A stretch of 64,000 nucleotides of DNA from assembly GCA_023078555.1 (NCBI GenBank), contig CM041197.1, positions 6,655,810 to 6,719,809 on the forward strand, in the 5' to 3' direction. Source of the DNA: Ulva prolifera (taxonomy: Eukaryota > Chlorophyta > Ulvophyceae > Ulvales > Ulvaceae). Numbering within the stretch: the stretch's first letter is position 1; each line of letters begins with the position of its first letter. The position numbers and the translations under genes were made by a program. Below the pieces are notes generated by a model. The model ran no database searches and was not told the origin of the DNA. It saw only the letters and a program-made list of their open reading frames with translations. This document shows, in pieces, positions 1 through 64,000 of the stretch.

Positions 1-3000
1 ATATGTAATGTATTGGCTCATCGAGAAAAGATTTTCCACACGTCTAAATTGAGTGCTTTACTACAACACTCTCTTCACATGACATAGGTGTGTGTGATTT
101 TTGCGCACGTCCATTGACGAGCAACCGGCTTCCTTGTCACCTAGTAGTTGAAAAGTTCACAGGCGCTGTATATGGATGCATTTACTCAGCGAGAAGAGAA
201 TTCGACACATTGGATCAGAGCACTACTCTAGAAACCACTTATCACAAGACATAGGTGTGTGTGACCTTTGCGCACGTCCGTTAAGAGCAATGTGCTTCCC
301 TGTCACCTTGAAGTCGAAAAGTTCACAGGTGCTGCATATGTAATGTATTGGCTCATCGAGAAAATATTTTCCACACGTCGAAGTTGAGTGCTTTACTACA
401 ACACACTCTAAACATGACATAGGTGTGTGTGACCTTTGCGCACGTCCGTTAAAGCGCAACCGGCTTCCCTGTCACCTTGAAGTTGAAAAGTTCACAGGTG
501 CTGAATATGTAATGTATTGGCTCATCGAGAAAATATTTTCCACACGTCGAAGTTGGGTGCTTTACTACAACACACTCTACACATGACATAGGTGTGTGTG
601 ACCTTTGCGCACGTCCGTTAAAGCGCAACCGGCTTCCCTGTCACCTAGTAGTTAAAAAGTTCACATGTGCTGAATATGTAATGTATTGGCTCATCGAGAA
701 AATATTTTCCACACGTCGAAGTTGAGTGCTTTACTACAACACACTCTACACATGACATAGGTGTGTGTGACATTTGCGCACGTCCGTTAAAGCGCAACCG
801 GCTTCCCTGTCACCTAAAAGTTGAAAAGTTCACAGGTGCTGAATATGTAATGTATTGGCTCATCGAGAAAAGATTTTCCACACGTCGAAGTTGAGTGCTT
901 TACTACAACACACTTAACACAAGCCATAGGTGTGTGTGACCTTTGCGCACGTCCATTGACGAGCAACCGGCTTCCCTGTCACCTAGTAGTTGAAAAGTTC
1001 ACAGGCGCTGTATATGGCATGCATTTACTCAGCGAGAAGAGAATTCGACACATTGGATCAGAGCACTACTCTAGAAAACACTTATCACAAGACATAGGTG
1101 TGTGTGACCTTTGCGCACGTCCGTTAAGAGCAACATGCTTCCCTGTCACCTTGAAGTCGAAAAGTTCACAGGTGCTGAATTTGTAATGTATTGGCTCATC
1201 GAGAAAAGATTTTCCACACGTAGAAGTTGAGTGCTTTACTACAACACTCTCTTCACATGACATAGGTGTGTGTGACCTTTGCGCACGTCCGTTAAAGCGC
1301 AACCGGCTTCCCTGTCACCTAGAAGTTGAAAAGTTCACAGGTGCTGAATATGTAATGTATTGGCTCATCGAGAAAAGATTTTCCACACGTCGAAGTTGAG
1401 TGCTTTACTACAACACACTCTACTCATGACATAGGTGTGTGTGACCTTTGCGCACGTACGGTAAAGCGCAACCGGCTTCCCTGTCACCTAAAAGTTAGAA
1501 AGTTCACAGGTGCTGAATATGTAATGTATTGGCTCATCGAGAAAAGATTTTCCACACGTCGAAGTTGAGTGCTTTACTACAACACACTTAACACAAGCCA
1601 TAGGTGTGTGTGACCTTTGCGCACGTCCATTGACGAGCAACCGGCTTCCCTGTCACCTAGTAGTTGAAAAGTTCACAGGCGCTGTATATGGCATGCATTT
1701 ACTCAGCGAGAAGAGAATTCGACACATTGGATCAGAGCACTACTCTAGAAACCACTTATCACAAGACATAGGTGTGTGTGACCTTTGCGCACGTCCGTTA
1801 AGAGCAACATGCTTCCCTGTCACCTTGAAGTCGAAAAGTTCACAGGTGCTGAATTTGTAATGTATTGGCTCATCGAGAAAAGATTTTCCACACGTAGAAG
1901 TTGAGTGCTTTACTACGACACTCTCTTCACATGACATAGGTGTGTGTGACCTTTGCGCACGTCCGTTAAAGCGCAACCGGCTTCCCTGTCACCTAGAAGT
2001 TGAAAAGTTCACAGGTGCTGAATATGTAATGTATTGGCTCATCGAGAAAAGATTTTCCACACGTCTAAGTTGAGTGCTTTACTACAACACTCTCTTCACA
2101 TGACATAGGTGTGTGTGATTTTTGCGCACGTCCATTGACGAGCAACCGGCTTCCCTGTCACCTAGTAGTTGAAAAGTTCACAGGCGCTGTATATGGATGC
2201 ATTTACTCAGCGAGAAGAGAATTCGACACATTGGATCAGAGCACTACTCTAGAAAACACTTATCACAAGACATAGGTGTGTGTGACCTTTGCGCACGTCC
2301 GTTAAGAGCAACATGCTTCCCTGTCACCTTGAAGTCGAAAAGTTCACAGGTGCTGAATTTGTAATGTATTGGCTCATCGAGAAAAGATTTTCCACACGTA
2401 GAAGTTGAGTGCTTTACTACAACACTCTCTTCACATGACATAGGTGTGTGTGACCTTTGCGCACGTCCGTTAAAGCGCAACCGGCTTCCCTGTCACCTAA
2501 AAGTTAAAAAGTTCACAGGTGCTGAATATGTAATGTATTGGCTCATCGAGAAAAGATTTTCCACACGTCGAAGTTGAGTGCTTTACTACAACACACTTAA
2601 CACAAGCCATAGGCGTGTGTGACCTTTGCGCACGTTCGTTGACGAGAAACCGGCTTCCCTGTCACCTAGTAGTTGAAAAGTTCACAGGCGCTGTATATGG
2701 CATGCATTTACTCAGCGAGAAGAGAATTCGACACATTGGATCAGAGCACTACTCTAGAAAACACTTATCACAAGACATAGGTGTGTGTGACCTTTGCGCA
2801 CGTCCGTTAAGAGCAACAAACTTCCCTGTCACCTTGAAGTTGAAAAGTTCACCGGTGATGAATATGTAAGGTATTGGCTCACCGAGAAAAGATTTTCCAC
2901 ACGTCGAAGTTGAGTGCTTTACTACAACACACTCTACACATGACATAGGTGTGTGTGACCTTTGCGCACGTCCGTTAAAGCGCAACCGGCTTCCCTGTCA

Positions 3001-6000
3001 CCTAAAAGTTAAAAAGTTCACAGGTGGTGAATATGTAATGTATTGGCTCATCGAGAAAAGATTTTCCACACGTCGACGTTGAGTGCTTTACTACAACACA
3101 CTCTACACATGACATAGGTGTGTGTGACCTTTGCGCACGTCCGTTAAAGCGCAACCGGCTTCCCTGTCACCTAAAAGTTAAAAAGTTCACAGGTGGTGAA
3201 TATGTAATGTATTGGCTCATCGAGAAAAGATTTTCCACACGTCGACGTTGAGTGCTTTACTACAACACACTCTACTCATGACATAGGTGTGTGTGACCTT
3301 TGCGCACGTACGGTAAAGCGCAACCGGCTTCCCTGTCACCTAAAAGTTAAAAAGTTCACAGGTGCTGAATATGTAATGTATTGGCTCATCGAGAAAAGAT
3401 TTTCCACACGTCGAAGTTGAGTGCTTTACTACAACACACTCTACACATGACATAGGTGTGTGTGACCTTTGCGCACGTCCGTTAAAGCGCAACCGGCTTC
3501 CCTGTCACCTAGTAGTTGAAAAGTTCACAGGTGCTGAATATGTAATGTATTGGCTCATCGAGAAAAGATTTTCCACACGGCTAAGTTGAGTGCTTTACTA
3601 CAACACTCTCTTCACATGACATAGGTGTGTGTGATTTTTGCGCACGTCCATTAAAGCGCAACCGGCTTCCCTGTCACCTAGTAGTTAAAAAGTTCACATG
3701 TGCTGAATATGTAATGTATTGGCTCATCGAGAAAATATTTTCCACACGTCGAAGTTGAGTGCTTTACTACAACACACTCTACACATGACATAGGTGTGTG
3801 TGACATTTGCGCACGTCCGTTAAAGCGCAACCGGCTTCCCTGTCACCTAAAAGTTGAAAAGTTCACAGGTGCTGAATATGTAATGTATTGGCTCATCGAG
3901 AAAAGATTTTCCACACGTCGAAGTTGAGTGCTTTACTACAACACACTTAACACAAGCCATAGGTGTGTGTGACCTTTGCGCACGTCCATTGACGAGCAAC
4001 CGGCTTCCCTGTCACCTAGTAGTTGAAAAGTTCACAGGCGCTGTATATGGCATGCATTTACTCAGCGAGAAGAGAATTCGACACATTGGATCAGAGCACT
4101 TCTCTAGAAAACACTTATCACAAGACATAGGTGTGTGTGACCTTTGCGCACGTTCGTTAAGAGCAACATGCTTCCCTGTCACCTTGAAGTCGAAAAGTTC
4201 ACAGGTGATGAATATGTAATGTATTGGCTCATCAAGAAAGGTTTTTCCACACGTTGAAGTTGATTGCTTTACAACAACACACGCTACACATGACATAGGT
4301 GTGTGGGACCTTTGCGCACGTCCGTTAAAGCGCAACCGGCTTCCCTGTCACCTAAAAGTTGAAAAGTTCACAGGTGCTGAACATGTAATGTATTGGCTCA
4401 TCGAGAAAAGATTTTCCACACGTCGAAGTTGAGTGCTTTACTACAACACACTTAACACAAGCCATAGGCGTGTGTGACCTTTGCGCACGTCCGTTGACGA
4501 GCAACCGGCTTCCCTGTCACCTAGTAGTTGAAAAGTTCACAGGCGCTGTATATGGCATGCATTTACTCAGCGAGAAGAGAATTCGACACATTGGATCAGA
4601 GCACTACTCTAGAAAACACTTATCACAAGACATAGGTGTGTGTGACCTTTGCGCACGTCCGTTAAGAGCAACAAACTTCCCTGTCACCTTGAAGTTGAAA
4701 AGTTCACAGGTGATGAATATGTAATGTATTGGCTCACCGAGAAAAGATTTTCCACACGTCGAAGTTGAGTGCTTTACTACAACACACTCTACACATGACA
4801 TAGGTGTGTGTGACCTTTGCGCACGTCCGTTAAAGCGCAACCGGCTTCCCTCTCACCTAAAAGTTGAAAAGTTCACAGGTGCTGAATATGTAATGTATTG
4901 GCTCATCGAGAAAATATTTTCCACACGTCGAAGTTGAGTGCTTTACTACAACACACTCTACACATGACATAGGTGTGTGTGACCTTTGCGCACGTCCGTT
5001 AAAGCGCAACCGGCTTCCCTGTCACCTAAAAGTTAAAAAGTTCACAGGTGGTGAATATGTAATGTATTGGCTCATCGAGAAAAGATTTTCCACACGTCGA
5101 CGTTGAGTGCTTTACTACAACGCTCTCTTCACATGACATACGTGTGTGTGACCTTTGCGCACGTCCGTTAAAGCGCAACCGGCTTCCCTGTCACCTAAAA
5201 GTTGAAAAGTTCACAGGTGCTGAATATGTAATGTATTGGCTCATCGAGAAAATATTTTCCACACGTCGAAGTTGGGTGCTTTACTACAACACACTCTACA
5301 CATGACATAGGTGTGTGTGACCTTTGCGCACGTCCGTTGAAGCGCAACCGGCTTCCCTGTCACCTAAAAGTTGAAAAGTTCACAGGTGCTGAATATGTCA
5401 TGTATTGGCTCATCGAGAAAATATTTTCCACACGTCGAAGTTGAGTGCTTTACTACAACGCTCTCTTCACATGACATAGGTGTGTGTGACCTTTGCGCAC
5501 GTCCGTTAAAGCGCAACCGGCTTCCCTGTCACCTAGAAGTTGAAAAGTTCACAGGTGCTGAATATGTAATGTATTGGCTCATCGAGAAAAGATTTTCCAC
5601 ACGTCGAAGTTGAGTGCTTTACTACAACACACTCTTCACATGACATATGTGTGTGTGACCTTTGCGCACGTCCGTTAAAGCGCAACCGGCTTCCCTGTCA
5701 CCTAAAAGTTGAAAAGTTCACAGGTGCTGAATATGTAATGTATTGGCTCATCGAGAAAAGATTTTCCACACGTCGAAGTTGAGTGCTTTACTACAACACA
5801 CTCTACACATAACATAGGTGTGTGTGACCTTTGCGCACGTCCGTTAAGAGCAACATGCTTCCCTGTCACCTTGAAGTCGAAAAGTTCACAGGTGCTGAAT
5901 ATGTAATGTATTGGCTCATCGAGAAAAGTTTTTCCATACGTCGAAGTTGAGTGCTTTACTACAACACACTCTACACATGACATAGGTGTGTGTGACATTT

Positions 6001-9000
6001 GCGCACGTCCGTTAAAGCGCAACCGGCTTCCCTGTCACCTAAAAGTTGAAAAGTTCACAGGTGCTGAATATGTAATGTATTGGCTCATCAAGAAAAGATT
6101 TTCCACACGTCGAAGTTGAGTGCTTTACTACAACACACTTAACACAAGCCATAGGCGTGTGTGACCTTTGCGCACGTCCGTTGACGAGCAACCGGCTTCC
6201 CTGTCACCTAGTAGTTGAAAAGTTCACAGGCGCTGTATATGGCATGCATTTACTTAGCGAGAAGAGAATTCGACACATTGGATCAGAGCACTACTCTAGA
6301 AAACACTTATCACAAGACATAGGTGTGTGTGACCTTTGCGCACGTCCGTTAAGAGCAACATGCTTCCCTGTCACCTTGAAGTCGAAAAGTTCACAGGTGA
6401 TGAATATGTAATGTATTGGCTCGTCTAGAAAGGTTTTTCCACACGTCGAAGTTGAGTGCTTTACTACAACACACTCTACACATGACATAGGTGTGTGTGA
6501 CATTTGCGCACGTCCGTTAAAGCGCAACCGGCTTCCCTGTCACCTAAAAGTTGAAAAGTTCACAGGTGCTGAATATGTAATGTATTGGCTCATCGAGAAA
6601 AGATTTTCCACACGTCGAAGTTGAGTGCTTTACTACAACACACTCTACACATAACATAGGTGTGTGTGACCTTTGCGCACGTCCGTTAAGAGCAACATGC
6701 TTCCCTGTCACCTTGAAGTCGAAAAGTTCACAGGTGCTGAATATGTAATGTATTGGCTCATCGAGAAAAGTTTTTCCACACGTCGAAGTTGAGTGCTTTA
6801 CTACAACACACTCTACACATGACATAGGTGTGTGTGACATTTGCGCACGTCCGTTAAAGCGCAACCGGCTTCCCTGTCACCTAAAAGTTGAAAAGTTCAC
6901 AGGTGCTGAATATGTAATGTATTGGCTCATCGAGAAAAGATTTTCCACACGTCGAAGTTGAGTGCTTTACTACAACACACTTAACACAAGCCATAGGCGT
7001 GTGTGACCTTTGCGCACGTCCGTTGACGAGCAACCGGCTTCCCTGTCACCTTGAAGTCGAAAAGTTCACAGGTGATGAATATGTAATGTATTGGCTCATC
7101 TAGAAAGGTTTTTCCACACGTTGAAGTTGATTGCTTTACTACAACACACGCTACACATGACATAGGTGTGTGGGACCTTTGCGCACGTCCGTTAAAGCGC
7201 AACCGGCTTCCCTGTCACCTAAAAGTTGAAAAGTGCACAGGTGCTGAATATGTAATGTATTGGCTCATCGAGAAAAGATTTTCCACACGTCGAAGTTGAG
7301 TGCTTTACTACAACACACTTAACACAAGCCATAGGTGTGTGTGACCTTTGCGCACGTCCATTGACGAGCAACCGGCTTCCCTGTCACCTAGTAGTTGAAA
7401 AGTTCACAGGCGTTGTATATGGCATGCATTTACTCAGCGAGAAGAGAATTCGACACATTGGATCAGAGCACTTCTCTAGAAAACACTTATCACAAGACAT
7501 AGGTGTGTGTGACCTTTGCGCACGTCCGTTAAGAGCAACAAACTTCCCTGTCACCTTGAAGTTGAAAAGTTCACAGGTGATGAATATGTAATGTATTGGC
7601 TCACCGAGAAAAGATTTTCCACACGTCGAAGTTGAGTGCTTTACTACAACACACTCTACACATGACATAGGTGTGTGTGACCTTTGCGCACGTCCGTTAA
7701 AGCGCAACCGGCTTCCCTGTCACCTAAAAGTTGAAAAGTTCACAGGTGCTGAATATGTAATGTATTGGCTCATCGAGAAAATATTTTCCACACGTCGAAG
7801 TTGAGTGCTTTACTACAACACACTCTACACATGACATAGGTGTGTGTGACCTTTGCGCACGTCCGTTAAAGCGCAACCGGCTTCCCTGTCACCTAAAAGT
7901 TAAAAAGTTCACAGGTGGTGAATATGTAATGTATTGGCTCATCGAGAAAAGATTTTCCACACGTCGAAGTTGGGTGCTTTACTACAACACACTCTACACA
8001 TGACATAGGTGTGTGTGACCTTTGCGCACGTCCGTTGAAGCGCAACCGGCTTCCCTGTCACCTAAAAGTTGAAAAGTTCACAGGTGCTGAATATGTCATG
8101 TATTGGCTCATCGAGAAAATATTTTCCACACGTTGAAGTTGAGTGCTTTACTACAACGCTCTCTTCACATGACATAGGTGTGTGTGACCTTTGCGCACGT
8201 CCGTTAAAGCGCAACCGGCTTCCCTGTCACCTAGAAGTTGAAAAGTTCACAGGTGCTGAATATGTAATGTATTGGCTCATCGAGAAAAGATTTTCCACAC
8301 GTCGAAGTTGAGTGCTTTACTACAACACACTCTACACATGACATAGGTGTGTGTGACCTTTGCGCACGTCCGTTAAAGCGCAACCGGCTTCCCTGTCACC
8401 TAAAAGTTGAAAAGTTCACAGGTGCTGAATATGTAATGTATTGGCTCATCGAGAAAAGATTTTCCACACGTCGAAGTTGAGTGCTTTACTACAACACACT
8501 CTACACATAACATAGGTGTGTGTGACCTTTGCGCACGTCCGTTAAGAGCAACATGCTTCCCTGTCACCTTGAAGTCGAAAAGTTCACAGGTGCTGAATAT
8601 GTAATGTATTGGCTCATCGAGAAAAGATTTTCCACACGTCGAAGTTGAGTGCTTTACTACAACACACTCTACACATGACATAGGTGTGTGTGACCTTTGC
8701 GCACGTCCGTTAAAGCGCAACCGGCTTCCCTGTCACCTAAAAGTCGAAAAGTTCACAGGTGCTAAATATGTAATGTATTGGCTCATCGAGAAAAGTTTTT
8801 CCACACGTCGAAGTTGAGTGCTTTACTACAACACACTCTACACATGACATAGGTGTGTGTGACATTTGCGCACGTCCGTTAAAGCGCAACCGGCTTCCCT
8901 GTCACCTAAAAGTTGAAAAGTTCACAGGTGCTGAATATGTAATGTATTGGCTCATCAAGAAAAGATTTTCCACACGTCGAAGTTGAGTGCTTTACTACAA

Positions 9001-10350
9001 CACACTCTACACATGACATAGGTGTGTGTGACCTTTGCGCACGTCTGTTAAAGCGCAACCGGCTTCCCTGTCACCTAAAAGTTAAAAAGTTCACAGGTGC
9101 TGAATATGTAATGTATTGGCCCATCGAGAAAAGATTTTCCACACGTCGACGTTGAGTGCTTTACTACAACGCTCTCTTCACATGACATAGGTGTGTGTGA
9201 CCTTTGCGCACGTCCGTTAAAGCGCAACCGGCTTCCCTGTCACCTAGAAGTTGAAAAGTTCACAGGTGCTGAATATGTAATGTATTGGCTCATCGAGAAA
9301 AGATTTTCCACACGTCGAAGTTGAGTGCTTTACTACAACACACTCTACACATAACATAGGTGTGTGTGACCTTTGCGCACGTACGTTAAGAGCAACATGC
9401 TTCCCTGTCACCTTGAAGTCGAAAAGTTCACAGGTGCTGAATATGTAATGTATTGGCTCATCGAGAAAAGTTTTTCCACACGTCGAAGTTGAGTGCTTTA
9501 CTACAACACACTCTTCACATGACATAGGTGTGTGTGACCTTTGCGCACGTCCGTTAAAGCGCAACCGGCTTCCCTGTCACCTAGAAGTTGAAAAGTTCAC
9601 AGGTGCTGAATATGTAATGTATTGGCTCATCGAGAAAAGGTTTTCCACACGTCGAGGTTGAGTGCTTTACTACAACGTTCTCTTCACATGACATAGGTGT
9701 GTGTGACCTTTGCGCTCGTCCGTTAAAGCGCAACCGGCTTCCCTGTCACCTAGAAGTTGAAAAGTTCACAGGTGCTGAATATGTAATGTATTGGCTCATC
9801 GAGAAAAGATTTTCCACACGTCGAAGTTGAGTGCTTTACTACAACACACTCTACACATGACATAGGTGTGTGTGACCTTTGCGCACGTCCGTTAAAGCGC
9901 AACCGGCTTCCCTGTCACCTAAAAGTTGAAAAGTTCACAGGTGCTGAATATGTAATGTATTGGCTCATCGAGAAAAGATTTTCCACACGTCGAAGTTGAG
10001 TGCTTTACTACAACACACTCTACACATAACATAGGTGTGTGTGACCTTTGCGCACGTCCGTTAAGAGCAACATGCTTCCCTGTCACCTTGAAGTCGAAAA
10101 GTTCACAGGTGCTGAATATGTAATGTATTGGCTCATCGAGAAAAGTTTTTCCACACGTCGAAGTTGAGTGCTTTACTACAACACACTCTACACATGACAT
10201 AGGTGTGTGTGACATTTGCGCACGTCCGTTAAAGCGCAACCGGCTTCCCTGTCACCTAAAAGTTGAAAAGTTCACAGGTGCTGAATATGTAATGTATTGG
10301 CTCATCGAGAAAAGATTTTCCACACGTCGAAGTTGAGTGCTTTACTACAA
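1..10350 (+). repeat. Left satellite domain, heterogeneous, type A rich
   Basis: This domain is mostly 169-bp type A monomers with scattered B-C dimers (for example from about 932, 1606, 2615, 3965, 4470, 6157 and 7337). It shows more single-base variety between units than the rest of the array. Local duplications are visible: a 674-bp four-monomer step (932 to 1606), and a block near position 1 repeated about 2021 bp later. The latter pair shares GTGATTTTTGCG (about 95 and 2116) and a 1-base deletion giving TATATGGATGC (about 170 and 2191). The hybrid B/A monomer typical of the next domain is absent. The right border is approximate, because it is defined by where that hybrid and the associated C variants become regular. 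Confidence 0.7.
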
Positions 10351-12914
10351 CACACTTAACACAAGCCATAGGCGTGTGTGACCTTTGCGCACGTCCGTTG
10401 ACGAGCAACCGGCTTCCCTGTCACCTTGAAGTCGAAAAGTTCACAGGTGATGAATATGTAATGTATTGGCTCATCTAGAAAGGTTTTTCCACACGTTGAA
10501 GTTGATTGCTTTACTACAACACACGCTACACATGACATAGGTGTGTGGGACCTTTGCGCACGTCCGTTAAAGCGCAACCGGCTTCCCTGTCACCTAAAAG
10601 TTGAAAAGTGCACAGGTGCTGAACATGTAATGTATTGGCTCATCGAAAAAAGATTTTCCACACGTCGAAGTTGAGTGCTTTACTACAACACACTTAACAC
10701 AAGCCATAGGCGTGTGTGACCTTTGCGCACGTCCGTTGACGAGCAACCGGCTTCCCTGTCACCTAGTAGTTGAAAAGTTCACAGGCGCTGTATATGGCAT
10801 GCATTTACTCAGCGAGAAAAGATTTTCCACACGTAAAAGTTGAGTGCTTTATTACAACACACTTAACACAAGCCATAGGTGTGTGTGACCTTTGCGCACG
10901 TCCATTGACGAGCAACCGGCTTCCCTGTCACCTAGTAGTTGAAAAGTTCACAGGCGCTGTAGATGGCATGCATTTACTCAGCGAGAAGAGAATTCGACAC
11001 ATTGGATCAGAGCACTTCTCTAGAAAACACTTATCACAAGACATAGGTGTGTGTGACCTTTGCGCACGTTCGTTAAGAGCAACATGCTTCCCTGTCACCT
11101 TGAAGTCGAAAAGTTCACAGGTGATGAATATGTAATGTATTGGCTCATCTAGAAAGGTTTTTCCACACGTTGAAGTTGATTGCTTTACTACAACACACGC
11201 TACACATGACATAGGTGTGTGGGACCTTTGCGCACGTCCGTTAAAGCGCAACCGGCTTCCCTGTCACCTAAAAGTTGAAAAGTTCACAGGTGCTGAATAT
11301 GTAATGTATTGGCTCATCGAGAAAAGATTTTCCACACGTCGAAGTTGAGTGCTTTACTACAACACACTCTACACATAACATAGGTGTGTGTGACCTTTGC
11401 GCACGTCCGTTAAGAGCAACATGCTTCCCTGTCACCTTGAAGTCGAAAAGTTCACAGGTGCTGAATATGTAATGTATTGGCTCATCGAGAAAAGTTTTTC
11501 CACACGTCGAAGTTGAGTGCTTTACTACAACACACTCTACACATGACATAGGTGTGTGTGACATTTGCGCACGTCCGTTAAAGCGCAACCGGCTTCCCTG
11601 TCACCTAAAAGTTGAAAAGTTCACAGGTGCTGAATATGTAATGTATTGGCTCATCGAGAAAAGATTTTCCACACGTCGAAGTTGAGTGCTTTACTACAAC
11701 ACACTTAACACAAGCCATAGGCGTGTGTGACCTTTGCGCACGTCCGTTGACGAGCAACCGGCTTCCCTGTCACCTTGAAGTCGAAAAGTTCACAGGTGAT
11801 GAATATGTAATGTATTGGCTCATCTAGAAAGGTTTTTCCACACGTTGAAGTTGATTGCTTTACTACAACACACGCTACACATGACATAGGTGTGTGGGAC
11901 CTTTGCGCACGTCCGTTAAAGCGCAACCGGCTTCCCTGTCACCTAAAAGTTGAAAAGTGCACAGGTGCTGAACATGTAATGTATTGGCTCATCGAAAAAA
12001 GATTTTCCACACGTCGAAGTTGAGTGCTTTACTACAACACACTTAACACAAGCCATAGGCGTGTGTGACCTTTGCGCACGTCCGTTGACGAGCAACCGGC
12101 TTCCCTGTCACCTTGAAGTCGAAAAGTTCACAGGTGATGAATATGTAATGTATTGGCTCATCTAGAAAGGTTTTTCCACACGTTGAAGTTGATTGCTTTA
12201 CTACAACACACGCTACACATGACATAGGTGTGTGGGACCTTTGCGCACGTCCGTTAAAGCGCAACCGGCTTCCCTGTCACCTAAAAGTTGAAAAGTTCAC
12301 AGGTGCTGAATATGTAATGTATTGGCTCATCGAGAAAAGATTTTCCACACGTCGAAGTTGAGTGCTTTACTACAACACACTCTACACATAACATAGGTGT
12401 GTATGACCTTTGCGCACGTCCGTTAAGAGCAACATGCTTCCCTGTCACCTTGAAGTCGAAAAGTTCACAGGTGCTGAATATGTAATGTATTGGCTCATCG
12501 AGAAAAGTTTTTCCACACGTCGAAGTTGAGTGCTTTACTACAACACACTCTACACATGACATAGGTGTGTGTGACATTTGCGCACGTCCGTTAAAGCGCA
12601 ACCGGCTTCCCTGTCACCTAAAAGTTGAAAAGTTCACAGGTGCTGAATATGTAATGTATTGGCTCATCGAGAAAAGATTTTCCACACTTCGAAGTTGAGT
12701 GCTTTACTACAACACACTTAACACAAGCCATAGGCGTGTGTGACCTTTGCGCACGTCCGTTGACGAGCAACCGGCTTCCCTGTCACCTTGAAGTCGAAAA
12801 GTTCACAGGTGATGAATATGTAATGTATTGGCTCATCTAGAAAGGTTTTTCCACACGTTGAAGTTGATTGCTTTACTACAACACACGCTACACATGACAT
12901 AGGTGTGTGGGACC

Positions 12915-15900
12915 TTTGCGCACGTCCGTTAAAGCGCAACCGGCTTCCCTGTCACCTAAAAGTTGAAAAGTGCACAGGTGCTGAACATGTAATGTATTGG
13001 CTCATCGAAAAAAGATTTTCCACACGTCGAAGTTGAGTGCTTTACTACAACACACTTAACACAAGCCATAGGCGTGTGTGACCTTTGCGCACGTCCGTTG
13101 ACGAGCAACCGGCTTCCCTGTCACCTAGTAGTTGAAAAGTTCACAGGCGCTGTATATGGCATGCATTTACTCAGCGAGAAAAGATTTTCCACACGTAAAA
13201 GTTGAGTGCTTTACTACAACACACTTAACACAAGCCATAGGTGTGTGTGACCTTTGCGCACGTCCATTGACGAGCAACCGGCTTCCCTGTCACCTAGTAG
13301 TTGAAAAGTTCACAGGCGCTGTATATGGCATGCATTTACTCAGCGAGAAGAGAATTCGACACATTGGATCAGAGCACTTCTCTAGAAAACACTTATCACA
13401 AGACATAGGTGTGTGTGACCTTTGCGCACGTTCGTTAAGAGCAACATGCTTCCCTGTCACCTTGAAGTCGAAAAGTTCACAGGTGATGAATATGTAATGT
13501 ATTGGCTCATCTAGAAAGGTTTTTCCACACGTTGAAGTTGATTGCTTTACTACAACACACGCTACACATGACATAGGTGTGTGGGACCTTTGCGCACGTC
13601 CGTTAAAGCGCAACCGGCTTCCCTGTCACCTAAAAGTTGAAAAGTTCACAGGTGCTGAATATGTAATGTATTGGCTCATCGAGAAAAGATTTTCCACACG
13701 TCGAAGTTGAGTGCTTTACTACAACACACTCTACACATAACATAGGTGTGTATGACCTTTGCGCACGTCCGTTAAGAGCAACATGCTTCCCTGTCACCTT
13801 GAAGTCGAAAAGTTCACAGGTGCTGAATATGTAATGTATTGGCTCATCGAGAAAAGTTTTTCCACACGTCGAAGTTGAGTGCTTTACTACAACACACTCT
13901 ACACATGACATAGGTGTGTGTGACATTTGCGCACGTCCGTTAAAGCGCAACCGGCTTCCCTGTCACCTAAAAGTTGAAAAGTTCACAGGTGCTGAATATG
14001 TAATGTATTGGCTCATCGAGAAAAGATTTTCCACACTTCGAAGTTGAGTGCTTTACTACAACACACTTAACACAAGCCATAGGCGTGTGTGACCTTTGCG
14101 CACGTCCGTTGACGAGCAACCGGCTTCCCTGTCACCTTGAAGTCGAAAAGTTCACAGGTGATGAATATGTAATGTATTGGCTCATCTAGAAAGGTTTTTC
14201 CACACGTTGAAGTTGATTGCTTTACTACAAAACACGCTACACATGACATAGGTGTGTGAGACCTTTGCGCACGTCCGTTAAAGCGCAACCGGCTTCCCTG
14301 TCACCTAAAAGTTGAAAAGTGCACAGGTGCTGAACATGTAATGTATTGGCTCATCGAAAAAAGATTTTCCACACGTCGAAGTTGAGTGCTTTACTACAAC
14401 ACACTTAACACAAGCCATAGGCGTGTGTGACCTTTGCGCACGTCCGTTGACGAGCAACCGGCTTCCCTGTCACCTAGTAGTTGAAAAGTTCACAGGCGCT
14501 GTATATGGCATGCATTTACTCAGCGAGAAAAGATTTTCCACACGTAAAAGTTGAGTGCTTTACTACAACACACTTAACACAAGCCATAGGTGTGTGTGAC
14601 CTTTGCGCACGTCCATTGACGAGCAACCGGCTTCCCTGTCACCTAGTAGTTGAAAAGTTCACAGGCGCTGTATATGGCATGCATTTACTCAGCGAGAAGA
14701 GAATTCGACACATTGGATCAGAGCACTTCTCTAGAAAACACTTATCACAAGACATAGGTGTGTGTGACCTTTGCGCACGTTCGTTAAGAGCAACATGCTT
14801 CCCTGTCACCTTGAAGTCGAAAAGTTCACAGGTGATGAATATGTAATGTATTGGCTCATCTAGAAAGGTTTTTCCACACGTTGAAGTTGATTGCTTTACT
14901 ACAACACACGCTACACATGACATAGGTGTGTGGGACCTTTGCGCACGTCCGTTAAAGCGCAACCGGCTTCCCTGTCACCTAAAAGTTGAAAAGTGCACAG
15001 GTGCTGAACATGTAATGTATTGGCTCATCGAAAAAAGATTTTCCACACGTAAAAGTTGAGTGCTTTACTACAACACACTTAACACAAGCCATAGGTGTGT
15101 GTGACCTTTGCGCACGTCCATTGACGAGCAACCGGCTTCCCTGTCACCTAGTAGTTGAAAACTTCACAGGCGCTGTATATGGCATGCATTTACTCAGCGA
15201 GAAGAGAATTCGACACATTGGATCAGAGCACTTCTCTAGAAAACACTTATCACAAGACATAGGTGTGTGTGACCTTTGCGCACGTTCGTTAAGAGCAACA
15301 TGCTTCCCTGTCACCTTGAAGTCGAAAAGTTCACAGGTGATGAATATGTAATGTATTGGCTCATCTAGAAAGGTTTTTCCACACGTTGAAGTTGATTGCT
15401 TTACTACAACACACGCTACACATGACATAGGTGTGTGGGACCTTTGCGCACGTCCGTTAAAGCGCAACCGGCTTCCCTGTCACCTAAAAGTTGAAAAGTT
15501 CACAGGTGCTGAATATGTAATGTATTGGCTCATCGAGAAAAGATTTTCCACACGTCGAAGTTGAGTGCTTTACTACAACACACTCTACACATAACATAGG
15601 TGTGTGTGACCTTTGCGCACGTCCGTTAAGAGCAACATGCTTCCCTGTCACCTTGAAGTCGAAAAGTTCACAGGTGCTGAATATGTAATGTATTGGCTCA
15701 TCGAGAAAAGTTTTTCCACACGTCGAAGTTGAGCGCTTTACTACAACACACTCTACACATGACATAGGTGTGTGTGACATTTGCGCACGTCCGTTAAAGC
15801 GCAACCGGCTTCCCTGTCACCTAAAAGTTGAAAAGTTCACAGGTGCTGAATATGTAATGTATTGGCTCATCGAGAAAAGATTTTCCACACTTCGAAGTTG

Positions 15901-16454
15901 AGTGCTTTACTACAACACACTTAACACAAGCCATAGGCGTGTGTGACCTTTGCGCACGTCCGTTGACGAGCAACCGGCTTCCCTGTCACCTTGAAGTCGA
16001 AAAGTTCACAGGTGATGAATATGTAATGTATTGGCTCATCTAGAAAGGTTTTTCTACACGTTGAAGTTGATTGCTTTACTACAACACACGCTACACATGA
16101 CATAGGTGTGTGGGACCTTTGCGCACGTCCGTTAAAGCGCAACCGGCTTCCCTGTCACCTAAAAGTTGAAAAGTTCACAGGTGCTGAATATGTAATGTAT
16201 TGGCTCATCGAGAAAAGATTTTCCACACGTCGAAGTTGAGTGCTTTACTACAACACACTCTACACATAACATAGGTGTGTATGACCTTTGCGCACGTCCG
16301 TTAAGAGCAACATGCTTCCCTGTCACCTTGAAGTCGAAAAGTTCACAGGTGCTGAATATGTAATGTATTGGCTCATCGAGAAAAGTTTTTCCACACGTCG
16401 AAGTTGAGTGCTTTACTACAACACACTCTACACATGACATAGGTGTGTGTGACA
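12915..16454 (+). repeat. 3540-bp segmental tandem duplication, copy 1
   Basis: This is a 21-monomer block (twelve of 169 and nine of 168 = 3540 bp). Compared by eye with the next 3540 bp it looks identical base for base. It shares rare variants found hardly anywhere else: ACAAAACACGC (about 14228), GTTGAAAACTTCAC (about 15155), GTTGAGCGC (about 15729) and TTTTTCTACACG (about 16050). The borders are given as the first differences seen on either side. Confidence 0.85.
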
Positions 16455-19400
16455 TTTGCGCACGTCCGTTAAAGCGCAACCGGCTTCCCTGTCACCTAAA
16501 AGTTGAAAAGTGCACAGGTGCTGAACATGTAATGTATTGGCTCATCGAAAAAAGATTTTCCACACGTCGAAGTTGAGTGCTTTACTACAACACACTTAAC
16601 ACAAGCCATAGGCGTGTGTGACCTTTGCGCACGTCCGTTGACGAGCAACCGGCTTCCCTGTCACCTAGTAGTTGAAAAGTTCACAGGCGCTGTATATGGC
16701 ATGCATTTACTCAGCGAGAAAAGATTTTCCACACGTAAAAGTTGAGTGCTTTACTACAACACACTTAACACAAGCCATAGGTGTGTGTGACCTTTGCGCA
16801 CGTCCATTGACGAGCAACCGGCTTCCCTGTCACCTAGTAGTTGAAAAGTTCACAGGCGCTGTATATGGCATGCATTTACTCAGCGAGAAGAGAATTCGAC
16901 ACATTGGATCAGAGCACTTCTCTAGAAAACACTTATCACAAGACATAGGTGTGTGTGACCTTTGCGCACGTTCGTTAAGAGCAACATGCTTCCCTGTCAC
17001 CTTGAAGTCGAAAAGTTCACAGGTGATGAATATGTAATGTATTGGCTCATCTAGAAAGGTTTTTCCACACGTTGAAGTTGATTGCTTTACTACAACACAC
17101 GCTACACATGACATAGGTGTGTGGGACCTTTGCGCACGTCCGTTAAAGCGCAACCGGCTTCCCTGTCACCTAAAAGTTGAAAAGTTCACAGGTGCTGAAT
17201 ATGTAATGTATTGGCTCATCGAGAAAAGATTTTCCACACGTCGAAGTTGAGTGCTTTACTACAACACACTCTACACATAACATAGGTGTGTATGACCTTT
17301 GCGCACGTCCGTTAAGAGCAACATGCTTCCCTGTCACCTTGAAGTCGAAAAGTTCACAGGTGCTGAATATGTAATGTATTGGCTCATCGAGAAAAGTTTT
17401 TCCACACGTCGAAGTTGAGTGCTTTACTACAACACACTCTACACATGACATAGGTGTGTGTGACATTTGCGCACGTCCGTTAAAGCGCAACCGGCTTCCC
17501 TGTCACCTAAAAGTTGAAAAGTTCACAGGTGCTGAATATGTAATGTATTGGCTCATCGAGAAAAGATTTTCCACACTTCGAAGTTGAGTGCTTTACTACA
17601 ACACACTTAACACAAGCCATAGGCGTGTGTGACCTTTGCGCACGTCCGTTGACGAGCAACCGGCTTCCCTGTCACCTTGAAGTCGAAAAGTTCACAGGTG
17701 ATGAATATGTAATGTATTGGCTCATCTAGAAAGGTTTTTCCACACGTTGAAGTTGATTGCTTTACTACAAAACACGCTACACATGACATAGGTGTGTGAG
17801 ACCTTTGCGCACGTCCGTTAAAGCGCAACCGGCTTCCCTGTCACCTAAAAGTTGAAAAGTGCACAGGTGCTGAACATGTAATGTATTGGCTCATCGAAAA
17901 AAGATTTTCCACACGTCGAAGTTGAGTGCTTTACTACAACACACTTAACACAAGCCATAGGCGTGTGTGACCTTTGCGCACGTCCGTTGACGAGCAACCG
18001 GCTTCCCTGTCACCTAGTAGTTGAAAAGTTCACAGGCGCTGTATATGGCATGCATTTACTCAGCGAGAAAAGATTTTCCACACGTAAAAGTTGAGTGCTT
18101 TACTACAACACACTTAACACAAGCCATAGGTGTGTGTGACCTTTGCGCACGTCCATTGACGAGCAACCGGCTTCCCTGTCACCTAGTAGTTGAAAAGTTC
18201 ACAGGCGCTGTATATGGCATGCATTTACTCAGCGAGAAGAGAATTCGACACATTGGATCAGAGCACTTCTCTAGAAAACACTTATCACAAGACATAGGTG
18301 TGTGTGACCTTTGCGCACGTTCGTTAAGAGCAACATGCTTCCCTGTCACCTTGAAGTCGAAAAGTTCACAGGTGATGAATATGTAATGTATTGGCTCATC
18401 TAGAAAGGTTTTTCCACACGTTGAAGTTGATTGCTTTACTACAACACACGCTACACATGACATAGGTGTGTGGGACCTTTGCGCACGTCCGTTAAAGCGC
18501 AACCGGCTTCCCTGTCACCTAAAAGTTGAAAAGTGCACAGGTGCTGAACATGTAATGTATTGGCTCATCGAAAAAAGATTTTCCACACGTAAAAGTTGAG
18601 TGCTTTACTACAACACACTTAACACAAGCCATAGGTGTGTGTGACCTTTGCGCACGTCCATTGACGAGCAACCGGCTTCCCTGTCACCTAGTAGTTGAAA
18701 ACTTCACAGGCGCTGTATATGGCATGCATTTACTCAGCGAGAAGAGAATTCGACACATTGGATCAGAGCACTTCTCTAGAAAACACTTATCACAAGACAT
18801 AGGTGTGTGTGACCTTTGCGCACGTTCGTTAAGAGCAACATGCTTCCCTGTCACCTTGAAGTCGAAAAGTTCACAGGTGATGAATATGTAATGTATTGGC
18901 TCATCTAGAAAGGTTTTTCCACACGTTGAAGTTGATTGCTTTACTACAACACACGCTACACATGACATAGGTGTGTGGGACCTTTGCGCACGTCCGTTAA
19001 AGCGCAACCGGCTTCCCTGTCACCTAAAAGTTGAAAAGTTCACAGGTGCTGAATATGTAATGTATTGGCTCATCGAGAAAAGATTTTCCACACGTCGAAG
19101 TTGAGTGCTTTACTACAACACACTCTACACATAACATAGGTGTGTGTGACCTTTGCGCACGTCCGTTAAGAGCAACATGCTTCCCTGTCACCTTGAAGTC
19201 GAAAAGTTCACAGGTGCTGAATATGTAATGTATTGGCTCATCGAGAAAAGTTTTTCCACACGTCGAAGTTGAGCGCTTTACTACAACACACTCTACACAT
19301 GACATAGGTGTGTGTGACATTTGCGCACGTCCGTTAAAGCGCAACCGGCTTCCCTGTCACCTAAAAGTTGAAAAGTTCACAGGTGCTGAATATGTAATGT

Positions 19401-20050
19401 ATTGGCTCATCGAGAAAAGATTTTCCACACTTCGAAGTTGAGTGCTTTACTACAACACACTTAACACAAGCCATAGGCGTGTGTGACCTTTGCGCACGTC
19501 CGTTGACGAGCAACCGGCTTCCCTGTCACCTTGAAGTCGAAAAGTTCACAGGTGATGAATATGTAATGTATTGGCTCATCTAGAAAGGTTTTTCTACACG
19601 TTGAAGTTGATTGCTTTACTACAACACACGCTACACATGACATAGGTGTGTGGGACCTTTGCGCACGTCCGTTAAAGCGCAACCGGCTTCCCTGTCACCT
19701 AAAAGTTGAAAAGTTCACAGGTGCTGAATATGTAATGTATTGGCTCATCGAGAAAAGATTTTCCACACGTCGAAGTTGAGTGCTTTACTACAACACACTC
19801 TACACATAACATAGGTGTGTATGACCTTTGCGCACGTCCGTTAAGAGCAACATGCTTCCCTGTCACCTTGAAGTCGAAAAGTTCACAGGTGCTGAATATG
19901 TAATGTATTGGCTCATCGAGAAAAGTTTTTCCACACGTCGAAGTTGAGTGCTTTACTACAACACACTCTACACATGACATAGGTGTGTGTGACATTTGCG
20001 CACGTCCGTTAAAGCGCAACCGGCTTCCCTGTCACCTAAAAGTTGAAAAG
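16455..20050 (+). repeat. 3540-bp segmental tandem duplication, copy 2
   Basis: This is the second copy of the 21-monomer block, offset exactly 3540 bp from copy 1. The private variants recur at the matching places (about 17768, 18695, 19269 and 19590). The first divergence on the right is near 20051, where TTCACAGG replaces the TGCACAGG seen at the equivalent place in copy 2's own start (16511). Apparent absence of differences implies a very recent unequal exchange, or an assembly duplication. Confidence 0.85.
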
Positions 20051-23000
20051 TTCACAGGTGCTGAATATGTAATGTATTGGCTCATCGAGAAAAGATTTTC
20101 CACACTTCGAAGTTGAGTGCTTTACTACAACACACTTAACACAAGCCATAGGCGTGTGTGACCTTTGCGCACGTCCGTTGACGAGCAACCGGCTTCCCTG
20201 TCACCTTGAAGTCGAAAAGTTCACAGGTGATGAATATGTAATGTATTGGCTCATCTAGAAAGGTTTTTCCACACGTTGAAGTTGATTGCTTTACTACAAA
20301 ACACGCTACACATGACATAGGTGTGTGAGACCTTTGCGCACGTCCGTTAAAGCGCAACCGGCTTCCCTGTCACCTAAAAGTTGAAAAGTGCACAGGTGCT
20401 GAACATGTAATGTATTGGCTCATCGAAAAAAGATTTTCCACACGTCGAAGTTGAGTGCTTTACTACAACACACTTAACACAAGCCATAGGCGTGTGTGAC
20501 CTTTGCGCACGTCCGTTGACGAGCAACTGGCTTCCCTGTCACCTAGTAGTTGAAAAGTTCACAGGCGCTGTATATGGCATGCATTTACTCAGCGAGAAAA
20601 GATTTTCCACACGTAAAAGTTGAGTGCTTTACTACAACACACTTAACACAAGCCATAGGTGTGTGTGACCTTTGCGCACGTCCATTGACGAGCAACCGGC
20701 TTCCCTGTCACCTAGTAGTTGAAAAGTTCACAGGCGCTGTATATGGCATGCATTTACTCAGCGAGAAGAGAATTCGACACATTGGATCAGAGCACTTCTC
20801 TAGAAAACACTTATCACAAGACATAGGTGTGTGTGACCTTTGCGCACGTTCGTTAAGAGCAACATGCTTCCCTGTCACCTTGAAGTCGAAAAGTTCACAG
20901 GTGATGAATATGTAATGTATTGGCTCATCTAGAAAGGTTTTTCCACACGTTGAAGTTGATTGCTTTACTACAACACACGCTACAGATGACATAGGTGTGT
21001 GGGACCTTTGCGCACGTCCGTTAAAGCGCAACCGGCTTCCCTGTCACCTAAAAGTTGAAAAGTTCACAGGTGCTGAATATGTAATGTATTGGCTCATCGA
21101 GAAAAGATTTTCCACACGTCGAAGTTGAGTGCTTTACTACAACACACTCTACACATAACATAGGTGTGTGTGACCTTTGCGCACGTTCGTTAAGAGCAAC
21201 ATGCTTCCCTGTCACCTTGAAGTCGAAAAGTTCACAGGTGATGAATATGTAATGTATTGGCTCATCTAGAAAGGTTTTTCCACACGTTGAAGTTGATTGC
21301 TTTACTACAACACACGCTACACATGACATAGGTGTGTGGGACCTTTGCGCACGTCCGTTAAAGCGCAACCGGCTTCCCTGTCACCTAAAAGTTGAAAAGT
21401 GCACAGGTGCTGAACATGTAATGTATTGGCTCATCGAAAAAAGATTTTCCACACGTCGAAGTTGAGTGCTTTACTACAACACACTCTACACATAACATAG
21501 GTGTGTATGACCTTTGCGCACGTCCGTTAAGAGCAACATGCTTCCCTGTCACCTTGAAGTCGAAAAGTTCACAGGTGCTGAATATGTAATGTATTGGCTC
21601 ATCGAGAAAAGTTTTTCCACACGTCGAAGTTGAGTGCTTTACTACAACACACTCTACACATGACATAGGTGTGTGTGACATTTGCGCACGTCCGTTAAAG
21701 CGCAACCGGCTTCCCTGTCACCTAAAAGTTGAAAAGTTCACAGGTGCTGAATATGTAATGTATTGGCTCATCGAGAAAAGATTTTCCACACTTCGAAGTT
21801 GAGTGCTTTACTACAACACACTTAACACAAGCCATAGGCGTGTGTGACCTTTGCGCACGTCCGTTGACGAGCAACCGGCTTCCCTGTCACCTTGAAGTCG
21901 AAAAGTTCACAGGTGATGAATATGTAATGTATTGGCTCATCTAGAAAGGTTTTTCCACACGTTGAAGTTGATTGCTTTACTACAACACACGCTACACATG
22001 ACATAGGTGTGTGGGACCTTTGCGCACGTCCGTTAAAGCGCAACCGGCTTCCCTGTCACCTAAAAGTTGAAAAGTTCACAGGTGCTGAATATGTAATGTA
22101 TTGGCTCATCGAGAAAAGATTTTCCACACGTCGAAGTTGAGTGCTTTACTACAACACACTCTACACATAACATAGGTGTGTATGACCTTTGCGCACGTCC
22201 GTTAAGAGCAACATGCTTCCCTGTCACCTTGAAGTCGAAAAGTTCACAGGTGCTGAATATGTAATGTATTGGCTCATCGAGAAAAGTTTTTCCACACGTC
22301 GAAGTTGAGTGCTTTACTACAACACACTCTACACATGACATAGGTGTGTGTGACATTTGCGCACGTCCGTTAAAGCGCAACCGGCTTCCCTGTCACCTAA
22401 AAGTTGAAAAGTTCACAGGTGCTGAATATGTAATGTATTGGCTCATCGAGAAAAGATTTTCCACACTTCGAAGTTGAGTGCTTTACTACAACACACTTAA
22501 CACAAGCCATAGGCGTGTGTGACCTTTGCGCACGTCCGTTGACGAGCAACCGGCTTCCCTGTCACCTTGAAGTCGAAAAGTTCACAGGTGATGAATATGT
22601 AATGTATTGGCTCATCTAGAAAGGTTTTTCCACACGTTGAAGTTGATTGCTTTACTACAACACACGCTACACATGACATAGGTGTGTGAGACCTTTGCGC
22701 ACGTCCGTTAAAGCGCAACCGGCTTCCCTGTCACCTAAAAGTTGAAAAGTGCACAGGTGCTGAACATGTAATGTATTGGCTCATCGAAAAAAGATTTTCC
22801 ACACGTCGAAGTTGAGTGCTTTACTACAACACACTTAACACAAGCCATAGGCGTGTGTGACCTTTGCGCACGTCCGTTGACGAGCAACCGGCTTCCCTGT
22901 CACCTAGTAGTTGAAAAGTTCACAGGCGCTGTATATGGCATGCATTTACTCAGCGAGAAAAGATTTTCCACACGTAAAAGTTGAGTGCTTTACTACAACA

Positions 23001-23749
23001 CACTTAACACAAGCCATAGGTGTGTGTGACCTTTGCGCACGTCCATTGACGAGCAACCGGCTTCCCTGTCACCTAGTAGTTGAAAAGTTCACAGGCGCTG
23101 TATATGGCATGCATTTACTCAGCGAGAAGAGAATTCGACACATTGGATCAGAGCACTTCTCTAGAAAACACTTATCACAAGACATAGGTGTGTGTGACCT
23201 TTGCGCACGTTCGTTAAGAGCAACATGCTTCCCTGTCACCTTGAAGTCGAAAAGTTCACAGGTGATGAATATGTAATGTATTGGCTCATCTAGAAAGGTT
23301 TTTCCACACGTTGAAGTTGATTGCTTTACTACAACACACGCTACACATGACATAGGTGTGTGGGACCTTTGCGCACGTCCGTTAAAGCGCAACCGGCTTC
23401 CCTGTCACCTAAAAGTTGAAAAGTTCACAGGTGCTGAATATGTAATGTATTGGCTCATCGAGAAAAGATTTTCCACACGTCGAAGTTGAGTGCTTTACTA
23501 CAACACACTCTACACATAACATAGGTGTGTGTGACCTTTGCGCACGTCCGTTAAGAGCAACATGCTTCCCTGTCACCTTGAAGTCGAAAAGTTCACAGGT
23601 GCTGAATATGTAATGTATTGGCTCATCGAGAAAAGTTTTTCCACACGTCGAAGTTGAGTGCTTTACTACAACACACTCTACACATGACATAGGTGTGTGT
23701 GACATTTGCGCACGTCCGTTAAAGCGCAACCGGCTTCCCTGTCACCTAA

Positions 23750-26700
23750 AAGTTGAAAAGTTCACAGGTGCTGAATATGTAATGTATTGGCTCATCGAAA
23801 AAAGATTTTCCACACGTCGAAGTTGAGTGCTTTACTACAACACACTTAACACAAGCCATAGGCGTGTGTGACCTTTGCGCACGTCCGTTGACGAGCAACC
23901 GGCTTCCCTGTCACCTAGTAGTTGAAAAGTTCACAGGCGCTGTATATGGCATGCATTTACTCAGCGAGAAAAGATTTTCCACACGTAAAAGTTGAGTGCT
24001 TTACTACAACACACTTAACACAAGCCATAGGTGTGTGTGACCTTTGCGCACGTCCATTGACGAGCAACCGGCTTCCCTGTCACCTAGTAGTTGAAAAGTT
24101 CACAGGCGCTGTATATGGCATGCATTTACTCAGCGAGAAGAGAATTCGACACATTGGATCAGAGCACTTCTCTAGAAAACACTTATCACAAGACATAGGT
24201 GTGTGTGACCTTTGCGCACGTTCGTTAAGAGCAACATGCTTCCCTGTCACCTTGAAGTCGAAAAGTTCACAGGTGATGAATATGTAATGTATTGGCTCAT
24301 CTAGAAAGGTTTTTCCACACGTTGAAGTTGATTGCTTTACTACAACACACGCTACACATGACATAGGTGAGTGGGACCTTTGCGCACGTCCGTTAAAGCG
24401 CAACCGGCTTCCCTGTCACCTAAAAGTTGAAAAGTTCACAGGTGCTGAATATGTAATGTATTGGCTCATCGAGAAAAGATTTTCCACACGTCGAAGTTGA
24501 GTGCTTTACTACAACACACTCTACACATAACATAGGTGTGTGTGACCTTTGCGCACGTCCGTTAAGAGCAACATGCTTCCCTGTCACCTTGAAGTCGAAA
24601 AGTTCACAGGTGCTGAATATGTAATGTATTGGCTCATCGAGAAAAGTTTTTCCACACGTCGAAGTTGAGTGCTTTACTACAACACACTCTACACATGACA
24701 TAGGTGTGTGTGACATTTGCGCACGTCCGTTAAAGCGCAACCGGCTTCCCTGTCACCTAAAAGTTGAAAAGTTCACAGGTGCTGAATATGTAATGTATTG
24801 GCTCATCGAAAAAAGATTTTCCACACTTCGAAGTTGAGTGCTTTACTACAACACACTTAACACAAGCCATAGGCGTGTGTGACCTTTGCGCACGTCCGTT
24901 GACGAGCAACCGGCTTCCCTGTCACCTTGAAGTCGAAAAGTTCACAGGTGATGAATATGTAATGTATTGGCTCATCTAGAAAGGTTTTTCCACACGTTGA
25001 AGTTGATTGCTTTACTACAACACACGCTACACATGACATAGGTGTGTGGGACCTTTGCGCACGTCCGTTAAAGCGCAACCGGCTTCCCTGTCACCTAAAA
25101 GTTGAAAAGTGCACAGGTGCTGAACATGTAATGTATTGGCTCATCGAAAAAAGATTTTCCACACGTCGAAGTTGAGTGCTTTACTACAACACACTTAACA
25201 CAAGCCATAGGCGTGTGTGACCTTTGCGCACGTCCGTTGACGAGCAACCGGCTTCCCTGTCACCTAGTAGTTGAAAAGTTCACAGGCGCTGTATATGGCA
25301 TGCATTTACTCAGCGAGAAAAGATTTTCCACACGTAAAAGTTGAGTGCTTTACTACAACACACTTAACACAAGCCATAGGTGTGTGTGACCTTTGCGCAC
25401 GTCCATTGACGAGCAACCGGCTTCCCTGTCACCTAGTAGTTGAAAAGTTCACAGGCGCTGTATATGGCATGCATTTACTCAGCGAGAAGAGAATTCGACA
25501 CATTGGATCAGAGCACTTCTCTAGAAAACACTTATCACAAGACATAGGTGTGTGTGACCTTTGCGCACGTTCGTTAAGAGCAACATGCTTCCCTGTCACC
25601 TTGAAGTCGAAAAGTTCACAGGTGATGAATATGTAATGTATTGGCTCATCTAGAAAGGTTTTTCCACACGTTGAAGTTGATTGCTTTACTACAACACACG
25701 CTACAGATGACATAGGTGTGTGGGACCTTTGCGCACGTCCGTTAAAGCGCAACCGGCTTCCCTGTCACCTAAAAGTTGAAAAGTTCACAGGTGCTGAATA
25801 TGTAATGTATTGGCTCATCGAGAAAAGATTTTCCACACGTCGAAGTTGAGTGCTTTACTACAACACACTCTACACATAACATAGGTGTGTGTGACCTTTG
25901 CGCACGTCCGTTAAGAGCAACATGCTTCCCTGTCACCTTGAAGTCGAAAAGTTCACAGGTGCTGAATATGTAATGTATTGGCTCATCGAGAAAAGTTTTT
26001 CCACACGTCGAAGTTGAGTGCTTTACTACAACACACTCTACACATGACATAGGTGTGTGTGACATTTGCGCACGTCCGTTAAAGCGCAACCGGCTTCCCT
26101 GTCACCTAAAAGTTGAAAAGTTCACAGGTGCTGAATATGTAATGTATTGGCTCATCGAGAAAAGATTTTCCACACTTCGAAGTTGAGTGCTTTACTACAA
26201 CACACTTTACACAAGCCATAGGCGTGTGTGACCTTTGCGCACGTCCGTTGACGAGCAACCGGCTTCCCTGTCACCTTGAAGTCGAAAAGTTCACAGGTGA
26301 TGAATATGTAATGTATTGGCTCATCTAGAAAGGTTTTTCCACACGTTGAAGTTGATTGCTTTACTACAACACACGCTACACATGACATAGGTGTGTGGGA
26401 CCTTTGCGCACGTCCGTTAAAGCGCAACCGGCTTCCCTGTCACCTAAAAGTTGAAAAGTTCACAGGTGCTGATTATGTAATGTATTGGCTCATCGAGAAA
26501 AGATTTTCCACACGTCGAAGTTGAGTGCTTTACTACAACACACTTAACACAAGCCATAGGCGTGTGTGACCTTTGCGCACGTCCGTTGACGAGCAACCGG
26601 CTTCCCTGTCACCTAGTAGTTGAAAAGTTCACAGGCGCTGTATATGGCATGCATTTACTCAGCGAGAAAAGATTTTCCACACGTAAAAGTTGAGTGCTTT

Positions 26701-27800
26701 ACTACAACACACTTAACACAAGCCATAGGTGTGTGTGACCTTTGCGCACGTCCATTGACGAGCAACCGGCTTCCCTGTCACCTAGTAGTTGAAAAGTTCA
26801 CAGGCGCTGTATATGGCATGCATTTACTCAGCGAGAAGAGAATTCGACACATTGGATCAGAGCACTTCTCTAGAAAACACTTATCACAAGACATAGGTGT
26901 GTGTGACCTTTGCGCACGTTCGTTAAGAGCAACATGCTTCCCTGTCACCTTGAAGTCGAAAAGTTCACAGGTGATGAATATGTAATGTATTGGCTCATCT
27001 AGAAAGGTTTTTCCACACGTTGAAGTTGATTGCTTTACTACAACACACGCTACACATGACATAGGTGTGTGGGACCTTTGCGCACGTCCGTTAAAGCGCA
27101 ACCGGCTTCCCTGTCACCTAAAAGTTGAAAAGTTCACAGGTGCTGAATATGTAATGTATTGGCTCATCGAGAAAAGATTTTCCACACGTCGAAGTTGAGT
27201 GCTTTACTACAACACACTCTACACATAACATAGGTGTGTGTGACCTTTGCGCACGTCCGTTAAGAGCAACATGCTTCCCTGTCACCTTGAAGTCGAAAAG
27301 TTCACAGGTGCTGAATATGTAATGTATTGGCTCATCGAGAAAAGTTTTTCCACACGTCGAAGTTGAGTGCTTTACTACAACACACTCTACACATGACATA
27401 GGTGTGTGTGACATTTGCGCACGTCCGTTAAAGCGCAACCGGCTTCCCTGTCACCTAAAAGTTGAAAAGTTCACAGGTGCTGAATATGTAATGTATTGGC
27501 TCATCGAGAAAAGATTTTCCACACTTCGAAGTTGAGTGCTTTACTACAACACACTTAACACAAGCCATAGGCGTGTGTGACCTTTGCGCACGTCCGTTGA
27601 CGAGCAACCGGCTTCCCTGTCACCTTGAAGTCGAAAAATTCACAGGTGATGAATATGTAATGTATTGGCTCATCTAGAAAGGTTTTTCCACACGTTGAAG
27701 TTGATTGCTTTACTACAACACACGCTACACATGACATAGGTGTGTGGGACCTTTGCGCACGTCCGTTAAAGCGCAACCGGCTTCCCTGTCACCTAAAAGT
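23750..27800 (+). repeat. Three successive 1349-bp 8-monomer higher-order repeats
   Basis: The hybrid B/A monomer at 23922, 25271 and 26620 recurs at exactly 1349 bp, with the same order of A, B, C and hybrid units between. This is the cleanest display of the 8-mer that also appears as single 1349-bp steps at 13132-14481, 16672-18021 and 32864-34213. Outer limits are approximate. Confidence 0.75.
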
Positions 27801-27979
27801 TGAAAAGTGCACAGGTGCTGAACATGTAATGTATTGGCTCATCGAGAAAAGATTTTCCACACGTCGAAGTTGAGTGCTTTACTACAACACACTCTACACA
27901 TAACATAGGTGTGTGTGACCTTTGCGCACGTCCGTTAAGAGCAACATGCTTCCCTGTCACCTTGAAGTCGAAAAGTTAA

Positions 27980-30900
27980 CAGGTGCTGAATATGTAATGT
28001 ATTGGCTCATCGAGAAAAGTTTTTCCACACGTCGAAGTTGAGTGCTTTACTACAACACACTCTACACATGACATAGGTGTGTGTGACATTTGCGCACGTC
28101 CGTTAAAGCGCAACCGGCTTCCCTGTCACCTAAAAGTTGAAAAGTTCACAGGTGCTGAATATGTAATGTATTGGCTCATCGAGAAAAGATTTTCCACACT
28201 TCGAAGTTGAGTGCTTTACTACAACACACTTACCACAAGCCATAGGCGTGTGTGACCTTTGCGCACGTCCGTTGACGAGCAACCGGCTTCCCTGTCACCT
28301 TGAAGTCGAAAAGTTCACAGGTGATGAATATGTAATGTATTGGCTCATCTAGAAAGGTTTTTCCACACGTTGAAGTTGATTGCTTTACTACAACACACGC
28401 TACACATGACATAGGTGTGTGGGACCTTTGCGCACGTCCGTTAAAGCGCAACCGGCTTCCCTGTCACCTAAAAGTTGAAAAGTGCACAGGTGCTGAACAT
28501 GTAATGTATTGGCTCATCGAAAAAAGATTTTCCACACGTCGAAGTTGAGTGCTTTACTACAACACACTTAACACAAGCCATAGGCGTGTGTGACCTTTGC
28601 GCACGTCCGTTGACGAGCAACCGGCTTCCCTGTCACCTAGTAGTTGAAAAGTTCACAGGCGCTGTATATGGCATGCATTTACTCAGCGAGAAAAGATTTT
28701 CCACACGTAAAAGTTGAGTGCTTTACTACAACACACTTAACACAAGCCATAGGTGTGTGTGTGACCTTTGCGCACGTCCATTGACGAGCAACCGGCTTCC
28801 CTGTCACCTAGTAGTTGAAAAGTTCACAGGCGCTGTATATGGCATGCATTTACTCAGCGAGAAGAGAATTCGACACATTGGATCAGAGCACTTCTCTAGA
28901 AAACACTTATCACAAGACATAGGTGTGTGTGACCTTTGCGCACGTTCGTTAAGAGCAACATGCTTCCCTGTCACCTTGAAGTCGAAAAGTTCACAGGTGA
29001 TGAATATGTAATGTATTGGCTCATCTAGAAAGGTTTTTCCACACGTTGAAGTTGATTGCTTTACTACAACACACGCTACACATGACATAGGTGTGTGGGA
29101 CCTTTGCGCACGTCCGTTAAAGCGCAACCGGCTTCCCTGTCACCTAAAAGTTGAAAAGTTCACAGGTGCTGAATATGTAATGTATTGGCTCATCGAGAAA
29201 AGATTTTCCACACGTCGAAGTTGAGTGCTTTACTACAACACACTCTACACATAACATAGGTGTGTGTGACCTTTGCGCACGTCCGTTAAGAGCAACATGC
29301 TTCCCTGTCACCTTGAAGTCGAAAAGTTCACAGGTGCTGAATATGTAATGTATTGGCTCATCGAGAAAAGTTTTTCCACACGTCGAAGTTGAGTGCTTTA
29401 CTACAACACACTCTACACATGACATAGGTGTGTGTGACATTTGCGCACGTCCGTTAAAGCGCAACCGGCTTCCCTGTCACCTAAAAGTTGAAAAGTTCAC
29501 AGGTGCTGAATATGTAATGTATTGGCTCATCGAGAAAAGATTTTCCACACGTCGAAGTTGAGTGCTTTACTACAACACACTTAACACAAGCCATAGGCGT
29601 GTGTGACCTTTGCGCACGTCCGTTGACGAGCAACCGGCTTCCCTGTCACCTTGAAGTCGAAAAGTTCACAGGTGATGAATATGTAATGTATTGGCTCATC
29701 TAGAAAGGTTTTTCCACACGTTGAAGTTGATTGCTTTACTACAACACACGCTACACATGACATAGGTGTGTGGGACCTTTGCGCACGTCCGTTAAAGCGC
29801 AACCGGCTTCCCTGTCACCTAAAAGTTGAAAAGTGCACAGGTGCTGAACATGTAATGTATTGGCTCATCGAAAAAAGATTTTCCACACGTCGAAGTTGAG
29901 TGCTTTACTACAACACACTCTACACATAACATAGGTGTGTGTGACCTTTGCGCACGTCCGTTAAGAGCAACATGCTTCCCTGTCACCTTGAAGTCGAAAA
30001 GTTCACAGGTGCTGAATATGTAATGTATTGGCTCATCGAGAAAAGTTTTTCCACACGTCGAAGTTGAGTGCTTTACTACAACACACTCTACACATGACAT
30101 AGGTGTGTGTGACATTTGCGCACGTCCGTTAAAGCGCAACCGGCTTCCCTGTCACCTAAAAGTTGAAAAGTTCACAGGTGCTGAATATGTAATGTATTGG
30201 CTCATCGAGAAAAGATTTTCCACACTTCGAAGTTGAGTGCTTTACTACAACACACTTACCACAAGCCATAGGCGTGTGTGACCTTTGCGCACGTCCGTTG
30301 ACGAGCAACCGGCTTCCCTGTCACCTTGAAGTCGAAAAGTTCACAGGTGATGAATATGTAATGTATTGGCTCATCTAGAAAGGTTTTTCCACACGTTGAA
30401 GTTGATTGCTTTACTACAACACACGCTACACATGACATAGGTGTGTGGGACCTTTGCGCACGTCCGTTAAAGCGCAACCGGCTTCCCTGTCACCTAAAAG
30501 TTGAAAAGTGCACAGGTGCTGAACATGTAATGTATTGGCTCATCAAAAAAAGATTTTCCACACGTCGAAGTTGAGTGCTTTACTACAACACACTTAACAC
30601 AAGCCATAGGCGTGTGTGACCTTTGCGCACGTCCGTTGACGAGCAACCGGCTTCCCTGTCACCTAGTAGTTGAAAAGTTCACAGGCGCTGTATATGGCAT
30701 GCATTTACTCAGCGAGAAAAGATTTTCCTCACGTAAAAGTTGAGTGCTTTACTACAACACACTTAACACAAGCCATAGGTGTGTGTGTGACCTTTGCGCA
30801 CGTCCATTGACGAGCAACCGGCTTCCCTGTCACCTAGTAGTTGAAAAGTTCACAGGCGCTGTATATGGCATGCATTTACTCAGCGAGAAGAGAATTCGAC

Positions 30901-31930
30901 ACATTGGATCAGAGCACTTCTCTAGAAAACACTTATCACAAGACATAGGTGTGTGTGACCTTTGCGCACGTTCGTTAAGAGCAACATGCTTCCCTGTCAC
31001 CTTGAAGTCGAAAAGTTCACAGGTGATGAATATGTAATGTATTGGCTCATCTAGAAAGGTTTTTCCACACGTTGAAGTTGATTGCTTTACTACAACACAC
31101 GCTACACATGACATAGGTGTGTGGGACCTTTGCGCACGTCCGTTAAAGCGCAACCGGCTTCCCTGTCACCTAAAAGTTGAAAAGTTCACAGGTGCTGAAT
31201 ATGTAATGTATTGGCTCATCGAGAAAAGATTTTCCACACGTCGAAGTTGAGTGCTTTACTACAACACACTCTACACATAACATAGGTGTGTGTGACCTTT
31301 GCGCACGTCCGTTAAGAGCAACATGCTTCCCTGTCACCTTGAAGTCGAAAAGTTCACAGGTGCTGAATATGTAATGTATTGGCTCATCGAGAAAAGTTTT
31401 TCCACACGTTGAAGTTGAGTGCTTTACTACAACACACTCTACACATGACATAGGTGTGTGTGACATTTGCGCACGTCCGTTAAAGCGCAACCGGCTTCCC
31501 TGTCACCTAAAAGTTGAAAAGTTCACAGGTGCTGAATATGTAATGTATTGGCTCATCGAGAAAAGATTTTCCACACGTCGAAGTTGAGTGCTTTACTACA
31601 ACACACTTAACACAAGCCATAGGCGTGTGTGACCTTTGCGCACGTCCGTTGACGAGCAACCGGCTTCCCTGTCACCTTGAAGTCGAAAAGTTCACAGGTG
31701 ATGAATATGTAATGTATTGGCTCATCTAGAAAGGTTTTTCCACACGTTGAAGTTGATTGCTTTACTACAACACACGCTACACATGACATATGTGTGTGGG
31801 ACCTTTGCGCACGTCCGTTAAAGCGCAACCGGCTTCCCTGTCACCTAAAAGTTGAAAAGTGCACAGGTGCTGAACATGTAATGTATTGGCTCATCGAAAA
31901 AAGATTTTCCACACGTCGAAGTTGAGTGCT
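27980..31930 (+). repeat. 2026-bp tandem duplication sharing a GT insertion
   Basis: There are two copies, about 27980-30005 and 30006-31930, with a 12-monomer period. Both carry an extra GT in the GTGTGTGTGTGACC run (about 28753 and 30779) and a CACTTACCACAAG variant (about 28226 and 30252). The extra dinucleotide explains why the period is 2026 rather than the 2024 expected from eight 169s and four 168s. A few differences separate the copies, for example ATCGAAAAAAG against ATCAAAAAAAG, so this event is slightly older than the 3540-bp one. Confidence 0.8.
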
Positions 31931-34900
31931 TTACTACAACACACTTAACACAAGCCATAGGCGTGTGTGACCTTTGCGCACGTCCGTTGACGAGCAACCG
32001 GCTTCCCTGTCACCTAGTATTTGAAAAGTTCACAGGCGCTGTATATGGCATGCATTTACTCAGCGAGAAAAGATTTTCCACACGTAAAAGTTGAGTGCTT
32101 TACTACAACACACTTAACACAAGCCATAGGTGTGTGTGACCTTTGCGCACGTCCATTGACGAGCAACCGGCTTCCCTGTCACCTAGTAGTTGAAAAGTTC
32201 ACAGGCGCTGTATATGGCATGCATTTACTCAGCGAGAAGAGAATTCGACACATTGGATCAGAGCACTTCTCTAGAAAACACTTATCACAAGACATAGGTG
32301 TGTGTGACCTTTGCGCACGTTCGTTAAGAGCAACATGCTTCCCTGTCACCTTGAAGTCGAAAAGTTCACAGGTGATGAATATGTAATGTATTGGCTCATC
32401 TAGAAAGGTTTTTCCACACTTCGAAGTTGAGTGCTTTACTACAACACACGCTACACATGACATAGGCGTGTGTGACCTTTGCGCACGTCCGTTGACGAGC
32501 AACCGGCTTCCCTGTCACCTTGAAGTCGAAAAGTTCACAGGTGATGAATATGTAATGTATTGGCTCATCTAGAAAGGTTTTTCCACACGTTGAAGTTGAT
32601 TGCTTTACTACAACACACGCTACACATGACATAGGTGTGTGGGACCTTTGCGCACGTCCGTTAAAGCGCAACCGGCTTCCCTGTCACCTAAAAGTTGAAA
32701 AGTGCACAGGTGCTGAACATGTAATGTATTGGCTCATCGAAAAAAGATTTTCCACACGTCGAAGTTGAGTGCTTTACTACAACACACTTAACACAAGCCA
32801 TAGGCGTGTGTGACCTTTGCGCACGTCCGTTGACGAGCAACCGGCTTCCCTGTCACCTAGTAGTTGAAAAGTTCACAGGCGCTGTATATGGCATGCATTT
32901 ACTCAGCGAGAAAAGATTTTCCAAACGTAAAAGTTGAGTGCTTTACTACAACACACTTAACACAAGCCATAGGTGTGTGTGACCTTTGCGCACGTCCATT
33001 GACGAGCAACCGGCTTCCCTGTCACCTAGTAGTTGAAAAGTTCACAGGCGCTGTATATGGCATGCATTTACTCAGCGAGAAGAGAATTCGACACATTGGA
33101 TCAGAGCACTTCTCTAGAAAACACTTATCACAAGACATAGGTGTGTGTGACCTTTGCGCACGTTCGTTAAGAGCAACATGCTTCCCTGTCACCTTGAAGT
33201 CGAAAAGTTCACAGGTGATGAATATGTAATGTATTGGCTCATCTAGAAAGGTTTTTCCACACGTTTAAGTTGATTGCTTTACTACAACACACGCTACACA
33301 TGACATAGGTGTGTGGGACCTTTGCGCACGTCCGTTAAAGCGCAACCGGCTTCCCTGTCACCTAAAAGTTGAAAAGTTCACAGGTGCTGAATATGTAATG
33401 TATTGGCTCATCGAGAAAAGATTTTCCACACGTCGAAGTTGAGTGCTTTACTACAACACACTCTACACATAACATAGGTGTGTGTGACCTTTGCGCACGT
33501 CCGTTAAGAGCAACATGCTTCCCTGTCACCTTGAAGTCGAAAAGTTCACAGGTGCTGAATATGTAATGTATTGGCTCATCGAGAAAAGTTTTTCCACACG
33601 TCGAAGTTGAGTGCTTTACTACAACACACTCTACACATGACATAGGTGTGTGTGACATTTGCGCACGTCCGTTAAAGCGCAACCGGCTTCCCTGTCACCT
33701 AAAAGTTGAAAAGTTCACAGGTGCTGAATATGTAATGTATTGGCTCATCGAGAAAAGATTTTCCACACTTCGAAGTTGAGTGCTTTACTACAACACACTT
33801 AACACAAGCCATAGGCGTGTGTGACCTTTGCGCACGTTCGTTGACGAGCAACCGGCTTCCCTGTCACCTTGAAGTCGAAAAGTTCACAGGTGATGAATAT
33901 GTAATGTATTGGCTCATCTAGAAAGGTTTTTCCACACGTTGAAGTTGATTGCTTTACTACAACACACGCTACACATGACATAGGTGTGTGGGACCTTTGC
34001 GCACGTCCGTTAAAGCGCAACCGGCTTCCCTGTCACCTAAAAGTTGAAAAGTGCACAGGTGCTGAACATGTAATGTATTGGCTCATCGAAAAAAGATTTT
34101 CCACACGTCGAAGTTGAGTGCTTTACTACAACACACTTAACACAAGCCATAGGCGTGTGTGACCTTTGCGCACGTCCGTTGACGAGCAACCGGCTTCCCT
34201 GTCACCTAGTAGTTGAAAAGTTCACAGGCGCTGTATATGGCATGCATTTACTCAGCGAGAAAAGATTTTCCACACGTAAAAGTTGAGTGCTTTACTACAA
34301 CACACTTAACACAAGCCATAGGTGTGTGTGACCTTTGCGCACGTCCATTGACGAGCAACCGGCTTCCCTGTCACCTAGTAGTTGAAAAGTTCACAGGCGC
34401 TGTATATGGCATGCATTTACTCAGCGAGAAGAGAATTCGACACATTGGATCAGAGCACTTCTCTAGAAAACACTTATCACAAGACATAGGTGTGTGTGAC
34501 CTTTGCGCACGTTCGTTAAGAGCAACATGCTTCCCTGTCACCTTGAAGTCGAAAAGTTCACAGGTGATGAATATGTAATGTATTGGCTCATCTAGAAAGG
34601 TTTTTCCACACGTTGAAGTTGATTGCTTTACTACAACACACGCTACACATGACATAGGTGTGTGGGACCTTTGCGCACGTCCGTTAAAGCGCAACCGGCT
34701 TCCCTGTCACCTAAAAGTTGAAAAGTTCACAGGTGCTGAATATGTAATGTATTGGCTCATCGAGAAAAGATTTTCCACACGTCGAAGTTGAGTGCTTTCA
34801 CTACAACACACTCTACACATAACATAGGTGTGTGTGACCTTTGCGCACGTCCGTTAAGAGCAACATGCTTCCCTGTCACCTTGAAGTCGAAAAGTTCACA

Positions 34901-36879
34901 GGTGCTGAATATGTAATGTATTGGCTCATCGAGAAAAGTTTTTCCACACGTCGAAGTTGAGTGCTTTACTACAACACACTCTACACATGACATAGGTGTG
35001 TGTGACATTTGCGCACGTCCGTTAAAGCGCAACCGGCTTCCCTGTCACCTAAAAGTTGAAAAGTGCACAGGTGCTGAACATGTAATGTATTGGCTCATCG
35101 AAAAAAGATTTTCCACACGTCGAAGTTGAGTGCTTTACTACAACACACTTAACACAAGCCATAGGCGTGTGTGACCTTTGCGCACGTCCGTTGACGAGCA
35201 ACCGGCTTCCCTGTCACCTAGTAGTTGAAAAGTTCACAGGCGCTGTATATGGCATGCATTTACTCAGCGAGAAAAGATTTTCCACACGTAAAAGTTGAGT
35301 GCTTTACTACAACACACTTAACACAAGCCATAGGTGTGTGTGACCTTTGCGCACGTCCATTGACGAGCAACCGGCTTCCCTGTCACCTAGTAGTTGAAAA
35401 GTTCACAGGCGCTGTATATGGCATGCATTTACTCAGCGAGAAGAGAATTCGACACATTGGATCAGAGCACTTCTCTAGAAAACACTTATCACAAGACATA
35501 GGTGTGTGTGACCTTTGCGCACGTTCGTTAAGAGCAACATGCTTCCCTGTCACCTTGAAGTCGAAAAGTTCACAGGTGATGAATATGTAATGTATTGGCT
35601 CATCTAGAAAGGTTTTTCCACACGTTGAAGTTGATTGCTTTACTACAACACACGCTACACATGACATAGGTGTGTGGGACCTTTGCGCACGTCCGTTAAA
35701 GCGCAACCGGCTTCCCTGTCACCTAAAAGTTGAAAAGTTCACAGGTGCTGAATATGTAATGTATTGGCTCATCGAGAAAAGATTTTCCACACGTCGAAGT
35801 TGAGTGCTTTACTACAACACACTCTACACATAACATAGGTGTGTGTGACCTTTGCGCACGTCCGTTAAGAGCAACATGCTTCCCTGTCACCTTGAAGTCG
35901 AAAAGTTCACAGGTGCTGAATATGTAATGTATTGGCTCATCGAGAAAAGTTTTTCCACACGTCGAAGTTGAGTGCTTTACTACAACACACTCTACACATG
36001 ACATAGGTGTGTGTGACATTTGCGCACGTCCGTTAAAGCGCAACCGGCTTCCCTGTCACCTAAAAGTTGAAAAGTTCACAGGCGCTGTATATGGCATGCA
36101 TTTACTCAGCGAGAAAAGATTTTCCACACGTAAAAGTTGAGTGCTTTACTACAACACACTTAACACAAGCCATAGGTGTGTGTGACCTTTGCGCACGTCC
36201 ATTGACGAGCAACCGGCTTCCCTGTCACCTAGTAGTTGAAAAGTTCACAGGCGCTGTATATGGCATGCATTTACTTAGCGAGAAGAGAATTCGACACATT
36301 GGATCAGAGCACTACTCTAGAAAACACTTATCACAAGACATAGGTGTGTGTGACCTTTGCGCACGTCCGTTAAGAGCAACATGCTTCCCTGTCACCTTGA
36401 AGTCGAAAAGTTCACAGGTGATGAATATGTAATGTATTGGCTCGTCTAGAAAGGTTTTTCCACACGTTGAAGTTGATTGCTTTACTACAACACACGCTAC
36501 ACATGACATAGGTGTGTGGGACCTTTGCGCACGTCCGTTAAAGCGCAACCGGCTTCCCTGTCACCTAAAAGTTGAAAAGTTCACAGGTGCTGAATATGTA
36601 ATGTATTGGCTCATCGAGAAAATATTTTCCACACGTCGAAGTTGAGTGCTTTACTACAACACACTCTACACATGACATAGGTGTGTGTGACCTTTGCGCA
36701 CGTCCGTTAAAGCGCAACCGGCTTCCCTGTCACCTAAAAGTTAAAAAGTTCACAGGTGCTGAATATGTAATGTATTGGCCCATCGAGAAAAGATTTTCCA
36801 CACGTCGAAGTTGAGTGCTTTACTACAACACACTCTACACATGACATAGGTGTGTGTGACCTTTGCGCACGTCCGTTAA

Positions 36880-39800
36880 AGCGCAACCGGCTTCCATGTC
36901 ACCTAGTAGTAGAAAAGTTCACACGTGCTGAATATGTAATGTATTGGCTCATCGAGAAAAGATTTTCCACACGTCGAAGTTGAGTGCTTTACTACAACAC
37001 ACTTAACACAAGCCATAGGCGTGTGTGACCTTTGCGCACGTCCGTTGACGAGCAACCGGCTTCCCTGTCACCTAGTAGTTGAAAAGTTCACAGGCGCTGT
37101 ATATGGCATGCATTTACTCAGCAAGAAGAGAATTCGACACATTGGATCAGAGCACTACTCTAGAAAACACTTATCACAAGACATAGGTGTGTGTGACCTT
37201 TGCGCACGTCCGTTAAGAGCAACATGCTTCCCTGTCACCTTGAAGTCGAAAAGTTCACAGGTGCTGAATATGTAATGTATTGGCTCATCGAGAAAAGATT
37301 TTCCACACGTAAAAGTTGAGTGCTTTACTACAACACACTTAACACAAGCCATAGGTGTGTGTGACCTTTGCGCACGTCCATTGACGAGCAACCTGCTTCC
37401 CTGTCACCTAGTAGTTGAAAAGTTCACAGGCGCTGTATATGGCATGCATTTACTCAGCGAGAAGAGAATTCGACACATTGGATCAGAGCACTACTCTAGA
37501 AAACACTTATCACAAGACATAGGTGTGTGTGACCTTTGCGCACGTCCGTTAAGAGCAACATGCTTCCCTGTCACCTTGAAGTCGAAAAGTTCACAGGTGA
37601 TGAATATGTAATGTATTGGCTCATCTAGAAAGGTTTTTCCACACGTTGAAGTTGATTGCTTTACTACAACACACGCTACACATGACATTGGTGTGTGGGA
37701 CCTTTGCGCACGTCCGTTAAAGCGCAACCGGCTTCCCTCTCACCTAAAAGTTGAAAAGTTCACAGGTGCTGAATATGTAATGTATTGGCTCATCGAGAAA
37801 ATGTTTTCCACACGTCGAAGTTGAGTGCTTTACTACAACACACTCTACACATGACATAGGTGTGTGTGACCTTTGCGCACGTCCGTTAAAGCGCAACCGG
37901 CTTCCCTGTCACCTAAAAGTTAAAAAGTTCACAGGTGCTGAATATGTAATGTATTGGCTCATCGAGAAAATATTTTCCACACGTCGAAGTTGAGTGCTTT
38001 ACTACAACACACTCTACACATGACATAGGTGTGTGGGACCTTTGCGCACGTCCGTTAAAGCGCAACCGGCTTCCCTGTCACCTAAAAGTTGAAAAGTTCA
38101 CAGGTGCTGAATATGTAATGTATTGGCTCATCGAGAAAATATTTTCCACACGTCGAAGTTGAGTGCTTTACTACAACACACTCTACACATGACATAGGTG
38201 TGTGTGACCTTTGCGCACGTCCGTTAAAGCGCAACCGGCTTCCCTGTCACCTAAAAGTTAAAAAGTTCACAGGTGCTGAATATGTAATGTATTGGCTCAT
38301 CGTGAAAAGATTTTCCACACGTCGAAGTTGAGTGCTTTACTACAACACACTCTACACATGACATAGGTGTGTGTGACCTTTGCGCACGTCCGTTAAAGCG
38401 CAACCGGCTTCCCTGTCACCTAAAAGTTGAAAAGTTCACAGGTGCTGAATATGTAATGTATTGGCTCATCGAGAAAAGATTTTCCACACGTCGAAGTTGA
38501 GTGCTTTACTACAACACACTTAACACAAGCCATAGGCGTGTGTGACCTTTGCGCACGTCCGTTGACGAGCAACCGGCTTCCCTGTCACCTAGTAGTTGAA
38601 AAGTTCACAGGCGCTGTATATGGCATGCATTTACTCAGCAAGAAGAGAATTCGACACATTGGATCAGAGCACTACTCTAGAAAACACTTATCACAAGACA
38701 TAGGTGTGTGTGACCTTTGCGCACGTCCGTTAAGAGCAACATGCTTCCCTGTCACCTTGAAGTCGAAAAGTTCACAGGTGCTGAATATGTAATGTATTGG
38801 CTCATCGAGAAAAGATTTTCCACACGTAAAAGTTGAGTGCTTTACTACAACACACTTAACACAAGCCATAGGTGTGTGTGACCTTTGCGCACGTCCATTG
38901 ACGAGCAACCGGCTTCCCTGTCACCTAGTAGTTGAAAAGTTCACAGGCGCTGTATATGGCATGCATTTACTCAGCGAGAAGAGAATTCGACACATTGGAT
39001 CAGAGCACTACTCTAGAAAACACTTATCACAAGACATAGGTGTGTGTGACCTTTGCGCACGTCCGTTAAGAGCAACATGCTTCCCTGTCACCTTGAAGTC
39101 GAAAAGTTCACAGGTGATGAATATGTAATGTATTGGCTCATCTAGAAAGGTTTTTCCACACGTTGAAGTTGATTGCTTTACTACAACACACGCTACACAT
39201 GACATTGGTGTGTGGGACCTTTGCGCACGTCCGTTAAAGCGCAACCGGCTTCCCTCTCACCTAAAAGTTGAAAAGTTCACAGGTGCTGAATATGTAATGT
39301 ATTGGCTCATCGAGAAAAGATTTTCCACACGTCGAAGTTGAGTGCTTTACTGCAACACACTCTACACATGACATAGGTGTGTGTGACCTTTGCGCACGTC
39401 CGTTAAAGCGCAACCGGCTTCCCTGTCACCTAAAAGTTGAAAAGTTCACAGGTGCTGAATATGTAATGTATTGGCTCATCGAGAAAAGATTTTCCACACG
39501 TCGAAGTTGAGTGCTTTACTACAACACACTTAACACAAGCCATAGGCGTGTGTGACCTTTGCGCACGTCCGTTAAGAGCAACATGCTTCCCTGTCACCTT
39601 GAAGTCGAAAAGTTCACAGGTGCTGAATATGTAATGTATTGGCTCATCGAGAAAAGATTTTCCACACGTAAAAGTTGAGTGCTTTACTACAACACACTTA
39701 ACACAAGCCATAGGTGTGTGTGACCTTTGCGCACGTCCATTGACGAGCAACCTGCTTCCCTGTCACCTAGTAGTTGAAAAGTTCACAGGCGCTGTATATG

Positions 39801-42800
39801 GCATGCATTTACTCAGCGAGAAGAGAATTCGACACATTGGATCAGAGCACTACTCTAGAAAACACTTATCACAAGACATAGGTGTGTGTGACCTTTGCGC
39901 ACGTCCGTTAAGAGCAACATGCTTCCCTGTCACCTTGAAGTCGAAAAGTTCACAGGTGATGAATATGTAATGTATTGGCTCATCTAGAAAGGTTTTTCCA
40001 CACGTTGAAGTTGATTGCTTTACTACAACACACGCTACACATGACATTGGTGTGTGGGACCTTTGCGCACGTCCGTTAAAGCGCAACCGGCTTCCCTCTC
40101 ACCTAAAAGTTGAAAAGTTCACAGGTGCTGAATATGTAATGTATTGGCTCATCGAGAAAATATTTTCCACACGTCGAAGTTGAGTGCTTTACTACAACAC
40201 ACTCTACACATGACATAGGTGTGTGTGACCTTTGCGCACGTCCGTTAAAGCGCAACCGGCTTCCCTGTCACCTAAAAGTTAAAAAGGTCACAGGTGCTGA
40301 ATATGTAATGTATTGGCTCATCGAGAAAATATTTTCCACACGTCGAAGTTGAGTGCTTTACTACAACACACTCTACACATGACATAGGTGTGTGGGACCT
40401 TTGCGCACGTCCGTTAAAGCGCAACCGGCTTCCCTGTCACCTAAAAGTTGAAAAGTTCACAGGTGCTGAATATGTAATGTATTGGCTCATCGAGAAAATA
40501 TTTTCCACACGTCGAAGTTGAGTGCTTTACTACAACACACTCTACACATGACATAGGTGTGTGTGACCTTTGCGCACGTCCGTTAAAGCGCAACCGGCTT
40601 CCCTGTCACCTAAAAGTTAAAAAGTTCACAGGTGCTGAATATGTAATGTATTGGCTCATCGTGAAAAGATTTTCCACACGTCGAAGTTGAGTGCTTTACT
40701 ACAACACACTCTACACATGACATAGGTGTGTGTGACCTTTGCGCACGTCCGTTAAAGCGCAACCGGCTTCCATGTCACCTAGTAGTAGAAAAGTTCACAC
40801 GTGCTGAATATGTAATGTATTGGCTCATCGAGAAAAGATTTTCCACACGTCGAAGTTGAGTGCTTTACTACAACACACTTAACACAAGCCATAGGCGTGT
40901 GTGACCTTTGCGCACGTCCGTTGACGAGCAACCGGCTTCCCTGTCACCTAGTAGTTGAAAAGTTCACAGGCGCTGTATATGGCATGCATTTACTCAGCAA
41001 GAAGAGAATTCGACACATTGGATCAGAGCACTACTCTAGAAAACACTTATCACAAGACATAGGTGTGTGTGACCTTTGCGCACGTCCGTTAAGAGCAACA
41101 TGCTTCCCTGTCACCTTGAAGTCGAAAAGTTCACAGGTGCTGAATATGTAATGTATTGGCTCATCGAGAAAAGATTTTCCACACGTAAAAGTTGAGTGCT
41201 TTACTACAACACACTTAACACAAGCCATAGGTGTGTGTGACCTTTGCGCACGTCCATTGACGAGCAACCTGCTTCCCTGTCACCTAGTAGTTGAAAAGTT
41301 CACAGGCGCTGTATATGGCATGCATTTACTCAGCGAGAAGAGAATTCGACACATTGGATCAGAGCACTACTCTAGAAAACACTTATCACAAGACATAGGT
41401 GTGTGTGACCTTTGCGCACGTCCGTTAAGAGCAACATGCTTCCCTGTCACCTTGAAGTCGAAAAGTTCACAGGTGATGAATATGTAATGTATTGGCTCAT
41501 CTAGAAAGGTTTTTCCACACGTTGAAGTTGATTGCTTTACTACAACACACGCTACACATGACATTGGTGTGTGGGACCTTTGCGCACGTCCGTTAAAGCG
41601 CAACCGGCTTCCCTCTCACCTAAAAGTTGAAAAGTTCACAGGTGCTGAATATGTAATGTATTGGCTCATCGAGAAAATGTTTTCCACACTCCGAAGTTGA
41701 GTGCTTTACTACAACACACTCTACACATGACATAGGTGTGTGTGACCTTTGCGCACGTCCGTTAAAGCGCAACCGGCTTCCCTGTCACCTAAAAGTTAAA
41801 AAGTTCACAGGTGCTGAATATGTAATGTATTGGCTCATCGAGAAAATATTTTCCACACGTCGAAGTTGAGTGCTTTACTACAACACACTCTACACATGAC
41901 ATAGGTGTGTGGGACCTTTGCGCACGTCCGTTAAAGCGCAACCGGCTTCCCTGTCACCTAAAAGTTGAAAAGTTCACAGGTGCTGAATATGTAATGTATT
42001 GGCTCATCGAGAAAATATTTTCCACACGTCGAAGTTGAGTGCTTTACTACAACACACTCTACACATGACATAGGTGTGTGTGACCTTTGCGCACGTCCGT
42101 TAAAGCGCAACCGGCTTCCCTGTCACCTAAAAGTTAAAAAGTTCACAGGTGCTGAATATGTAATGTATTGGCTCATCGTGAAAAGATTTTCCACACGTCG
42201 AAGTTGAGTGCTTTACTACAACACACTCTACACATGACATAGGTGTGTGTGACCTTTGCGCACGTCCGTTAAAGCGCAACCGGCTTCCCTGTCACCTAAA
42301 AGTTGAAAAGTTCACAGGTGCTGAATATGTAATGTATTGGCTCATCGAGAAAAGATTTTCCACACGTCGAAGTTGAGTGCTTTACTACAACACACTTAAC
42401 ACAAGCCATAGGCGTGTGTGACCTTTGCGCACGTCCGTTGACGAGCAACCGGCTTCCCTGTCACCTAGTAGTTGAAAAGTTCACAGGCGCTGTATATGGC
42501 ATGCATTTACTCAGCAAGAAGAGAATTCGACACATTGGATCAGAGCACTACTCTAGAAAACACTTATCACAAGACATAGGTGTGTGTGACCTTTGCGCAC
42601 GTCCGTTAAGAGCAACATGCTTCCCTGTCACCTTGAAGTCGAAAAGTTCACAGGTGCTGAATATGTAATGTATTGGCTCATCGAGAAAAGATTTTCCACA
42701 CGTAAAAGTTGAGTGCTTTACTACAACACACTTAACACAAGCCATAGGTGTGTGTGACCTTTGCGCACGTCCATTGACGAGCAACCGGCTTCCCTGTCAC

Positions 42801-44640
42801 CTAGTAGTTGAAAAGTTCACAGGCGCTGTATATGGCATGCATTTACTCAGCGAGAAGAGAATTCGACACATTGGATCAGAGCACTACTCTAGAAAACACT
42901 TATCACAAGACATAGGTGTGTGTGACCTTTGCGCACGTCCGTTAAGAGCAACATGCTTCCCTGTCACCTTGAAGTCGAAAAGTTCACAGGTGATGAATAT
43001 GTAATGTATTGGCTCATCTAGAAAGGTTTTTCCACACGTTGAAGTTGATTGCTTTACTACAACACACGCTACACATGACATTGGTGTGTGGGACCTTTGC
43101 GCACGTCCGTTAAAGCGCAACCGGCTTCCCTCTCACCTAAAAGTTGAAAAGTTCACAGGTGCTGAATATGTAATGTATTGGCTCATCGAGAAAAGATTTT
43201 CCACACGTCGAAGTTGAGTGCTTTACTGCAACACACTCTACACATGACATAGGTGTGTGTGACCTTTGCGCACGTCCGTTAAAGCGCAACCGGCTTCCCT
43301 GTCACCTAAAAGTTGAAAAGTTCACAGGTGCTGAATATGTAATGTATTGGCTCATCGAGAAAAGATTTTCCACACGTCGAAGTTGAGTGCTTTACTACAA
43401 CACACTTAACACAAGCCATAGGCGTGTGTGACCTTTGCGCACGTCCGTTAAGAGCAACATGCTTCCCTGTCACCTTGAAGTCGAAAAGTTCACAGGTGCT
43501 GAATATGTAATGTATTGGCTCATCGAGAAAAGATTTTCCACACGTAAAAGTTGAGTGCTTTACTACAACACACTTAACACAAGCCATAGGTGTGTGTGAC
43601 CTTTGCGCACGTCCATTGACGAGCAACCTGCTTCCCTGTCACCTAGTAGTTGAAAAGTTCACAGGCGCTGTATATGGCATGCATTTACTCAGCGAGAAGA
43701 GAATTCGACACATTGGATCAGAGCACTACTCTAGAAAACACTTATCACAAGACATAGGTGTGTGTGACCTTTGCGCACGTCCGTTAAGAGCAACATGCTT
43801 CCCTGTCACCTTGAAGTCGAAAAGTTCACAGGTGATGAATATGTAATGTATTGGCTCATCTAGAAAGGTTTTTCCACACGTTGAAGTTGATTGCTTTACT
43901 ACAACACACGCTACACATGACATTGGTGTGTGGGACCTTTGCGCACGTCCGTTAAAGCGCAACCGGCTTCCCTCTCACCTAAAAGTTGAAAAGTTCACAG
44001 GTGCTGAATATGTAATGTATTGGCTCATCGAGAAAATATTTTCCACACGTCGAAGTTGAGTGCTTTACTACAACACACTCTACACATGACATAGGTGTGT
44101 GTGACCTTTGCGCACGTCCGTTAAAGCGCAACCGGCTTCCCTGTCACCTAAAAGTTAAAAAGTTCACAGGTGCTGAATATGTAATGTATTGGCTCATCGA
44201 GAAAATATTTTCCACACGTCGAAGTTGAGTGCTTTACTACAACACACTCTACACATGACATAGGTGTGTGGGACCTTTGCGCACGTCCGTTAAAGCGCAA
44301 CCGGCTTCCCTGTCACCTAAAAGTTGAAAAGTTCACAGGTGCTGAATATGTAATGTATTGGCTCATCGAGAAAATATTTTCCACACGTCGAAGTTGAGTG
44401 CTTTACTACAACACACTCTACACATGACATAGGTGTGTGTGACCTTTGCGCACGTCCGTTAAAGCGCAACCGGCTTCCCTGTCACCTAAAAGTTAAAAAG
44501 TTCACAGGTGCTGAATATGTAATGTATTGGCTCATCGTGAAAAGATTTTCCACACGTCGAAGTTGAGTGCTTTACTACAACACACTCTACACATGACATA
44601 GGTGTGTGTGACCTTTGCGCACGTCCGTTAAAGCGCAACC
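36880..44640 (+). repeat. 3876-bp (23-monomer) higher-order repeat, two copies
   Basis: The copies are about 36880-40760 and 40760-44640. Matching marks lie exactly 3876 bp apart: the variant CACCTAGTAGTAG with TTCACACGTGC (about 36900 and 40776), and GAGAAAATGTTTTCC (about 37796 and 41672). B-C pairs at 37021, 38538 and 40897 recur at 40897, 42414 and 44773. Internally the unit is a 9-monomer (1517 bp) plus a 14-monomer (2359 bp) segment; the private CATCGTGAAAAG variant recurs at about 38299, 40658, 42176 and 44535. The copies are not perfect (for example CACACTCCGAAG only at about 41686). Confidence 0.8.
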
Positions 44641-46118
44641 GGCTTCCCTGTCACCTAAAAGTTGAAAAGTTCACAGGTGCTGAATATGTAATGTATTGGC
44701 TCATCGAGAAAAGATTTTCCACACGTCGAAGTTGAGTGCTTTACTACAACACACTTAACACAAGCCATAGGCGTGTGTGACCTTTGCGCACGTCCGTTGA
44801 CGAGCAACCGGCTTCCCTGTCACCTAGTAGTTGAAAAGTTCACAGGCGCTGTATATGGCATGCATTTACTCAGCAAGAAGAGAATTCGACACATTGGATC
44901 AGAGCACTACTCTAGAAAACACTTATCACAAGACATAGGTGTGTGTGACCTTTGCGCACGTCCGTTAAGAGCAACATGCTTCCCTGTCACCTTGAAGTCG
45001 AAAAGTTCACAGGTGCTGAATATGTAATGTATTGGCTCATCGAGAAAAGATTTTCCACACGTAAAAGTTGAGTGCTTTACTACAACACACTTAACACCTG
45101 CCATAGGTGTGTGTGACCTTTGCGCACGTCCATTGACGAGCAACCGGCTTCCCTGTCACCTAGTAGTTGAAAAGTTCACAGGCGCTGTATATGGCATGCA
45201 TTTACTCAGCGAGAAGAGAATTCGACACATTGGATCAGAGCACTACTCTAGAAAACACTTATCACAAGACATAGGTGTGTGTGACCTTTGCGCACGTCCG
45301 TTAAGAGCAACATGCTTCCCTGTCACCTTGAAGTCGAAAAGTTCACAGGTGCTGAATATGTAATGTATTGGCTCATCGAGAAAAGATTTTCCACACGTAA
45401 AAGTTGAGTGCTTTACTACAACACACTTAACACAAGCCATAGGTGTGTGTGACCTTTGCGCACGTCCATTGACGAGCAACCGGCTTCCCTGTCACCTAGT
45501 AGTTGAAAAGTTCACAGGCGCTGTATATGGCATGCATTTACTCAGCGAGAAGAGAATTCGACACATTGGATCAGAGCACTACTCTAGAAAACACTTATCA
45601 CAAGACATAGGTGTGTGTGACCTTTGCGCACGTCCGTTAAGAGCAACATGCTTCCCTGTCACCTTGAAGTCGAAAAGTTCACAGGTGATGAATATGTAAT
45701 GTATTGGCTCATCTAGAAAGGTTTTTCCACACGTTGAAGTTGATTGCTTTACTACAACACACGCTACACATGACATTGGTGTGTGGGACCTTTGCGCACG
45801 TCCGTTAAAGCGCAACCGGCTTCCCTCTCACCTAAAAGTTGAAAAGTTCACAGGTGCTGAATATGTAATGTATTGGCTCATCGAGAAAAGATTTTCCACA
45901 CGTCGAAGTTGAGTGCTTTACTGCAACACACTCTACACATGACATAGGTGTGTGTGACCTTTGCGCACGTCCGTTAAAGCGCAACCGGCTTCCCTGTCAC
46001 CTAAAAGTTGAAAAGTTCACAGGTGCTGAATATGTAATGTATTGGCTCATCGAGAAAAGATTTTCCACACGTCGAAGTTGAGTGCTTTACTACAACACAC
46101 TTAACACAAGCCATAGGC

Positions 46119-49030
46119 GTGTGTGACCTTTGCGCACGTCCGTTGACGAGCAACCGGCTTCCCTGTCACCTAGAAGTTGAAAAGTTCACAGGCGCTGTAT
46201 ATGGCATGCATTTACTCAGCAAGAAGAGAATTCGACACATTGGATCAGAGCACTACTCTAGAAAACACTTATCACAAGACATAGGTGTGTGTGACCTTTG
46301 CGCACGTCCGTTAAGAGCAACATGCTTCCCTGTCACCTTGAAGTCGAAAAGTTCACAGGTGCTGAATATGTAATGTATTGGCTCACCGAGAAAAGATTTT
46401 CCACACGTAAAAGTTGAGTGCTTTACTACAACACACTTAACACAAGCCATAGGTGTGTGTGACCTTTGCGCACGTCCATTGACGAGCAACCGGCTTCCCT
46501 GTCACCTAGTAGTTGAAAAGTTCACAGGCGCTGTATATGGCATGCATTTACTCAGCGAGAAGAGAATTCGACACATTGGATCAGAGCACTACTCTAGAAA
46601 ACACTTATCACAAGACATAGGTGTGTGTGACCTTTGCGCACGTACGTTAAGAGCAACATGCTTCCCTGTCACCTTGAAGTCGAAAAGTTCACAGGTGATG
46701 AATATGTAATGTATTGGCTCATCTAGAAAGGTTTTTCCACACGTTGAAGTTGATTGCTTTACTACAACACACGCTACACATGACATAGGTGTGTGGGACC
46801 TTTGCGCACGTCCGTTAAAGCGCAACCGGCTTCCCTCTCACCTAAAAGTTGAAAAGTTCACAGGTGCTGAATATGTAATGTATTGGCTCATCGAGAAAAT
46901 ATTTTCCACACGTCGAAGTTGAGTGCTTTACTACAACACACTCTACACATGACATAGGTGTGTGTGACCTTTGCGCACGTCCGTTAAAGCGCAACCGGCT
47001 TCCCTGTCACCTAAAAGTTGAAAAGTTCACAGGTGCTGAATATGTAATGTATTGGCTCATCGAGAAAAGATTTTCCACACGTCGAAGTTGAGTGCTTTAC
47101 TACAACACACTTAACACAAGCCATAGGCGTGTGTGACCTTTGCGCACGTCCGTTGACGAGCAACCGGCTTCCCTGTCACCTAGAAGTTGAAAAGTTCACA
47201 GGCGCTGTATATGGCATGCATTTACTCAGCAAGAAGAGAATTCGACACATTGGATCAGAGCACTACTCTAGAAAACACTTATCACAAGACATAGGTGTGT
47301 GTGACCTTTGCGCACGTCCGTTAAGAGCAACATGCTTCCCTGTCACCTTGAAGTCGAAAAGTTCACAGGTGCTGAATATGTAATGTATTGGCTCACCGAG
47401 AAAAGATTTTCCACACGTAAAAGTTGAGTGCTTTACTACAACACACTTAACACAAGCCATAGGTGTGTGTGACCTTTGCGCACGTCCATTGACGAGCAAC
47501 CGGCTTCCCTGTCACCTAGTAGTTGAAAAGTTCACAGGCGCTGTATATGGCATGCATTTACTCAGCGAGAAGAGAATTCGACACATTGGATCAGAGCACT
47601 ACTCTAGAAAACACTTATCACAAGACATAGGTGTGTGTGACCTTTGCGCACGTCCGTTAAGAGCAACATGCTTCCCTGTCACCTTGAAGTCGAAAAGTTC
47701 ACAGGTGATGAATATGTAATGTATTGGCTCATCTAGAAAGGTTTTTCCACACGTTGAAGTTGATTGCTTTACTACAACACACGCTACACATGACATAGGT
47801 GTGTGGGACCTTTGCGCACGTCCGTTAAAGCGCAACCGGCTTCCCTCTCACCTAAAAGTTGAAAAGTTCACAGGTGCTGAATATGTAATGTATTGGCTCA
47901 TCGAGAAAATATTTTCCACACGTCGAAGTTGAGTGCTTTACTACAACACACTCTACACATGACATAGGTGTGTGTGACCTTTGCGCACGTCCGTTAAAGC
48001 GCAACCGGCTTCCCTGTCACCTAAAAGTTGAAAAGTTCACAGGTGCTGAATATGTAATGTATTGGCTCATCGAGAAAAGATTTTCCACACGTCGAAGTTG
48101 AGTGCTTTACTACAACACACTTAACACAAGCCATAGGCGTGTGTGACCTTTGCGCACGTCCGTTGACGAGCAACCGGCTTCCCTGTCACCTAGAAGTTGA
48201 AAAGTTCACAGGCGCTGTATATGGCATGCATTTACTCAGCAAGAAGAGAATTCGACACATTGGATCAGAGCACTACTCTAGAAAACACTTATCACAAGAC
48301 ATAGGTGTGTGTGACCTTTGCGCACGTCCGTTAAGAGCAACATGCTTCCCTGTCACCTTGAAGTCGAAAAGTTCACAGGTGCTGAATATGTAATGTATTG
48401 GCTCACCGAGAAAAGATTTTCCACACGTAAAAGTTGAGTGCTTTACTACAACACACTTAACACAAGCCATAGGTGTGTGTGACCTTTGCGCACGTCCATT
48501 GACGAGCAACCGGCTTCCCTGTCACCTAGTAGTTGAAAAGTTCACAGGCGCTGTATATGGCATGCATTTACTCAGCGAGAAGAGAATTCGACACATTGGA
48601 TCAGAGCACTACTCTAGAAAACACTTATCACAAGACATAGGTGTGTGTGACCTTTGCGCACGTCCGTTAAGAGCAACATGCTTCCCTGTCACCTTGAAGT
48701 CGAAAAGTTCACAGGTGATGAATATGTAATGTATTGGCTCATCTAGAAAGGTTTTTCCACACGTTGAAGTTGATTGCTTTACTACAACACACGCTACACA
48801 TGACATAGGTGTGTGGGACCTTTGCGCACGTCCGTTAAAGCGCAACCGGCTTCCCTCTCACCTTAAAGTTGAAAAGTTCACAGGTGCTGAATATGTAATG
48901 TATTGGCTCATCGAGAAAATATTTTCCACACGTCGAAGTTGAGTGCTTTACTACAACACACTCTACACATGACATAGGTGTGTGTGACCTTTGCGCACGT
49001 CCGTTAAAGCGCAACCGGCTTCCCTGTCAC
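46119..49030 (+). repeat. 1010-bp (6-monomer) higher-order repeat, about three copies
   Basis: B units with the variant CACCTAGAAGTTG start at 46119, 47129 and 48139, exactly 1010 bp apart (two of 169 and four of 168). Each is followed by C with GGCTCACCGAG, then another B-C pair and A units. The third copy diverges near 49037, where GTTAAAAAG replaces GTTGAAAAG. Confidence 0.8.
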
Positions 49031-52000
49031 CTAAAAGTTAAAAAGTTCACAGGTGCTGAATATGTAATGTATTGGCTCATCGAGAAAAGATTTTCCACAC
49101 GTCGACGTTGAGTGCTTTACTACAACGCTCTCTTCACATGACATAGGTGTGTGTGACCTTTGCGCACGTCCGTTAAAGCGCAACCGGCTTCCCTGTCACC
49201 TAGAAGTTGAAAAGTTCACAGGTTCTGAATATGTAATGTATTGGCTCATCGAGAAAAGATTTTCCACACGTCGAAGTTGAGTGCTTTACTACAACACACT
49301 CTACACATGACATAGGTGTGTGTGACCTTTGCGCACGTCCGTTAAAGCGCAACCGGCTTCCCTGTCACCTAAAAGTTAAAAAGTTCACAGGTGCTGAATA
49401 TGTAACGTATTGGCTCATCGAGAAAATATTTTCCACACGTCGAAGTTGAGTGCTTTACTACAACACACTCTACACATGACATAGGTGTGTGGGACCTTTG
49501 CGCACGTCCGTTAAAGCGCAACCGGCTTCCCTGTCACCTAAAAGTTGAAAAGTTCACAGGTGCTGAATATGTAATGTATTGGCTCATCGAGAAAAGATTT
49601 TCCACACGTCGAAGTTGAGTGCTTTACTACAACACACTCTACACATGACATAGGTGTGTGTGACCTTTGCGCACGTCCGTTAAAGCGCAACCGGCTTCCC
49701 TGTCACCTAAAAGTTGAAAAGTTCACAGGTGCTGAATATGTAATGTATTGGCTCATCGAGAAAAGATTTTCCACACGTCGAAGTTGAGTGCTTTACTACA
49801 ACACACTTAACACAAGCCATAGGCGTGTGTGACCTTTGCGCACGTCCGTTGACGAGCAACCGGCTTCCCTGTCACCTAGAAGTTGAAAAGTTCACAGGCG
49901 CTGTATATGGCATGCATTTACTCAGCAAGAAGAGAATTCGACACATTGGATCAGAGCACTACTCTAGAAAACACTTATCACAAGACATAGGTGTGTGTGA
50001 CCTTTGCGCACGTCCGTTAAGAGCAACATGCTTCCCTGTCACCTTGAAGTCGAAAAGTTCACAGGTGCTGAATATGTAATGTATTGGCTCACCGAGAAAC
50101 GATTTTCCACACGTAAAAGTTGAGTGCTTTACTACAACACACTTAACACAAGCCATAGGTGTGTGTGACCTTTGCGCACGTCCGTTGACGAGCAACCGGC
50201 TTCCCTGTCACCTAGAAGTTGAAAAGTTCACAGGCGCTGTATATGGCATGCATTTACTCAGCTAGAAGAGAATTCGACACATTGGATCAGAGCACTACTC
50301 TAGAAAACACTTATCACAAGACATAGGTGTGTGTGACCTTTGCGCACGTCCGTTAAGAGCAACATGCTTCCCTGTCACCTTGAAGTCGAAAAGTTCACAG
50401 GTGCTGAATATGTAATGTATTGGCTCACCGAGAAAAGATTTTCCACACGTAAAAGTTGAGTGCTTTACTACAACACACTTAACACAAGCCATAGGTGTGT
50501 GTGACCTTTGCGCACGTCCATTGACGAGCAACCGGCTTCCCTGTCACCTAGTAGTTGAAAAGTTCACAGGCGCTGTATATGGCATGCATTTACTCAGCGA
50601 GAAGAGAATTCGACACATTGGATCAGAGCACTACTCTAGAAAACACTTATCACAAGACATAGGTGTGTGTGACCTTTGCGCACGTCCGTTAAGAGCAACA
50701 TGCTTCCCTGTCACCTTGAAGTCGAAAAGTTCACAGGTGATGAATATGTAATGTATTGGCTCATCTAGAAAGGTTTTTCCACACGTTGAAGTTGATTGCT
50801 TTACTACAACACACGCTACACATGACATAGGTGTGTGGGACCTTTGCGCACGTCCGTTAAAGCGCAACCGGCTTCCCTCTCACCTAAAAGTTGAAAAGTT
50901 CACAGGTGCTGAATATGTAATGTATTGGCTCATCGAGAAAATATTTTCCACACGTCGAAGTTGAGTGCTTTACTACAACACACTCTACACATGACATAGG
51001 TGTGTGTGACCTTTGCGCACGTCCGTTAAAGCGCAACCGGCTTCCCTGTCACCTAAAAGTTAAAAAGTTCACAGGTGCTGAATATGTAATGTATTGGCTC
51101 ATCGAGAAAAGATTTTCCACACGTCGACGTTGAGTGCTTTACTACAACGCTCTCTTCACATGACATAGGTGTGTGTGACCTTTGCGCACGTCCGTTAAAG
51201 CGCAACCGGCTTCCCTGTCACCTAGAAGTTGAAAAGTTCACAGGTTCTGAATATGTAATGTATTGGCTCATCGAGAAAAGATTTTCCACACGTCGAAGTT
51301 GAGTGCTTTACTACAACACACTCTACACATGACATAGGTGTGTGTGACCTTTGCGCACGTCCGTTAAAGCGCAACCGGCTTCCCTGTCACCTAAAAGTTA
51401 AAAAATTCACAGGTGCTGAATATGTAATGTATTGGCTCATCGAGAAAATATTTTCCACACGTCGAAGTTGAGTGCTTTACTACAACACACTCTACACATG
51501 ACATAGGTGTGTGGGACCTTTGCGCACGTCCGTTAAAGCGCAACCGGCTTCCCTGTCACCTAAAAGTTGAAAAGTTCACAGGTGCTGAATATGTAATGTA
51601 TTGGCTCATCGAGAAAAGATTTTCCACACGTCGAAGTTGAGTGCTTTACTACAACACACTCTACACATGACATAGGTGTGTGTGACCTTTGCGCACGTCC
51701 GTTAAAGCGCAACCGGCTTCCCTGTCACCTAAAAGTTGAAAAGTTCACAGGTGCTGAATATGTAATGTATTGGCTCATCGAGAAAAGATTTTCCACACGT
51801 CGAAGTTGAGTGCTTTACTACAACACACTTAACACAAGCCATAGGCGTGTGTGACCTTTGCGCACGTCCGTTGACGAGCAACCGGCTTCCCTGTCACCTA
51901 GTAGTTGAAAAGTTCACAGGCGCTGTATATGGCATGCATTTACTCAGCAAGAAGAGAATTCGACACATTGGATCAGAGCACTACTCTAGAAAACACTTAT

Positions 52001-52890
52001 CACAAGACATAGGTGTGTGTGACCTTTGCGCACGTCCGTTAAGAGCAACATGCTTCCCTGTCACCTTGAAGTCGAAAAGTTCACCGGTGATGAATATGTA
52101 ATGTATTGGCTCATCTAGAAAGGTTTTTCCACACGTTGAAGTTGATTGCTTTACTACAACACACGCTACACATGACATTGGTGTGTGGGACCTTTGCGCG
52201 CGTCCGTTAAAGCGCAACCGGCTTCCCTCTCACCTAAAAGTTGAAAAGTTCACAGGTGCTGAATATGTAATGTATTGGCTCATCGAGAAAATATTTTCCA
52301 CACGTCGAAGTTGAGTGCTTTACTACAACACACTCTACACATGACATAGGTGTGTGTGACCTTTGCGCACGTCCGTTAAAGCGCAACCGGCTTCCCTGTC
52401 ACCTAAAAGTTAAAAAGTTCACAGGTGCTGAATATGTAATGTATTGGCTCATCGAGAAAAGATTTTCCACACGTCGAAGTTGAGTGCTTTACTACAACAC
52501 ACTCTACACATGACATAGGTGTGTGTGACCTTTGCGCACGTCCGTTAAAGCGCAACCGGCTTCCCTGTCACCTAAAAGTTGAAAAGTTCACAGGTGCTGA
52601 ATATGTAATGTATTGGCTCATCGAGAAAAGATTTTCCACACGTCGAAGTTGAGTGCTTTACTACAACACACTTAACACAAGCCATAGGCGTGTGTGACCT
52701 TTGCGCACGTCCGTTGACGAGCAACCGGCTTCCCTGTCACCTAGTAGTTGAAAAGTTCACAGGCGCTGTATATGGCATGCATTTACTCAGCAAGAAGAGA
52801 ATTCGACACATTGGATCAGAGCACTACTCTAGAAAACACTTATCACAAGACATAGGTGTGTGTGACCTTTGCGCACGTCCGTTAAGAGCA
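48850..52890 (+). repeat. 2022-bp (12-monomer) repeat with partial second copy
   Basis: The private variant CACAGGTTCTGAATATG occurs at 49221 and 51243, exactly 2022 bp apart, with similar flanking type A units including GTCGACGTTGAG and the CGCTCTCTTCAC ending. A third occurrence of the variant at 54446 lies 19 monomers further on. Outer limits are approximate. Confidence 0.6.
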
Positions 52891-54060
52891 ACATGCTTCC
52901 CTGTCACCTTGAAGTCGAAAAGTTCACAGGTGATGGATATGTAATGTATTGGCTCATCTAGAAAGGTTTTTCCACACGTTGAAGTTGATTGCTTTACTAC
53001 AACACACGCTACACATGACATTGGTGTGTGGGACCTTTGCGCACGTCCGTTAAAGCGCAACCGGCTTCCCTCTCACCTAAAAGTTGAAAAGTTCACAGGT
53101 GCTGAATATGTAATGTATTGGCTCATCGAGAAAATATTTTCCACACGTCGAAGTTGAGTGCTTTACTACAACACACTCTACACATGACATAGGTGTGTGT
53201 GACCTTTGCGCACGTCCGTTAAAGCGCAACCGGCTTCCCTGTCACCTAAAAGTTAAAAAGTTCACAGGTGCTGAATATGTAATGTATTGGCTCATCGAGA
53301 AAAGATTTTCCACACGTCGAAGTTGAGTGCTTTACTACAACACACTCTACACATGACATAGGTGTGTGTGACCTTTGCGCACGTCCGTTAAAGCGCAACC
53401 GGCTTCCCTGTCACCTAAAAGTTGAAAAGTTCACAGGTGCTGAATATGTAATGTATTGGCTCATCGAGAAAAGATTTTCCACACGTCGAAGTTGAGTGCT
53501 TTACTACAACACACTTAACACAAGCCATAGGCGTGTGTGACCTTTGCGCACGTCCGTTGACGAGCAACCGGCTTCCCTGTCACCTAGTAGTTGAAAAGTT
53601 CACAGGCGCTGTATATGGCATGCATTTACTCAGCAAGAAGAGAATTCGACACATTGGATCAGAGCACTACTCTAGAAAACACTTATCACAAGACATAGGT
53701 GTGTGTGACCTTTGCGCACGTCCGTTAAGAGCAACATGCTTCCCTGTCACCTTGAAGTCGAAAAGTTCACAGGTGCTGAATATGTAATGTATTGGCTCAT
53801 CGAGAAAAGATTTTCCACACGTAAAAGTTGAGTGCTTTACTACAACACACTTAACACAAGCCATAGGTGTGTGTGACCTTTGCGCACGTCCATTGACGAG
53901 CAACCGGCTTCCCTATCACCTAGTAGTTGAAAAGTTCACAGGCGCTGTATATGGCATGCATTTACTCAGCGAGAAGAGAATTCGACACATTGGATCAGAG
54001 CACTACTCTAGAAAACACTTATCACAAGACATAGGTGTGTGTGACCTTTGCGCACGTCCG
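51847..54060 (+). repeat. 843-bp (5-monomer) higher-order repeat, about 2.6 copies
   Basis: B units start at 51847, 52690 and 53533, exactly 843 bp apart (three of 169 and two of 168). Each is followed by a C unit and three A units. The third copy changes after its first C, where a second B follows directly at 53869 instead of A units. Confidence 0.7.
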
Positions 54061-55217
54061 TTAAAGCGCAACCGGCTTCCCTCTCACCTAAAAGTTGAAA
54101 AGTTCACAGGTGCTGAATATGTAATGTATTGGCTCATCTAGAAAGGTTTTTCCACACGTCGAAGTTGATTGCTTTACTACAACACACGCTACACATGACA
54201 TAGGTGTGTGGGACCTTTGCGCACGTCCGTTAAGAGCAACATGCTTCCCTGTCACCTTGAAGTCGAAAAGTTCACAGGTGCTAAATATGTAATGTATTGG
54301 CTCATCGAGAAAAGTTTTTCCACACGTCGACGTTGAGTGCTTTACTACAACGCTCTCTTCACATGACATAGGTGTGTGTGACCTTTGCGCACGTCCGTTA
54401 AAGCGCAACCGGCTTCCCTGTCACCTAGAAGTTGAAAAGTTCACAGGTTCTGAATATGTAATGTATTGGCTCATCGAGAAAAGATTTTCCACACGTCGAA
54501 GTTGAGTGCTTTACTACAACACACTCTACACATGACCTAGGTGTGTGTGACCTTTGCGCACGTCCGTTAAAGCGCAACCGGCTTCCCTGTCACCTAAAAG
54601 TTGAAAAGTTCACAGGTTCTGAATATGTAATGTATTGGCTCATCGAGAAAAGATTTTCCACACGTCGAAGTTGAGTGCTTTACTACAACACACTCTACAC
54701 ATAACATAGGTGTGTGTGACCTTTGCGCACGTCCGTTAAGAGCAACATGCTTCCCTGTCACCTTGAAGTCGAAAAGTTCACAGGTGCTAAATATGTAATG
54801 TATTGGCTCATCGAGAAAAGTTTTTCCACACGTCGAAGTTGAGTGCTTTACTACAACACACTCTACACATGACATAGGTGTGTGTGACCTTTGCGCACGT
54901 CCGTTAAAGCGCAACCGGCTTCCCTGTCACCTAAAAGTTGAAAAGTTCACAGGTGCTGAATATGTAATGTATTGGCTCATCGAGAAAAGTTTTTCCACAC
55001 GTCGAAGTTGAGTGCTTTACTACAACACACTCTACACATGACATAGGTGTGTGTGACCTTTGCGCACGTCCGTTAAAGCGCAACCGGCTTCCATGTCACC
55101 TAATAGTAGAAAAGTTCACAGGTGCTGAATATGTAATGTATTGGCTCATCGAGAAAAGATTTTCCACACGTCGAAGTTGAGTGCTTTACTACAACACACT
55201 TAACACAAGCCATAGGC

Positions 55218-57103
55218 GTGTGTGACCTTTGCGCACGTCCGTTTACGAGCAACCGGCTTCCCTGTCACCTAGTAGTTGAAAAGTTCACAGGCGCTGTATA
55301 TGGCATGCATTTACTCAGCAAGAAGAGAATTCGACACATTGGATCAGAGCACTACTCTAGAAAACACTTATCACAAGACATAGGTGTGTGTGACCTTTGC
55401 GCACGTCCGTTAAGAGCAACATGCTTCCCTGTCACCTTGAAGTCGAAAAGTTCACAGGTGCTGAATATGTAATGTATTGGCTCATCGAGAAAAGATTTTC
55501 CACACGTAAAAGTTGAGTGCTTTACTACAACACACTTAACACAAGCCATAGGTGTGTGTGACCTTTGCGCACGTCCATTGACGAGCAACCGGCTTCCCTG
55601 TCACCTAGTAGTTGAAAAGTTCACAGGCGCTGTATATGGCATGCATTTACTCAGCGAGAAGAGAATTCGACACATTGGATCAGAGCACTACTCTAGAAAA
55701 CACTTATCACAAGACATAGGTGTGTGTGACCTTTGCGCACGTCCGTTAAGAGCAACATGCTTCCCTGTCACCTTGAAGTCGAAAAGTTCACAGGTGATGA
55801 ATATGTAATGTATTGGCTCATCTAGAAAGGTTTTTCCACACGTTGAAGTTGAATGCTTTACTACAACACACGCTACACATGACATTGGTGTGTGGGACCT
55901 TTGCGCACGTCCGTTAAAGCGCAACCGGCTTCCCTGTCACCTAAAAGTTGAAAAGTTCACAGGTGCTGAATATGTAATGTATTGGCTCATCGAGAAAAGT
56001 TTTTCCACACGTCGAAGTTGAGTGCTTTACTACAACACACTCTACACATGACATAGGTGTGTGTGACCTTTGCGCACGTCCGTTAAAGCGCAACCGGCTT
56101 CCATGTCACCTAGTAGTAGAAAAGTTCACAGGTGCTGAATATGTAATGTATTGGCTCATCGAGAAAAGATTTTCCACACGTCGAAGTTGAGTGCTTTACT
56201 ACAACACACTCTACACATGACATAGGTGTGTGTGACCTTTGCGCACGTCCGTTAAAGCGCAACCGGCTTCCATGTCACCTAGTAGTAGAAAAGTTCACAG
56301 GTGCTGAATATGTAATGTATTGGCTCATCGAGAAAAGATTTTCCACACGTCGAAGTTGAGTGCTTTACTACAACACACTTAACACAAGCCATAGGCGTGT
56401 GTGACCTTTGCGCACGTCCGTTGACGAGCAACCGGCTTCCCTGTCACCTAGTAGTTGAAAAGTTCACAGGCGCTGTATATGGCATGCATTTACTCAGCAA
56501 GAAGAGAATTCGACACATTGGATCAGAGCACTACTCTAGAAAACACTTATCACAAGACATAGGTGTGTGTGACCTTTGCGCACGTCCGTTAAGAGCAACA
56601 TGCTTCCCTGTCACCTTGAAGTCGAAAAGTTCACAGGTGCTGAATATGTAATGTATTGGCTCATCGAGAAAAGATTTTCCACACGTAAAAGTTGAGTGCT
56701 TTACTACAACACACTTAACACAAGCCATAGGTGTGTGTGACCTTTGCGCACGTCCATTGACGAGCAACCGGCTTCCCTGTCACCTAGTAGTTGAAAAGTT
56801 CACAGGCGCTGTATATGGCATGCATTTACTCAGCGAGAAGAGAATTCGACACATTGGATCAGAGCACTACTCTAGAAAACACTTATCACAAGACATAGGT
56901 GTGTGTGACCTTTGCGCACGTCCGTTAAGAGCAACATGCTTCCCTGTCACCTTGAAGTCGAAAAGTTCACAGGTGATGAATATGTAATGTATTGGCTCAT
57001 CTAGAAAGGTTTTTCCACACGTTGAAGTTGATTGCTTTACTACAACACACGCTACACATGACATTGGTGTGTGGGACCTTTGCGCACGTCCGTTAAAGCG
57101 CAA
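55218..57103 (+). repeat. 1179-bp (7-monomer) repeat, second copy cut by the transposon
   Basis: B-C-B-C tetramers start at 55218 and 56397, 1179 bp apart (three of 169 and four of 168), with A units carrying CCATGTCACCTAGTAGTAG between. The second copy ends at 57103 inside a type A-like unit, after TTAAAGCGCAA, where the transposon starts. Confidence 0.7.
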
Positions 57104-57120
57104 CACTACCAGCACTGAGT
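57104..57120 (+). repeat. Left terminal inverted repeat of the CACTA element
   Basis: CACTACCAGCACTGAGT starts directly after the satellite bases GCGCAA. The CACTA start is diagnostic for the family. The length of the inverted repeat cannot be measured without the other end, which should finish in TGCTGGTAGTG. Confidence 0.8.
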
Positions 57121-57121
57121 T

Positions 57122-57372
57122 GTCCTTATGCATGCCCTATCCGAGCATCACGGTGAGGCAGCCATATACTGTCCTTACAATCACCTTAAGGCCAACATAG
57201 TCCTTACAGTGGGGACCAGGCCGGCACAAGGATCTTAAGGACTCTCGGTTGTGTCCCTATGGTAAGGACTAAATCGGGCTTGGCTTTGGTCGTATGGAGC
57301 TGGTGTGTAAGGACACGGTAATGATCAACCCGGGACAGGCTGCGCATCTGACTGCTAGGCCAACACAAGGAT
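57122..57372. repeat. Subterminal repeats of the CACTA element
   Basis: GTCCTTA occurs at 57122, 57171 and 57200. Its reverse complement TAAGGAC occurs at 57236, 57263 and 57308: three forward followed by three inverted within 193 bp. A second motif of the type GGCC(AA/GG)CA occurs at 57190, 57219 and 57358; the last two share CACAAGGAT. In studied CACTA elements such arrays near the ends are binding sites for the element's DNA-binding protein. Here that function is inferred from position and arrangement. Confidence 0.75.
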
Positions 57373-57375
57373 ACA

Positions 57376-58540
57376 AATTGCCGTAGGATTCCAGCCGTGT
57401 TAACCGCATGAAACTACAAGTTGACCGTAAACGTTAATGATTGGTGTTATCGTATTGGTGAGTACAGCATGTGGTGGTGTTTGCTCAGCGTCCTGTGAAG
57501 CATTGACTCGATGATAATATCCATGCCTTCTGTTTTCAAGTTCTCCCGTGTGATAGAATTTGGCTGTGGTCAGACACAATGCTATGCCGATTTCCAGCTG
57601 CAATGCCAAGAAGCTATGCACACATGTGCGGAGCTGCAATAGGCACTTTTGCGCTTCCACTGCCTTGATTTGCTCACAAGAGACACTGTGTAATTGCTTT
57701 ATTCTATGAGGACTGCAAAAAGCTGATTCATTTTGTTGGTAGAATGCTAACAGTCCAACAGGGGCATGACAGCATTTCCTCGATGTACCTGGTCTACTGG
57801 ACTTCGTACAGAAAGTAACGTCGGCATGAGCAATAATGAAATACGTATATTACAGTGCGATCTGCGCTTTGTTGTACAGAGGGATGATGCATTTATTACG
57901 TCCTGGCAAACCGAGTCCGCAGGGACCACTCGAACTCAGCTTCGCGAAACGGAATTCAGGCTCGGCAATGTACACACTGCGCGGATCTCAATCCAATGGC
58001 TACATCACTGCAGATCGAGTCGTCAAACCCGCGTACCTAGTGGTGTGTTTCCGCGTGAGGTGTGCTTGCCATACCCGAACGCCTCCTACAGTACGAGTAC
58101 TGCTCATCGATCACATAATGATTCAGCTGTGGTCTTATAAAATTCACCAAGCAAGGTCGAGTTCATGGACCTGCCTACTTTCACTTACAAAAGTAGGTGT
58201 GACAATTCGCTGCTGTTTTCTGATCGCTGCGTGAACATGGCCGCAACGTGGCTTCAGTTGCGGCATGCGTGAGCGCAGACATTTTTTTTTTCCTGACGAA
58301 CGTCTTTCAATGAAGCTATCCATAACATGTACGATACAGGTGCCCTTCTTTATTGTAATAGGACACTACAGCGTGCTCGTTTACACTTGTTCACGAGTCC
58401 TTGCACACTGACAGCCTGGGTACGAGACTATAACGGGGCTACCTGCTGTGTCGTAGTTGTACCCCTTATTCATGCCCCAAGGGAGTCTTTTTTGGCGTGA
58501 ACCTAAAGGTGACGTGTGTCTCGATGTGTGTACATGTGGG
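57376..58540. other. Non-coding stretch between subterminal repeats and promoter
   Basis: No recognisable gene is seen. Overlapping open frames at 57766-58140 and 57836-58234 (+) and 57400-57660 (-) have no motif I know, and the two plus-strand frames share the same DNA, so they are most likely chance. A run of T lies near 58281-58290. An upstream exon of the transposase or a short second element gene cannot be excluded. Confidence 0.5.
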
Positions 58541-58573
58541 GTGCGCGTCTACAGCTATGCTGTAGACGCGCAC
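58541..58573. promoter_or_regulatory. Perfect 15-bp-arm palindrome upstream of the TATA box
   Basis: GTGCGCGTCTACAGC (58541-58555), a TAT spacer, and GCTGTAGACGCGCAC (58559-58573) are exact inverted copies. The centre lies about 45 bp before the TATA run and 73 bp before the likely start of transcription. It could be a dimeric protein-binding site, such as a self-regulation site for the transposase, or a cruciform or hairpin. The function is unknown. Confidence 0.75.
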
Positions 58574-58600
58574 ACGCCGGCCTTTGTCCACGGGAGGTAG

Positions 58601-58633
58601 TATATATATACAACTGGGTGGACATACTCAGTC
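58601..58633 (+). promoter_or_regulatory. TATA box and initiator of the transposase gene
   Basis: TATATATATA lies at 58601-58610. TCAGTC, a classical initiator match, lies at 58628-58633, which puts the A at 58630 about 29 bp after the first T of the TATA run, the usual distance. The transposase ATG follows 224 bases later. The assignment rests on sequence and spacing only. Confidence 0.65.
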
Positions 58634-58686
58634 AACTTCAACAACGCACACCCTCTTTACACTTGCAGTGAGCGACGACGTTGTAC

Positions 58687-58796
58687 ATGTGGCAGACAAG
58701 CCTCGCGAGTATGGCATCGGGACGACGTTTGAGACCTCCACATCGGAAGCAAGCTAAGATGACAGTTGTTAGGACATGAGCGTTCGCAGCAAGTAG
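58687..58796 (+). other. Upstream open reading frames in the transposase leader
   Basis: If transcription starts near 58630, the leader holds an upstream ORF of 30 codons (58687-58779), one of 6 codons (58776-58796), and a third ATG at 58805 whose frame overlaps the start of the transposase. Such ATGs usually lower translation of the main frame. Alternatively part of the leader is removed by splicing. No conserved peptide is recognised. Confidence 0.4.
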
Positions 58797-58853
58797 GTTG
58801 AGCCATGACTGACGATTGTGAGGAGGAGTACTCCGGGCACTGCATAGTCTTCC

Positions 58854-61800
58854 ATGGAGCGAGAGGCTGCAGTGACAGCTGCGCTGGGGTTGCCTGCTTT
58901 CGATGCAAGGGAACTTCAGGGTACTTGGAAACTTGTGTGCAAGTTTTGTGAAGAGACAAGAGCGAATTGCGCCCCTGGTACATCGAACCGGGTCAACAGA
59001 GGAATTGTCGCAAGCACCAAGGCAGCGAAGCGTCATCTAGCTTCTTGCCATCGCACCAGTGGCAATCCGGAACGGAATTGTTCCCACGACGATCAAGCAC
59101 TTTCAGGACAGCAGCATAGAAGAGGACCAGCCCCTCCAAATTCTGTAGGTTGTGCGGTTGTGGTTGATAGCCAAGCCCACGTTGCGATTGGGTCCGAACC
59201 CGGGGGCGTGCTACTTCAAGTTGACCAAAATGCATATGCCAGAGAGCCATCAGGCGGTAACGGCTCAAGCGCCCCGACAACAGGTTCGTCTGCGCATGCC
59301 CAATCTAACAGTGTCGCAGCTTCAGACAGTGCCGGGCCTGCTCCAAAATCTCCAGCCTCGCAATCGATTGACAGTATCGCAGCTACCGTCGATTCCCAAC
59401 CAAGCTATGCTTATTCTACTAGCGAGGATGAACGAGTTAGAGATGATGCTGGCAAGGCAGACGAAGGTTCAATTGATGGACCCATTGCTAGTGATGGTGA
59501 GGGGGCGTTCTGTTCCGGTGTTCCACAGTACGGGCTGGAGTCCGACACTGAATCCCAAGGCGATTACAGCGATGACAGTGACAGCCGCCTCGGGCCTCTG
59601 CCAAGAATGCCGCGCAAGCAGTCAGGCGCGTGGCTCAGGTCAAGACGGCTAGAACCTCTTGCCACCAACCACGAGAGGTCCGTGCTACAAGCCGCCTACA
59701 ATCAGGTCGAGATTAAGAAGCATGGAGCCAGCAACACTGTTCTAGAGATGATCGCGGAAGACAATTACCGTCTGCTATCTGGTTTCAAGGGAGAACATAA
59801 ACCACATGAGATTCTCTTGCCCCACTCCATGCACATGGTGAAACAAGTGCTAGGCACAGAGGACGCGGCCAAGTATGAATTCGGGTGGTGCAGCGAGTGC
59901 GCCATGCGCTTTGAAGTTGATCCCGACAAGGCCACCAAGACCAGGGAGCAGTTGCTGCAAGAGACTTGTCCACGATGCGGCTATCACAAGTATGAGGTAT
60001 GTCCTCTGATCTTATTAATAAGAACATCTTGTTTACATTGTTGACATGATTATGAGTGTATCCACCAGAGTCACATCTTTATGTGCCTTGTGTTGATGTG
60101 CCTTGTACATTATCCTATTATGGTGTCCCGCGGCGAATTCGAATTTCATCCTATGTGCATATGCAACAGCTGCGCATTTTTGCTCCCATACATAATTTGT
60201 TTTCTATTGGTCCAGGCTGCGTCAGCAAGAACCGTAAAGTTCAACCGAAGAGGATGGGATTTCACAATGGAGGCCGTAATTAAGTGGTTTCACGAGGACG
60301 AAGCTTTTCGTGAGGCAGTGCTTGCGGCCCATCCTTTGGACTTCACTGATGCCGATGGCGTGGCCGGGTCCCTGTACCTCAATATGCTCAACGAGGATTG
60401 CAAAAATGTTCTCTCGAAGCGTACCGATGCTTTTGGTGCAGGAATTTATGGCATGGGTGTGATCATGTTCGAACCTATGCCACACTGTGGGTGTCAAACC
60501 GCGTGGGGCACAATGATGCAGTACTTCAATGCGTTGGCACCGATTGCTAGTTGCATGCCCTCAATCCATATCTCTACCATGTACTCGACATGTGGTCGAA
60601 CCACGTATCGTCTTAACACCACTGAGTACCGGTAATGCTAGCGTTGCCTCACCTATTCTACGCATGTGCAGGAGCTGATGGTGGCAACATCTTCAAGCTA
60701 AGAATTGGCAGTACTACCATTGTCGGCGTGAGACGCTACGATCTACATGTCGCAAAAAATGCCAGCTGCCTATCATGGCAGCCTCTCATCATTCTGGAAG
60801 GTCCTACGGAGCCGTCTCAATTGGAAGACATTTTGAAGCCAACTGTGGACTTCTTTGTCAACCACGACCCAGGTACATCCTCTTATCGAGGATGCCCCAA
60901 TATCCAATATCTTATACACACAGTTTTCAGTCGGTAGTAGCTGAGTGACCAATGTGTTGAAAAGGGGGTCAATTGACTTCGTGGATCCTGCCATGCGCAG
61001 GTCGGGAGGGCACAGAACCGTTTGAATTCACAATTTTCCCAGGAGGAAGGGAGATGCGCATACAACACTGGCCTGTGCTTGCTTTCGTGGAAGGAGACCT
61101 AATGATGATGTATAAACTCATGTTGACGCTGCCACACAGTGCAGTTGAGGCTTGCCCACGTTGCGCTCTTCAGGGGAAGTCCATCAAGAATGCCATGAGG
61201 TGAGGTTCAGCGGTGACGTGGCCGTGCAAACTTGTATGCCACCTGTGCAGATCCTGGCTATACACTAGTTGCCACACCAACCAGTGCACCTCAAGAGTGC
61301 ATTTTTGGAGGATCCTAGGCACACAGTGATGTGACATGTGCTTGTAGGTTTCCGTACGAGACGAATGTACCTCGAAAAATGCCCGCCACTAAAGATGCAA
61401 AGCGGATCCCGGACATTCACAAGAGGGACCACGTAGCTCGTCAGCTGGGTGTCCCCGCTGGGTACGCAGGGGAGGATCCGCCGGTCTCACGCTCACAACT
61501 ACCACCATGCCATGCAGAGTCTTTGCGGAACGGTGCCCGTCTCACCGATGATGAAGCTGATTGGGACGACACCGAAGAGTTAAAGTACACTGCGTACGAG
61601 ATGCATGAACGCGCGCAAAGTGTGCAAGATCAGTGGGACAAGTCCCTGAGGAATTTGTCGCCGCCTCTGCACCAACAAGATCCTGAAGCTCGCAAAAAGT
61701 CTTGGAAGAAGCTCAAGAGTGATGCAGAAAAGGTTCAAACGGAGACTGGCCTACGTGGGATGCCAGGGTATAGCAGGCTCAGTTACTTCAGGTGCGTGCG

Positions 61801-63649
61801 TGAATCACTGGAAGCCATGAGTGTCGGAAGACACCCATCATGATCAAGGACACGCGTACGTCTTGTAGGTATGAACATTTTTTCCACTTTGCGTTGGCGC
61901 ATCTACTGTTGTACGGCATCGTCCGGGATTTCTGGAATGTGTGGCTTCGCCCAGAAGACCCAAAACCAAAGGCTGATGGATCCAAACCAAAACGAAGAAA
62001 GAAACATCGACTCCACGGAAACAAGTACGTTCTTCCTAAGTACATCCGGGAGGTCATCAAGAGACGGGCAGCCAAGATGCACTGGACAGCACAAATGAAG
62101 AAGCGCAGCGCTGATGTACTCGGGTATGATGACAACACCGTTTCTCTAGGGCGTGCATAGTGACGAATCACCACCGGTGTCACCCTAGTGCGTCTATTTG
62201 ACTTGGATTTTGCGCTGCAGGAGTAGGTCTACTTGGACAATGGAGGAGTACATGACCTTCGTAGAAACGTGCTCGCCATTCCTCCTATTCGAGCTTCCCT
62301 GGAAGGATGAAGATTCTGCGGTGAAAGAAATGTTTGAACTTCAGTGGGGCAGCCTTCGCCGGGCGGTAATGTTTTGCCTACGCCAGCAGCATACAGAGCA
62401 CCATACTCTCAAGCGTCTGGCCCAAGCCCGAGAGGACTTTGAGACATACGCCTTTGCTGCCCAGCAGGTGTGGTGTTGCCGTTGTCCGTGAAGAGAGAGA
62501 GATTTGTTCCTCATGTATACATATACATGAGATGTACTGGCCGATGCACTGCAGGCTTTTCATGGCTTGGTGTTGACGACCGCCAAACTACATCATTCAG
62601 TGGTGCATGTCATCGACCAGCTCTGTTGTCAAGGTCCCGGATCTCTGTACACCGAGTATTGGATTGAACGCATGATCTGGTATCTGAAGTTGCACTTGAA
62701 AGATCGAGTCAAGGATAATGGTGAAGTTACGTTTGTGAACGACCATTTGCTCATGGTCTCTGCTCAGTCATGCCGGTGCATGTACCCAGAACACTGTTTG
62801 ACAATTGAGGAGAGGCGTGAGAAGCCATCTGCCGTGGCCTTCCCCGAGTATGATGTCTCTTCTGAAGACGTCTTGTTATTAGGCCCCTCGAACAAAAGAG
62901 GCCTGACCGAAGAGCAGGAGCTATGTGTCATTCAACAGCTTCCAGGGTTACTTAGAGTGGAAGGCGAATCTCGCAAATGGTACAGAGACCGCGGGTGGCC
63001 TGCGATTCATGACTTCGTTATGCATCGGATGCACAAGAAGAACAGATTCATGCTTGATAAGTATATGCAGGCCTCGCTTCCGTCGATGGATGTGGTCACT
63101 TGCAATGATGATTGCAGGCATGTAGTCACGGACAACAGATGGGTGTTTGTGGGGTACACGTATGATGATAATACCGAATGCCCTTGTGTAGCTCAGGTGC
63201 AAGCGTTTGTCCGTGTGCGGACCAGTAACGGGGCTTCCAAAGCGTTTGATCCCCGAGGGTGTGTCCACAGAGAAGAGGTGGACCAATACATTGTCCCGTC
63301 CGACATTCCGGGGAAGTCTATCCCCGCCCAGCCTCTTCGTATGGCAATTTGCAAGCTATGGGCAGCTGATATCCTAGATTGCGATGCCATTGGCAGCCCC
63401 GATCGTCAGCCTGGTAGCGTCCCAGACTTACTGAAGGTGCATCACATGGGTGACACCGAAGCCAACCAACTACCGCCATCTGCGCGGCGCCGGAGTGGTA
63501 CAAGATGCTACTTTGGATTGAATCTAGTTAATTTATCTGAAGTGTGGAGCCAGCTGGTTCCGTCTCAAACTTTTCAAAATGATCTAGCCAGAGGTGGAAC
63601 TCGAGAAAGTCAAGTCTTCATGACTTGTTCAAAGTTATCAGGAAAGTAA
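58854..63649 (+). CDS. CACTA transposase (BED-like finger + Tnp2-like core + DUF4218-like region), 8 exons
   Basis: The predicted exons are 58854-59996, 60216-60456, 60672-60872, 61001-61199, 61348-61791, 61869-62123, 62221-62467 and 62555-63649. All seven introns are GT-AG and keep the frame, giving about 1274 residues. The enzyme should cut the element's ends and move it by DDE chemistry in the nucleus. A BED-like zinc finger comes first (C29, C32, H61, H66), then a Ser/Gly/acidic low-complexity stretch (about 70-260) and a zinc ribbon (C346, C349, C372, C375). The Tnp2-like core has ADGGNIFK (D464), LEGPTEPSQLEDILKPTVDF (about 503-522) and EGDLMMMYK (D561) followed by ACPRC. HLLLYGIVRDFW (about 754) resembles the family's conserved His region. 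The C-terminal part has GPGSLYTEYWIERMIWYLK (E948), like DUF4218. An in-frame TAG at 58845 supports the ATG. D464 and D561 are the likely catalytic Asp residues; the third acidic residue is uncertain. The intron 2 donor could also be 60436, and the 3' end may be spliced further. Confidence 0.85.
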
Positions 63650-64000
63650 TAACCACAGTTTGTAATTTAGAGTTTCTATTCGTACTGATCTCGGCTGTAT
63701 GGGCCATTGCTTCCGTCGCCACATGGTGTACTATGCTTTTGCACATGCGCATTCAAACATCGGCAGTGGATGGATGGATCCTCGATCTGTCTTTTGCAGA
63801 AACGAGTCACGTTGAAATGTGCATGGGAATTGGGGTTGCCTGTGTGCGGTGCACCATGGTGGCCCCGCAGTTTGAAGCGGCCTACCGGTCATCCAAGCTG
63901 AGAGCCACAGGCCAGCTACACCTGTGACATGAACTTTCAGGTGCACCCCAGCTGACCTCAATTCCCACACTATTCGTGAGTTGGTATCAAGCTGTGATGG
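63650..64000. other. Downstream of the transposase stop; no gene assigned
   Basis: A frame open to 63927 on the plus strand has no ATG near its beginning and shows a hydrophobic run (LFVLISAVWAIASVA) that I do not recognise. Two good splice acceptors, CTGTCTTTTGCAG (ending 63799) and GAACTTTCAG (ending 63940), lie here. This may therefore be an intron before a further transposase exon, or part of a second element gene. No right terminal repeat or return to satellite is seen. Confidence 0.4.

Follow-up and report, generated by a model that had tools for sequence, protein, structure and literature searches.

A recently inserted CACTA-type transposon flanked by a 21-bp repeat in a mid-chromosome satellite array of Ulva prolifera

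A 3-bp duplication is stated as the rule for CACTA elements (PMC4938662), and such elements are recorded in rice centromeric DNA, at Cen8 (PMC4387472); the density of pvCACTA1 of common bean is lower in centromeric regions than elsewhere (PMC4938662). Athila is described in the centromeric satellite of Arabidopsis (PMC12477314), and five somatic transpositions into centromeric satellite have been reported in the same plant (PMC12312487). LINEs are found at centromeres in Chlamydomonas (PMC8226300), and Jozin of Chenopodium is a CACTA element with a satellite or tandem repeat array inside it (PMC8978399).

The locus analyzed here lies in a stretch of 64,000 nucleotides of Ulva prolifera (C2:6655810-6719809; hereafter the window), whose positions 1-57103 form a single 169-bp satellite array. 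The array continues through position 57103, ending in GCGCAA, and is replaced from 57104 by the element (CACTACCAGCACTGAGTTGTCCTTA), confirming the satellite-element junction proposed in a preliminary description of this DNA. Of the occurrences of GTTAAAGCGCAA within the window, 150 continue with CCGGCT and a single one, that at the joint, with CACTAC. TRF places the end of the array at 57104 because the first C of the element equals the next base of the satellite. Reading beyond the right edge of the window revealed the predicted right end TGCTGGTAGTG, showing that the element is 13,040 bp long and has CACTA...TAGTG termini. Its right end, at C2:6725952, is an exact inverted repeat of the first 25 bases, so that 5'-CACTA...TAGTG-3' lies within an exact 25-bp terminal inverted repeat. 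The features of the locus are as follows.

1..57103, + strand: array of the 169-bp satellite preceding the element, its monomers 168 or 169 bp long and of several classes, from TRF
57083..57103, + strand: left copy of the 21-bp repeat, CGCACGTCCGTTAAAGCGCAA
57104..64000, + strand: CACTA-type element, first 6,897 of its 13,040 bp, continuing to C2:6725952
57104..57128, + strand: left terminal inverted repeat, 25 bp, matching the right end exactly
57122..57314, both orientations: left subterminal repeats, six GTCCTTA/TAAGGAC motifs at element positions 19, 68, 97, 133, 160 and 205
63763..64000, + strand: first part of the 344-bp tandem repeat inside the element, which has 6.2 units and runs past the window
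C2:6725953-6725973, outside the window: right copy of the 21-bp repeat, abutting the element

The element holds 17 copies of the motif GTCCTTA/TAAGGAC, with 11 outermost at the two ends, 6 in the internal 344-bp repeat and none elsewhere; the element thus carries a short subterminal motif in both orientations. The internal repeat spans element positions 6660-8788 with one TAAGGAC per unit, and it comprises 6.17 units in the focal copy versus 2.17-5.17 in six other long copies. The repeat might be a binding site for the protein that also binds the element ends.

A gene model of eight exons, made by eye and joined by seven GT-AG introns, reads 1,319 amino acids without a stop, in agreement with the apparently undamaged coding region, there called a transposase, of the earlier description.

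58854..59996, + strand: exon 1 (model), weak DUF7560 match
60216..60631, + strand: exon 2 (model)
60712..60872, + strand: exon 3 (model)
61001..61199, + strand: exon 4 (model)
61348..61791, + strand: exon 5 (model)
61869..62123, + strand: exon 6 (model)
62221..62467, + strand: exon 7 (model)
62555..63649, + strand: exon 8 (model), sub-threshold DUF4218 match

A Pfam search with the spliced protein and the exon frames revealed no transposase model above the cut-off. PF02992 had no match in the spliced protein, nor in a search of the genome; as the 14 control genomes of that search gave no match either, the negative result for the genome carries little information. The matches to DUF4218 (exon-8 frame, E 0.028 and 14.7 bits; spliced protein, E 0.13 and 12.6 bits; cut-off 27) and of the spliced protein to DUF7560 (E 0.0017) were sub-threshold. 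The stretch EGDLMMM...HSAVEACPRC may resemble a conserved part of CACTA transposases. Membership of the CACTA group, as a predicted assignment, is based on the ends, the target duplication habit of the family and the subterminal repeats.

The 25-bp end was searched for in 88.9 Mb of genome sequence (44 contigs), allowing up to 2 mismatches, and was found at 63 places, compared with none for the reversed control, indicating that its recurrence is not due to chance. By our own pairing these ends form 17 two-ended elements and 29 single ends, and 3 of the 63 start with CGCTA or CGGTA instead of CACTA. Six other long copies, of 11.7-12.7 kb, differ from the focal copy by 7, 10, 14, 33, 36 and 44 substitutions in about 10.9 kb with the internal repeat excluded, a distance of 0.06-0.40%. 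The nearest, at C5:7791575, differs by 7 substitutions in 10,917 bp, supporting the recent insertion suggested earlier; five private substitutions were found in the focal copy and none in the C5:7791575 copy, and the predicted proteins of the two are identical. Five of the seven long copies have an open gene model, whereas one contains an internal stop and another a frame shift. The junction, the ends and these near-identical relatives together bear out the preliminary description of a recent CACTA insertion in mid-monomer. Elsewhere in the genome, seven family ends lie within about 35 kb at C4:6502772-6538097, two of them bounding a full-length copy and two a 2.9-kb relative. A 2.9-kb relative with shared flanks occurs at C2:3800448-3803370, C3:3329039-3331961 and C3:8274201-8277123, one locus being reversed; to judge from these flanks, its insertion seems to have been multiplied as part of a larger repeat. 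The genome also contains chlorophyll a/b-binding genes (38 matches), one of which matches 103 distinct light-harvesting sequences of solved structure at E up to 1e-30.

The target duplications of the family were determined for the 16 non-focal elements with both ends read, which represent 14 independent insertions when the three with shared flanks are counted once. An exact 3-bp duplication, as usual for CACTA elements, was found in 12 of these 14 (TGC, CTG, AGT, CAT, TCC, ATG, CAA, AGG, TGA, GTG, CGA and ATA). The remaining two insertions show GTA/TAC (C5:7791575), perhaps a duplication of TA only, 2 bp, and TCA/TCG (the three flank-sharing loci). At the focal copy the 3-bp duplication is absent: the left flank (...TTTGCGCACGTCCGTTAAAGCGCAA) ends in CAA and the right flank (CGCACGTCCGTTAAAGCGCAACCGGC...) begins with CGC, which rules out CAA, the target duplication suggested earlier. 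The right flank starts with CGCACGTCCGTTAAAGCGCAACCGG, a copy of the 21 bp with which the left flank closes, in the place where CAACCGG had been expected. Since 12 of the 14 relatives have a 3-bp duplication, the 21-bp joint of the focal copy is unusual within its own family. A literature search on CACTA elements in centromeric satellite and on atypical or long CACTA duplications retrieved no 21-bp case, and such a case may exist in print; to our knowledge, no 21-bp duplication at a CACTA element has been described.

In a tandem array any difference in phase between the two flanks mimics a duplication, and the 21 bp alone are thus not proof of a single step. The flanks were joined and compared with the contiguous array. 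Joined with one 21-mer they matched it with 4 mismatches and no gap over 1,000 bp in total; with both 21-mers kept a gap was required. Controls at the same phase were 150 contiguous pieces and 150 random chimeras, the latter drawn from across all monomers and so a weaker test against a chimera of like monomers. With 300 bp on each side, 93/150 contiguous pieces and 3/150 chimeras were as close as the joined flanks, and with 500 bp 86/150 and 4/150. With 1,000 bp on each side, 35 differences and one gap separated the joined flanks from their best match, and 77/150 contiguous pieces and 9/150 chimeras were as close. Since the joined flanks match contiguous array and few chimeras do, the 21-bp duplication probably arose with the insertion. 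The array matches extend 2 bases into the right end of the element and 1 base into the left, and this overlap would fit use in an end-joining step.

We consider it somewhat more probable than the alternatives taken together that a CACTA-type cut-and-paste element inserted recently into the C2 satellite and that 21 bp were duplicated at integration or repair. An element closest in sequence to the C5:7791575 copy would have entered the C2 array within a monomer of class A, moved by the encoded protein, its putative transposase; the joints at its two ends are exact (CACTA...TAGTG). Either the integration itself or its completion by repair would have duplicated 21 bp of the monomer instead of the 3 bp usual for the family, presumably in one step, whether through a 21-nt stagger or through capture of the excised element at a staggered break with subsequent filling of the gaps. 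A single insertion is favored because of the terminal inverted repeat, the subterminal repeats, the near-identical relatives, the 3-bp duplications of the family, the contiguous-looking joined flanks, the regular monomers of the flanking array and the overlaps of the ends with the array. It is weakened by the 3-bp rule for CACTA elements, by the phase ambiguity of a tandem array, by the limited power of the chimera control and its outcome at 1,000 bp per side, by the lack of a Pfam transposase match above cut-off and by a joint known from the assembly only.

An origin in two steps is the best of the alternatives and still unlikely: an ordinary insertion with a 3-bp duplication, of CAA if read at the right end and of CGC if read at the left, would have been followed by the templated addition beside one end of 18 bp from a neighboring monomer, copied during failed excision or break repair. 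The length divides as 3 + 18, the letters fit both CAA and CGC, 3-bp duplications are the habit of the family and an active element is expected to cause terminal breaks. However, two events would be needed in a young copy with only five private substitutions. Moreover, all of the 457 monomers counted in the flanking array are 167-171 bp long, indicating that no other 18-21-bp duplication is present among them. The array was read over the 57.1 kb that the window contains and over about 22.4 kb past the right end of the element.

Recombination between two copies that had entered the array at different phases, each leaving one flank, would account for the missing 3-bp duplication, and the internal repeat of the focal copy, the longest of the seven (6.17 units versus 2.17-5.17), could be a product of unequal exchange. 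On the other hand, the joined flanks look contiguous, only 4/150 random chimeras being as close, and among the 63 family ends listed none besides those of the focal element lies in C2 5.4-6.9 Mb, making this origin quite improbable. An assembly error at the right junction, conceivable in near-identical repeats since tandem arrays are difficult to assemble and the joint is read from the assembly, is given very little weight, because the element is complete at both ends and the joint of another transposon in this array (C2:6746327-6749793) is clean, without a phase shift. The single insertion with duplication of 21 bp remains our preferred reading. Its extension to a general mode, in which CACTA-type elements could enter satellite by capture into broken repeats, with duplications of about 20 bp and joints unlike those of insertions of the same family into unique DNA, is a speculation that we regard as very unlikely.

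The same 169-bp satellite continues for 20.4 kb to the right of the element, after C2:6725952. Among the matches listed, it is located in the middle of C2, at 5.48-5.55 and 6.44-6.86 Mb of 12.5 Mb, with one place on C8 and none on C1. A 22-mer satellite core had 3,190 exact matches in the genome, all forward and none reverse, on C2 only among the matches listed; a looser pattern gave 1,678 matches, likewise all on one strand. The restriction of matches to a single strand suggests, as far as the matches listed go, that few chromosomes carry the array, and the mid-chromosome position on C2 fits a candidate centromere. From the at least 3,190 cores we calculate that the satellite makes up about 0.54 Mb, or about 0.6%, of the genome.

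A preference of the family for satellite had also been proposed. The flanks of all 63 family ends were tabulated, with only about 200 bp of flank read for 45 of them, and the two that lie in satellite are both those of the focal element, which does not support a preference. Given the satellite share of about 0.6%, we calculate that about 0.28 satellite insertions are expected among at most 46, and that the chance of at least one among 46 is about 0.24. No satellite enrichment is shown, and a weak enrichment is still compatible with these numbers; the landing of the focal element in satellite looks incidental. The preliminary description therefore stands as regards the CACTA ends, the recent insertion and the open gene model, but not as regards the CAA duplication and the satellite preference.

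The second DNA transposon of the C2 array is 3.47 kb long, with ends CACAGGCCAGATGCC / CACAGGCCAGATGCCAGACTG, an AA duplication and no shift in the array phase. Other paired places of its family have 2 bp common to the flanks in five of six cases (CC, AG, AC, AG and AA); in the sixth the ends are 21 kb apart and share 3 bp (GCA). This family seems to duplicate 2 bp. The second transposon was rejected as a sign of CACTA-like targeting of the array, as its end pattern occurs at 23 places of which only its own two are in C2 5.4-6.9 Mb; no satellite was found at the 12 ends of the six other paired places (about 40 bp of flank each). An LTR-like end, TGTTGTAATGGCCAAG, also breaks the satellite array at C2:6751855. 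Its pattern occurs at 138 places; the matches listed are scattered over the chromosomes, and several of them form pairs about 9.04 kb apart. The second transposon and the LTR-like end indicate that several kinds of element enter the C2 satellite.

The locus offers a DNA transposon that is young, seemingly complete and datable within a satellite array, in which near-identical monomers act as paralogous empty sites and allow the joint to be read exactly. One insertion is not enough to call the family satellite-targeting, and no bias of that kind is seen at the flanks of the other family ends. Apart from its 21-bp joint, a minor anomaly, the element looks like an ordinary family member.

Compared with CACTA (En/Spm) elements, the focal element is alike in its CACTA...TAGTG ends, its 25-bp terminal inverted repeat and its subterminal motif in two orientations, as well as in having shorter relatives with the same ends and a family in which 12 of 14 non-focal insertions carry 3-bp duplications. 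It differs in its 21-bp repeat, where 3 bp would be usual, and in a predicted protein that has no PF02992 match and matches DUF4218 only below threshold. The sparser occurrence of pvCACTA1 in centromeric regions of common bean agrees with the lack of preference seen here. The rice Cen8 and common bean cases concern plant centromeres, whereas the site described here is a tandem satellite at what is a candidate centromere only. As in Jozin, a tandem repeat array lies within the CACTA element; the unit here is 344 bp long, is present in 2.17-6.17 copies in the seven elements and carries TAAGGAC.
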